Assembly: GCF_018687715.1 (NCBI RefSeq) | Contig: NC_056762.1 | Coordinates: 34,770,864 to 34,834,863 of the forward strand | Reading direction: 5' to 3' | DNA from: Carya illinoinensis | Taxonomy: Eukaryota; Streptophyta; Magnoliopsida; Fagales; Juglandaceae | Length of the DNA: 64,000 nt | Shown here: in pieces, positions 1-64,000 of the stretch | How positions within the stretch are numbered: position 1 is the stretch's first letter | Layout of the letters: the number at the start of each line of letters is the position of its first letter | Translations under genes and position numbers: made by a program | The notes under the pieces: generated by a model | Seen by the model: the letters and a program-made list of their open reading frames with translations, nothing else | What the model was told of the DNA's origin: nothing | Databases searched by the model: none

Positions 1-2700
1 AGGGAAGAAACCTGACAACCCAAAATGTTTGCCAAACTTCTCATATTTCTCACTGGACCCACCAAAACCATCTTGAATTTACTAAGATTTACCTTAAAGT
101 TAGACACAATCTCAAAAAAAGGTAAGAGCGCTCTTAAAATTTACACATAACCTAAATTCACATTACAAAAAAGTAACGTATCATCCACAAATAGAAGATG
201 AGAAACATTAATACATTATTAAACCCTCCGACGAAGAACCCTATCAACAAACCACAGTCAATCACAACCTCCAACATGTGGCTAAGAGCATCCATAACAA
301 TGAAAAAAAGGAGGGGAGACAATGAATCTCTTTTTTTCAATCCACGAGAATTATTGAAACAACTTACATGAGAACCATTCACTAACACTAAGAATCGTGT
401 AATTGAAACACAATGTTTGACCCAATTACACCACCCCCTCCCAAAGCCACATCTCTCAAGAATAAAAAGCAGAAAATCATAATTAACATTATCATAAACC
501 TTCTCCATGTTAAGCTTACATAAAATACCCCACTCTCCCAATTTTATTCTATTATCTAGACATTCGTTACCTACTAAAATAGAATCCGGAATTTGTCTCC
601 CTTTAACAAATGCATTATGAGATTTTGAAACAATCTTCTCTATAAAAGTGCTTAAATGGTTGGCCAAGACTTTAGAGATGATTTTATAAACCCTATTAAC
701 AATATTAATTGGACAAAAATCCTTCACATTAGAAGCTCACGGCCTTTTAGGAATAAGTGTAATGAAAGTTGCATTTAGACTCTCTTCAAACTTAACAAAT
801 GAGTGCAATTCATGAAACACCTTCATGATATCCTCCCATACAATGTCCCAACAATCATGAAAGAAAGTCATGATAAAACCATCCGAACCAGGAGTTTTAT
901 CCTTGACCATCCCTTTTACAATGTCCCAACATTTAAGCCATTGAGCACTCAATGGGTCCATATTATTAAACACTAAACCATCCAGATTTGACCTCCAAAC
1001 ATACTACCCCATAAGGAGTTTATTATAGAAGAGACAAATGTTCTCCTTGATTTTAGACTAATAAGGAAAAACGATACCACCGACCTCAATCAACTCAATA
1101 GCATTATCCATTAGATGTGAATTGGCCACCATGTGAAAAAAAATTTGTACATTTATCCCCTTTTTTTAATTAGAGTACCCTCGATTTTTGCCTCTACATG
1201 ATCTCCTTCATCAAAATCACCCTCTCAAGTTCAGAACCAGTAGCACTTTTCCTCGAAATCTCCACTTCTGAAGGAGTTCTACCATTTGCCCTTCTTTCCA
1301 AACCTTGCAACTCCTTAAGAAGGGACTCCTTATGTCCATCTACATTCCCAATGACTTGCCCATTCTAATTCTTCAAGTCCTCTCAATTTAGTTTCCCAAT
1401 GTTTGTTAGGATCATTCAACCGCCAAACATTCCATATAAGATATTGAGTTTTATAAAAACAAACTTGTCACCCTACCCTTGGATCTACCTCGGCCAACAT
1501 TGCATTCTTTCATATTAGAATTAATGGAACAAGTAAGTCTCTTTAACTCCCTATCACGTTTTGAAGCTACTTTTGTAGATAAAGAGCGGCTCGACTCAAT
1601 AGCAATGAGCAAAGCCCAAAATTGTTCTTCAAAGCCCTTAAATGAAATACCCACACAATTTTTACTTTCTTTTACTTCATCAAGCACCCATTTGAAGATG
1701 TCAACCCCATTTTAGAATGCGAATACTAGGAATATAAAGGTACAGACTTTAGACCCTCCCTCCATTGATGCCCCCAAGGTTCTGTATAATCCCCATTCCT
1801 AATCACCATCTACATTTCCTCTAACCTATTTTCCTCCCCTAATCCCCTTTATTCTTCCTCATATTGCAGACAAGAAGGAAGAAACATAGCTTACATCAAA
1901 TCATTTTCTTCTTTTTCAAAAGACATGACAATTAGTACATCTACCCCCACCTCAATGTTATCACTTTCCAACACTTCCCCCTACTCAGGGTCACCTTTTG
2001 ACAATAATGAATGAATTAATAAAGTATCAGAATGCAAAGCTCATTCTTTGTCAACTCTAAGATGTAACGACAGTGTTGTCCCAATACCATTTGTCCTTAT
2101 AGGAGCAAACACAAATGATTGGGCACAATATGTAGGCCTCAAAACAATAGGTGAAGTAATCTGTGAAGGCTCTATGACCTAAATAGGAATTGAGAACTCC
2201 CTAAATGATTTATCAAAGATGAACCCCACGAGACCTTATTCCTAATGCAACTATCATTCTCACCATATATCGGAACATTGTGCAAAAGCTCAGAAGCTGC
2301 CGTTGACATGTTATGGGAACATTCCACCATTAATGAAGGAGCAAAACGCATTTTCTGGTGGATATTCAAAGGCAAGAACTTGTGGCCCAACAAAGACCCA
2401 TTGACAGTGTTAACCCGCCATTGTGAAATGGGTTAGACTAACTTCAACATAACAAGCCCAACTTTCTACTTTCCTTTATGATTAAGCTCAACCTTTCTTC
2501 TAACTGACACACCCAATTGTGAAGGCCCAAAAGCTTAAGAGGGATGGCATGGCAACAACACATGCCCAATAACCTTTGATAGATCTTGGGCTCCCCCACT
2601 TACAACCACCACATAAGCGTGACCCACCTCCAATTCCAAGCCTAGACCCTAATCTATTATTAACAAGACATTATTAATTTTTCTTTGAGCTCCACCAGTT
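1..2700 (-). mobile_element. Decayed L1-type LINE, left end off window
   Basis: Reading the minus strand from high to low coordinates, a linker motif (VGISFKGFEEQF, 1687-1451) leads into the first bases of an endonuclease (relic of SWNVRGLNDPNK near 1420). The sequence then jumps straight to the pre-reverse-transcriptase region (ANSHLMDNAIE, near 1120). Most of the endonuclease therefore appears deleted near 1390. The reverse transcriptase follows in pieces: KTPGSDGF and ITLIPK (973-737), then a 189-aa open stretch (727-158) with the fingers/palm region. The active-site box reads F-V-D-D near 210 instead of the usual F-A-D-D, in a shifted frame. The RT runs off the left edge. Multiple stops and frameshifts make this a dead copy. 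The upper boundary (2400-2700) is a guess, based on sequence that may be remnant ORF1. Confidence 0.85.
158..973 (-). pseudogene. LINE reverse transcriptase fragment (frameshifted)
   Basis: Two open stretches in different frames (973-737 and 727-158) join into one reverse transcriptase core of plant L1-type retrotransposons. The first holds KTPGSDGF and the sequence up to LIPK. The second has the PINIVNRVYKIISKVLANHL region, the FVKGRQIPDSILVGNE region and the SLSPLLFFIVMDALSHML region, all of which match the family order. A frame change between them near 730 and another near 230 disrupt the protein. It copies element RNA in intact relatives. Here it is a fossil. Confidence 0.85.
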
Positions 2701-2984
2701 CCCTCATTATTGGTGGAGATTCCAAAACATTATCTTAGAAGAAATCATAAATTTTCATTAAAAAATAAAATAAAGTTTGGAAATTAACCAATTTATTGGT
2801 CTTCCCAGCTATAGATTCTGAAATTTCAAAGGATATTATTTGTCCAAAAGTCATAAAGATTCATACATTTAGAAATTTGTTTGGCTACATAAAAAAACCA
2901 TTAATAGGGTGCATAAAATGAGAATAAAATAATGAATTAAATGCCTTCAAGATAAACCTAGTGTGTTGGAATCCATCTCGTGTA

Positions 2985-3608
2985 GAGCATCCTCAATGGA
3001 TTAGCCAAAGTTAAAGAACACTTTAGATAAATGTGAGATAGATTTAGTTTTTGACTATTCCATTCACATAAGTCTCCATATTGGATTATCAATTTATTTT
3101 TTTATATAATAATAAAATAATATTAATTTAATAAGTTTTTTAATATATATTTTTGTCATATTTTACCATTCTATTGATTATACGTTAGTTACTAATCATA
3201 TTCTAATTAAATAATTGGTTAAAAAATTATATTTTTAATGATAATTTAATATTCATAATCACAAATGTCTAATTAAACTCATCTAAAATTTAATATAAAT
3301 GCCAAATAATAAATTTAATATAATGCTAATAACCCTTGTTGACATTGATTGTTATAGTAAAAGTCAAAGAAACCGACATTTTTATGAGAAAATATATAGG
3401 GAAGAGAGAGAGTGTGTTACCAAAAAAACCAATAAACTAAACATTTGGTCATTGAATAGTTCACATCAAATTTGACTTTATTTTTATAAATACTGTAGTT
3501 AAAAGCCAAACTTTTTTACTTTACATAATTTATTGAAGTCAACTTTTGATCCGTAATAACTAAATGAGACTCTTTTTTTGCACATGCATGTTCCATTAAG
3601 AGTGCTAA
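2985..3608. mobile_element. Harbinger/Tourist-like MITE (GAGCATCC family)
   Basis: The left end reads GAGCATCCTCAATGGATTAG. The right end, read on the other strand, is TAGCACTCTTAATGGAA, giving imperfect terminal inverted repeats. The interior has no coding potential. Both end regions match the ends and arm sequences of the larger element at 58526-62214, for example a shared stretch near 3465-3510 and 61150-61195 describing a TTTGACTTTA...TAGTTAAAAGCCA pattern. The family assignment to PIF/Harbinger is an inference from the related copy's TAA target duplication. Confidence 0.6.
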
Positions 3609-4555
3609 GAGTGACAAACTTTGTTATATAAATATTCATAAGTAGCTTTTAATTTTTTACACTGCAAAATGCATTTTCCGAAGAAGTCATCTCTCTCATT
3701 TCAAGCACTCTATCCGTACCTTTCAAAAATGTTTTTGTTTTTCTAAAATAAAATTACAGGAGAGATTCAAAAAAAAGATCAGACAAGAACTTGAAAATAT
3801 TAAGTGAAAGAGAAATATATGCACAAAGAGAACTTTATAATATTTATGGCTGTATTCGAATTTTTTAGAACAATATTAAATACTTAATAAATATTATAAG
3901 ACCAACTTTACGTGTCTATTCCACTTATTTGATATATTCAAATTCAAGTAAACAATTAAAAAATCTTAATCATCATTTTCCTACAAAACTATTAGATTAA
4001 TTAGTGATTGGATGAGATAATAATTACATTGTCACAAATTAAAATATGGCGTCTAATTCTGATAATTAAGAATAAATGATGTGGAGGAATATTCACATTT
4101 ATATCTCAATCTACATCAAGACTAAAATATATGGTATGAAATGTGTTAGTTTATTAGGAAAATATAGCGAGAAAATGTAATTAATTATTATTGTTTATTG
4201 AGAAAAACAGAAGAATGAATGCAGTTTGGTCCTTTATTTCCAGCACCAACCGGCTTTCAGAAAGTAATAATATTGTGACAAGTTGGACAGTGACCCATTC
4301 CGTCTTCTTCGAGAAAAACTCTCCAAGAAAAGCATATCGCTTTTAAAAGCGTTGAGAACTTAGGATCCTGATCTTTTTCTGCTGTCTACTACTCCATGTT
4401 TAGTTATTTAGAAACAGAGAGGCAAAACCGAATGAAACATAGAAAAGAACCGTGTAAGAAATTCCCATCAGAAGAAAGTGAATGATTTTTTTCCCCCAGT
4501 TTTTGGCAGTTTCTTTGGCATGGTTTATTTGTAGCATATAATATCGCAATTTTTA
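3609..4555. other. Intergenic and promoter/5' leader region of the SINAT gene
   Basis: AT-rich DNA up to about 4200, then more GC-balanced sequence ahead of the SINAT start codon. The last 300 bases are presumably the promoter and 5' UTR, but I cannot place a convincing TATA box or start site. No other gene is visible. Confidence 0.5.
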
Positions 4556-7374
4556 ATGGAAAGGGATAGCTTTGAATGTGTGTCGTCTTTGGATGGGATC
4601 GATGAGGAAGAGATCCAACACGACCATCAGTTCGAGTCCTTGCTGAAGTCCCGCAACAATGTGGTCCCACCGGCACCCTCTCGGAGCACTAGCGTCCATG
4701 AACTTCTCGAATGCCCCGTCTGTACCAACTCTATGTACCCTCCGATTCACCAGGTGTGTCTCTTTCTTCAATTATATAAAGGGGTTGCTTTGTGATTTGG
4801 TTCCATTTGGGTGATTTTGGTGTTGAAGGTGATTTTGAAGTTGAATTTCATCTGATGGGTTTTGGTGATTGGAAATGTAAAATTCTGATGCAAGTCTGTC
4901 TATAGAGAGGATGTGTGTGGCACGTATTTGATCAGTTTTTCTTATGTAAAACTCGTATTTAAGTTTTGGGTTGGAGCTATTTTTTGTTTTGGGGGAATTG
5001 GCGAACCGGGTCTAGAAGTATTTGTATTTGAAGCTAATGGTATGATTAAAGATTGGATTTTGAGTCATGGCTCTTGGCTTTCTGATATTCTTTTTCGTGC
5101 TTGATGGATTTTGAGATTGGCTGAGGTTGTGGTTTTCTTTGAATGTATGCGGTGTCTCTGAGAATAGAGGGCTGGTTTGAATTTCTTAGATCTTCTTTAT
5201 TTTGTTGCTGCGGCCAGCTCTACATCGCGTTTGGGGAATGCAATTGATGGTAATTAATTATTGTAGGATCATTTTTAGTTTAAATTTTGTTCGAGATAGT
5301 AGGTGGGCTTTGTGAGGCAGAACATTTATCTCATTCCCATTATTTATGTGTATATATCTTTATCTATTTTTTTCCTACTTCATTCGAATGTGATATTTTC
5401 TTTTTGCTGAACTCGGATGTATATTTACTAGATATTAAGCATATCCCTGACACTAGTTTCCATTTGAAAGGGGATCGAGGGGTTTTTCACTGGGAAGTTA
5501 TGGTCATGATATGGCCTATATACTCTGCAGAGTTTTTATTTTTTTATTTTATTTTTATTTTTTTATTGATGCCGGGGGGAACCACCCCACAGCAGAGCCC
5601 TTAGGACTCACCCATGGAACCTAAACCCCCAGGGAGACTAGCACAGCAAACCACCGCCATGGCCTCCCACTTAAATTGCAGTTTGATCCCAGGGGGAATC
5701 GAACCTGTGACATGGGGCACATGCACACAAGTTTGCCCTTACCACTTGGGCTACCCACCGGTGGGTTACTTTGCACGGTTGACACAATGATTAACTTGTA
5801 TAACCTTAACGTTTAAAACAAATTTGGGAAACTTTTTTCAAACCTGCTTCAGTTATATAAGCACGTTTCATAATTTTGTTAGAGGACTGTTGAGAGTAGA
5901 TGCTATATATGATCTGTCTAGATTTGCTAAGCATGTCTTTCACTGGCTGCCTTAAGCACTGATAATGGTATTGCAAAAAAAGTTGGCCTATTTTAATTGC
6001 ATGTTTTGAAGTTTCCTTCTATGATGTAACTTTTTATTTCTGAGCAAAATAGCAGTAAATAGCAGTACAAGTCTTAGGATGTAACCTATTTTGAATGTTA
6101 GTATAGTTTCTTGCTTGGTTGGAAGTAGTTGATTTCTGCCTTTATACTTTTGCAGTGCCAGAATGGACATACTTTGTGTTCTACCTGTAAAACTAGGGTA
6201 CATAACCGGTGCCCCACTTGTAGACAAGAGCTTGGAGATATTAGGTGTCTGGCATTGGAGAAGGTGGCAGAGTCACTTGAACTCCCTTGCAAGTATGGCT
6301 TCTTGGGATGCACAGAGATTTTCCCCTACTACAGCAAGCTCGAGCACGAGGCTCAATGTAGCTTCAGACCGTACAATTGCCCATATGCGGGATCTGAGTG
6401 TCCTGTTGTTGGAGACATCCCTTTTCTTGTAGCCCATCTGAGGGACGATCATAAGGTAGACACCCATGTAGGCTGCACATTCAATCACCGCTATGTCAAG
6501 TCCAATCCCCGCGAGGTAGAGAATGCGACCTGGATGCTTACAGTAAGTACTAGCAGAGATTCTTTTTTAAGTTTCCATTTGGAGGTTTATATTTCTATAT
6601 TTCAATTTGGTAGATTTTTCTTCTGCACCATAGAACATTTGCAGACCCACAGACCAGATGCTGGTTTATAATTTGGTGTAACACAAAGGATAATGTAGTC
6701 AGAGGTAACAGGATGAAATCTAGAATATGTGACAAAAAATACAGTCAAGTATATTATATTTCTTAAACTATTGAAGCCACTAGAAGAAAGATGAGAGTTT
6801 CTAAAAGAACTAAGCAAAAATGCATAACCTGTATGTTATATAAAACTTCTCTTTCAATCAATACAAAAATGCATTACCTTGAAGAACTCCAATCCATGAA
6901 ACAAGTTTTAACCTTGGGAATGGTAACTTTTTGGCGCTATTGGCATTTGGTACAACGTTTTCACATTCCTAAATTCTGAGCCTTTCTTTTCTTTGTCATT
7001 TTTTTCCTCAGGTTTTCAACTGTTTTGGTCACTACTTCTGCCTGCACTTTGAAGCGTTTCTGATTGGCATAGCCCCAGTTTACATGGGATTCCTTCGTTT
7101 CATGGGTGATGAAATTGAAGCGCAAAACTTCAGCTACAGCCTGGAGGTTGGGGCAAATGGCAGGAAGCTGATGTGGGAAGGCACTCCACGGAGCATTCGT
7201 GATAACCATAGGAAAGTCCGAGATAGCCATGATGGTCTAATAATTCAGCGAAACATTGCACTTTTTTTCTCTGGTGGAGACAGGAAGGAGCTAAAGCTCC
7301 GGGTTACTGGACGAATTTGGAAAGAACAGCAGAATCCAGATGGAGGGGTTTGCATACCCAATATCTGCAGTTGA
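4556..7374 (+). CDS. SINAT3-like: E3 ubiquitin-protein ligase SINAT3-like (3 exons, 315 aa)
   Basis: Exons 4556-4753, 6156-6542 and 7012-7374 join in phase 0 with GT-AG borders to give 315 residues, the usual length for plant Seven-in-absentia proteins. The N-terminus is acidic and variable. A perfect C3HC4 RING follows: C53, C56, C67, H71, C74, C77, C85, C88. The first intron splits the RING right before C67, at the SINA family position. Next come the SIAH-type zinc finger (about residues 105-165, ending HLRDDHKVD) and the TRAF-like substrate-binding/dimerisation domain (from ENATWMLT to RVTGRIWKEQ). The N-terminal pattern (SVHELLECPVCTNSMYPPIHQ region) and C-terminal CIPN tail fit the SINAT3/SINAT4 clade better than SINAT1/2/5. 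The family transfers ubiquitin to cytosolic/nuclear targets, including autophagy and hormone-signalling proteins; the specific substrate here is unknown. The start is the first ATG in frame with the family N-terminus. Confidence 0.95.
5530..5766 (-). mobile_element. tRNA-derived SINE in SINAT intron 1
   Basis: On the minus strand there is an A box (TAGCCCAAGTGG, 5753-5742) and a perfect B box (GGTTCGATTCC, 5705-5695), the two internal RNA polymerase III promoter boxes, at tRNA-like spacing. A tRNA-unrelated body follows, and then an A-rich 3' tail (seen as T-rich + strand at 5533-5568). The local GC content is clearly higher than in the rest of the intron. It is antisense to the host gene. 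Target duplications are not clear. Confidence 0.8.
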
Positions 7375-7551
7375 GATATCTTGTCCTCTGACCATCTTAC
7401 GCGTTCCTGTTTGATGCTTTGCTGGCTTGCTGCCTCTTTATGTGTCAAATGTACATCAAATTTTTCTTTATTTTGCTGCTGTTTTCAGATACTGGATGGG
7501 TCATGAGGAAAGTTTATGGATACTGGAGTATTCGGCTTTTGTAATTCGTTC

Positions 7552-7557
7552 AATAAA
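7552..7557 (+). terminator. Polyadenylation signal of the SINAT gene
   Basis: A canonical AATAAA lies 178 bp after the stop codon, preceded by T/G-rich sequence and followed by a T-rich stretch, as expected for a plant 3' end. Confidence 0.6.
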
Positions 7558-7599
7558 GCTGCTCTAGTTTTTATTTTTATGAGAGGGATATTACTTCTA

Positions 7600-9267
7600 C
7601 AATTAAATTTTATGTCTTTCCTTCGCATTGAACTTTTGAAACAAATAGGATTTAACATGATATGAGATTAGAGGTCCTAAGTTCTAACCAGCTCAGCTGT
7701 TACTTACCTCTCTACTAGTTATAAATTTCGTTGAACTCCTTACTTATCAACAACCTCATCTCTCGAAGATGTTCTTGAAACTCGAAACACTACATGGAAG
7801 AGCTCATTCAATAGAGCTTTTAGGTGCAATTTCATATCAGTATATTGGATTGTGTTTTTGCAGTACAAGCACACCCGCACAAAGTAACGGAGCAATGACT
7901 CCCTGACTTTAATATACAACTAGTCCTAGATTTGCAACATACGGGAAAGTAACTCAATTTTTAAATATAATTTAATTATCTTAGAGTTGATTAGTTTAAC
8001 TTAATTAGATGGTAAAAGATGGGGTTATGTACATCGTATTTAATATTGTCTGTACATTATTAATTATTCAGATTCGTTTTATATATCTCTCCTTAAATCG
8101 TTATTGGAGATAGAAGCCAAAAGGGCGACATCATGGACTTAAATATAAACTAGGAGTTGGCACATACAGACACAGCAACAAGTGCAGGACAGATTATCAA
8201 AAAAAAAAAAAAAAAAAGAACAATTGCAGGACAATTCATGCAGACGGAGGAACCATTAAAGTGAACAACTATTGACCGCCCGTCAAAGAAAAGACCATGC
8301 AGGTGAGGTTGGTTTATGAAAAGAGCTCTTGATTGTGTTCTTCGTCATCAACTTTAGCAATACCCTTTGAGATTAATTCAGATTTTATTTTCTCATCTTC
8401 CAATATGATTTTAGTTTCTTGATTAAAAATGATTTCTTATTCGTGAACGCATTATATAGATTTTGTTGGGTACTTGATTTTTATTTGTCTTGGCTGGGTC
8501 CTACACCCATATTTGCAGCATCTCTTTGAAGCAGCACGCTTATATAAAGATTTTTGTGTTTTGTCTGCAAAACAGGCTCTTTAAGCAGTGGACTTATTTT
8601 GTACTGTCGTGCTTCAAAGTTTTGAAAGCATAGAGTTGGTCAGTTTTTAAGAGTTTACACTTCAGGCAACTGGGAGCTTGGGGTTTTTTCACCTTAAGAG
8701 ATCAGTTTGTTAATTTCCTGCTATTTTGTATTAACAAATTTATGATGGGTAGCTTCATTTATTAATAGTAGTACCAGTGATTTCTTTAACATCAATAACC
8801 AGTGGTCTTGGGCCTTCCAAGAAAGGAAAGATGAAATCTTTTTCTGATCTTTTTAGATGCTTACTATCGAAGTTGTGAGAAGATGTATGAACCTCCCATT
8901 ATGGTCCATTTATATATGGTTGAGTTTGACATATTCCTGGAATTTTTCCTTCTAATGCAACAAAAGTTGCATTTTTTTTAACTAAGTCAACAAATTGAAC
9001 AACATTAGTTTCTTCATATTTACTAAATCAACAAATGGCATCAGTCACATTAAAAATTGAAAAACAAATGCGCACGGACGAAGCTTTAGCAGGTGTTACC
9101 AAAATGATATGTGAGAGTACCTACAGGTGACCTCAGAAAAGGAACCAGAGTTTAGCTGCCGTTGAACTCTTTCACCTTAACAGCACTAAAGTTCGCAATT
9201 ACAACAACATTTAAATTCACGGCTGCTAAACGCCTAAATAGTAATCATATTTTACATTTTTTTACAG
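7600..9267. other. Intergenic, no gene recognised
   Basis: AT-rich sequence with a poly(A) run at about 8201-8218. No open frame with a recognisable domain. The promoter and first exon of the tandem CBL pseudogene should lie in its right part, but I cannot identify an exon encoding an MGC-type N-terminus. Confidence 0.4.
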
Positions 9268-11424
9268 TTGCAGTCAATGAAATTGAGGTCCTGTATGATC
9301 TATTCAAGAAACTAAGCAGTAGTACCATACTTAATGGTGGTCTTATTTACAATGTATTTTCATCGAAGAATTTGCTTTAAAGATGTTTATTTGTGCGTTT
9401 TCATGAGCTAGTGTTGGCAGCTTGGTACACGTTGAACTCTGGAATTAATATAGTTGAAATTTAGCATAGGCTTCTTAGTTCTCTTATTTGAATTTAAGTC
9501 AACTTTTTTATTTGTGTGCTAATTTACTTGACATTCTATGTTTAGGAAGCTTGCATTTTCTTGTTCTAGTTTTAAACTTTTAAATTGCATCTTCACATTT
9601 TACGTTGAGGTCATCTGACCTATTTTTACCTTTTGGAGGGCAGCTGTAGTAACAAATAAAAAAAGCCCTATAATTTGAGTACTTCATGCGATCACAAGCA
9701 ATGTACCATCAAAGTAGCTGTATCTGTGTATCAAAGAAATAAGAAATCCAACTCGTCAATATCCTTAAATTTGAATTGAATTTAGTACTGTCTAATGGAT
9801 CTAAAAAGTGTTATCATGATCTTAAAGAACTGTCATATAACTTTGTAGTCATATGCTTTGACTTGATGCTGCTCATCATCACTCAAATTAACTTTATGAT
9901 TGCCCAGTTTCCAAATCTGGAAGCTGATATTATGCAATCTGGCACCAGAACTTATTGCAGGAATTTGATCTGTTTGATGTTAAGTGTAATGGGGTTATTG
10001 AGTTTGAAGAATTTGTTCGGTCTTTAAACATCTTCCACCCAAATGCACCTGAAGCAGTCAAAATTTCATGTACGGCAAATTTTCATGAAACCCCATTGTT
10101 CTGTTCTATTCTTGATGTTTGTTTTAGGAACCTGGAAGCATATTGATCTTAAATGTAGATATGTAAATATCCCCTGCGTTATATGATATGCATCATTTTT
10201 ACACAAAAAAAAAAAAAACAAACTCCCCTGCTTTGTCCGTTACTCTTATGAATGCTAAGATGGGAAAAGATTTTCTTGCAGTTGCAATTAGATTGTATGA
10301 TCTGAGGCAGATCGGATACATTGAGGAAGAAGAGGTGAGTACTGACAACTTTCCTCTTTACCTCATTGTTTATTTGATAAGATTGCAAAATGCTGTTGAT
10401 GACAACATTAGTTGCTAATATCTTCCAGGACATTATTGGTCAATTCTCAGTACTTTTGTCAAATAGCACTAACACTTAGAAATGAGTAGAGCCCATCCAG
10501 GGAGGATTTCCCCAGTTGGACGAAGTCTCCCTCCAAATTGGATTGGAGGAAAACTCCTCCTATGTAATCTATTAAATTGTCATGTCGTTTCAGCATGTGA
10601 GAGACAGATTCTTTTCAAGGACAACGCTTTCCTATACACTATATCGGACCCCCCCTTCCCCGCACAAACAACTTTTTTTCATAGTATTTTATTTATTTAT
10701 TTTTTCAATGCATCCTCACTTAGATTTACTGATAATTCTTACTACTACATAAAAAGAAATCTCAAAAAAAACTTATTACTATGATAAAATGCAAAAATAG
10801 GAAAATGCTTTCTGAAATTGTTGACAAAATTGAGTTAAGTTGCTACACTTCGCTTCTAAAATCCTAGGAAAATAGATGAAGGGACCTTTTTTTTTATTCA
10901 TATTAGGTTTATTAACATTATATGTGTTTCTATTAAAAATGATTGACTTCAATGAGTTATATCTTGGTGATACATTTAAGAATCACGTGGTAATTTTGGG
11001 TGGTAAAATGTGGGAACTCAATCCCCAAACATTCCTCATGAAATAGGGGGTAGATGTCATCAGGCTGCAAGGTCATTGGCCCAGTTTTTATTAGCCTTGA
11101 ACTCACAATATTCATGTGAGTTTTTTTAATAATCCAACAACTGCATTTTTTATTCTCTCGATTATTGCCACGGAAGTTGAAGGTGATGGTATTGGCTCTT
11201 CCGACCGAATCTGTTGATATTATGGAAGCGAATGTCAATAAGGTGTGCTTAAACTTCATAAATTTCTGTATTTTCCCCATGTTCTCACTTATTCTTCTAT
11301 CGAACTTTCCAATTATGGTGCAATCCTTTAGACAATGATGGAGGCAGATTGATCAAGAGGAGTGGAAGGAATTTGTAGCTAAGAATCCATCCCTGATAAA
11401 GAACATGACTCTTCCATTTTTAAA
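9268..11424 (+). pseudogene. CBL4/SOS3-like calcineurin B-like pseudogene, copy 1
   Basis: Remnants of five CBL exons lie in order. Exon 2 (9268-9353; NEIEVLYDLFKKLSSS, one extra codon). Exon 4 (9961-10069; [20 protein letters not shown]; 109 nt, identical in length to the downstream copy). Exon 5 (10282-10334; RLYDLRQIGYIEEEE; 53 nt). Exon 6 (about 11176-11242; shortened by about 14 nt, ends before GTGTGC). Exon 7 (11331-11424; holds [15 protein letters not shown] coding but a frameshift near 11345 precedes it). Exons 1, 3 and 8 are not found. Exon 8 would lie where a LINE is now inserted (from about 11600). CBLs are EF-hand calcium sensors that activate CIPK kinases; this copy cannot make one. 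Exons 4 and 5 are well preserved, so inactivation may be fairly recent. Confidence 0.85.
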
Positions 11425-11599
11425 GTGCGCTGTTCCGTTCTGTTCATATCATTGTACATTTGAATTCCATTAGTCTATCTCAGTAATTATTATATACACG
11501 TAATGGGTCACTAACCATATGTTGATACAAGAAATTCTATGAAGAAGTTTGTTGTTGACAATGTTAAACGTTAGTGTCTTATTTTTGGTTGACTATGTA

Positions 11600-13195
11600 G
11601 AATGCATTGGATTAAATTGGACCAAATGGGGAAAGCAAAAGCTATAGGTGGACTGGGATTCAGAGATTTTGAGAACTTCAACTTAGCAATGCTAGCAAAG
11701 CAAGGCTGGAGCATATTACAGTTCCCAGATTCGCTTGCTGCCAAAATCTCAAATTAAAGTACTTCCTAAAACTGAGTTTTTTCAAGCAAAGTTGTGCAGC
11801 AGCCCCTCCTTTGTATGGAGGAGTATTTTATCAGCTTGACCTTTGCTTGAGGAAGGTTTACTATGGAGGATTGGCAATGGCAAATCAGTGAAAATCTGGT
11901 TAGACAAATGGTTGCCCCAACGAACCACAAAGTGCTTTGAAAATCCTGGATGTAGAAGCTTAGGTTGCTGAACTTATAGATACTGATACAGTGGCTTGGA
12001 ACCTGAACTTAGTTAAAGAAGTGTTTTCAAAAGAAGAAGCAGATATCATATGCCAAATTCCTATAAGTCATAGTAATAGGCCAGACCAAATTATGTGGAG
12101 GTGCACTGCCAATGGATTTTTTACTGTAAGAAGCACATATCATCTTCAAGGTGAAGTACAAAGAAGATCACAAGGCCAATGTTCACAAAGCACTTCAGAC
12201 AGGGGCACCTGGACCAAGATCTGGAAATTGGCACTCCCACTTGCAGCCAAAATATTTTTGTGGAGAGCCTGTCTTAATGTCTTGCCTACAAAAATGAACT
12301 TGTTAAAAATGAAAATTGTGGACAACCCCCAATGCCCTCTCTGCTTACAGGAAAATCAAACCACTGAACATATATTATGGGAATGCACAGCTGCTATTGA
12401 TGTCTGGGGTGAGTGCTCAAAGAAAATCCAAAAGAGCAGGATCTCTCACAAGAGCCTTAAGGAACTCATGGTCGAAATGTTTCTAAAGCTAAACAAGGAG
12501 GAGATGGAAGAACTTGAAGTCGTACTATGGAAACTGTGGAGGAGAAGAAATGAGTTTGTATTTAAAGATACTCTCACTCCCCCAAACTTTTTGTTGCAGA
12601 GTGCATATCGGTCGCTGCAAGAGCTTAGAGAATCTAAGCATGGGGAAACCAATCAGCCAGCACCTACTAACAATCGAGTGGAAGAATGGGAAGCTCCTTC
12701 AAGAGACTTTTTCAAGATCAATTGAGATGCTGCTGTGGATAGGGTACACTGCAAGGTAGGTATTGGGATTGTTGTTCGAGATTGGGAGGGCAAGGTGTTG
12801 GCCACAATAAGGAAGAAGCAAGACTCAGTCCCAGACCCCCTAGTAGCAGAAACTTATGCTGCTCCCTGAGCAGCAACTTTTGGTAGTGAACTGGGCTTGC
12901 GAAGAATAATATTAGAGGAAGATGCAAGCAAAGTTGTGAAGGCTGTCCAAAGTATGTGGAGGATTTGAATTGTTTTGGAATGCTAGTATCAGACATCAGA
13001 CTCCAGCTGCAAAATTTTGAACACTGGTCAATCAGACACATCCATAGAGGAGCCAATATAGTTGCTCACACTATAGGCAAGAATGCATTAGGCATTACAG
13101 ATTTTATTGACGACATGGAGGAAACTCCTGAGTGTATTCAATCTCTGTTACAGAGTTTTTAATCAATGAAATTTGCATTATTTTCAAAAAAACAA
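11600..13195 (+). mobile_element. 5'-truncated L1-type LINE (C-terminal RT/RNase H part)
   Basis: The sequence enters the late part of a LINE ORF2 at the K-A-I-G-G-L-G-F-R-D motif (near 11635), typical of the region after the reverse transcriptase. It continues through a zinc-finger domain of the zf-RVT type (CPLCLQENQTTEHILWEC, near 12330-12390). It ends with an RNase H domain (FKIN followed by a stop where the catalytic D-A-A is expected, near 12722; then GIGIVVRD; and HIHRGANIVAH near 13040). The frame closes at 13162 and is followed by an A-rich tail. The 735-nt frame 11991-12725 is the longest intact piece. It appears inserted in the last intron of the CBL pseudogene. Confidence 0.88.
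11991..12725 (+). pseudogene. LINE zf-RVT to RNase H N-terminal open fragment
   Basis: A 244-aa open stretch. It carries W-K-L-A-L-P-L-A-A-K-I-F-L-W-R-A and the C-x2-C...H-x4-C arrangement of the zf-RVT domain, then reaches the first RNase H strand (DFFKIN). A TGA occurs immediately before the DAAVDR sequence, which would hold the first catalytic aspartate. The rest of RNase H lies in later frames (to 13162). It is part of the truncated LINE, not a host gene. Confidence 0.85.
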
Positions 13196-14079
13196 ACACC
13201 CAGCTCCATTTTATTTTGTTACATTGTGAATTAATCAATAGAGAGGAAAAAGATAAAGTTAAGAGGAAGAAGTCCCTGTAATTTGTCTTCTTTTCAGCTC
13301 TGTGCCTCTCTCCCTTCCTTTAGTCTTGAATTTATCTTGTACCATCACACTTTTTGGAAGGCATTTAATACGTGGGCCTCACGGTTGGATTAAGTTGAGA
13401 AAATTTGATTCTAGATCTTCGAATGCACGCCAACAACTCTTTGGCGTCAAATAGATATAAATATATAAATATATATATATATTTACATATCTGTGTGTGT
13501 GTGTATAACCTTCAAGTACATGTTAAGAGCTCCAATAATTCAACATTTCAAGAATCCCATGGATTACAAATGACGCAACAAATCTTGTACTCCTCTTCTG
13601 ATATGTCCACAAAGTATTCCAGACCACAAGAATCACCGCCAAATCGAGAATTAAGCATCGTGGAGAACCTACTAGGCATTGGGTTCGAAATTGGTGGGAA
13701 CATGAGGTGGGTAGCAAGCCCCACTTGGGTGCACTCGTCGCCTTTTTTGCTTGTCACTTAGGAAAAACCTGTTGATGTTCCATATCATAAAATGATATTG
13801 ATGAAAAAAAAAATGGAATTTTTGCTCGTGTAAAAAAAGCAGATGTTATAAATGACTTCTTTACAATAGGATAGCATCTGTCCTGAAAGGCATCGTCATC
13901 AAATCACTTTGCTGAATCGGACTAAAATAAAGAGTAGCGGAGACTTGCAACCAACGCAGAAAATATGTAACAGTTGCACGTTAAGCCTTTGTTGGGAGTC
14001 GGTGAATGAAACCACGACCCACAGCAGCATTCTTTCCAGGTTTTCCCCAGAATAAAGCCTCTAACCTTGAGGGTTTACA
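13196..14079. other. Intergenic / promoter of CBL copy 2
   Basis: No gene recognised. There is a short TA/TG microsatellite at about 13455-13505. The open frames here have no family resemblance. The final few hundred bases presumably hold the promoter of the CBL gene starting at 14080. Confidence 0.45.
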
Positions 14080-15603
14080 ATGGGCTGCATTTGCATGAAG
14101 CAGCGACTTAAATATGAAGAGCTAGCTGTTCTCGCCTCTCAAACTCTGTGTAAGTCTCACTTCCTTTTCCTCTACTCATTCTCAGGTAGGAATCCCCTTC
14201 CTGGTTTTTTCTTGCTAAATGCATCTGTACGCCTTATATTATTGCAGTTAACGTGACCGAGATTGAAACTTTGTACAAGCTGTTCATGAAACTTAGCAGT
14301 TCTATAGTTAGTGATGGGGTTATAAGCAAAGTAAGTTTTTCACCCATCACACCCAGAATCACTTCATATATATACGTATGATCATGATCATGTAGGCTAG
14401 ATTACTTCATAATATGCAGATGCAACACGAGTTGATATGAAACTGGCAGACCTGTTCAGAAAACATTGGTTTTTTTTTCAACTTAATTGTATTAACCTTG
14501 ACTACTTGAGTCGACCTTTTATTACTTGAATAGACGGAAAAGTCTTTTTCATATGTTAGTATATATTCTGAACTCACTTCTGAGTTTGCAGGAAGAGTTT
14601 CAGCTTGGATTGTTTAGGAATAGCAAGAAACAAAGTCTCTTTGCAGACAGGGTCAGCTTCCTGGCTATTTTAATTACCTTATTTATATTGGAGATAAATT
14701 GTGCTTTCTTGATTTCTTAGTGTTGTTTTCTCATTATTTAGTTCTTTTTTATTCGCTAATCACAGCCATTTCTGCCTTTTGTTCTTAAAAGTTCAGATTT
14801 TTTTTTTTTAAGTCATCCTAATCTCTGTCATTTTTGGGACATCCATGTTTGTGCATTCCCGTCCTAACAGATATTCCAACTGTTTGACTCCAAACATGAT
14901 GGTGTGATAGAATTTGAAGAGTTTGTTCGATCTCTGAGCGTATTCCACCCAGAAGCATCTCAAGAAGAAAAAGTTGCTTGTATGGTTTTATTTTATTTTA
15001 TTTATCACTACATCTTTTATAATTTTGTATTTGCTTGTGCCAGTAATTGTGCGTATGCCTTGAGACAGTACTAAAGCTTTATATGATCTGGTGTCTCAGT
15101 TGCATTTCAAATATACGATATATGGAAATCTGGCTTTATTGAACGCGAGGAGGTAAAGAGTGATATTTTGACTTAATTCTTGTTAGATAACATGACAATC
15201 TGAAAAAGCTTGTAAACTAACATGGTTTGCTAGCTGTTCAGCACTTGGAGAGTTTTAATCTGTGTGATTGACTTCATGCAAGCATGATTAATTGTGGAGT
15301 ATCTTCAAATTGTCATGTTGTCTAACAAAATGAGTGCCATACACGTTCATGAAAAGGTCAAGGAAATGCTTTTGGAGTTTCTGAAGGATTCAGATATGTT
15401 CCTTTCTGATGATATCATCGAATCCATTATTGATAAGGTATGCCTTGCAGTTAGATGGCGCAACATCATGTAATTAATATGTTGTCACTAACAATATCTT
15501 TCTTTTGGTAACTGTATAGACATTTGAAGAAGCAGATATGAAAAGAGATGGAAAAATTGACATGGAAGAGTGGAAGGAGTTTGTGTCTCGCCATCCATAC
15601 TGA
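14080..15603 (+). CDS. CBL4-like: Calcineurin B-like protein, CBL4/SOS3 type, C-terminally truncated (179 aa)
   Basis: Exons 14080-14149, 14248-14330, 14592-14651, 14871-14979, 15100-15152, 15357-15437 and 15520-15603 join in phase with GT-AG borders. The 60, 109, 53 and 81-nt internal exons match the CBL gene pattern. The protein starts MGC, an N-myristoylation/S-acylation signal that would place it at membranes. It carries the four EF-hand regions ([28 protein letters not shown] and [14 protein letters not shown] are clear). CBLs bind calcium and dock CIPK kinases. The last 30-odd residues are lost: a 4-bp deletion after the His-Pro codons of exon 7 gives a stop at 15601-15603. Shifting frame by the missing bases restores a normal family ending, continued in an exon at 15999-16068. 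This may be a recent pseudogene, a truncated protein, or an assembly error. Confidence 0.88.
15180..15328. mobile_element. 149-bp MITE in CBL intron 5
   Basis: The ends form a 25-bp inverted repeat with about 23 matches: 15180-15204 begins TTGTTAGATAACATGACAAT, and 15304-15328 is its reverse complement with two differences. There is no coding capacity. It ends only 28 bp before exon 6. The remaining bases before the AG at 15355-15356 are not pyrimidine-rich. The superfamily is unknown and no target duplication is obvious. Confidence 0.65.
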
Positions 15604-15998
15604 ACAATATGACCATTCCATATTTAAAGTAAATACCTTTCATCCTGTTTATATATTTCTCTGTATGATCAGTATGTTAGTCTAGCAGGCTTTGAGTCCT
15701 ACTCACAACCTTGTGTAGAGAGGTCTAGTGAACAAAACCAAATATTGGAATTAGATGCCCAATTTTCTACCTTCAAAAATCTTTGGAAAAGAAATGCTTG
15801 GATTCTGCTTAGCGATAATAATACTCTTGGCCTTCAGCTTTGCCTTTCTAGATGTCTTTGGATCATCTTAGATAAAGCCTTGACAAGCTGCAATAGAAGG
15901 ATATGGCCTTGACATCTTTGTTTCAATTGCCGGCCATTTTCATGGTTCGTTTACAACCATTTTAGAACTTAGTATCTGCATAATTTTGTTCCTTGCAG

Positions 15999-16068
15999 GG
16001 ACATCACAACTGCATTTCCTAGTTTCCTGGTGAGATCAGACTGTAAAGATGACAAAGAATCTCTATAA
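15999..16068 (+). pseudogene. Exon 8 remnant of the CBL gene (C-terminal FPSF motif)
   Basis: After a good acceptor (CCTTGCAG, ending 15998) the frame reads K/DITTAFPSFLVRSD and closes with TAA at 16066-16068. FPSF is the conserved CBL C-terminal motif, phosphorylated by CIPKs in relatives. It would join to a donor at 15629 (exon 7 ending ...TTAAA), but the upstream deletion puts it out of frame in this sequence. Confidence 0.8.
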
Positions 16069-16520
16069 AGATCAACATATATATTCCTTATCATTATTTG
16101 CCAATGTATACACGAAATCAACCTTACAATCCAGGTCAAGTCCTATTTAGTTTTCTAGCCTATTCTGGTCAGTAATAGAAGAGGATGTGTAAACCAAGTA
16201 TGATTTCAGAACCAAATGTTTGTCCATATGTTGAGCACTTTGCCATACTTGAAGCTTTTTGCGTTGGATCATTCTACCTTCGGAACTACTATATCCTCCA
16301 AGTTCATGGGATTAGCACGTTTTTGTGTTCAGACCATTCACACATTGTCTGCCAGTATGGCATCCACTTTTAGGAACAACCAGAGAAAAAGAAAATGAAA
16401 AAATAGAATCAATTATACACGACATAAAGTTTACGTAATTTGACATTATATCTACATTTACAAATTTGCAGAATATTTTATTTCAGATTATAACAAAAGA
16501 GTACGATGGTGATACAACTT
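16069..16520. other. CBL 3' flank, no gene recognised
   Basis: Contains two short overlapping frames (16185-16398) with no recognisable family. Probably 3' UTR and decayed intergenic sequence. Confidence 0.4.
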
Positions 16521-16649
16521 AGGGGTGTAATCGGTCCAGGATCAAGGACCAAAAATTTCGGTTCATCCTTTTTTAGGACCGATTACCCCTAAGGATCAAA
16601 CTGGACCGTTAGCTAACGGTTCATCACATAGTCCACTTAAAAAAGTACT

Positions 16650-17277
16650 GATGTGAAATTTCTTGGTAAGTTTGCAGATCCTATTGGATAGTATCTCAAA
16701 TCGAGTTTAGTATTCCTTCACTGAGTCGATCTAACGGAGCTTTGTGAAAGCACCAACCGAATCCTCACAAACTGAAGGTCCAAAACGGACCTTGAGAGCC
16801 ACCATAAATTCCTCCCAGGAATGAACTAGGCTAGAATTCATTAACCAATAATACTATGAGAGAACCTTACCTTCCATATGGAATGAAGTAATTTACAATT
16901 TGTGTTCTTCCAGATTATTACAATAAGTGTAACATTGTTGGGCCTTAAGAATCCATTTCACAGGTTCTGAACCATCAAACTTTGGAAAATCCAACCTAAG
17001 TGCCAGTGCTTGAATCCCTATATTTCCATCAAACATAAGATTATTACTGATTTTCATTACCGGTCTAGAAGAGCCCTCACCTGAATTATTAGCTATTGTT
17101 TTAACAACCAATTGATCATAGCTGGCTGCCAAATTACTAATCTGCTTCAATACCATCTCCAGAAACTATCGTTGCCACTCCTATTCCTTTCTCAATTGAG
17201 TTGTTTTACCTTTCAGAGAAGACATTGCATCAGCAAGTTGAGCGTGACGAGTACTCTCTGCCATTACACAAGAATGT
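16650..17277 (-). pseudogene. Ty3/gypsy gag fragment
   Basis: The minus-strand frame 17156-16893 contains RLDFPKFDGSEPVKWILKAQ and an aromatic/cysteine-rich stretch typical of the N-terminal gag (retrotrans_gag) of plant Ty3/gypsy elements. The flanking sequence carries the start (MAESTRHAQLADAM near 17263) and the downstream helix (W-E-E-F-M near 16815) in broken frames. Stops and frameshifts make it non-functional. No protease, RT or integrase follows, so the element is truncated. Confidence 0.75.
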
Positions 17278-17290
17278 GGCTTTGACACCA
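17278..17290 (-). other. Primer-binding site of the LTR retrotransposon
   Basis: On the minus strand TGGTGTCAAAGCC follows the LTR end with one base between. It resembles the initiator methionine tRNA primer site (TGGTATCAGAGC) with a few substitutions. Confidence 0.6.
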
Positions 17291-17291
17291 T

Positions 17292-17688
17292 TGTTATGGT
17301 TTACATAATTTGTAAAGTAAAAAAATGTAATTCTGTAGGTTATTCGAGGTGCCTAAGACCTCCACAAGTACTCAAATATTTGATGCACAGAACTTAACCC
17401 TCCATTCAGCATGATTACAAGATTTAAATAGATAATTTACGTAAACAATAAATTACCAACACGATGACACGACTCTAATAGCCCAATGACTACGACCCAC
17501 TTGCGAACCCACGTATAACAACTAACCCCTACCCGACTTAGTCCAATATAAGACTCGATCAATGTAAATTAATAACTCAACTGCAATAATTAAAATAGAA
17601 CGTACAAGATTACCCTTACAAATAACAAAATGCCCATTTGTTGTAATCTTGGAGATGACCTCCCCCTTCGAGACCTAGACTCATAACA
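17292..17688 (-). repeat. 5' LTR of a truncated Ty3/gypsy element (397 bp)
   Basis: Begins TGTTATG and ends CATAACA on the minus strand, a 7-bp terminal inverted repeat with the TG...CA form of LTRs. It is placed directly before a primer-binding site and a gag fragment. The matching 3' LTR is not in the window, so the element is truncated. Confidence 0.7.
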
Positions 17689-18138
17689 AATTATTAGTCC
17701 GGACTAAAAAATTTAGTCTGACCAAATGGTTCAATCAGGACCAGACCGGACCGACAGTCTTATTGGTCGGTCTTGAGTGTGTTTTTTGGACTAGACTGAG
17801 ATCGGCCGAATGTGTGTATATATATATTTTAAAATATTTATTATATATATAATATATTATTTTATATAATAGTTGTATAAGTTAATTATATAATTTTTAT
17901 CTAAGAGATCACTATTAACCATATATTTAATAAAATTATTTAATATTTATTAATCATATATAAAATATTAAAGAGATCACTTAATTTTATTAATTTAATT
18001 AATTTTTTTATAAAAAAGAAAGATAAATTTATGGACCAACCGGACTGATTGCAATGGTCTAATTAAGCAAAAATGATGAATTAAAACTTTCGATTTGGAA
18101 ATTCTTTGAACCAGACCATCGGAACTGATTACACCCGT

Positions 18139-20520
18139 AACATTTACCAAGATAATAAAATAAGATGATTTTGAGATTTATAGAAACTAATTTTTAGGAC
18201 AAGAGGGAAAATGGGAGGGGTGCCTTCACAACGAGCCATTGCTTTAATTTGAAAAAAGCGCACACTCCGATGAGATTGAGCGAGTTTAGTCTCATCTCCA
18301 ATCAAACAATGACACGTTTGAACATATCTCACCGACATAACGTTTCTTTCCCACCAACGGCCACCGGAGGAGCGTCGTCTACTGACCCGAAGAATCTTAG
18401 GACTCCAGAAAACACAAGAGAAGTTAAAAACAGTACATTTACAAAGAAAAATGAGAGACATATAATCATTTTTATAATTTTTTATATAATTATGTTTTAA
18501 ATAAAAAATATTTTATACAAATAATATTATTTTATATAAATATTTTCATTTTAAAATATAATTTTGTAAATAATTCTAAAAAGAGTTGTATATATATTTT
18601 ATTACTCTTTACAAATAGATAGAGTAATGCTAAGTATAAATTGTATAAATTCCGTATAGTCTATTTATAAAAAAGAGAGTAGATTTTACTAAAAAGAATA
18701 ATTTCTTTTATATATAATAGAGTCCATTTTTTTATAAAATAAATGTACAAAATTTATATATTTGAAATTTATAGAAATCATTAATCATTCTTAAAATAAA
18801 TAGAAGTGGATTAAATTTTTCCTTGGTTAGTAATGTTAGGTACAAGTCTTGAAATCTCAAATAGACTAGTTTAGTAAGGCCTTTTGTAAAAATGTGAATC
18901 CCATTAAAAAGATATTTGCACTTTTTTCATGGTGATGTTTACTTTTTAACAAAAGACCTATACAGGACTTGTCTATTGGGATTTGTATAAATTATTTCTC
19001 TTTTCTTAAGTACAGAGGTTTCTTTATCACGTTTTTTTTTTATTAGCAGAGGTTGATATGTAAATATCAAGACTTTTCTGGACAATTTTTTTTCTGTAAA
19101 TATATTACAGAAATAATATTACTTTACATAAATATCTTTAGTTTAAAATATCTATTATATTATAATAAATAGTTATCTAACTGTAAACAGTAATTTTTGT
19201 TATTTTTCCATTAACTTTTCTTATTTTTTCATTAAATATTGTTTTATCAAAAATTCCTTAAAACTCTTGACAATTTGACTTGTAGATCCTTTGTAGAATT
19301 TAATAAAGGATATCCTGTTTTACCAAAAGATCCTTAAGTCCCTTAACCATTTGATATATAGCTCATTCGTAGAATTTAATGAAGAATTCTATTTTATCAA
19401 AAAACCCTTAATAGCCCCGTGGTCACATGAATCGACGTCTTTTTTTCATATCCTTTTTGTTCTGACAGTGTACTCATTTTTCTTTCTTTTTGTTTCAATT
19501 TTTTTAAATGAAAAAATTAAAATGACTTTACTCTTTAGAACAGAAACACTTTAGAGCATTCTCATTATAAAATTCAACTTTAAGTAAATTGAACTAATAA
19601 AACACTTAATTTATAATATTAATTATTAATTTAATTAGAATATAATTATTATTAATATTAATATTTAATATTATTAATTTGATTAGAATATAATTATTAT
19701 TAATATTTTAATTAGTTGAACTATAAAATGTGATAAAAATAAAAATAATTTATTAAATTATTATATAGAGAATAAATAGATAATTCAATATGGATACAAA
19801 CTAATACTCATATTTTGTTAAAGTTTAGATTATTTTTTTTCTATCTTGAATTTTTGTCTTTTGTATTTTCTTTTCCCAAATAAATAAGCTAATGACCTTT
19901 TTCACCTTTTTTTTTTAAAAATCATTATATGTATCCCGGAACAAACGCACCCAATGCCATTTCCTAGTATTTATAAAAGAGGTTATAAAAAAGATTGTGC
20001 GTGAATCATTATTATCACAGGATGTTATAAGAATCTCAAAATATGCTAATCTTCTTCCAATCATCACGATTCTCTTCCTTATAAATGTAATGAATGACAT
20101 ATATCTTGTTGACTCAATGCTAACTTTTTTATAAATGGATTGAATAATACAAAATCCTTCGTAAAATCAGAATGTTCTAACTTCTAAGAAATATTTGAAG
20201 TTTTTCACCCAAGAAATATTTAGTTAACAAAGAAAATTATATAAAAAAAAATTAATCTACAAAACTAACAAATCCGCGTTAATTTACAAGCTTTCATTTT
20301 GTAATTATCTTTGTAGCATCAACACTCTTATTCACATATCATTTAATATCTTAATAGTTTTCATGACAATTGTAACGTAAACATGATATATATATAAAGG
20401 ATAATTTCTTCCTAATTTTCAAAGGCTAGACGCAATAAAAGGGTGCATATGATCATTATTGTATTTTTAATATTAATCTTTGAATTATTCTATATATAAT
20501 AGGACATGATAAATGATCAT
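18139..20520. other. AT-rich intergenic DNA, no gene recognised
   Basis: Over 2.3 kb of AT-rich sequence with scattered MITE-like debris (for example GAGCATTCTC at about 19555, resembling the Harbinger-type ends elsewhere in the window). The short frames at 18144-18500 lack any family signal. Confidence 0.45.
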
Positions 20521-20522
20521 AT

Positions 20523-20674
20523 TGGTCAGGCCTTGGGTTTGCTTCCCAGTGGTTACTAGTTCGAGTCCCCTCAGGGCTACTGGAGGTTTACCTGACCGTT
20601 AACTTCAGGGCCCCGTGGAATTAGTCGAGGTGCGCGTAAGCTGGCCCGGACACCCAAGGATATAAAAAAAAAAA
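20523..20674 (+). mobile_element. tRNA-derived SINE
   Basis: A GC-rich island of about 140 bp carries a B box AGTTCGAGTCC (20558-20568), a tRNA-like head and a 3' poly(A) run (20664-20674). It ends with a G/C-rich body (TGGCCCGGACACCC). Flanks share only a weak AAATGAT similarity, so a target duplication is uncertain. Confidence 0.75.
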
Positions 20675-22299
20675 TGATATTTATAGTTTTAAGGTGTACA
20701 AGCCTCATGTACTTATTTTGAAAAATATGAATAAATCTGAGATGCACATGAAAAAAATTATTTTTTAACGATGAACCTTACTTTTTCAAATAGAGTACTT
20801 GAATCTTTTACATCTTAAAATTATGAGAAATAATAGTTGCAGTTGTGAGTGCGCAAGTACTATATAATCATTTAAAAAAATGAATAAATATACAACCCGC
20901 ATGAAAAGAAATTAATTTTTTTAATAATAGATTCCATTTTTTTTCAAAATAACTGTACAGTACTTGTACATAACCTTACTCTAAAATCATATCTAGCATT
21001 ATTTATAAGGAATAAGAGCCCATAGCCACGTGAGGAATCATGAAAGTGCTAGAGTAACCTATAATTTAGCAGTCCACATCTTTGGTTGCACCATTTTTTA
21101 TTTAACAAAATATCAACAATGTTATCTCCACCATGATTCAAAGCACTAAAGGTAAGGAAACCCATAATAGAAGATCCTGTCCACACCTACCCTACGACCC
21201 CAAAGAACTCCTTCATTGCATTAGACATAATAATGTGACTGCATTTATCTAAGCTTTAAAGAGTACTCTACACATCTTTTTAATTTCTTGATGCTTTTCT
21301 CAAACCCAATCCCGATACTTTGCAGAAGTTAGAACCCACGTTCGCTGCATCTATTGAACCACTCTCCAGCATCATCAGTTCTTCCGATAATTAAAGATAA
21401 ACCAACCTTCGGAGACATCATTAAGCAAATGGGTTATATTATTACCCTCTCTCTCTCTCTCTCTCTGTGTGAATTGCTTTAATTGTTTACAATATTTTGT
21501 ACAGTAGACATGAACAATCGAGCAAAAATAGAGCTGAGTGATGAGTGCCTTCTGCAGATTTGCATCATGGATTTGGGACCCTTTTCTGATGCGCCGGCGA
21601 TGAACTAGGGCCCTTGAATCCAGAGGTTCTCCAAAAGCTCACAAACATCGACAAAAGATTTAAGTTTTTAGGATTCATAAGTTTCTGCACAAAAATTATA
21701 GTTTTTACATATTTATCAAAATAGCAAATGTTGCATAACTATAATTTGGGTGCATGGCATAGAGTTAGCAATGTAGTGATAAAAAATTATGCAAAATTGA
21801 CTGTATGTATCAGAAATTATTATTTAGGTGCTCACTCGATAATCTGGGAATAAGCAAAGGGGATGAAAAAGTTCGACTTGATTTACCAAAATTTCCCTTA
21901 ATTTGGGCTCAAAATTTCCATTGTGATTAAATCAAGATAAATTGTGATTGAATCAAGCTGAACTTTTTTTTTTTTTTTTTTTTTTTTCTAAATGAGATAA
22001 AAATCCTATTTTATTCTATCTTGCACTCATCAATGAGCCATTCCCAAAATAAGAAAGGAAACTAATATTTTTAAGATTAGAATTAATTTCAAATGATGGG
22101 CAAATAAAAATTGCACAACTTATTTCTAACATGGAATTCGTGCTTTTTTTTAAGACGCATAAAATAAGTCTTACAATACTTATTAATTATTTGATAGTGT
22201 TGAAGAAATTCATTCAAACAGTCCCGAGATTACTTCTATCTTCCGTTTTAAACCTAAAGGTCAGACAATAACTTTGAAAACTCTAAGTATATAAATATA
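20675..22299. other. Intergenic, no gene recognised
   Basis: AT-rich. Includes a TC microsatellite at about 21449-21466 and a poly(T) run at about 21967-21987. A short stretch near 21510-21660 (SDECLLQI) looks faintly gene-like but is broken and unassigned. Confidence 0.4.
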
Positions 22300-22329
22300 C
22301 TAGTTGAGGTCCAACGTGCGATGCACGTT
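22300..22329 (-). other. Helitron 3' terminus: hairpin plus CTAG
   Basis: Stem 22323-22329 with 22313-22319, loop 22320-22322, spacer 22304-22312, terminal CTAG 22300-22303. In the family the hairpin acts as the terminator of rolling-circle strand transfer. Confidence 0.93.
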
Positions 22330-22441
22330 TGCTTCGTTCTACTGTTAACTGTTTAGTTAAGTTACAAAAATTTGTCAGCAAAAATATTACACAAATATAA
22401 ACAGCAAAATGAGTTATGGATTTGTTTTTTTTGTCTAGGTG

Positions 22442-24533
22442 TCATTCAAGCTCAGGTCCATATTGGATAGGACTGATGGAGATAACATTGAAGTTTTTGT
22501 GTTTTTGTTGGTTGAATATTTCTGGGTCCACAGCAAGTTGAATCATCCATTGATTTTCTGAAGCTTCTGATGCTATTTTTTGTATAAATGGTAAATGTTC
22601 CTGTGTAGTAAATATTTAGTGAGTTTAAATAATTAATAAATGTAAAAATAATTTATATATAATTTTATTTGAAAATTTTGTGAAAAAGAATAAAGTTACC
22701 TCTCCAGTATGATTCATGAAATCAATGGCTGAATGACCCAATGCTTGTTCTGCAAGTTCACCGAATATAACAGCTGCTAATTTTCCTGTCCCATCATCAA
22801 CTTCAACATATGCTCGACAACTGTAAATAATAAAAGTATTATTTTTTGTTAGTATTGGTAAAATTAATATGTGAATAATTTTGAAATGAATTGTTAATTA
22901 TTGAAGTAAAAAAAATGTGTACCGTGGTTCAGCAACACTTTGATGTTTGCAGTGGTAACAGAGAAAGCTTTCATCATGGTCATGCCCAGTTCCTTTGTTA
23001 CAATTGATGCATGACATATAGAAGAAGATTTGGTCCAAATTTATGATATTTATCTTTGCCTTGATCCAGAATTTTGCTTTCTATATTATATTAAGAACAA
23101 TATTTTGTTTAATGAGAAGGAATATAAATATAAATATGATGTTAAGAAAAATAATTTACCTCCATTGGTTGCAAACTTTTTAGTAATGCAGCAACATCAC
23201 AATTTTTTGTTATTTGTCGAATACCAACTGACGATAAAGATGTAGATGGGTATTTTAATGATTTTGCAATTATGACTTCAAGTCTTGAATCATTGATTGC
23301 AATCCTAAAAAAAGAAAAAAAGAAATTATAATTGGAACATTTTCAATAGATATGTTAATAAAAAATATTGTAATTAATATGAATTACCATCTTTGTAGCA
23401 GTTTTGCTTCAGGGATAACAGGATTGATTGTAAATGCACTTGCTGGTCGAGATGAAAGAGATAGTCCTGTTTCGTTAATATAAATAATTGTTAGTTAAAA
23501 AATGTAAGATTTAAAATAAGAATTAAGAATTTGAATTATTAGAATTACCATTGTAAGAACGAACTTTGAGCTTTGTTGCAAGTAGAATTGGTTTTGTTTC
23601 GATTATTTCAGAAATTTTTTTGCATTCGTCTTGAACAAAACGTCCCCACATAGTCAACGAGATAGGATTGAAGCTACATGATATGAAAGGAGAAAATTAA
23701 AAAGAATTTAAAAAGTAAAGATTATAAAAAAATTTTCAAAAATTAAAAAGGGGAAAAAGAATTTACCTTTGATCTATAACATAGATTTCTTGAAGAGTAG
23801 CTGGTCCATTTGTTAATGTTATTTCTTTTGGAGGTTTGATGTGAAGAGCAACTGCTAAGAGATCTGATTAAAAATATTGAAATGATTAGTTGTTTAGAAA
23901 AAAAAAATTAAAAAATGATAATAATTTACCTATTTCTGCAATTGAATCTTTATAAGCATCCAACTCGTTAATGGGAATGAGGTTGTACTTTGGCATCTCT
24001 ACTTGTTGTTCATTTTCTGGAATCTCTTCGATGATTGTTTTTGCATTTATAATCCATTGGTATTCATGCGACTCAGTTTTATATTTAGGATCCAGTAGTT
24101 TGACATATGCGTTTATAATATAGTAGGATCGAAACATCTGGAGAGAGTCTTCTCTTGAATCAATATCATTTCCGAACATTGTTGCTTGCAGACGATTTCC
24201 CTATATTATATAAGAAAGTATTGGTTGTTAGTTTTTATAATAAGTAAGGAATTTGTTTTTAAAAAAAAGTAAAAAAATTTTACAAGTAATTATAATTACA
24301 TAGAATGTATAAGATATGTTATATAAAGTATATATATATGAGTATATTTGTAGATTAAATTGTAAGTAGAGAAAAAAATATTGTACCTGTTCATCTACCA
24401 ACATTAAATTTTGGTATTTTATTGATGAGTGTTGCCCAACTCGTTTGGGAGATTTTTCAACCACGAGCATCTTAATTTTCCAGTCCCTTGTCTTTGGAGT
24501 AATATCTTTAATTGATGTATAAGTGATCCGCAT
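22442..24533 (-). CDS. Helitron-encoded RPA1-like single-stranded DNA-binding protein (9 exons, 426 aa)
   Basis: Exons on the minus strand: 24533-24387, 24200-23930, 23863-23767, 23673-23549, 23466-23388, 23304-23160, 23059-22923, 22820-22700, 22600-22442. All junctions are GT-AG and phases sum to 1281 nt ending in TGA. The N-terminus (MRITYTSIKDITPKTRDWKI) is that of the DBD-A OB fold of plant RPA1-type proteins. Exon 4 starts the second OB fold (FNPISLTMWGRFVQDECKKI). Exon 7 has two CxxC pairs (CINCNKGTGHDHDESFLCYHC), the zinc ribbon of the third OB fold. The family coats single-stranded DNA. Plant Helitrons often carry such genes, presumably to protect the rolling-circle intermediate. It starts 232 bp after the Rep stop on the same strand. 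The exon 7 acceptor has an in-phase alternative 6 nt away (23053). Confidence 0.88.
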
Positions 24534-24764
24534 TTTGAAAACTGATAAGCCAAAAAGAAATGAAGTCTATAAACATAAAAGGAAAGAAATGGAATTAATT
24601 AAATTGTAAAATAAAAACTAATAGAAACTTATATGTATTAATTAGTTAATAAGAATAAATTAATAGAATATTGGAAATATAAAAAAAAAATTGTAGGAAA
24701 ATTTTAATCTATTTATAGCAGTTAAAATTAAATATATAAAAAAAAATTTGTTACCTGCATAACA

Positions 24765-27700
24765 TCAGTCAGAGGAGGCCAATGTTAATAAGTCTGTGTA
24801 GACAATATTTTTTGTGCAGTTTTTTTCTGGTTCATCAGTTGAGATTGGTCGTATCAGAATCTTGATTGCAGAAATAGTCTTAGCTCTTGATAAAGCTACA
24901 TATAATTGTCCATGTGAGAAAACTGGATGTGGCAAATATATCCCAACAAAATCTAATGTCTGTCCTTGTGACTTGTTTATACTCATTGCAAAGCTTAGTT
25001 TAACAGGGAATTGAGTTCGTTTGAATGGGAAACCACTGTTTTCATCAGGATTTGGTAAAAATGGAATTCTCGGAATAAAAACCTTTTTGCCACTGTGATG
25101 ACCAACTGCAATTTCTGCATGAATAACGTTACGATCAAAATTGCGACAGATTAGTCGTGTTCCATTGCATAGCCCTTCTGAAGGATTGATGTTTCTCAAT
25201 AACATGATTGGACAGTTTTGTTTCAACAATAATTCATGTGGAGGAAGTCCATTTGGTGTTAAAGTATGTAAGAAATCTTCCATGACTGCCTGTTCAGATG
25301 CGTCGATTGTTTCATCAAAACTGTAATATTGTTTTAACTCTCCAGGAAATCTCTGAATCAACAAAGTGTTTATTTCATCAACATAACTGTTTTTTGGTGT
25401 CAATATAGCTCGATTCATCATGCTTGAAATATTTGTTGAATAATCAGAAATATTATGAAAAACAGTATCCACCAAATGATCCAAAGAAGCAGCATCATTT
25501 TCATATGGAATTAACATGACTGCAGAAATTCTGACGCATTCATTAATTGTGATTGGTGGTAACCCATTCCCTAAATCCAATATGTATTTTGAGAAGTCTG
25601 GATCTAATCTTGCACGCATATTTTCAGTTAAACGAATTTTTGTCAATTTTGGCCATAGGTAGGAAGAAACTAAGCTGGCATCAATCTGTTGTTGTCTTGT
25701 TCCTTTTGGGACCACAGGTAGAATCTGACGAAAGTCTCCACCAAATACAATAACTTTTCCACCAAAAGATAATTCTGAATCATTAATATCCTTTAGCATT
25801 TTATCCAATGCTTCTATAGATTCTTTTCTTGACATAGGAGCTTCATCCCATATGATCAACTTTACTTTTTGTAGTAATCTTGCAAGTCCACTTTGTTTGC
25901 TGACACTACATGTGAGATTTTTGTTGGTATGTAGTGAAATTTTGAATCGTGAATGTGCAGTTCGACCTCCAGGTAAGATTGATGCAGCTACACCAGATGA
26001 AGCAGTTGCAAGAGCAATTAATTGCTTTGTTCTTGTTGTAGCAAGGAGTGCTTTGTATAAAAATGTTTTTCCTGTACCACCAGGACCATCAATAAAGAAC
26101 ATCGCAGGTTCATCTGACAAAACTTTTTGTAAGATAGAATTATAAGTATTTTGTTGTTCGCAATTAAGCAGTGTTGATGCGTGAAGATCTTCTTCTGGAA
26201 TTGGAACAGCTAATTCATCATCAATTTCTCTAAACAAAAACTCATCTTGATCAAAATCAATGTTTTGGTTGATAAGATGGAACGAATTAATGTTTCTACC
26301 CATTGATTCAAATATTGTGGAGATGGAGCGTAAAGTCTCAGTTCTAACAGTTGATGAAGAACTTTCAACTAATTGAAAATCAGCAGACATATCTTGTTCA
26401 AAGCGTTCCCAGAGATCTCTTGGATTTGTAGGATTACAGTAAACCAAAATTGTTGCAAATAGTCTTCTTAAACTGAAAGGCATTTGGTAAAGAGAGGCTT
26501 CATATAAGCATTCTTCTAAACTGTCATCTCTCTGTAATAAACCATACATAGTTGCAGCTTCACGAAATGTGGGGGCCAAGATACCATTGACAGTTTTGAG
26601 ATGATCAAATGATAAAGGACCTCTTATATGATTTAATAACATCCGCAGATAATACCTTTCTCCTTCAAAAGGATTTGCTGTAACAATTCGACCTATCACA
26701 ACCTGTTTTTTCCGAATAGTCCACATTTTGTATTGTTGGCTCCAAACATAAAATTCAGGAAATTCTTTATACAACAATTTTCTGGCATTCTGATCAACTT
26801 GATTTGTTGCGAAAAATTCAGTCAGCATTGACTTTGCTGAAAAGTCAGAGTTTATCACATTTGTTAAGTTTTCATGTGCACGGAAAGTAACTTGGTGCTG
26901 ATTTTCAAGATGTAAATGTAAGCTATAGACTGCTGGATGAACCTCATTGATAATAAAGCCAAATATTCTCCACATAGCCTCTGGTGGAGTAATCCATCGA
27001 GCTGATTGAAATCTTTCAATTTCATCAATCTGTTGAGTGCTTTGTTCAGAAACCAGATTGAAGGCAACACGATCATGGCCTTTATAAATGTATTTGTAGA
27101 GATACTTGACAGCTTTTATTGTAGAACATATCTCAACATTAATATGGCAGTCAAACATTGCAAGTAAATAAGGGTTATATGGAACAACCCAACGATTATC
27201 TAAATCATGTCCTCTGATTTTGGCTGTTCTTCCATTGTTGCAGCGTTTGTATATTGGGAAGCAATCATTTCCAACAACAGTGTTTGAGACAAACTGTTTT
27301 GGGTAATTATTTTTGCAACAACCATTTTTTTTCATGCATACATTTGTTGGATTTAGAACTCCACATGGGCCATGCATCATATGCTTAATAACAGCTGTAT
27401 AGAGATGTAAGTTGTTGTCTTTGTCAGGTAATTCAGCAGATACGATCTCATCAAAAGATTCTGGTGCGTATAATTTCCAATCTTGACGCAATATAATTAA
27501 GAAATGAGCATGTGGAAGTCCTCTTTTTTGGTGCTCAATAACATAAACATATGCTGAGATTTTTCTAAATATTTCTCGTTTGAATAGTTCATACTTCAGA
27601 TCCTCTAATTTTGCTCTAAAAATTCGAGCAATTAAGTCAGGTCGATTTTGGGTTTCCTCATGTGGTAACAATTGAGTTGAGATCTCTTTCCAGTTTGGAT

Positions 27701-29833
27701 TACATGTCATTGTCAAAAAAATATCTGGTTTGCCATATCGTTGAACTAAAGTCATTGCTTCTAAATATCTTTTTTGCATATCTCTTGGGCCTCCAATAAA
27801 AGATGAAGGCAAAATTATACGTTTCCCAATTCTTGAAGCATTTGTTTGTCCAAGATTAATGCTATCAACAATGCCTTGATATAATTCAGATCGAATATGT
27901 TGTTGATTGCAACGAAAATAATCTAACCTTGAAGTCTCTATCTTGATATACATGTCAACAACAAATTGTTGAAGAAGTCGGCCAGAGATTAGAAGAATAG
28001 ATTTCAGATTTTCTCTAATTTGTAACTTGTAACAGTAATATTCACGGCAAGAAACAATGGGATCTTTTCTCTTTTTCTTTAAAACTACAAAAGCAATAAA
28101 AAATTATTTAAAAAAATACATACCAAATATATTAATAATAAGTTGTATAAAAAAGATAGGATAGAAAATTTAACCTTGTTCTTCTCTTCTGAGTAATTCT
28201 TCTGCTGATGTTGATTGATGAGGATCAATTAATTGAGTTGTGCAGTTATTGGCAGATACAGATGCAATTCTTTTGTTAATTCTTTGTATGCCTTGGTGCC
28301 ATCCAATATCTCCGAGAGGAAACAACAGAGGATACTGAAGTGGATCATAGCATCCAAAATAATATTGAACTAAATGACTCCCGCCAACATGATTAAATAC
28401 GAAAATATCACGAGGTGTTAAATGTTCTGAATCATCATTTTCAACCCAAATAGCTGCAACTTCTGATGATGTTGGGGCATTAAACACCCGTTGATCTAAA
28501 CCAGGATCTGATTTTATACAGATTTTTTGATATTCTAAATTTGGTAAATCACCAATAGATCGAAAAAATGTTGAATATGGATTTACACGAAGGAGATCCA
28601 TAAGTTGAGCAATAATAGAAGGATCCATTCTGATTGAGTCAACAATGCGATTCTCGAATTCATGTTCAATGTCATAGAAATATAGCTGCAAATTAGAAGG
28701 TTGACCATCTGAAGGAATCAAATCAGGGAGATAGTGATAAATTTGACCTTGAGCTCGAAATGTATATATTCCTCTGTTTCTTCGACATAAATTTCTATCA
28801 AATTTAACTCCAAAAGATGTGAAAGCAAATTTGTTGTTGTACGTTCGAACATATGTCCGAAATTGTGTAGATTTAGCAGTATTTGAAACAAACAGATTAT
28901 AGAGTTGATCTGGAACATCATTTGTAACCAAAGAGATTGATCCATCAGCACAGCAGAAATTGTTTGTTTCATGAAAGAATCTTTTTGCTTTGCAATGCTG
29001 ACAATGTGGCATATTTGGTAAATAATTTGCTTCAACTGGAACATTTTGTAATATTTGTCTATGTACAACATTATGACGACGTAATGTGCCTATTGAGTTG
29101 GGGTAAAGGAAAAACAAATATAAGAAATTTCATTAGAAATAATTAAATAATTTTTTTTCAATCAATATTTTAAATATAAATAACAATAAAATATAATGTT
29201 ATTAAATAATTCATTTTATTTTTAGTTCTTACCAAAAGTACATCTTCGCATATTTTTTTGAGCACTTGATTGTGATTGATCAACAAGAAGAACCTATTTT
29301 AGAAAAAAAAAATAATTATTGAAAGAGAGTAAATAAATAAAATATATGATGACAAAAAAGAAAAGTTACTAAACCTGTTGGACCATAAGTTGTTCAGAAA
29401 GTTGACTTGTCTCTGTTGGTGCATTTGTTGACTTTCCTTTCGACAAATTTACAGAATAACTTGAGCCAGCAGAAGAACTGTATGAAATATTTAATTGTGT
29501 AGATTCTTCTGAATTTTCAGCAAGGAGATGAATATTTGGGCATATGCTAGGCTCTTCTGAGGAGGTCATTCCAAGAATGTTAAAATTACGGCGAGAAATT
29601 CTGGGCCTCTTTCCATGGTATTGTTGAATATTAGAATTTTCAATATTGCCAATAGGTTCGAGATGATCATTTGATGTATCATCGATTGATATAATCATTT
29701 GATCAATATCAGATGGCGTTGAATCTTGAAAATCAACCATATCTCTTTTTGAAACTTGTTTCTGACAATGTCTTTTTGTTGTTCTTTGCTGCAATTGATC
29801 TTTTTTGTTTTGTAGAAGATCTTTAGATGACAT
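24765..29833 (-). CDS. Helitron Rep/Pif1-family helicase (4 exons, 1584 aa)
   Basis: Exons on the minus strand: 29833-29375, 29293-29233, 29089-28175, 28084-24765; GT-AG borders, phases agree, 4755 nt. The N-terminus is polar and variable, followed by CxxC elements (HCQHCKAKRF, exon 3) and the Helitron-like N domain (RENLKSILLISGRL into the big exon). Counting from the Met at 27953: the HUH metal motif PHAH at 147-150, paired catalytic tyrosines Y284 and Y288 in YLYKY, and then a Pif1-type helicase with Walker A GPGGTGKT (623-630), DEAP (703-706), GGDFRQILPV and the late motifs KSQGQTL and YVALSRAK. All key residues are present and no internal stop occurs. In the family this protein nicks, unwinds and transfers the transposon strand. 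The start is the first ATG of the upstream open exon; further 5' untranslated exons are possible. Confidence 0.93.
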
Positions 29834-30130
29834 TTTTTTTGTTGATTGTTTTTGAAGTAGAATTTTATTTAATTATTTCCTGAAATAAAGATTTTGGAAA
29901 TAAATAATAAAATTTTATCATTTGATATGTCAATAAAGTAAATTAAAAGTTCAAAATTTTAAATTGACAATAAATAAAAAGTTCATAAAGTTTATTAATT
30001 GGAACAAAAAAGAACATATAATAAATATATTTATTTATAGTATATACTTTATTGAATAAAATATTACATGCTAAATAAAGATATAATTTTAAGCATGGAT
30101 TGAATAAATGAAATAATTAGTAATATACAA
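29834..30130. other. 5' flank of the Helitron Rep gene
   Basis: AT-rich non-coding sequence directly upstream of the Rep start codon. No TATA box that stands out from the background. Confidence 0.4.
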
Positions 30131-33100
30131 GGAAAAAAAATACTTACAGTTTTTTTAGCTAGCAGGATATTTGTTGACTTCAGATCTTTTAGTTGAAAAT
30201 ATAATCCCTATTTTTAAAAAAGAAAAATGTATGTTATTTTTAACAAGAAATATAATTTTTTAAATTTTTAAAGAGATAAAAATGTTTTAATTTGTTGCAA
30301 CTAATTTTGATTAGAGATATTATAATAATTATTTGTAAATACAAAAATAATACAATTGATAAACGAAATTGCAAGAATTTGATCTTTAGTTCATATATAA
30401 TAGTAAGAATAGTCATTTGTTATTATAATATCAAATTTAAAACATTAATAACATTCAAATGTTTTTTTAACAATTTATTTTGGAATTTTTAATTAATGAA
30501 TTATATAAAAGAAGTGATAAAAATTGATATTATATAATAAGTTTGTATTTATTTTAATTTTGTTTTATTTATACATTTATTTTAAATGGTTAAATTTAAT
30601 TAAAATAAAATGTAAATAGTTTAAATCAAAAAGAACATAAAATAAGGATGTTTTATTTTATAAATATTTACAGTTAAAGAATTGGTCATAAATGTCTTTT
30701 TTGAATTTATACCTATAAATTTTATAGCTTGATAAATTCAAATTTACATAGAATCAATGTCTAAATATGGTATTATTTTTAAGATTAAAATTTGATGCAA
30801 ACACCATTATTTAGATTGAAATCTATATTAAAATTTTTACTGACCATATGTTAATTAAGAAATATTTACAAAAAATAACATTTATATAATAACTATCATG
30901 AAATATGTTTGAAGAAATGAGATTGTTGTTAAAAAAACAAAATATTAAAGTATCAATGGACAAATAGAATGCAAATATTTTGAAAGGAAAAAAAATTTAA
31001 GGCATTTATAATTGTAATTGTATAATTAATATCTAAGAATAATTTGAGATTTATATATAGTATTGTGACAAAACAATATTTTATAACTGTTGGTATTTAA
31101 TTCTATTACATAGAGGAACAAAATATTCATCCTTAAACAAAAATCCATCCAGAACATTAAAATTTATATGCAAAGATTTTATATTTAAATATTAAAGTTT
31201 AAAGAACATATTTATAAAATTTAAAATTTTTAAGAACTGGAAAGAAGAAAAATAAAAAATAGAAGTTTATTTTTATTTTTATTTTTTTATGTTAATAAAT
31301 GTTTTAAAGATATCAATTATTAATAAAGTTCTGGATGGATTGATGTTCAAGGACAAATAAATGTTTAAAAAAATACAAACAGTTAATAAGTGAAATAATT
31401 TTAAAAGAAATGTATAAATTTACTTTTGTTAGGAAATAAATTTCACATCAAAGAGATGATGTGTAAATTTATGAACTAACAACATATAAAAGACAATTGT
31501 AAATATATACAAAGATTTTAAATAAAAGAACAATACATTAATATGTAGTAAATTTGTTATTTTTGAAAAATTTTCATAGCATTTGTTTATTAAAAAATTA
31601 AAACACAAATATGATAAATAGATTTTTGCATCATTTTAGCAAAAGCTAAAATAAAAAATATTTAAGACTAAATAAGTACTATTAAATATATATTTATAAA
31701 AAAATAAATGTTTAATATAATATTTAGAAATTTTATGTCAAAAGATTATAATGTTATTTAAATTTTGAATTTTTTGTTAATAAAAAAGGCCATATTTTTG
31801 ACAACAAATAATGCATTAGATTTTTTTTTTTATTTTAAAGAAATATGTACCAATAAATATATAATTGAACAAAAGATAAATGTTTAATATTAATAAGACA
31901 AATGAATACTTACAAATTTCTTACCAAATGATTATAATGTTATCTGAATTTTGATCTTCCTGTTGACAAGATAGTCCCTATTTTTGACAACAAATAATAC
32001 ATTAGAATTCATTTAATAAGAAAATATTTTTTTTTAAATCTAAAGTAACGTAAATTTCATTTATAGAAATGAAACCACCAAAATAAATGTGATAAATTTT
32101 ATCTGAAATATAATCTAACTTTTTAAGCAAATAAATTAACAATTTATTGTTACAGTCAAAATAATAAATTTTTGCAAATAAATTTTTTATAGTTTTATAA
32201 AGATATAGTTTTAAGCATAAATTGAATAAAGCAAAGAATTTGTAGTATATAAAGAAAAATAATACTTACAGTTTCTTTAGCTAGCACGATATTTGTTAAC
32301 TGCAGATCTTTTACTTGAGAATGTAATACCTATTAAAAAAAATGTATGTTATTTTCAAAACCAAATATTTATTTTTAAAATTTTTAAGCAGATGAAAAAT
32401 TTTTAATTTGTTGCAATTAATTTTGGCGAGGGATACAATTGATAACATTCAAATGTTTTTTTAAAAATTTCTTTTGAATTTTTGAATTAACGAATTATAT
32501 AAAAGAAGTTATAAAAATTTATATTATATATTAAGTTTGTATTTAATTTAAATTTTTTTAATTCATACATTTATTTAAATGGTTAAATTTAAAAAAAATA
32601 AAATTTAAATAGTTTAAATTAGAAATAATAAAAAATTATAATGTTTTATTTTGCAAATATTTACAGTCAAAGAATTGGTCATAAAATGTTTTTTTGAATT
32701 TATAGGTATAAATTTTATAGTTTGATAAAATCAAATTTACATACAAATCATTGTCTAAATATGGTATTATTTTTAAAATCACTATGTTCTATAGTGATTT
32801 TGAGATTAAAACTTGACGGAAACACCATTATTTAGATTGAAATCTATATTAAAATTTTTATTGACCATATGTTAATCAATAAATATTTGCAAAAAATAAC
32901 ATTTATATAATAAGTCTCACGAAATATGTTTAAAGAAATGAAACTATTGTTAAAGAAACAAATTATTGAAGTATGAATGGATATATAAAATGCAAATATT
33001 GTAAAAGAACAAGAAAAATTAAGACATTTATAATTGTGTAATTAATATGTAAGAATAAATTGAGATTTGTATATAATATATACAATGATTTTACATAAAA

Positions 33101-33700
33101 GAAACATATAGTAATATGTAGTCAATTTTTTATTTTTTAAAAAGTTTCATAGCATTTGTTTATTAAAAAATAAAAGTCAAAATATGATAAACAGATTTTT
33201 GCAATATTTCAGCAAAAGGTAAAATAAAAAATATTTAAGATTAAATATGTATTATTATTTCAAAATTTGTTTATTATTTCAAAATTTCTTTTCAAAAGAT
33301 TATAATGTGATTTGAATTTTGATTTCTTTATTAACAAGAAAGGCCCTAATTTTGACAACAAATAAGACATAAGTTTTTTTTTTTTTTTTAAATTTTGAAG
33401 AAATATGTACAATTAAATATCTAATAGAACAAAAAATAAATGTTTAATATTTACAAAACAAATGAACACTTACAAATTTCTTACCAAATGATTATAATGT
33501 CATCTGAATTTTGATACTCCTGTTGACAAGATAAGCCCTATTTTTGACAACAAATAATATATTAGAATTTTTTTAATAAGAATATATTTCTTTAAAGATG
33601 TAAAATAATGTAAAATTCATTTATACAAATGAAATCAGCAAAGCAAAATAGTTTAATAACTTTAGATACATCAATTAGAAACATTGAATCAATTTGATTT
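30130..33700. repeat. Tandem duplication inside the Helitron (about 2.1 kb and 1.4 kb copies)
   Basis: A segment starting TACTTACAGTTT...TTTAGCTAGCA at about 30144 recurs at about 32266. Further matches run in parallel: 30650-30870 with 32640-32870, 31540-31810 with 33110-33370, and 31830-32010 with 33390-33570. The offset falls from about 2120 to 1560, so copy 2 lacks roughly 0.5 kb of copy 1. Within each copy, a motif containing TTTTTGACAACAAATAAT is itself repeated about 185 bp apart. No open frame of note. Confidence 0.8.
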
Positions 33701-34739
33701 TTTGAAATATTTTTCATTTTATTTTATTTTATTTATTTCTATTTATTCATATTTCTTATTTCTATATATTTATATATATGGATATATATTATAAAAATAG
33801 CCACTATTTTTAACAACAAAAAATACAACAAATAAAAAAAAAAAGAAGAACATGTTATTAGTTAAAAGAAGCATATTAATTTTTAAAAAATTAAAGCATA
33901 TAATTTTTTTTAAATGTTATATTTTTAGATATAAAAAAATTTAGTCGTTATTTTTATTATTATGTTTTTATATATTTTTTCTTCATTGAAATTGTTTTTT
34001 CACAGAATATAACATATGTCTAAAAATTTGAACAATTTATTCTTAACTTGAATCAACTTTGTTTTAGTTTAATTTTTTTACAGCAATATAATATTTTTTT
34101 CTAAATAATTTTTTTGGTTGTTGAAGTGTTTTTTTAATAAATATTTATATTTTAATTTGATTTGTTCCCCTTTTTTTTTTTTGTGTACAAAAATAAAATG
34201 ATAAGTTGTCATTTATTGGTATGAATTTTTTATATATTTTTCTTAAGTTACATGTAAAATTTTTACTCTATTTTATATTACTCAATATGATTGATCATTT
34301 TTAAGCTAATCATTGTTAATACTTATATAAATTGACAATATTGACTATTTTTATGGATTATTGACATATATAAAAATGAAATGTTATGTTCTCATTTATT
34401 ATTCAATTTTATAAGTATATTAAATTATATTTGTATTTTTAGCTACATCTACAATTGTTTTTTCCTTTATATTACTCAATATTATTGTTTTATTATGTGT
34501 AAGACTTTTAGATTGAGTTTATTCATGTTTCAAAGATTTTTTGAATATTGAAATAAATGGCTACTCTAATAATTGATTACATCTGTGTTGAAAAAAATAA
34601 AAAGTAAAACATAAAGAAGACAAAAATACTACAACAATTGAAAATGGAAAGCATGAATAGATTTAGTCACCCATCCTACAAGTAGATTTACTTTTATAAA
34701 TTTAGTTCATATTTAGTTTTGTAAATATTCTTTTAAAAA
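33701..34739. other. AT-rich Helitron interior, nothing recognised
   Basis: Low-complexity A/T sequence between the two repeat blocks; no gene, terminal repeat or RNA gene seen. Confidence 0.4.
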
Positions 34740-36140
34740 GTTAAAAAAATAAAGGAAAATAATTTTACTTAACAATAAAATCTACAAAATGAAGAAAATA
34801 AATATGAAATCAATCTTATATTAATGTATAGGTGGTGCAAATGATGAGGAAAAAAAACCAGAATCTGGAAAAAAAAAAAAAAAGACAAATTTGAGAGAAT
34901 AACATAAAAGTAATATTAAAAAAGTATTAAAATTAAATTTCCCATAAAATTATCTTTAATTTAGAAAAATATGACATTTTCTAATTTTTTTTTAAATTTA
35001 ACTTATTTTTTTTTAAACCTCTAAGATTCAATTGCTTATTCTTTATTTATTTTACTCTATTATTGTTTTATTATTAATTTTTTACCTCTATTTATAAATT
35101 TAAGAACTCAATATTTTATCTTATTTTTTAAATTGTTACTTTAGTGAATATTTTAAACAAAAAATTAGATATCATAAATTTTTTATATTTCCATAATTAT
35201 TTAAAATATTTTTAAAATTATAATAAATATGAGTATAATAAAAACTGTAGATAATTCAATGTAAATAAATATAATAAAAAGGTTAAATGATTAGAAGGAA
35301 ATATTAATATGAAAATAATATTTAAAATTAATCTTATACTAATCTATAAATGGTGTAAACGAAAAAAATAAAAACCAAAATCTAATAGAAAGCAAAATAG
35401 ACAAATTTGAGAAAATACGGAAAAAGTAATTTTATAAGGGCATTAACATTAAAATTCCCATAAACTTGTTTATAATTTAGTTAAAAATGAGATTTTCTAA
35501 ATTTGTTTTTCAAATTTTACTTAGTTTTTAAAAACCTATAACATTTGATTTGCTATTGTTTATCTAATATATTAAAATAATATTTTTCTATTCTTTTTTT
35601 TTATTATCTTAGTTTGTTTATCTAATCTATTAAAATAATAATTTTCTATTTTTTTATTATTATCTTAGTTGTATTTAGAATTTTAACAACTCAATATATT
35701 TTTGTATGTTTTGAAATGTTACTTTATTGAATATTTTAAACAAAAAATTCAACCATTTTTATTGTGTATGATAATACTTTTATAATTAAATTTTTTATAT
35801 TTCCATAATTATTTTTAAAATTATTATTTAAAAAGATAATAAATATAATTATGATAAAAAGTGTAGATAATTGGAAGTAAATAAATATAATAAAAAGTTT
35901 ACATGATTAGAAAAAAATATTAATAAAAAAATAATATTCAAAATTAATTTTATACTAATATATAAACTGTGTAAGTAATGGAGAAAAAAACAAAAATCTA
36001 AGAAAAACCAAAATAGACAAGTTTGAAAAAATAATAAAAAACTGATGTTATAAACCCATTCACATTAACTTTCCCATGAAATTATTTATAATTTAGTTAA
36101 AAATGATAATTTAAAAAAATTTTCTCTAAATTTTACTCAA
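34740..36140. repeat. Three diverged 0.5-0.6-kb tandem units inside the Helitron
   Basis: Three copies of a unit containing AATC/TTTATACTAAT.TATA...GTGTAA, then GACAAATTTGAGA, then TTCCCATAAA..T.TTTATAATTTAG occur at about 34805, 35325 and 35940. Spacing is about 520 and 615 bp. Each is followed by an AT-rich spacer with ACTTTA.TGAATATTTTAAACAAAAAATT in the first two. Non-coding. Confidence 0.7.
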
Positions 36141-36299
36141 TTTTTATAAACTTCCAATATTATATAATATAACTATAAATATATAAATATTTATATATAT
36201 AATATAATTGAAACGTCTGTATATAAATAAATGTACATATCTAGATATATAAGTAAATAAATCTAAATCCTAATCCGGTAATAAACAAAACACAACAGG

Positions 36300-36395
36300 G
36301 GCAGAAAAGTAATTTTTACTCTAACCCTAGACAACCCTATATAAGCATCTTTAACACAAATTCTTTCATTTTGCCCCATTTTCGTTTGAGCTGCC

Positions 36396-36453
<58 letters not shown>

Positions 36454-37560
36454 GCTTTCATCTTCTCTTTTGATCTCTATTTGTATTTTCTTCTCCTTTT
36501 AATCTTTTGTACTTTCGTCCTCATTACTCATATCTTGCGTTTATTTGATTTATTTTTTGTTCATTTTTGTTTGTTTAGATTTAGATTGTTCTTTACAGTA
36601 TAATAATTTTTTTTTTAAGCTTTCAGATGTGAACCGTTTATTTCACATATTTTTTGTTGGTTTTTTATACATCTAGATCAAGATTATTCTTTACGATTTT
36701 TAATTTTTTTTGTTTTTACTTTCAGATCTGAACAAATATATTTTTGTTTGATTTTCTTTGTCGTTTTTTGTTTTTGTTTTTGTCTCTTCTCTTATCTTGT
36801 TCTTGTTATGTCTTATTTTGTTGTTTGATGTTTGGATTTTTCAGATCTATACAACAACTTATCCCTTACGGCCTCTCTCTGTATATTTCGGCATCTCGTG
36901 TCTATTAAGGCACTGTGTTTGGGTCTTTTTTTTTTTTTCCGATGGATATTTTCGGATTTTTTGATTGGATTTGTTCTTTGTTGCTTCTTTCTTGCATCGT
37001 GGCTAAGATCCGCTGCCTATGGCCGCGCGTAGCAGCCCACGACCACGGCGGAAGGTGAGATCTTTCTCACTTGTGTATTATTTCACTATTGTGTGTATTA
37101 AGGCACTCTGTTTGGGTTTTTTATTTTTTTTATTTTTAAATTTTTTATCTGATCGATATTTTTGGTTTGTTGGTTGGATCTGTTGTTTGTTGGACAAACT
37201 TTTTGTTTTTCCTGATGGATATTTCTGGGTTTCTCGGTTGGATCTATTGTTTGTTGCATCTCCCTCGCATCACAGTTCACATCCGCTGCAAATGGCCACC
37301 CGTGGCAGCCCACGACCATGCCGGAAGGTGAAATATTTTTCATTTGTGCATTATTTTGGGGTATTGATATATATTATCAGTATAAATATTTTTCACATCT
37401 AAGAGGGAATTTTTTAAATCCGAGAGTTTTTTTTTTTTTCAAAAATTTTGGAACCGAGTTTTAATTTTTTACTCTTAACTGCGGTTTTTTATTTTTGTGT
37501 TCTCAGCACATACGAAGAAATCAGAAGATGAAATTTCAGAAGATCGAATTTGTTTGATGC
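36300..37560 (+). promoter_or_regulatory. Antisense promoter-like cassette within the Helitron
   Basis: On the + strand, opposite to the Helitron genes: a telo-box AACCCTAG (36323-36330), a TATA box TATATAAG (36339-36346), a long TC tract (36397-36449) where a 5' leader would be, T-rich intron-like sequence, then two short exon-like modules with ATG at 37019 and 37292. Both modules encode MA[AT]R[SG]SPRP and stop at GAAG followed by GTGAG/GTGAA donor-like sites. Telo-box plus TATA plus pyrimidine leader is the layout of plant translation-related and ubiquitin-type genes. This may be a captured 5' gene end. No protein family is recognised. Confidence 0.5.
36397..36449 (+). repeat. (TC)n microsatellite
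   Basis: Uninterrupted TC dinucleotide run directly after the putative TATA box and start region. Confidence 0.95.
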
Positions 37561-38135
37561 GTTTAATTTTTTTTGTTGGCTCTACTCTATGTAAAAACAG
37601 ATGTAAATATGCAAATATAGTTTGTATCTTTCAATTTTTTTTTGCTGTAATACATATGCATATCATGTAATTACATAATGTAACAAATTCATTCACACAA
37701 TACAGTTAATTTTCAGAATACTAAGAAAAACAATAAAAACGTACCTACAATTCCTGAACGAGAGAGTAGAACGCACGAGAGAACTCAACAGATGAAATGA
37801 ATGAAATGAAACAAATGCTGATATTTAAACTACAGTTCAATTCACTTTCTCGGATCAAGAGATAAACATTAAGGGTAAAAAGACAAAAACATTAAGCCGG
37901 CAAAAACAAAACGACACTAAGGAGAAAGAAGTAAACAATAAAATTAAGGGCAAAATCGGAAATACAATAATAAAAACCAAACTGTCGGTGTGAAGGCAGA
38001 AAGACCAAAAAAAATGTCGGTGAAATAAAAGTAAAATGCAAACTACTGTAATTGCCAAATAAAACTAAGGGTAAAATGAGAAATAAAATATTTACTGTTC
38101 TTAACACTGTAGCTTTCGGATTGCCGCTTATATTA

Positions 38136-38155
38136 TCACTATAGATATATATATA
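38136..38155 (-). other. Helitron 5' terminus
   Basis: The minus strand begins TCTATAGTGATAATATAAGC with an A before it. Downstream sequence contains repeated TTT(T/A)ACCCTTA-type words and a leader ending near a GTACG donor-like site (about 37745), resembling Helitron transcript starts. Assignment rests on character, not on a second copy. Confidence 0.7.
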
Positions 38156-39137
38156 TATTAAATTATCAGAAGTTGCTCTTTATTATAATATTTACAATTC
38201 CCTAAATAGATTTGTCTTATAATATTAATGTAACACTTTAATAGAATGTCTAAATCACATGACCTATACTCTAAAATGACTAGTTAAAGATACAATTAGA
38301 ACCTTATAAAAAATAAAAACTTTTCATTTCCAAATAATGTGAGATTACATACACTACATACTATTATCCTTATCGTATGTGGTATCAAAATTTACCCCCT
38401 TAAATTTCTAACGTCCTTGTTGGGCATATCCATTATAAGTGGTATGGTTTAAGTCTCATATTTCTGATTGGGATAAACTCGGATACTATTTATAATACCA
38501 TAATAGAAGGTCCAAACCACATGACATATACTCCAAAAGAACTAGTTAAAGATACAATTGTTGCCTTATTAGAATATTATAAAAAGCAAGAACTTCTCCT
38601 TTATATGTAATGTAGAATCTCATATATTACCTACCATTATTTTTATCGTATGAGATATCAAAATTAAATATTATAACATTTATTTTATCTTTCATGATCT
38701 TTGAGTTATATTAATTTAATTTAAATAAGATGGGAAGGCCTAATATGGGTAGTCTACTTTAAAAAAATAAATAAATAAATTACACATGACACGTAGTCAT
38801 TGGTGTTGCTGTGATACTTTATTTTCAATGTATAATATTTGATTTAATCAAATTTGAAAGTATAAATATTTAACAGCATGGTATATATACCTATAATATT
38901 ATACCTACTGAATTAAAGACATATTTTGTTAGTATTTTCTTTTTAATATTTGGATTTCAAATTTTAGAATTTACACCATTTTTTGTAATTGGCACGTCAA
39001 CACCTAGGATTATGTAAGTAAAATTATAAGTATAGGTAATATTTTTTTAATATTCAAAATCAAATCAAATATCACATTAATTATTTTAAATAATGTAACA
39101 TTTTATAAAATACTTTACAATCAATCATTTGGGTATC
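38156..39137. repeat. Intergenic with two diverged copies of a 150-bp repeat
   Basis: Segments at about 38262-38400 and 38514-38665 share CACATGAC.TATACTC.AAA, then ACTAGTTAAAGATACAATT and TATCGTATG.GATATCAAAATT. A related, more diverged segment lies at about 58290-58430. Non-coding; possibly parts of old LTRs. Confidence 0.55.
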
Positions 39138-39140
39138 TTA

Positions 39141-39482
39141 GACCTTGTTTGGGTAATAAAGTAATCTCAAGTATTCCCTGATATTTCATTCATATAATCA
39201 CAAATATCACTAAAAAAAAAAAAACACTTTTAAATTTAAAATCTTTAAATTTTTTATTCTAATAATTACATATTTTCTATACTTCTAAATAAAATACAAA
39301 AAACAATATAACTATTTCAAATTTTAAAATAAAAATAATATTCAAAATTTGTTTTAACTTCGTAAAATTTTATTCAAATTTTGCTCTATTATTTTTCAAA
39401 ACTTGATAAAAACATATTAATTCAAACCATTTCACTATTATTTATAAATATTCTGAAATTTTCTAAGTGCCTAAACGAGCTC
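39141..39482. mobile_element. Tourist-like MITE, 342 bp
   Basis: The left end GACCTTGTTTGGGTA and right end (reverse complement) GAGCTCGTTTAGGCA form an imperfect inverted repeat. TTA flanks both sides (39138-39140 and 39483-39485), the target duplication of PIF/Harbinger elements. AT-rich core with no coding. Confidence 0.7.
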
Positions 39483-39599
39483 TTAATCTTTTTCAGTAAG
39501 AATTTTACTATTTAAAAATTCAATATGTCAATAAATCACTTGTTGTGAGATATATTATAATCCTAAAAACCATTAAATTACCAATATTCTTTACTAATA

Positions 39600-40511
39600 A
39601 TATGTATGAAAGGCGGAAAAAAATAGATTTGTTAAATATTTTTTATTTTGTATAAATAAACGACCGTTAGGAAGCAGTTAACGTCGTCAGTCAGTTCCCT
39701 GTCTTTTTCATTTTTTAAAACGATTCTTTCGAAATCCTGTCCCGGTTGTCGATGGGTCAAAACTTCTATTAAAGCCAACGGCTACAATTCCGTTCTATTC
39801 TCTTTTTCTCTGTCTCCTCGGCGACAATTTTCTCGGACCAGAAAAGCCTCGGCGAAAACCCCGCACCAATCGAAAACGATGACACGCCAATTCGGGGAAT
39901 TTTGAAAACACCGGATCAATTCATCTGCGATTAGTCGACACCCATTAGTTTCTCTCCCCATTTAAAGCTCTCAGTCTTCGTCCATTTCCCTTCGATTCTT
40001 TTCCTCCTGTGAGAATCCACTCTCTCCATCGCATTGCTCATCCTTATACTTTTTTTCGAGAGGTTTTAGTCCCCAACAGGTGTATAAATACCCGTCATGT
40101 CCCATACCGGGATCCTGAATTGCAAAGATTGTTTCTCTCTTGGGGTTGGAGAATATTTCATCTTTGAAGCCAGCCCCCAGGAGCTCCAAGAATTTGTTTT
40201 CCACTCAGTTTTGGATTATAGGCTTTCTATCTTTTTGCAATCTAACAATTTTTCTTGAATCTCTGGGAGTTTAAGTCCTTCTGGGGACTTAGATTCCGAT
40301 TCCTGTGTTCTCTTGTTATATAATCTTCACGTTTTTTGAGAAAATCTTATGGAAAGTTGGTTTCTTTGATCGAATTTCATCGAAGGGCCTTGTTGGGTTT
40401 GTAAATATTGATGGGTTTCTTAGAGGTTTGAGAATCCTCGTAATTTCAGATTATGTAACGCAACAAGAAACTGACCCTGCGTTTCTTGTGGGTTTTCAAG
40501 ATATCTGAACA
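39600..40511 (+). promoter_or_regulatory. Promoter and 5' leader of the PI4K-gamma gene
   Basis: GC content rises from about 39660. A TATA-like TATAAATA lies at 40083-40090, suggesting a start near 40115 and a leader of about 400 nt. The leader contains a 67-codon upstream frame (40305-40508) that ends three bases before the main ATG. Whether the leader has an intron is not clear. Confidence 0.45.
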
Positions 40512-42702
40512 ATGTCTATTGCTGATATTACTCCGATTCGCAAAGAGCTGGTGAATTCTGCCGGAGATTTCCGAAGCAGACCAGAACCTTGCTCTAGAGA
40601 ATCGATCCTAATATACCTCACTGTTGCCGGTTCAGTGATTCCTATGCGTGTATTGGAGTCCGATTCGATAACGTCAGTGAAGCTTAGAATTCAGAAATGT
40701 AAAGGGTTCGTAGTGAAGAAGCAAAAGTTAGTTTATGCAGGCAGGGAATTAGCCCGGAACGATGATCTTATCAAGGACTATGGTGTCACTGGTGGGGATG
40801 TTCTACATTTGGTTCTAAGGCTCTCCGATCTCCTACTCATCACCGTTAGGACCATCTGTGGGAAAGAGATTGTGTTTCAAGTAGATCGGTATCGTAATGT
40901 AGGGTACCTCAAGCAACGCATTTGGAAGGAGGAGGGAAAAGGTTTTGTTGATCTTCAGGATCAAGAAATTTTTTGTAACGGAGAGAAGCTCAACGACCAG
41001 ATACGTGTTGCTGATATATGCAAGGATAACGATGCTGTGATTCATTTGGTTGTTCAGAAATCTGCAAAATTTAGAACCAAGCCTGTTGAGAAGGAGTTGG
41101 AACTTTTGGTTGTGGCAGCAACTGCAACTGCAACTGAAGAGAGCCATGACAGAGTTGGAGGAGATCAGCAACCCGGGGCGCTTCAAGTAGTTACGAGGGA
41201 GCCACTAGGTGGAGATTTCTGGTTGGAACCGATCGTTGTTAATACAAAGGTAGAATTTCCCTCTATTATCCGGGATATGATTAACTCTGCATTCGCTGGT
41301 TTAGAGAAAGGAAATCAACCTATCAGGTCCTCTGAAGGCACCGGAGGAGCTTATTTCATGCAAGATTCATCTGGTCAGGAATATGTTTCCGTTTTCAAGC
41401 CCAATGATGAGGAGCCCATGGCCGTTCACAATCCCAGAGGCCTACCAGTGTCATCAAATGGTGAAGGGTTGAAGAGGGGAACGAAGGTAGGAGAAGGAGC
41501 ATTGAGGGAAGTTGCTGCTTACATATTGGATCATCCTAGGGCTGGACCTCGCATGCTATTAGGCGAAACAATGGGATTTGCTGGTGTACCCCCGACAACC
41601 ATGGTTCGCTGCTTGCACCAAGGTTTTAATCATTCAGGAGGGTATAATTGCAAGTCAAAGAATGTTAAGATTGGCTCATTGCAATTGTTCATGAAGAATG
41701 ATGGAAGTTGCGAGGACATTGGTCCCGGGGCTTTCCCCGTGGATGAGGTACATAAGATCAGTGTGCTTGATATTAGAATGGCAAATGCAGATAGGCATGC
41801 TGGCAACATATTGTTCCGCAAAGGGGAGGAGGGGAAGAATATACTTATTCCAATTGATCATGGATACTGCTTACCTGAAAATGTATGTATCTTCTCCTTT
41901 TGGCCGTGGCTCTTTTTAATTGATTAATGCATTATATGTTTTACCTGCATGCTTTGGCAAAAGTAGCCAATAGGAATTAAGTTGAGTCTAAGGAGATAAC
42001 AACTGACTGGCATATAAAATAACTAATTTTCATGTCTGGTCTCTTTTTTAACTTTGAAATTCTTGTGAAATATGCTTAGACCCCATTTTTTTGGTTTGCT
42101 TAGCTTTGTTTTATATAATGATTTTATGAGCCTTCTTGAACTTGAGATGCAGTTTGTTGCTGATACCAAAACATGTGGAACAATTGATGCATTTTGCAGT
42201 TATGTAGTTATGTAGCAGTTGTTATAACCCACCAACGTGACTGGTGTAAACAAGGTTTTATCTTGTTTCACTAAAATTGAGATCGATTAGGTTTTACTTA
42301 TAAGCCGATTTGCCCTCTTTGCAGTTTGAAGATTGTACTTTTGAATGGCTTTACTGGCCTCAAGCTCGCCAACCTTACTCTCCTGCCACCATTGAGTACA
42401 TAAATTCTCTAGATGCTGAACAAGATATAGCACTACTGAAATTTTATGGATGGGACATTACACTTGAGTGTGCCCGCATGCTCCGTATATCCACCATGCT
42501 TCTGAAGAAAGGAGTGGAGAGAGGTCTCACTCCCTTTGCCATTGGAAGCATTATGTGCAGGGAAACTGTGACAAAGGAATCTGTTATAGAGAAGATTGTT
42601 TGTGAAGCCAAGGATTCCTTGCTCCCTGGCATGAGTGAGGCTGCATTCCTTGAAGCTGTCTTCCGGATCATGGATTCCCATCTTGATAAACACGCTAAAT
42701 AA
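40512..42702 (+). CDS. PI4KG4-like: Phosphatidylinositol 4-kinase gamma with two ubiquitin-like domains (2 exons, 582 aa)
   Basis: Exons 40512-41882 and 42325-42702 join in phase at LPEN/FEDC. Two ubiquitin-like domains come first (about residues 33-103, starting IYLTVAGSVIPMRV, and 107-182). A variable linker follows, then a PI3/PI4-kinase catalytic domain: glycine loop EGTGGAYF (275-282), YVSVFKP with candidate ATP-binding K296, catalytic-loop D427-R-H-A-G-N432 and metal-binding D449-H-G. This architecture is specific to plant type II PI4K-gamma (UbDK) proteins, most like gamma-4. Family members are reported mainly as protein kinases that phosphorylate ubiquitin-pathway partners, with doubtful lipid kinase activity. 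Length fits (usually about 560-590). The start is the first ATG in frame; all key residues are present. Confidence 0.95.
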
Positions 42703-43645
42703 AACTCTGGTTTGTATTATTAAATGGTCCATCTTTGGATGGACTGAATGTCATACAAAAAATGTGGTGATAGCTTGAAGCTGTTGCTCTTTACTTCAGT
42801 CAACTATTACCTGGGGTTGTATTGGGATGTCGAAACCAAAAAAAGAAAAAATATTATGAATAAGATGTGCTCTGCAGGATTATATGAGATACTTCGGAGC
42901 TGTGTACAGAAATGTCAATCTTCAGTCTTGATTTCTTCCAAGAAGGGGCTGTTGGTTGGCTAGCCAACCAAAGTCTGTAAAGTGTTTCTTTTGACGGTTG
43001 GAATCCTGAACTGTTTCAATGTTATCCGAAGAAAATGGATTCTAATGACTGTAGGCAATTGAGATTTACAAATAAGATTATTTATTGTGCCCAGGTTCCA
43101 TTGCCTGCCGGGATTATCTTATATACTCCAAATGAGAATGAGTGAGAATGTGGTTTGTTGTATCATTTTCCTTTTTTTCATATTTCTTGAGTGAGCAGCA
43201 AATAGCTCTTTTTCATCTTAGATTTATCATTTTCAAGTCATATTAATTGATGTGATACATTTTGAAATGGTTGTTGTTTAAGTTAAAAGAGCACCTGCAT
43301 ACGAATGCCTCTAAATCTTCATTTACCCTAAAATTTAGGGTTTACATTTGGGGAAAATCTCAAATGCATGCTCCATCCAACCTCTCCATTTTAGGACTTT
43401 GGTTTGGAGATGCTACAGTGGCTCCCCATATATCGGGAGTCGGTATGGGAAGTTGGGAGCCACTGTAGCATCCAAAATCCTTCATTTCAGTTCCTTATTC
43501 CATGCAATGTCTCTCTTCTCTGTGTCCTACTGGCTACCGACCATAGTTCATGTCCCCATCCGGTAACCCCTCCGGTTGTAGGCTCTGGTAAGTAAGACTC
43601 TACACTTCCGACACACACACCCACACACCCACACACACACACACA

Positions 43646-43692
<47 letters not shown>

Positions 43693-43851
43693 GAATGCTC
43701 TGTGCTGATTCATCTTCATGTATTCACTCATATTGCTTCATTATTTTCATATTTCTTGTGATTGAATCCATCTATGTTCACACATATTACTTTGTGATTT
43801 ACTCCAATGAGTATTTGAGATTTACTCAAATTCAATCTTTTTAGAGGTGTA
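42703..43851. other. PI4K-gamma 3' flank and intergenic DNA with short repeats
   Basis: No further gene. From about 43290 the sequence begins GAGCACCTGCATACG and carries a perfect 18-bp inverted repeat (43409-43426 with 43455-43472), suggesting transposon-derived DNA. A compound (AC)n(TC)n microsatellite spans 43611-43689. Confidence 0.5.
43611..43689. repeat. Compound (AC)n(TC)n microsatellite
   Basis: AC run to about 43648, then a TC run to 43689. Confidence 0.95.
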
Positions 43852-44698
43852 AAAATTAACCAGAAAATCAAACCGTACCAGCCCGAACCAATAGAACTAG
43901 TCCTGGATTGGTTCCCTTAGTTCCAAAACCGGACAATACCGGTTCATAATTCTAAGCTTTTGAGGACCAGACTGGACCAATTCACTAAATTATATATTTT
44001 AAATTAAAATTTTTAATGTTATATATAATACTTTTTATATTATCTATAATTTATATATAATATATATAAGATAATATATAATATTTTTTATATTATATAA
44101 TTGATATATAATATAAATTCTAATTATATATAAGATAATGTTATTATAATTTATAATATAAAATTTCAACCTTAAACATAAAAATCTATATGATTATATG
44201 ATTTAATCATAATATATATATTAATAACATTTTATGACCTAATAAATTCTCAATATATTCTTTTTGATAAATATATTAATAAATTAGTAATACTAATATA
44301 CATTAGTATATAATGTATATTAATTACAATTTACATTTTATAACCTAATACTAATAGTCTAATACAATATTGCTATTATTAATTTTTTAAAGTCTATATA
44401 TAAATTACTATATAAATCACTATACTAAATAATTATATATGAAATAATGATATAGTAATATTAATACTATCACTATCAATGATATAGTTATAATAAATTA
44501 AAATCACTATAACAAATACTAATAATATGTATACTAATACTATTAAAACTGGAAAACCGGACAGAACCGATAAAATCTAAGGTACCAGTTTGGATAACCA
44601 GTGCATAATCGATTTTTAAAAATGCAAAACCGATGTGTACCGGTTCAGTCCCAAATTTTGTATAAAACTGGACCAAACCAGATCAGTTACACCCCTAG
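43852..44698. mobile_element. hAT-like MITE (GAGGTGTAA...TTACACCCCTA)
   Basis: The left arm GAGGTGTAAAAATTAACC and right arm (reverse complement) TAGGGGTGTAACTGATCTGG form terminal inverted repeats. Both arms are rich in AACCGG/ACCGGTT words and the 500-bp core is almost pure A/T. Same design as the element at 16521-18138. No coding. Confidence 0.6.
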
Positions 44699-46979
44699 AT
44701 ATTTCATATTTAAAACTTGTCTTAGCTTGTGATTTACTCGAATTTTTTTTTTTTCTGATTATTCCTTGTGATTTACATTGGGTTTTTGATTATGAAGATG
44801 TAGCTGTGAATTTTGAACCTCTCTATTGAGAAAAATTGGGGCTCTGATTTACAATTCACTTTGATTGTTGGTCCAGGATTCAATCTGTTTAATTTGGATA
44901 TGTGATTTTGTTACTATAGATGTGATTTTGTAGGCTATGATTTACATTTTCTTACATTTGGGTCTCTGATTACATGTTACGATAGCTCTTATGCATGAAC
45001 TTGTACATTTTTTGCTGCATTGGACAATGTACATGTTTTCATTTGGGTCTCTGAACCTTATGATTTATTATGTTTTGTTCTTTGATTTACATTTAAATAT
45101 AGTTGTGAATTGCAAGTTTTCATTTCTCTAGCATTGGGGATTTATACATGTTTCTATTTAGATAGATGATTCAATTATTCCTTGTTATTTATATTTAGGT
45201 CTTTGATTTACATGTTACTATAGTTGTAAATTTAGCCAAAGTCTTTTCTACAACATTAGGGCTATGATTTATCATTACCATGGTTATGATTGTGGTTTTG
45301 TGTAATTTTCAGATTCTGTGGTTGGCATTCGATTGGGGCTGTCGTTTGGACTGCATATGTAAGTGTAGGGGCTATGATGATGGTCGGATTGTTAGGTGTA
45401 CACAAGTGTAATGTCAGTAGCTCTAATGAATGTTCATCAACTGGTATAGTAGGGTAACTCGAATGACCATCTTAATTATGAAAATTTCACAAGGCAACAA
45501 GGATTGCAACCATCCTATCTTGTGCCCTTTGCTATGCTTGAAAATGAAAGATCTAAGCCTCCTTGATATGTAAATATAAGAATTTTTATTTTTTTTATTT
45601 TTTTATTTCTGTTTGTGATAACTTGTGCTTTCTTGGCTTATTTGGTTGGGTATGCATGAAGGGTTAACCCTTGTTGGTTCATGTAAAACATGTTTTCTGC
45701 TTTGACTTATGCCTTACACCCTATTTGGGAGTTTGGTTTTGTGATTTCTTGCCAATGCTTGGTTGGTTGTGCTGCAAGTTGTTGTTCATTGTTAAAGTTT
45801 CTATTCAGTTTTGTGAAACTTGGCTATGAGATATATACATGCATGATGTTCTTAGTGCCATTTCATAAATTGGTGTTTGTAATTGATATAGCCAGTATCC
45901 TTTTGATTTTCATTATCTAGCCTTGAGGCACAAGTTTTGTGATTTAGGTATTCTACTACATGCATATTATTAAGGTTTCTGAAATAGAGATTACTTTGAT
46001 GAGTTTGTTGTTTAGTTGTGATTGGCATATGATATTCAGTTTTTTAGGCAAGATCAGTTTCTTATTTCACTAGTTTTGATGTTAGATATCTATGCTAAAT
46101 ATTTCATCTTCTTCAAAGCTACATTCTTTGTTGTAGTTGTGCTGCGATACCATCCTTTTATACTTTGTTGGATTATTTACAACTTTTTAGAGACACTTGT
46201 TGTGCTGTAATATCATTCTTATTTGTGATAGAAAAGGTATATTTTTCTTGAATGCTTTTCTTGTTTGGTATGACTTTGTATGTGCATTTTCATTTGTGAT
46301 ATGTTATCTTACTTGTAAAACAGAATTATCTTTAAGTACATGGCCTTGGGTTTAATTAGCAATGAAGATGTTCCACCTTTTAAGTTGTTGCCCCAGACAC
46401 TATCATCTTTGCTATTTTCATGTTAAAAAGTACTTGTTTCATATCTCTGGCATGCCATTTTTCTTGTTGACTAGAATGTAAAACTTGGAAATCCTTTTGC
46501 TTTGTGAAATGGAATTTGAAACAAAGTGCACTTCTGACTTTGATTTGAAAGCTTTCTTCATAAAGGTATAATTTCTTTTAAAAAAATAACCATCTTGTCC
46601 TTGTGTTGGATTTTGGCATGCTTCTATATTGAGTTTTGTTGGTTGGGTTATTTTGCATCATTTCTTGTAGTTATGTTGTGCTCCACCCAATGTTCTTTAC
46701 TTTTGTTTGGTCGATTAGTTTGTTTATTTGGTTCTTTGTCCATGTCTATCCCCCTAAATTGTGATGATGACAAAATTGAGTGCAAACAAAGGAAAGTTGA
46801 GACATACTCTATGACAGGGTAACCCGGACAACCAATCACTATTGGTAATCGATTGATGCAACCATTGAGGATGTGCTACACTTCCTATCTGTTACCACTC
46901 TTTTCCTGAGCCTGTGAATCAAATCTTTTGTCTACTGTTCTTAAGTTTCTAACATGTCTACCAATTATTACGTGTCTGC
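44699..46979. other. T-rich non-coding region before Harbinger ORF1
   Basis: Over 2 kb with no recognisable gene; short frames only. It could be the leader or introns of the Harbinger ORF1 transcript, but nothing shows that directly. Confidence 0.4.
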
Positions 46980-47420
46980 AATTTCTTAGAGATGGATTTT
47001 TAAGACCATAAACATATGTACTTCACGACCCTTCGGCATCTCCCTGTTAAAAAATCAGCAAGGGGTGCGAATTTCACCAAAGAAGAAGATAAGTTACTTG
47101 TCTCGGCATGGTTGAATGCTAGTGTAGATGTCATTCAGGGAACGGACCAAAAACATGTACAACTTTGGGATAAAATTTTGAATTACTTAAATGAGTTTAA
47201 ACCAAGTACAACTAAGTGAAGTGTTGGGTCCTTAATATATCAGTGGTTGGCCATTCAAAAGGCGACCAACAAATTTTGTGCAAAACTGGCTCAAATTGAA
47301 GGGTTGAATCAAAATGACATGACCAAGCAAGCCTAGGTATAACCATACACTATAGTTAACTTTTTCTAACTGCTAATTTATTTGTTTGTTTTAATCTCTG
47401 TTACCATTGTTTTTTATAAT

Positions 47421-47486
<66 letters not shown>

Positions 47487-48115
47487 ATTGCAAGTTTGAT
47501 AAAGTGGATATCATGTACTAGTCACTGGAAAATACCTCATTTCAGTTCAAGTATTGTTGGCACTTGTTGAAAGACCAACCCACATGGATGTAGCGTTGCA
47601 CAAAAGAAGGTACAAAGCGAAGGTCGATGATGTCCATGACCTCAACTCGTGTCTCAACTATATTTGTAGCTTCAGTAAATGATATCGAGGTGGAGAATGT
47701 CATAAACAATGATGCCGTTGAATTAGAGAAGTCAATTGGAAGGAAAGTTGAGAAAGCAAAGCGTAAGGCCCAAGGCAAGCTAGCAGAGGAAATAGTTGAG
47801 TTGAGCAAGATGAAGTATTCTTCTCGAAGAGTCATGCATTTAGGAGAAAGAGTTTTTGTCTAGAAAATGCAATATGATTGAGAAAGGAAAGGACATAAAA
47901 TACGACAAAAAGACGAGAGACTAAGGTTGGAGTCTGAGAGACTGGAATTCGAGCGAGTCCAAGCAAAGGAGAGAGCAAAGACTGAACGCTTGGAGAGAGA
48001 TGAGCGAATCATGTGAATGGATATGACCACCTGGCCTGGACTACAACGGGCATATTTCCATCAACTTCAAAAGGAAATAGTGGCGAGACACAATGCCAAC
48101 CATCTCCAGTGACCT
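46980..48115 (+). pseudogene. PIF/Harbinger ORF1 (Myb/trihelix-like DNA-binding protein), decayed
   Basis: The frame 47016-47219 reads RGANFTKEEDKLLVSAWLNA and GTDQKHVQLWDKI, the Myb-like domain of the accessory protein that binds the ends of PIF/Harbinger elements. In-frame stops follow. Later pieces keep the family order: a helical region KSIGRKVEKAKRKAQGKLAE (47627-47863) and a C-terminal coiled coil rich in Glu/Arg, ending AYFHQLQKEIVARHN (near 48080). A (TC)n(TA)n microsatellite interrupts at 47425-47486. In active elements this protein works with the transposase encoded separately. Confidence 0.8.
47425..47486. repeat. (TC)n(TA)n microsatellite
   Basis: TC run to about 47471, then a TA run to 47486, inside the decayed Harbinger ORF1. 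Confidence 0.95.
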
Positions 48116-48934
48116 AGTTTTTCTTTTTTTAATTAAATTTATCTGTTATTGATACATTCTCCAATTTGTATAATTTTGTTAATATTAATCAATGACTTTT
48201 TTCATTGGTTAGCTATTATTGTTAACAAACTTTGTAACTCTGTATACTATACTTTGTAAGTTTGGTAGTATTTAATCTATAAGGTTTAAGTTTTTTATAA
48301 TGATTTTGTGCATGGATAGAAGATGATAAACAAAACCTTACAACTGCTTAAACTACTATAGATAATAAACATAATACGGCTTTACTTGACATGTTCCATG
48401 TCAAGAGAACATTTTATAGGAAATGGAAGTTGAATAAATAGGAAAACAAAGTGCACTACTAATAACATGCTCAATTATAGTGGATTGCAAATAGTGGCGA
48501 GATGCAATGCTAACCATTTCAATGACTTAGTTTTTTTTTTTTAATCAAATTTATTTGTTATTGATACATTCTCCAATTTGTATAATGTTGTTAATATTGA
48601 TCAATGACTTTTTTTTTTTTCTTTTGTTAACTATTATTGTTAACAAACTTTGTAACTATGCATGCTATACTTTATAAGTTTGGTAATATTTATTCTAGAA
48701 TATTTAAGTTTTTTACAATGATTTTGTGCATAGATAGAAGATGATAAACAAAATATTACAATTGCTTAAACTATTATGGATAATGAACATAATACAGCTT
48801 TACTTGGCATATTCCATATCAAGAGAACATTTTTTAGGAAATAGAATTTGAACAAACAGGAAAATAAAGTGCACTACTAATAACATGCTCAATTATAGTG
48901 GATTGCAAATATTCTACTTTTGGAAATATAATTC
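48116..48934. repeat. Intergenic DNA with a direct repeat between the Harbinger genes
   Basis: The segment at about 48070-48480 (from ATAGTGGCGAGA) is repeated at about 48490-48910 with many substitutions. Both include ATTGATACATTCTCCAATTTG, AAACTTTGTAACTCTG-like and TAGAAGATGATAAACAAAA words, so a 410-bp tandem duplication occurred here. Confidence 0.7.
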
Positions 48935-50240
48935 TCATTGATGCTCAATTAAGTCTGATTGGAGCTGATATGCCAAAGTGTCTCTAATTTCAAAAAGACC
49001 CCGAATGAACTCCATAAGCTCACTTGTAGGATTGTGTGAGAGTTAAGGAAGATCATCATCAACTTGATCGCACTCAAACTCGAGACCTTGATTATCATCA
49101 CGCTCTTTTTCAATGATCATGTTATTTAGAATAACACATATTTTTATTATATTTGTTATATCTCTAATCTTGAAAATTTGAACAGATCCACAAACGATTA
49201 CGAAGCGTTGTTGAATGACTTCAAATGCATGCTCTATATCCTTTTTTGCTTATTCGTGTGATGCTACAAACTATTTCTTCTTATTCCCTTGTGCAGATGG
49301 AATAGTCTTCACAAATATTGACCACTTTGGATAAATACCATCAGCAAAGTAGTACCTTATAATGTAATCATTGCCATTGATTGAGTAATTTACTATAGAA
49401 GCATGCCCTTGGGCAAGTTTAGTGAAAATAAAAGATTTCCTAGAATATTGATATTGTTATGCAAATCGAGAAATCCAAAAAATTCATGTCATATCCAAAA
49501 ATCATATGAAGCAACCGCTTTTAGTATAATAGTTGGTTCACGACAATGGCCGAAGTATATACATTTCCAAGAAATGGGACAATTCCTTCACTTCCAATGC
49601 ATGCAATCAATATTTTCTAGCATCCATGGGAATCCACGTTATTTACCAATAGTGAGCAATTGAGCAATATTAGTAGCATTGGAGACCTCAAATATTCATT
49701 AGAAAAAAACATTTACGATTTCGGTTACAAGTTTTTTTAGGCTCTCCATTACGATGATTTCTCCAATCCATATGTATTCATCTATAAAATTAGTAGTTAT
49801 TCCATATACAAACATTCTAAGTTTATCTTTTGCAAGGAAGATAGACCGAGTCTTCAAGCATTATATCTTCTCTGGATGAAGTATGGCTCATTAGGCTCTC
49901 TCTCTCTCTCTCATGTTGAATGTGAAGAAACAGATGACGACTCATACAAAATCTTCTTTAAAATAGATTCAAGGGATATTCTGGAGTTTATGCAAAATAG
50001 TCACAAAATAGTCGTTCATGCCTTTCAATATAATCATGCCAAATATACTTATGACGTTGGCAATTGTGACAATGAGTCAATGAGTCAATGTTGATCTATC
50101 ATCATTATTAAGAACAACCTCCAACTCATCTTTAGATGATATGTTTAGCAACAATTTGTCAAAGAATGAACAAGTCATTTAAGAAGCAGTGAAAAATAAG
50201 GCCAAAATGAATTTTCTCTAAAGATGAAATGAGATTTAGG
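48935..50240 (-). pseudogene. PIF/Harbinger transposase (DDE_Tnp_4), decayed
   Basis: Minus strand, convergent with ORF1. Pieces appear in family order: YPLNLF and MSRHLFLHI (near 49930), SIDCMHWKWKNCP (near 49590, holding the second-metal aspartate region), the KAVASYDLWIWHEFFG region (near 49490), YYLADGIYPKW (near 49340), IEHAFEVIQQRF (near 49210) and CVILNNMIIE (near 49115). Several stops and frameshifts separate them. A GA microsatellite interrupts the N-terminal part near 49898-49912. It would catalyse cut-and-paste transposition in an intact element. Confidence 0.85.
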
Positions 50241-51389
50241 CTGATGAATAAGTGAATGGAACCAAAAAGTCCTCATATTTAGATACCAAAAAGGGAACCG
50301 TTGCAAAAAATATGGGAGTTAGAAAAAAGTTCAAAAATATTACCTTACATATAAAACAAAAAATATTACCATTATATAAAGAACAAAAATATTACTGTTT
50401 ACGTAGATAAGATGTGTTACCTTTGGACAAAAGACAAAAAATATTACAGTTTCAATTCAAAGAATGTGTGTTACCATTAGACAAATAATAGAAAATATTA
50501 CCGTTGCTTTTGTATAGAAGATGTGTTACCATTAGATAAAAAATAAAAAATATTATCGTTATATGTGAATCAAAATATTACCGTTAGATAAAGAATAAAA
50601 AATATTACCATTACATCTCAAACAAAACCCTAATCTTCATTTTTATTTATCTTTCATAAATACTATCGCATTGGAAAATGTACATACTTAAAAAAAATAT
50701 CAATTTTAATACTTAATAATAACAACCTATTATTCTACTCCGAAAAAAAATAGGATTCCTACTTACAAAATTAGGTAGAATGTGATAGTTGAAAACGTAA
50801 GAAAAAAGAATTAGTAGTTAAATTTGGAAATGGAAGTGAGAGAAAGAATTAATAAAAAAAAATAGAGAAACATAATTTTAATAGAATAGAGAAATGATAG
50901 GAAATGAGATGTATAACTCTATGAGATTTTTTGAGATGAGTAAAATTTATGATAAAATTTCGGAAAATGCAGTTTTTAATCAATTCATAAGAAAAATTAT
51001 AGAAAACTGCATGTTAATGTTCTAAATGCATGAACACATCAGCATGCATGTCTTGCTTATGATACACATACAAAGATAATGAGTAATGACCAAATCAAAA
51101 ATAAAAAGTAGTGTAAGTCCTATAAAGAAACCCAGGTGCGCATGTATTGTATCATATCACTGATACTATTGGAAATTCGAAATATTGCGGATCCTAATCT
51201 ATTTCATGTAGTATATAATTTAGAGACCCATCTCGAGTATTTTCCAATTATTGCATGTTTGGATTTATAGTGAAAAAGCTTATAATTTTAAGACTTATCA
51301 CTTATACTTTTAAGTAATAAGTTCTATTTGTAAAAAGTTATTTACTGTTTGGTTACCATATATTTAAAACACTTAAAAAAATGTTATAT
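50241..51389. other. AT-rich non-coding DNA, no gene recognised
   Basis: From about 50290 to 50610 a short phrase (AAAAATATTACCGTTA-type) recurs about eight times in imperfect tandem order. From about 51255 begins the left arm of a MITE-like element into which a LINE is inserted. Confidence 0.5.
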
Positions 51390-52076
51390 TTTTTTTTAAA
51401 CAAAAAGACGAAGATCACATTTTCATGAGTGATCTCCTCTAAATTTTATTAAAAGCTCTCATTTATAGCCGTAGAAAACCGTTGTAACAATAAAATACTT
51501 GGGGGCTATAAAAATGTCAAACCCAAATATGCCAAAAACCACTAAAAATAAAGCAAAGAAACACATGCAATTCTAAAAAACCAACCGTGTAAAATAAAAA
51601 ACTACACTTACTTTCTTCTCAAATATGGCAAACCACCCTTCTCAAGTCTTAACAAACCTCTTGCCGACCAAGTAAGCTCCAAAGTAGAAGAATAAGTAGA
51701 ATCACCCTCCTTAGCTCGAGATTTAGCCAAAATGTCAGCCGCCGCATTGCAATCCCGATAGATGTGTCTACAAGTGAAACGAATCTAACTAAGAAGGCTT
51801 ATGATTTCTTCCCAATAATCTTCTAGATACCACAAACCACACCTTCCATTACCAATCTAGTCAATAATTAGTCTTGAATCCATCTCAATCTTAATAGCAT
51901 CACAACCTATACGCCTAGCATGCCTTAAACCATAATTAAACCCATAAACTTAGCATGGTTATTAGAGCAGCGACCAATAGGAATAGAAAAACCCAAATGC
52001 AACTCAACATCATGATCACGAATTACTCCTCCTACTCCTTAAGCACCTGGGTTACCAAATGAGCATCCATTAAATT
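51390..52076 (-). mobile_element. LINE 3' fragment (RNase H domain) with target duplication
   Basis: On the minus strand an RNase H domain is readable despite stops: IEMDSRLIIDWI (near 51880), GLWYLEDYWEEIISLL (near 51820), CRHIYRDCNAAADILAKSRA (near 51750). An A-rich 3' tail ends at 51390. Flanks share AAAAAAATGTTATAT (51375-51389) and AAAAAAATGTTACAT (about 52080-52094), a target duplication that fixes both ends. It is a 5'-truncated L1-type insertion. Confidence 0.8.
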
Positions 52077-52549
52077 AAAAAAAAAATGTTACATGTTTGA
52101 AAATAAATTAAAAAAGTAGTTTCTGAGGTGGAAATGATAATTATTTGATTTTTAAAGTATTTTAACCATATTCTTAAAAATTTAAAAGTTATAATTATCT
52201 TAAAATTATATAGATATTTTTGCTCATTAATTATCTTTTTAAAATTTGAACTACATCCCAGATTTTTTAGAAAAGTACGTTTAAAGAAAAGCATCAAAAT
52301 TCAAACTTATTTTTTAGCTTATTTGAAATTAAAAAGTATTTTAATATGTAATATTCAAATAACATAATTTTTTCATTAAAAAACTTTTAAAATTATTTAA
52401 ACACTTTTTAAGACTCCTAACCAACCTCAAATAGATCGTAGGTAACTAATCAGCTAGACAAGAATATCAAACTCATAACTTGGATCCAAATGGCTATAAT
52501 CTATATATCTCCCCCACTATAAACGAACCCAACTCCTCAATCTGTAACT

Positions 52550-52815
52550 AGGGCTGAGCAGAAATCCGAAAATCCGACTCCGGCTCCGACTCTGCTCCGG
52601 CTCCGCTCCGACTTCGACGAATCGGAGTCGGAGTCGGAGTTTTTTTTTTCCTGGAAGTCGGAGTCGAGTCGGAGTCGGAGGTGGAGGTGTCCCGACTCCG
52701 ACTCCGCTCCGATCCGACTCTGACACACCGACTCCGACTTCCATCCGACTCCGACTCCGGCTTCCACTCCGACTCCGACTCCGACTTCCACTCCGACTCT
52801 GACTCCGATATTGTG
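52550..52815. repeat. GACTCC-rich tandem repeat block
   Basis: About 250 bp dominated by CGACTCCGACTC words in both orientations (GGAGTCGGAGTC at about 52623-52680). The left edge reads GGGCTGAGCAGAAATCCGAA, which looks like a hAT-type transposon end. Frames through it encode Ser/Arg or Glu/Ser strings only because of the repeat. Confidence 0.75.
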
Positions 52816-52829
52816 CATATTTTATAAAA

Positions 52830-53770
52830 ATATGTGTTATCAATATATTAACATCTAATAAATAATAATGTATAAACATTATAATGAATAATATAAGTTA
52901 ATATAGTTAGTATAAGTTAATTTACATTACTAATTTACTATAAGTTACTATAAGTTAATATAGTTATTAGTTACACTATAAGTTACTAATTACTATACCT
53001 TATATAGTTAGTTTACATTACTAATTTACTATAAGTTATTATAAGTTAATATAGTTACTATATAAGTTACCATACCTAGTGCCTTAATTTACATTACTAA
53101 TTTACTATAAGTTACTATAAGGTACTATACCTTATATAGTTAATTTACATTACTAATTTACTATAAGTTACTATATAAGTTACTATAAGTTACTATATAA
53201 GTTACTATAGCTTATTTTATATTTAACATTACTAGTTTACTATAAGTCAATATATAATATATAGTTATATATATACTATATATATATTAAGGGCTTATAT
53301 AGTATATAGTTACTATAATATGTATTTTTTATGTATTAATCATATGTATTTATATGTTTTATATAACTATACCTTATATAGTTAATTGACATTACTAATT
53401 TACTATAAGTTACTATATAATAATATAGTTACTATATAAGTTACTATACCTTATTTAGTTAATTTACATTACTAATTTACTATAAGTTACTATATAAGTT
53501 ACTATATAAGTTACTATAGTTTATTTTATATTTTATATTACTAATTTAATATAAGTTAATATAGACTATATAGTTACTATATAAGTTACTATAGCTTGTT
53601 TTATATTTTACAATTTACATTACTAGTTTACTATAAGTTAATATATAATATATAGTTATATTATATATAATTATAGATTATATATATAATTATACTATAT
53701 ATATTAAGGGCTTATATAATATATAGTATATATAGTAACTTATATAGTATATATAATATATACAGACTGT
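52830..53770. repeat. AT-rich satellite-like array
   Basis: About 0.9 kb built from TTACTATAAGTTACTATA and AATTTACATTACTAATTTA phrases repeated a dozen or more times in variable order. No coding. Probably the core of the element whose left end is the GACTCC block. Confidence 0.75.
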
Positions 53771-54749
53771 AACTTTACTTGCATCTTCTTCCTCAAGTCA
53801 CCGTTTTCTTCCTCTTATAAACTCATATATAGATCTTTATGTATGATGTTCTGTATGATCTTATGTACTATTACAAAGCACAACAAAATGAGTTGGCGGG
53901 CAGGCATTATTGTAAGGAAGAAAAATGATAGTTGTAATCGAGGATGTAAGTGTTGCACACTTTTTTTAAAAAATTGAATAAATATAAAATTCATATAAAA
54001 ATATTAAATTTTAATGGGAGATTTTATTTTTTTAAATAAATATGCGACATTTATATAACTTATAATTATATCTAATATTATTTTTTAAATAGTTAAAAAT
54101 ATTATTACTACCATATGTATGTATTTTTAATAACATTTAAAAAATAAAAAATACACAAAAAAGTTAATTTGAAATAATTGGGAAGTTGAAAAATGATGGC
54201 AAATAATACCACGCTATTGCTAGTTGGCAAACTTGCTTTTGTTTTTCATAAAAACCAAAAAAAAAAAAAGGGGGAGGAGGTTGGCAAACTGCCAAACCCC
54301 TCCTTGAGTCTGACGCACGCACAATTATTAGTGACTGACTTTGGTCCTTTGCCAGCCCATTCCAACACTATTTAGTACCAACAAACCAACCCCATCACAT
54401 GTCATTTTGTCACCGAATTTAAAATTTCATAATAACGAGGCGTTTGGTTAATTAAAAATTTTATCTCATTTTATTTTAATTTATTATTATAAATTTTTCA
54501 GATTTTAATATAAAATATATTAAATAATTTAATTTTTTTAAATTTTAATATAAAATTAATATTTAAAAATTATATTATAATAATATTTTATTTATTATTA
54601 TTTAAAATATCTCATTTTACCTTATTTATGTAACTAAAGGATATCTCGATTTTCAAAGATTTCTCGTTTTTTTTTACCTTAACCAGAGTAGGATTTCTTT
54701 GGGTGATAGGCCACAGGGACTAGGCCGATGATTGCTATTGATAAGTGCA

Positions 54750-54783
<34 letters not shown>

Positions 54784-54929
54784 CAATTTTGATACAGATA
54801 GTCGAGATGCATAACCGTTTGAGAAATCGACTGGCCACATCAGTCGAAATATTTAAAAAAAGAAAAAAGAAAAAAAAAACTGGTGAAAATGAAAGAAATA
54901 GTGGGTCTCCATCTTCGTGGGTATTGAAG
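53771..54929. other. Intergenic, MITE debris and (TA)n
   Basis: No gene. A segment starting GGCGTTTGGTTAAT (about 54440) and ending ATGTAACTAAAGG (about 54642) looks like a worn MITE. A (TA)n run spans about 54759-54782. Confidence 0.4.
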
Positions 54930-56749
54930 AACTGCATAAAAATTATTGCAGCGCTTAAAATGGTTGTAAAAAAATATATAAACTACTGCATATACTTATT
55001 TCCAGCGCTTCTAAATTTCTTATACAATTGCCGTTATTATAGCGTCTTTTTTATCCAAAATAGCAAAAAAAAAAAAAATATCGCTGCTTAAAATATTTTT
55101 AGCAACGATTTTTTTCCTTGCTAACTCTACAAACATCACTGTAACTGCCCGCAAGCCTATAAAGATATATCGTTGAGATTTCTTATTTCCAGTATTTTAA
55201 ATCTTTGCAAATACTCTCTAAATCTCTACAATTGAGCTCAAGTATTTGCATCGATTATCTTCAAAATTGTTGTAAATATCTATTTTCAGCGTAACCTTGA
55301 TGCTGAAAATGCAACTAAAAGTACTGCAATTAGCTGAAAAACTGCTGCAAAACTGATTATATTGTCTGAAAAATCGTTGCAGAAGAGTAATTACAGCATT
55401 ACAAATCACTGCAATTGCTCTGAAAAGCGCTACAATTAATGATGTAATACCAGCGCTTTATTTTAGAATTGTTGGAAATGCTTATTTTCAACGTAATTTA
55501 TATGCTGAAAATGGACCTAAAAGCGCTGCAAGTAAGAATGTGATTGAATATATATATGAAAAATAGCTGTTAACGTAAATTTTCAGCGTTTAAAAGTGCT
55601 GCATTCCCTCTAAAAAGCGCTGGAATTAAGCTTGCAATAGCAGCGATTTTTTAGTCATTGTTGCAAATTTTCTTTTCCAGTGTAATATAAATACTGAAAA
55701 TTCAACCAAAAGTGCTGTGATTAAGTTGCTCAATTCCAGCGAGTTATTGGATAATTGTTGAAAATAATATTTTTTAGCGGAATAAAAATGCTGCAACTAA
55801 TTCAAAAGCGCTACAAAAAGGGTAAGGCTGTAAATAAAAGCGTTGTTAAAGTGTAATTGCAGTATTTGGGATCGCTGAAAATTCTTAAAAATTGCTGGAT
55901 TTGAATATGCAATTGCAGCGATTTTGAGAAATTTGTTACAAATAATAATATGCAGCGGAATAAAAATGTTGGAAATATACGTTAAAGCACTGCAATTAGG
56001 AGAAATTGTTTGATCATTCTGGAAAACAGAGGACTAGGCACTTCGGACTAGAAATGGAGGCACGGAATCGTCTATTCCAGCGAAGGTGGAAACATAATCA
56101 TTCAGCTTCCCAAACGGAGACTACAACCAAATAAAATAGAAGGACATGTGCACACTAGGGTTTACGATTGGGAGATCAAAATCTTCTTTAAAAAATCTGA
56201 ACAAAAACAGCGCTAAAAATGGAATGAAAGCTTAATGGGAGAAATTGTTGGAAAGTGGCTAGAGGTGGAGAAGCTCAAGCCACTCGAGAACGCAAGGAAA
56301 CTAGGTTTTCGTTGGGGTGGATTGAGCTCCGACGAAGCTTGATGGGAATGGGTTGAAGTGAAACAGGACTGTTGCAAATCGGTTAGACTGCGCAAACGTG
56401 AGGGAAAAAAAACTTAGGGGGAAATATAAAAGTGAAATAAGGTGTTTGGCGCGGCCATGAGTTGTAGTAGCGAACAATACAGTGCTGCAAAATCAATTTG
56501 CTAACTCGGACGGAAAAACTCGTTGCAATAACACTAAAAAGTGCTGCAATTTTTGGCAATGAACAGGCTTCTTTTTGCAGCAATAATTTTCGTTGTAATA
56601 AGTAAAAAATCGCTGCAAATAGTCTTAAAAGAAAATTACTATTTTACAAGTATGCAGCGTTGTAAAATCGCTGCTTTTAACATGCTACTGCAGCGATTTT
56701 AATTTCAACAAAAATAAAATCGCTGGAAAAGGTCCGATTTCTTGTAGTG
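54930..56749. mobile_element. CACTA (En/Spm) element fragment or non-autonomous copy
   Basis: The right end, reverse complemented, is CACTACAAGAAATCGG (56749 leftward), the signature CACTA terminus. From there to about 54935 the sequence is filled with more than 20 copies of GCAGCG/CGCTGC words followed by T- or A-runs, in both orientations. These are subterminal repeats that in the superfamily bind the transposase. The left terminus is not recognisable; it may be worn or deleted. The frame at 56395-56213 is inside the element and has no known domain. Confidence 0.7.
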
Positions 56750-58525
56750 AGATCTTTGTGGGTCTCTGGTTCAACTGAAGTTCGTGTGGGTAAATCTTCA
56801 GTGTTGGGTCTCTCATCCATTTCTGTTCATGGGTAGATCTTGCTGATGATTGACGCCATTTCAAACTTCTATTTGTAAGTAGATCTTTAAAGAAAAATAG
56901 CAAGAAGCAAAACTTGCCGCACACAACATCCAGAATCTAACAAGGAAATTTCAATTTTCTTTTCCAAAAGAAAATCACGAACTACACCTTTTTTTTTTTA
57001 CACCAAAATTTGGTTCGCTCAGTTAAGTTTTCTATACACTTGGAATGTTCAGTTCAATCAGTACTCAAAGAATTTATATTTACAGCTTGGCTTTCATAGC
57101 TATGAGGATAAAATTTGGTTTGCCAACCCTGTCCAGCAAATGCCTTTACAAATGTCCTATATCATCTCCACCCCCTGCCTTCTAAAAGGTCTGCTCTCAC
57201 TGAAACCATGTTGGCCTCCTCAACTTTTCTTATTTTCCTTGCGAACTTGGAGGCACCGCTATCTATTTTTAGATTTATCTTCAATGGGTTTGAAAAATAG
57301 AAATAAGCAGTAACACTGTGCAGATCAAGGCGATGAAGATCAAAGTTGTCTTTCATAGAGTGAGAGTTATATGCCAATAAGTAGAACCGGAATGAAAAGT
57401 GTGCAAGATCCTCAATTGTTTCAAGGAGGAAAAATCGAATAAAATAATAGAAAGTGCAATTTCTCAATGAAACAAGGCTTCGTGGGAAGAAGAAGATGCA
57501 AATAAGATGAGAAGAAGAACCTGCAAAGAAGAAGCTTCGAAGACAAAGCTGCGGCAACCACGAACGACTCTGTTTGGGAAGAAGGCTTTCAAGGACATAG
57601 ACTAGAATAGATGGACTTCATGTTTGTCTGTGGGAAGGCGAAGGGAGGCAGGGCAGTATTGATGGAACGATGCGTTTTGATAAAAATTTTCCACGATGGC
57701 AGTCAACTCCTCAGTGGTTAGGTTGGGTGACTGTTTTGAGCGTTTTTCTATATATATATATATTGGATTTTGTTTTAAATATTTTTTAAATCTCTTTAAA
57801 TATTTTTAAAAAATTACAAACTCATTTAAAAATATTTTCTCAATAATTAAGTAAAAGAATATGAAAAATAAAATAAAATATCAATTCATAAATTTTCTCA
57901 TAATGTAGCTTCAGTGGATGCAATGTTTTCCTTCTTTTATCTTAAAAAAATGCAGAAAAAAAGAACAGATTGTATTGTACCATGCAAAGTGAGTTTATTC
58001 TCACTTTTGATCAATAAAAGGGAATTGAATTCCACATTCTAAGTTTATGTGTACCGAGTTTGTTTTGAAGTATCAAAGTTGAACATCACACATCGCCACT
58101 CCAACTCTCATTTCCATGACCTTTTTCTTTTATCATAAAACTTAAAACTAAAAAATAACAAAATTTGCAAATGAATTCAATATTATATTTAATATTTAAT
58201 AAACACGGCATAATTATATACTTTACCTATAACTAGTTATTGTGTAATGCACAAGGGAGATCTAGACTACGTCTTGGCATGTTCTTTAAATGATCAGTCA
58301 ATGATATAATTGGAATCTCGTTACAACCATTATAACTAATAAGAACTTCTCATTTTTAAGTAATATGAGATCTCATACATTACATATATTTATCAATTAG
58401 TATGGAATATCACAAGTCATTCTTGAATACTATATGAAAAATGAGATTTTTTTAGATTAGTAACAATATTAACACATCTCAATTGTGAAATGTCTATTTT
58501 AGATTATGTGCTCACAATTTTCTAA
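56750..58525. other. Intergenic, no gene recognised
   Basis: Includes a moderately GC-rich block (56760-57700) with a 131-codon minus-strand frame (57557-57162) that I cannot assign to a family. From 58200 it has a worn copy of the 150-bp repeat seen at 38.3-38.7 kb. Confidence 0.4.
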
Positions 58526-59143
58526 GAGAATCCTTAATGGATTAGCCAAAGTTAAAGGACATTTTTTATGAATATAAGATGAATTTGACTTTTGGCTATT
58601 CCATTCACATAAGTCTCTATATTAGAATAACTATTTTTTCATTATATGACAATAAAATAATATAAGATGAATTTAATTTTGACTATTTACATCAAATCAC
58701 TGCTTCTCTCCTCTCCACCATGCACACAGTTTCTATCATCGATCATGTGAATTAGGACTTTACCAAACTCAGCATCTTCACATTCTCTAGACTTCCTCTT
58801 TCTCTCCATCTCTTCCTCACTCTTTTTGCTTAGAGGTCTCCCTCCAATGAATCTCGACGTTGTTATCTTGAGTGTCATTTGCTAGCGGAGTTGAGTAAGT
58901 AATGGTTGGACATTTCTCAGGTGGTCTCCTTCTCGTTTGCAACATCGACATATATTGTTGCCATTTCGGTTGCTATTTTAATAGACACTAGCAATCTTCT
59001 ATCGTGACCTTCGCCTTCTTATTCTCTTTATACAATATTTTGGCATTCTAAAGCTTAAATGAGTCAAGTGAGAATGTTAGGGTAAAAATCAGCTCAAGCT
59101 ATAAAAAAACATAAAGGAGAAACTAAATTATTACCTTGTCTTA

Positions 59144-59570
59144 CTAAGTGAAACCATTGGGATGTATTGACTCTACTCGAGCAATAGCAGCACAAAATTT
59201 ATTTGTGCATTTTTTGATATATTGACATCGATTGGTCAATGACACTAGAGAACGTTCAAGACTATTTGGTTTTTTATACTCATTGTAGTATGCACATATT
59301 CTCTCCCACATTTGAGTAGATTTTTTGTCAGTCACCCGTATAGCATCAATGCTAATGTTTAGCCAAACTGAAACGAGGAGACAGTCCTCCTTTGCAATTA
59401 AAGACACCTCGAAATGTTCTTTTAGAGGGTGGCATTTTTTCACCATCGAAATGTGAAGTTTGGACCAGAACATTATCATTTATGCTATGGAACGGGGTGC
59501 TGCATTCCCATTGTTCACCACTTTGTAAGAGAGTGGTGAAAAAATGATCCTCATCAAATGGTGCAGCCAT
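59144..59570 (-). pseudogene. PIF/Harbinger ORF1 fragment (Myb/trihelix-like)
   Basis: Two overlapping minus-strand frames. The first (59570-59352) gives an N-terminal tail. The second (59479-59144) has AKEDCLLVSVWLNISIDAI, DKKSTQMWERICAYYNEYKK, then SLTNRCQYIKKCTNKFCAAI, the same domain as the ORF1 at 47 kb but longer. The frame change near 59400 and the truncation after VESIHPNGF make it non-functional unless spliced. Confidence 0.75.
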
Positions 59571-60817
59571 CCTTCATCATATTATAATTTGTAATTATAA
59601 TAAATGGCCAGTTGGGGTAGAATATAATACAAACTAAGATGGTAAACAACCATATAAGAGTATCTTACGTAGATAAACAAATCTGGCTGCTTGGTTGAGC
59701 AAAGCTTTTCAACAGTTATAAAAGAGGTTCAGCAAATGTCCAATGTATAGTTTCAGCAACATCTAAGACGACACCAGAACTAGAATCTCAAATTTTAATA
59801 TTCTTGAGAAAGTAGATGGTCCATAATTTTAATTCCACAGTCATGCACACCAGCACATACTACTCTCATCCACCATTAAAGGCAAGAAGTTAATGTAATT
59901 TTAGAAGAAGAAGAAAAAACACACAGAGGCTCCTTATATTTTTTATGGTCCTGAAATAATATCCTCGATAAATCCACCATATTAAAAAGAATGAAATATT
60001 TGACACTGAGAACAAATTAAAAGACATAAATAAAGCCAGCAGCATGGCCACTTTTGAAACATAAATTTTAATTCCCAATCAAACATCCTATGACTATCCA
60101 CAGTCATGCACACCAGCACATGCTACTCTCATCCACCATCAAAGACAAGAAGTCTTCAATATTCAACAGCTAGTTGCCTCTGGTTAGAAAATTTTTCTTT
60201 GTGAAAATACAATGTGTGCAGATGGTAAACCCCAAATCAGATCCTAGAAACCCCCAAATAAACCTCAAAAAGATCTTCATAGGTGGTAAGCCCCAAATTC
60301 CTCAGTCCCAATCTTCTCTCCATATAACAAATGATAAATTAATGAACAAGATCAAGTTCATCTGCACATAGATTTAAAGAGAGAGAGAACCAGATGGGTT
60401 GAAAACACTGATAAATTTAGGTTTCTATTAAAATTCAAAATCTAACCCCATATCCTATAAAAATGAGTTTTTCTAAAAATCTCAAAATCTAACCCCAATC
60501 GAAAACCCTCTCGTAATTTGAGGTACTCAGCCTTATTGTAATTTAAGGTATTTCTCGCTATTTTCTAAACTTTTAATTTGTGTTTATCAGTGAGGAGAAT
60601 CGAAGATGGTTCATGGAGGCATAGTAAAAATCTCTGAGAAGTTAGATTTGAAAAGAAATGTTGATGCAAAAACTAAGATAATGGAACATACCTCAGTTTT
60701 TTGAACATTCGTATCGAGATCAAAGACAACTAGGTGAGGAAGATTTGGTGGAGATCGATTATATGCAGTTGTTGCTGAGTGCAGATCGATTATATGCAAT
60801 TGTTGCTGAGTGCCGTA

Positions 60818-60847
60818 TGAGAGAGAGAGAGAGAGAGAAAGAGAGAG
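60818..60847. repeat. (GA)n microsatellite
   Basis: Short, slightly imperfect GA run. A longer one lies at about 61074-61107 and another at about 62003-62020. Confidence 0.9.
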
Positions 60848-61067
60848 GCTAGGTTTTGTTTTCCTGAGTGGGAGGAAGATGAAATACCATCAGAGACAGG
60901 GAGAGGAAGAGACCACATGGGTGGTGCGATGGCGTCCCTGGTAGTTATCCACTAGCACATTCTACACTTTCATGAGCTGGAACGATGAAAGGAATTATAG
61001 AAATGAAAAGTGTGGGAAAAAGAATTCGAGGGAAAGAAACTGATGGTAATTGCGTTGAGAAAATATC

Positions 61068-61110
<43 letters not shown>

Positions 61111-62217
61111 CAAACAAATAATAAATAAACATATACTCTTTGAATAGTAACAAGCAAATTTGACTTTACTTTTATAAATGTTGTAGCTAAAAGCCAGTCA
61201 GTTTGAGTTTGCTTAATCCATTGCGAGCAACTTATCATATCTAATAGCTAAATGTGACTTGAGAATAACTTCAGACTGGTTTATCCTACCAACCCTTATT
61301 ATCGGAAGCCAATAGGTGAAAGCCACGTAAGGGCTACATCACCAACTTTTCAAGCCGCAGCGCAGGGCAACTCTTGCTCTCTCTCACGTAACACGAAAGC
61401 GAAATCCCTTTCTCTGCTTCACCTCTCTCTCTCTTCTCACTATCTCCTTCACCCATCAAGCAAAATTCCTCACTGCTTCACCCATCAAACAAAATCCCTC
61501 TCTACTTCGAACCCATCCTTTGGTCTCTCCTTCAAGTCTCTATGTCAGGATGCCCTCTCTCTCTCTTCTCGCTATCTCCCTCCCTCTCCCATAAAACCCC
61601 AATCCTCCATCATTTTACAATGAAGAACAAAGCTTGAAAAACAGAACATGGAGAAAGGAAAAAAATTTCGACTTTCATTTTACAGAATGAAGGTACTTTT
61701 CTCTTTGGGTTCAAGTTAATTTCTAAAAAGTTGGACCATCTATCACTTAATGATCAGAGGGATCTATAGGAATTTCTTTTCAATTTTTACAACAAAACTG
61801 ACCCATCACCACAAACAATAGAATACCAAACAAATTTAATCCCATGTTAATGGAATACCAAACAATAGAATACTAAAAATTTGTATTTGTGTTAATGGAA
61901 CCAGCTCGAAAACCCCAATGGTAGATGTTGATGGATTCATGTAACTTGCTTGCAGTAAAGAGAGAGGGGTCTTCGGTTCGACACAGAGAGGGGTTTTCAG
62001 TGAGTGAGAGAGAGAGAGAGGGGAGGGGTGGGTCGGGAGAAAGACAGAAATAGAGAAAAAATTATCTGCAACGCGGCGCACAGGATAGTTGAAAGGTCAC
62101 TTACGTGTCACTAGCTCATTCGTTTTCGTTTATCTCCACTTAAAGGATTGTCCTACCAGAAGCGTTTCTCATGTGATTTTATTTTTACATTTAGATAATC
62201 TGTTGAGAGTGCTCTAA

Positions 62218-63180
62218 TGTATATATATTAAGGTGTCAACATAAAAATTACTTGAAATAGGAGTGGAATGGAGTAAAATGTCCGTGAACCATATGGCATC
62301 CTAGGCCCAACCCAAAGGAGGGTTTCATCATAAAGGAAGTGAGAGATGAAGACAAGAGGATAAGGATGGGACAAGAGACAGGGAAAAATCAGGGAGAAGT
62401 CAAAGGAAAAGAGAAAAGTATTGGAAAAAAGATGAAAAAGAGAAAATGGTTCAAGCATGCTAAAAATGATAACCAAATGACATAAAGTCAGTTCTTCATC
62501 TTTCACTAACAAATGCCCATAAAAGGAATTAGATCGGTTCAGAAAAAGGACTCCTGGGAAACTTGGTGAGAGAGTTTATTCAACTTCTGAATAGAAGCTT
62601 CAGTTTTATTATTTTTCTAGGCAATCGGGGTCACCAACTCCATTTGTACAATAAGATAAAAGATATACGAGAGACTATAAATACTTCTATTATAGTAGAT
62701 TTGCACCCCTAAATAACCTATAGACGTAGATCCTATATTAAACTACATAAATCTGTCTCCCTCTCTATTTATATTTATTGTATTAATTTTATATTCATTA
62801 ATATGGATGTACATACGGACGCCATCCATCGCTTCGAACGACCCTTATGGGCTTCCAATGGTGCTAACCAAGACCCGAGCTATCATCATTAGTGGGGAAT
62901 GACTCTTTGTCTCTCTTCTAATTTGATCGTAACAAAACACACCTTAACAATAATAATAATTAAAAGAATAGATTATGTTTCGTTCTTTCAAATTATGATC
63001 AGTTTTATAAAATAAATTATAAATTATCATAACCTAATGAACTAAAATTTTACAGAAAATGCAGTCTGGGCTCCTTTTTCCTTCCTTATATCAACCCTGC
63101 ACACAGACAGGCTTAATTTTCCCAGTCCTTATCTCTCTCACTCGGATACTCGCAGATATCCTCGTGCTCGATCTTGAGCC
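62218..63180 (+). promoter_or_regulatory. Upstream region of the NHL gene
   Basis: No gene up to 63180. A TATA-like TTATATC (63086-63092) with a CT-rich leader (CTTATCTCTCTCACTC at about 63126) lies about 90 bp before the ATG and is a plausible core promoter. Confidence 0.4.
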
Positions 63181-63795
63181 ATGAGCAAGCCCCATAGGCC
63201 GCCCTCCGGTCATACCAACCTGGCCTCATGCATTGTGGCCACCATTTTCTTAATCTTCATTCTCATCATCATCCTCATCGTCTACTTCACCGTCTTCAAG
63301 CCCCACGACCCCAAGATCTCTGTCAACGCCGTTCAGCTTCCCTCCTTCTCCATCTCCAACGGCACCGTCAACTTCACCTTCTCCCAGTACGTCGCCGTCC
63401 GAAACCCCAACCGGGCCGTCTTCTCCCACTACGACAGCACCCTCCGGCTACTCTACTACGGTAGCCAGGTCGGTTTCTTGTTCATACCCGCAAACAAGAT
63501 CGACGCCGGCCGCACCCAGTACATGGCTGCCACCTTCGCCGTCCAGTCCTTCCCGCTGACGACGGCTCCGCAGAGTACTGTTGGCGTCATGGGAACCTCC
63601 TTCCTCCCCGGAGGCGGAGTCGCTGGCGGTGGGGGTGGGTTCCGAATCGGGCCAACCATGGAGATCGAGTCACGGCTGGAGATGGCGGGCCGGGTTCGAG
63701 TGCTGCACTTCTTCACGCATCACGTGGAGGCTAGAGCGGGCTGCAAGGTCGTCGTCGCTGTGAGTGATGGATCTGTGTTGGGTTTCCACTGCTAA
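63181..63795 (+). CDS. NDR1/HIN1-like (LEA-2) membrane protein, 204 aa
   Basis: A single open frame with clearly higher GC and C-ending codons than its surroundings, typical of intronless NHL genes. A short basic, proline-containing cytosolic N-terminus (1-12) is followed by one strongly hydrophobic segment (about 16-39, rich in Ile/Leu/Phe). A LEA-2 type beta-sandwich (about 50-190) comes next with the family NPN signature (NPNR, 75-78) and a YYGSQVGF-like strand. A glycine-rich loop (GGGVAGGGGGF, about 148-158) is an expansion. NHL proteins are single-pass plasma-membrane proteins tied to pathogen and abiotic stress responses; the role of this member is not known. The ATG chosen is first in frame, preceded by an in-frame-independent CT-rich leader. 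Length is normal for the family. Confidence 0.92.
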   Translation: MSKPHRPPSGHTNLASCIVATIFLIFILIIILIVYFTVFKPHDPKISVNAVQLPSFSISNGTVNFTFSQYVAVRNPNRAVFSHYDSTLRLLYYGSQVGFLFIPANKIDAGRTQYMAATFAVQSFPLTTAPQSTVGVMGTSFLPGGGVAGGGGGFRIGPTMEIESRLEMAGRVRVLHFFTHHVEARAGCKVVVAVSDGSVLGFHC

Positions 63796-64000
63796 CAATA
63801 ATTTATTCCATATTTTGTGTAATTGTAGTTGGTTTTTGTTTTGGGGATTTTGGTTGTTTTTTAGAATCAAATTTGTAGCACTACCCAGAATCGTTAGGAA
63901 AAAGTGTATAAAAGAACTCATTAATCTTCTGCTAAAAGCATCTCTGCATTTGAGCTTTCAGGTAGAGCAGTAGGGCCTTGTTTTTTCCAGCTTTTTTGGT
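63796..64000. other. 3' flank of the NHL gene
   Basis: T/G-rich sequence after the stop, likely 3' UTR. No further gene starts before the window ends. Confidence 0.5.

What the first reader, a model, noticed from the sequence alone, without database searches (positions are those of the whole stretch)
22300..38155. Structurally complete, possibly autonomous 15.9-kb plant Helitron
Seen: CTAG 3' end with a perfect hairpin, TC 5' end, A/T junctions, and two genes whose exons close in phase without stops. The HUH motif, paired tyrosines, and Walker A/B are intact. Most Helitrons found in plants are short, non-autonomous or decayed, so an open two-gene copy is notable and may be a source element for the genome.
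Basis: partly seen in the sequence, partly recalled or inferred. Interest (0 to 1): 0.75.

Follow-up and report, generated by a model that had tools for sequence, protein, structure and literature searches.

The report
Intact chimeric Helitron in pecan
A complete 15.8-kb rolling-circle transposon of pecan, one of a young family with several open copies, carries both of its genes unbroken and has swapped its front 2 kb for the front end of a shorter relative that lacks those genes.

Summary
Rep/Hel (1,584 aa, 4 exons) and an RPA-like gene (433 aa, 9 exons) close in frame with GT-AG introns. HUH, paired tyrosines and Walker motifs are present and Rep aligns with Helraiser (PDB 7lcc). The host is pecan, Carya illinoinensis.

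"Possibly autonomous" fits but is untested, and the copy is not singular: 16 of 42 scored Rep matches, this one included, are at least 95% identical, and 7 of those 16 have no stop in the main exon. Nine 5'-3' pairs of 3.9-4.7 kb share the ends.

Its first 1,988 bp are 96-98% identical to four non-autonomous copies but 75-80% to five autonomous-type copies; beyond that the pattern reverses. Only this copy and one at C10:2.1 Mb match across the join at 93% or more (four weaker matches, 78-84%, also reach past it). That sibling sits elsewhere with clean ends, so the chimera has transposed since it formed. A new member of a known kind, with an instructive 5' swap.

The parts
22300..38145 (-). complete Helitron, 15,846 bp, inserted between A (38146) and T (22299)
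   Evidence: aligned end to end with the C10:2.1 Mb copy at 98.6%; ends shared by sibling copies
38144..38145 (-). 5' terminal TC
36158..38145 (-). 5' module (element 1 to about 1988), 31% GC, of the non-autonomous type
   Evidence: 95.7-98.2% to four non-autonomous copies, 75-80% to five autonomous-type copies; profile; GC
36156..36160 (-). recombination join
   Evidence: window and C10:2.1 Mb match a 101-bp query across it at 93% or more; other copies mostly match either 1-55 or 51-101; alignment
29881..36158 (-). AT-rich leader (16.6% GC) with diverged internal duplications; inferred 5' UTR intron(s)
   Evidence: GC close to that of the genes' own introns, 15.3-15.7%; repeats; acceptor-like TTTATTTCAG ending at 29880
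24765..29833 (-). Rep/Hel gene, 4 exons, 1,584 aa, HUH nuclease plus PIF1-type helicase
22442..24533 (-). RPA-like gene, 9 exons, 433 aa, OB domains for single-strand DNA
22313..22329 (-). 3' hairpin, 7-bp stem and 3-nt loop
22300..22303 (-). 3' terminal CTAG
36397..37402 (+). antisense gene-like stretch inside the 5' module: TC tract and a duplicated 157-bp unit with a short ORF; origin unknown
   Evidence: relatives

Best explanation
This is a structurally complete, recently mobile two-gene plant Helitron of pecan, and a recombinant one. Shown by sequence: termini, insertion between A and T, two open and constrained genes, many siblings, and a join at element position about 1988 that links a 5' 2-kb module of the non-autonomous type to an autonomous-type body; the chimera later reached a second locus. 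Inferred from Helraiser and wheat Feng8: the Rep tyrosines nick at the 5' TC, the helicase peels the strand, RPA coats it, the 3' hairpin marks the end, a circle with joined ends forms and inserts between A and T; the proteins would also move the short copies in trans. The join most likely arose by template switching or end joining between two relatives; a crossover followed by loss of about 330 bp would give the same product.
For: Termini and siblings. Open genes, domains and splice sites. Rep aligns with Helraiser over residues 201-1577, E 2.7e-263. A pecan paralogue covers 100% of the Rep model at 72% and aligns across the exon junctions. dN/dS for Rep is 0.35 against C5:47.2 Mb (Fisher p 0.002) and 0.28 against C3:3.4 Mb; for RPA 0.21 against C3:3.4 Mb. 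The window copy has 8 private changes in 6,057 coding bases among four copies compared. Mosaic: identity profiles flip at one point; quartets for window+C5_37.5: window+C5_47.2: window+C3_3.4 are 106:2:4 left of the join, 1:16:0 right of it, 2:8:0 in the last 250 bp; tree splits agree, with support 100 (left), 100 (right) and 94 (3' end) and 100 for the larger 5' set; junction search.
Against: No transcript, circle or new insertion was seen; autonomy is inference. The C10:2.1 Mb copy has one stop in Rep and a lost RPA donor site, so it may have been moved in trans. dN/dS is not significantly below 1 for RPA against C5:47.2 Mb (0.38, p 0.065) or C10:2.1 Mb (0.33, p 0.10), nor for Rep against C10:2.1 Mb (1.49, p 0.63). 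Four weaker matches (C15:46.24, C11:39.56, C10:31.12 and C4:31.02 Mb, 78-84%) also reach past the join. C10:23.1 Mb counts as autonomous-type by size and 3' end only; its Rep was not among the 42 scored. No empty site was found, and all flanks read TA|element|TA, so a TA duplication is not excluded.
Confidence: 0.86

Rival explanations
1. The window copy is structurally intact but silenced or functionally dead; other open copies drive the family.
For: Six other copies at 95% identity or more also have no stop in the main Rep exon. In wheat only Feng8 among eight Feng copies could code for a functional transposase, and activation needed drugs and heat (PMC13286980, Main parts 1 and 2 of 3 read).
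Against: Few private changes in the window copy, 8 of 6,057 among four copies compared; no stop, frameshift or lost splice site seen.
Confidence: 0.45
2. The 5' module was not acquired from non-autonomous copies; an unsampled autonomous copy of the same 5' type gave rise to both.
For: Counts are lower bounds; ten siblings were read over 20 kb and eleven more 5' ends over about 2.5 kb, of 40 scored 5' ends.
Against: The window 5' module lies beside C5_37.5 and C9_11.5 inside the non-autonomous set (13:4:4 and 12:4:2 sites). No third place spans the join at more than 84%. The about 330 bp missing at the join are present in non-autonomous, C5:47.2 and C3:3.4 copies.
Confidence: 0.2
3. Assembly chimera.
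For: AT-rich sequence at the join is hard to assemble (general knowledge).
Against: The same join occurs at two loci with different flanks.
Confidence: 0.03

Closest known systems
Xuan-Feng Helitron family of wheat, autonomous copy Feng8 (PMC13286980)
   Same: TC and CTAG ends, hairpin near the 3' end, AT targets, one multi-exon Rep/Hel (Feng8: seven exons, 1,676 aa), many non-autonomous partners
   Different: Feng8 was shown to move; the pecan element was not tested. The term RPA does not occur in that paper's main text, whereas the pecan element has an RPA-like gene. A 5' module swap was not in the parts read.
Helraiser / Helibat1 (bat; PDB 7lcc)
   Same: Rep aligned over residues 201-1577; Y806 and Y810 align in register with Y727 and Y731
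   Different: a reconstructed animal element; an RPA gene is not known in it (recalled)
Arabidopsis and rice Helitron1-type elements (Kapitonov and Jurka 2001, recalled, not read)
   Same: Rep/Hel plus RPA-like gene, TC...CTRR ends (recalled)
   Different: the first described copies were decayed (recalled); here several copies are open in the main Rep exon
BARE-2 retrotransposon promoter class (as told in PMC13317346, passages read)
   Same: an element gains a new control region from a relative by template switching
   Different: an LTR retrotransposon, through RNA; an analogy only

Membership tests
Helitron | 5' TC and 3' CTRR ends | tested here: met
   TC at 38145, CTAG at 22300; of ten siblings all ten have TC, nine CTAG and one CTTG
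Helitron | hairpin shortly before the 3' end | tested here: met
   7-bp stem, 9 nt before CTAG; one site in the window, 0.17 expected
Helitron | insertion between A and T | tested here: met
   A before TC and T after the 3' end in the window and 10 of 10 siblings; T in 8 of 8 3' loci, two of them the window and C10:2.1 Mb again
Helitron | no target-site duplication | tested here: inconclusive
   flanks read TA|element|TA; the joined-flank search matched the two occupied flanks in full and otherwise only 1-81 of the 300 bases
Helitron | HUH Rep nuclease with two tyrosines | tested here: met
Helitron | SF1 PIF1-type helicase fused to Rep | tested here: met
   PF05970 E 7e-71, PF21530 E 1e-15
Plant two-gene Helitron | RPA-like gene | tested here: met
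   PF08646, PF16900, PF02721 above cut-off
Active autonomous Helitron | transcription, circles and new insertions | not testable with these tools
   no RNA or resequencing data on hand

The most novel reading that the evidence does not exclude
Autonomous Helitrons of pecan renew their 5' control region by taking over the 5' ends of their own non-autonomous hitch-hikers. The chimera then spreads, so satellites act as a reservoir of 5' modules, perhaps of promoters that escape silencing.
Probability: 0.25. Interest if true: 0.6.

Novelty: new member of a known kind. Interest (0 to 1): 0.42.

Why it matters
Plant Helitrons with both genes open and young siblings are candidates for studying the peel-and-paste mechanism and its silencing in a tree crop. 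The join gives a sequence-level example of an autonomous-type element acquiring the end of a non-autonomous one and spreading afterwards, which bears on how new Helitron subfamilies arise.

Tried and rejected
Host-gene origin of the antisense stretch in the 5' module: not settled. Of 40 distinct places, by eye 31 lie in elements paired, 4 near an unpaired 3' end and 5 elsewhere; one of those 5 was read (L048) and matches window 36.4-38.16 kb in pieces, with no ATG-started frame longer than 170 aa. Repeated 5' swaps in all autonomous copies: rejected as overclaim. Five such copies differ by 4-7% over the first 1 kb (one pair by 0.1%), and the four of them read at the 3' end by 1.5-2.3% over the last 1.4 kb, which faster drift of non-coding sequence can explain. 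Empty site for the window: none. Empty site for C10:2.1 Mb: asked nine times, never answered. Rfam on the window: no match at gathering score. Literature searches for an exchange of Helitron ends or for pecan Helitrons showed none in the titles and abstract beginnings listed.

Full report
Identity and host. The genome search places the window at contig C11:34770864-34834863 of an assembly of 674 Mb in 17 contigs. The closest protein to Rep, 100% identical over 81% of it, is pecan LOC122282424 on a contig of the same length as C11, 45,538,152 bases. The host is therefore pecan, Carya illinoinensis.

Ends. Ten sibling loci found with the 5' end were read over 20 kb each. All ten begin with TC after an A; nine of ten end with CTAG and one with CTTG, each followed by T. 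Of eight further 5' ends read, seven show the TC after A and in one the first two bases did not match; three more show it too. The C10:2.1 Mb copy aligns over all 15,846 bp at 98.6%. A search with the 3' end scored 40 of 51 candidates. Of 40 scored 5' ends (62 candidates), 38 have a 3' end on the same strand within 40 kb, with 34 distinct 3' ends used: 14 pairs of 14.5-16.3 kb and 9 of 3.9-4.7 kb. These counts are lower bounds. Two of the ten siblings (C7:36.3 and C10:5.6 Mb) are more distant relatives.

Genes. Rep/Hel and the RPA-like gene close in frame with GT-AG introns, and their domains pass the Pfam cut-offs. Rep matches Helraiser over residues 201-1577. The deposited pecan protein lacks residues 1-31 and about 154-307 of this model, the latter holding a cysteine-rich segment. 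Paralogues P0005 and P0007 keep that stretch, so the four-exon model is preferred. The RPA model is matched by a pecan paralogue at 68% over 99%.

Copies and constraint. The main Rep exon gave 42 scored matches of 665 candidates. Eighteen of 42 have no stop; 16 of 42 are at least 95% identical, and of those 7 have no stop, the window among them. Only this exon was examined there. Of three siblings examined over both genes, C5:47.2 Mb is open in both, C10:2.1 Mb has one stop in Rep and one lost RPA donor, and C3:3.4 Mb has four in-frame stops in Rep and one GC donor. dN/dS between window and C5:47.2 Mb is 0.35 for Rep (p 0.002) and 0.38 for RPA (p 0.065); against C3:3.4 Mb 0.28 and 0.21 (both p below 1e-6); against C10:2.1 Mb 1.49 for Rep and 0.33 for RPA, neither significant. 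With a recalled rate of 6.5e-9 per site and year, the 8 private changes would mean about 0.2 million years, a rough figure.

The join. In 500-bp steps the window is 89-99% identical to five non-autonomous copies up to element 2000, 77-86% over the next 1.4 kb and 86-90% in the last 250 bp. Against C5:47.2 Mb it is 74-84% before and 95-100% after, where the two align. Against C3:3.4 Mb it is 76-85% before, 77-79% over the next 1 kb and then mostly 89-98%. Aligned, the left part follows the non-autonomous copies up to ...TATATAA and the right part follows C5:47.2 Mb from ATATTGG. About 330 bp that lie there in non-autonomous, C5:47.2 and C3:3.4 copies are missing. Strictly one base is shared at the join; the search shows an overlap of up to five. 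Of 53 matches listed for the 101-bp junction query (40 of 60 candidates scored), only the window and C10:2.1 Mb match its whole length at 93% or more. C15:46.24 Mb (1-99) and C11:39.56 Mb (4-99) cross it at 80% and 78%, C10:31.12 Mb (2-81) at 80% and C4:31.02 Mb (1-66) at 84%. The non-autonomous copies found there end at 54-55, and C10:23.1, C3:2.1 and C5:47.2 Mb begin at 51. Four further autonomous-type 5' ends (C3:2.1, C10:23.1, C7:35.1, C10:13.5 Mb) are also unlike the window's, 75-80% over 1,950 bp, as is C5:47.2 Mb at 78%; C3:2.1, C7:35.1 and C10:13.5 Mb have no stop in the main Rep exon, while C10:23.1 Mb was not among the scored Rep matches. Tree splits follow the quartets: left of the join window and C10:2.1 Mb group with C5_37.5 and C9_11.5 (support 100), right of it with C5:47.2 Mb (100), and at the 3' end again with C5:47.2 Mb (94). 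Since both carriers have clean ends in different flanks, the chimera moved after it was made, by its own or by a sibling's proteins.

Leader. Element 1988-8265 is 16.6% GC, close to the genes' introns at 15.3-15.7% and unlike the exons at 34-36% or the 5' module at 31%. It holds diverged duplications. An intron acceptor-like site 46 bases before the Rep ATG suggests a long spliced leader; this is inference, and no RNA was seen.

Literature. The wheat paper PMC13286980 (outline with abstract, passages, Main parts 1 and 2 of 3) reports an active autonomous plant Helitron, so a working plant copy has a precedent. Helraiser mechanism passages come from PMC5876387. The review PMC13317346 was read in passages. 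Other papers were seen only in search listings.

Noticed in passing
window 40509-42702, +: Phosphatidylinositol 3/4-kinase gene with N-terminal ubiquitin-like domains, about 2.4 kb from the element's 5' end.
   Followed up: partly
window 158-736 (-) and 11964-12725 (+): Fragments with reverse transcriptase and zf-RVT domains, probably LINE remnants.
   Followed up: no
window 6129-6671, +: Sina-type zinc-finger and RING exon, an E3 ligase gene.
   Followed up: no
window 48075-48911: Tandem duplication of a 418-bp unit, 88% alike.
   Followed up: no
window 38215-38295: Part of the upstream flank is a dispersed repeat: 45 further matches were listed besides the two occupied flanks.
   Followed up: no
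G000:C13:27.87-27.90 Mb and C15:20.23-20.26 Mb: Two 5' ends 2.6 kb apart lie before one shared 3' end, possibly nested or composite elements.
   Followed up: no
G000, many places: More distant Rep subfamilies at about 91%, 84-85% and 78-79% identity also hold copies without a stop in the main exon.
   Followed up: no
window 24765-29833, -: The deposited gene model LOC122282424 skips a conserved stretch of Rep.
   Followed up: yes
host biology: The wheat family was woken with juglone, zebularine and heat; walnut-family trees make juglone themselves (recalled). Speculative link only.
   Followed up: no
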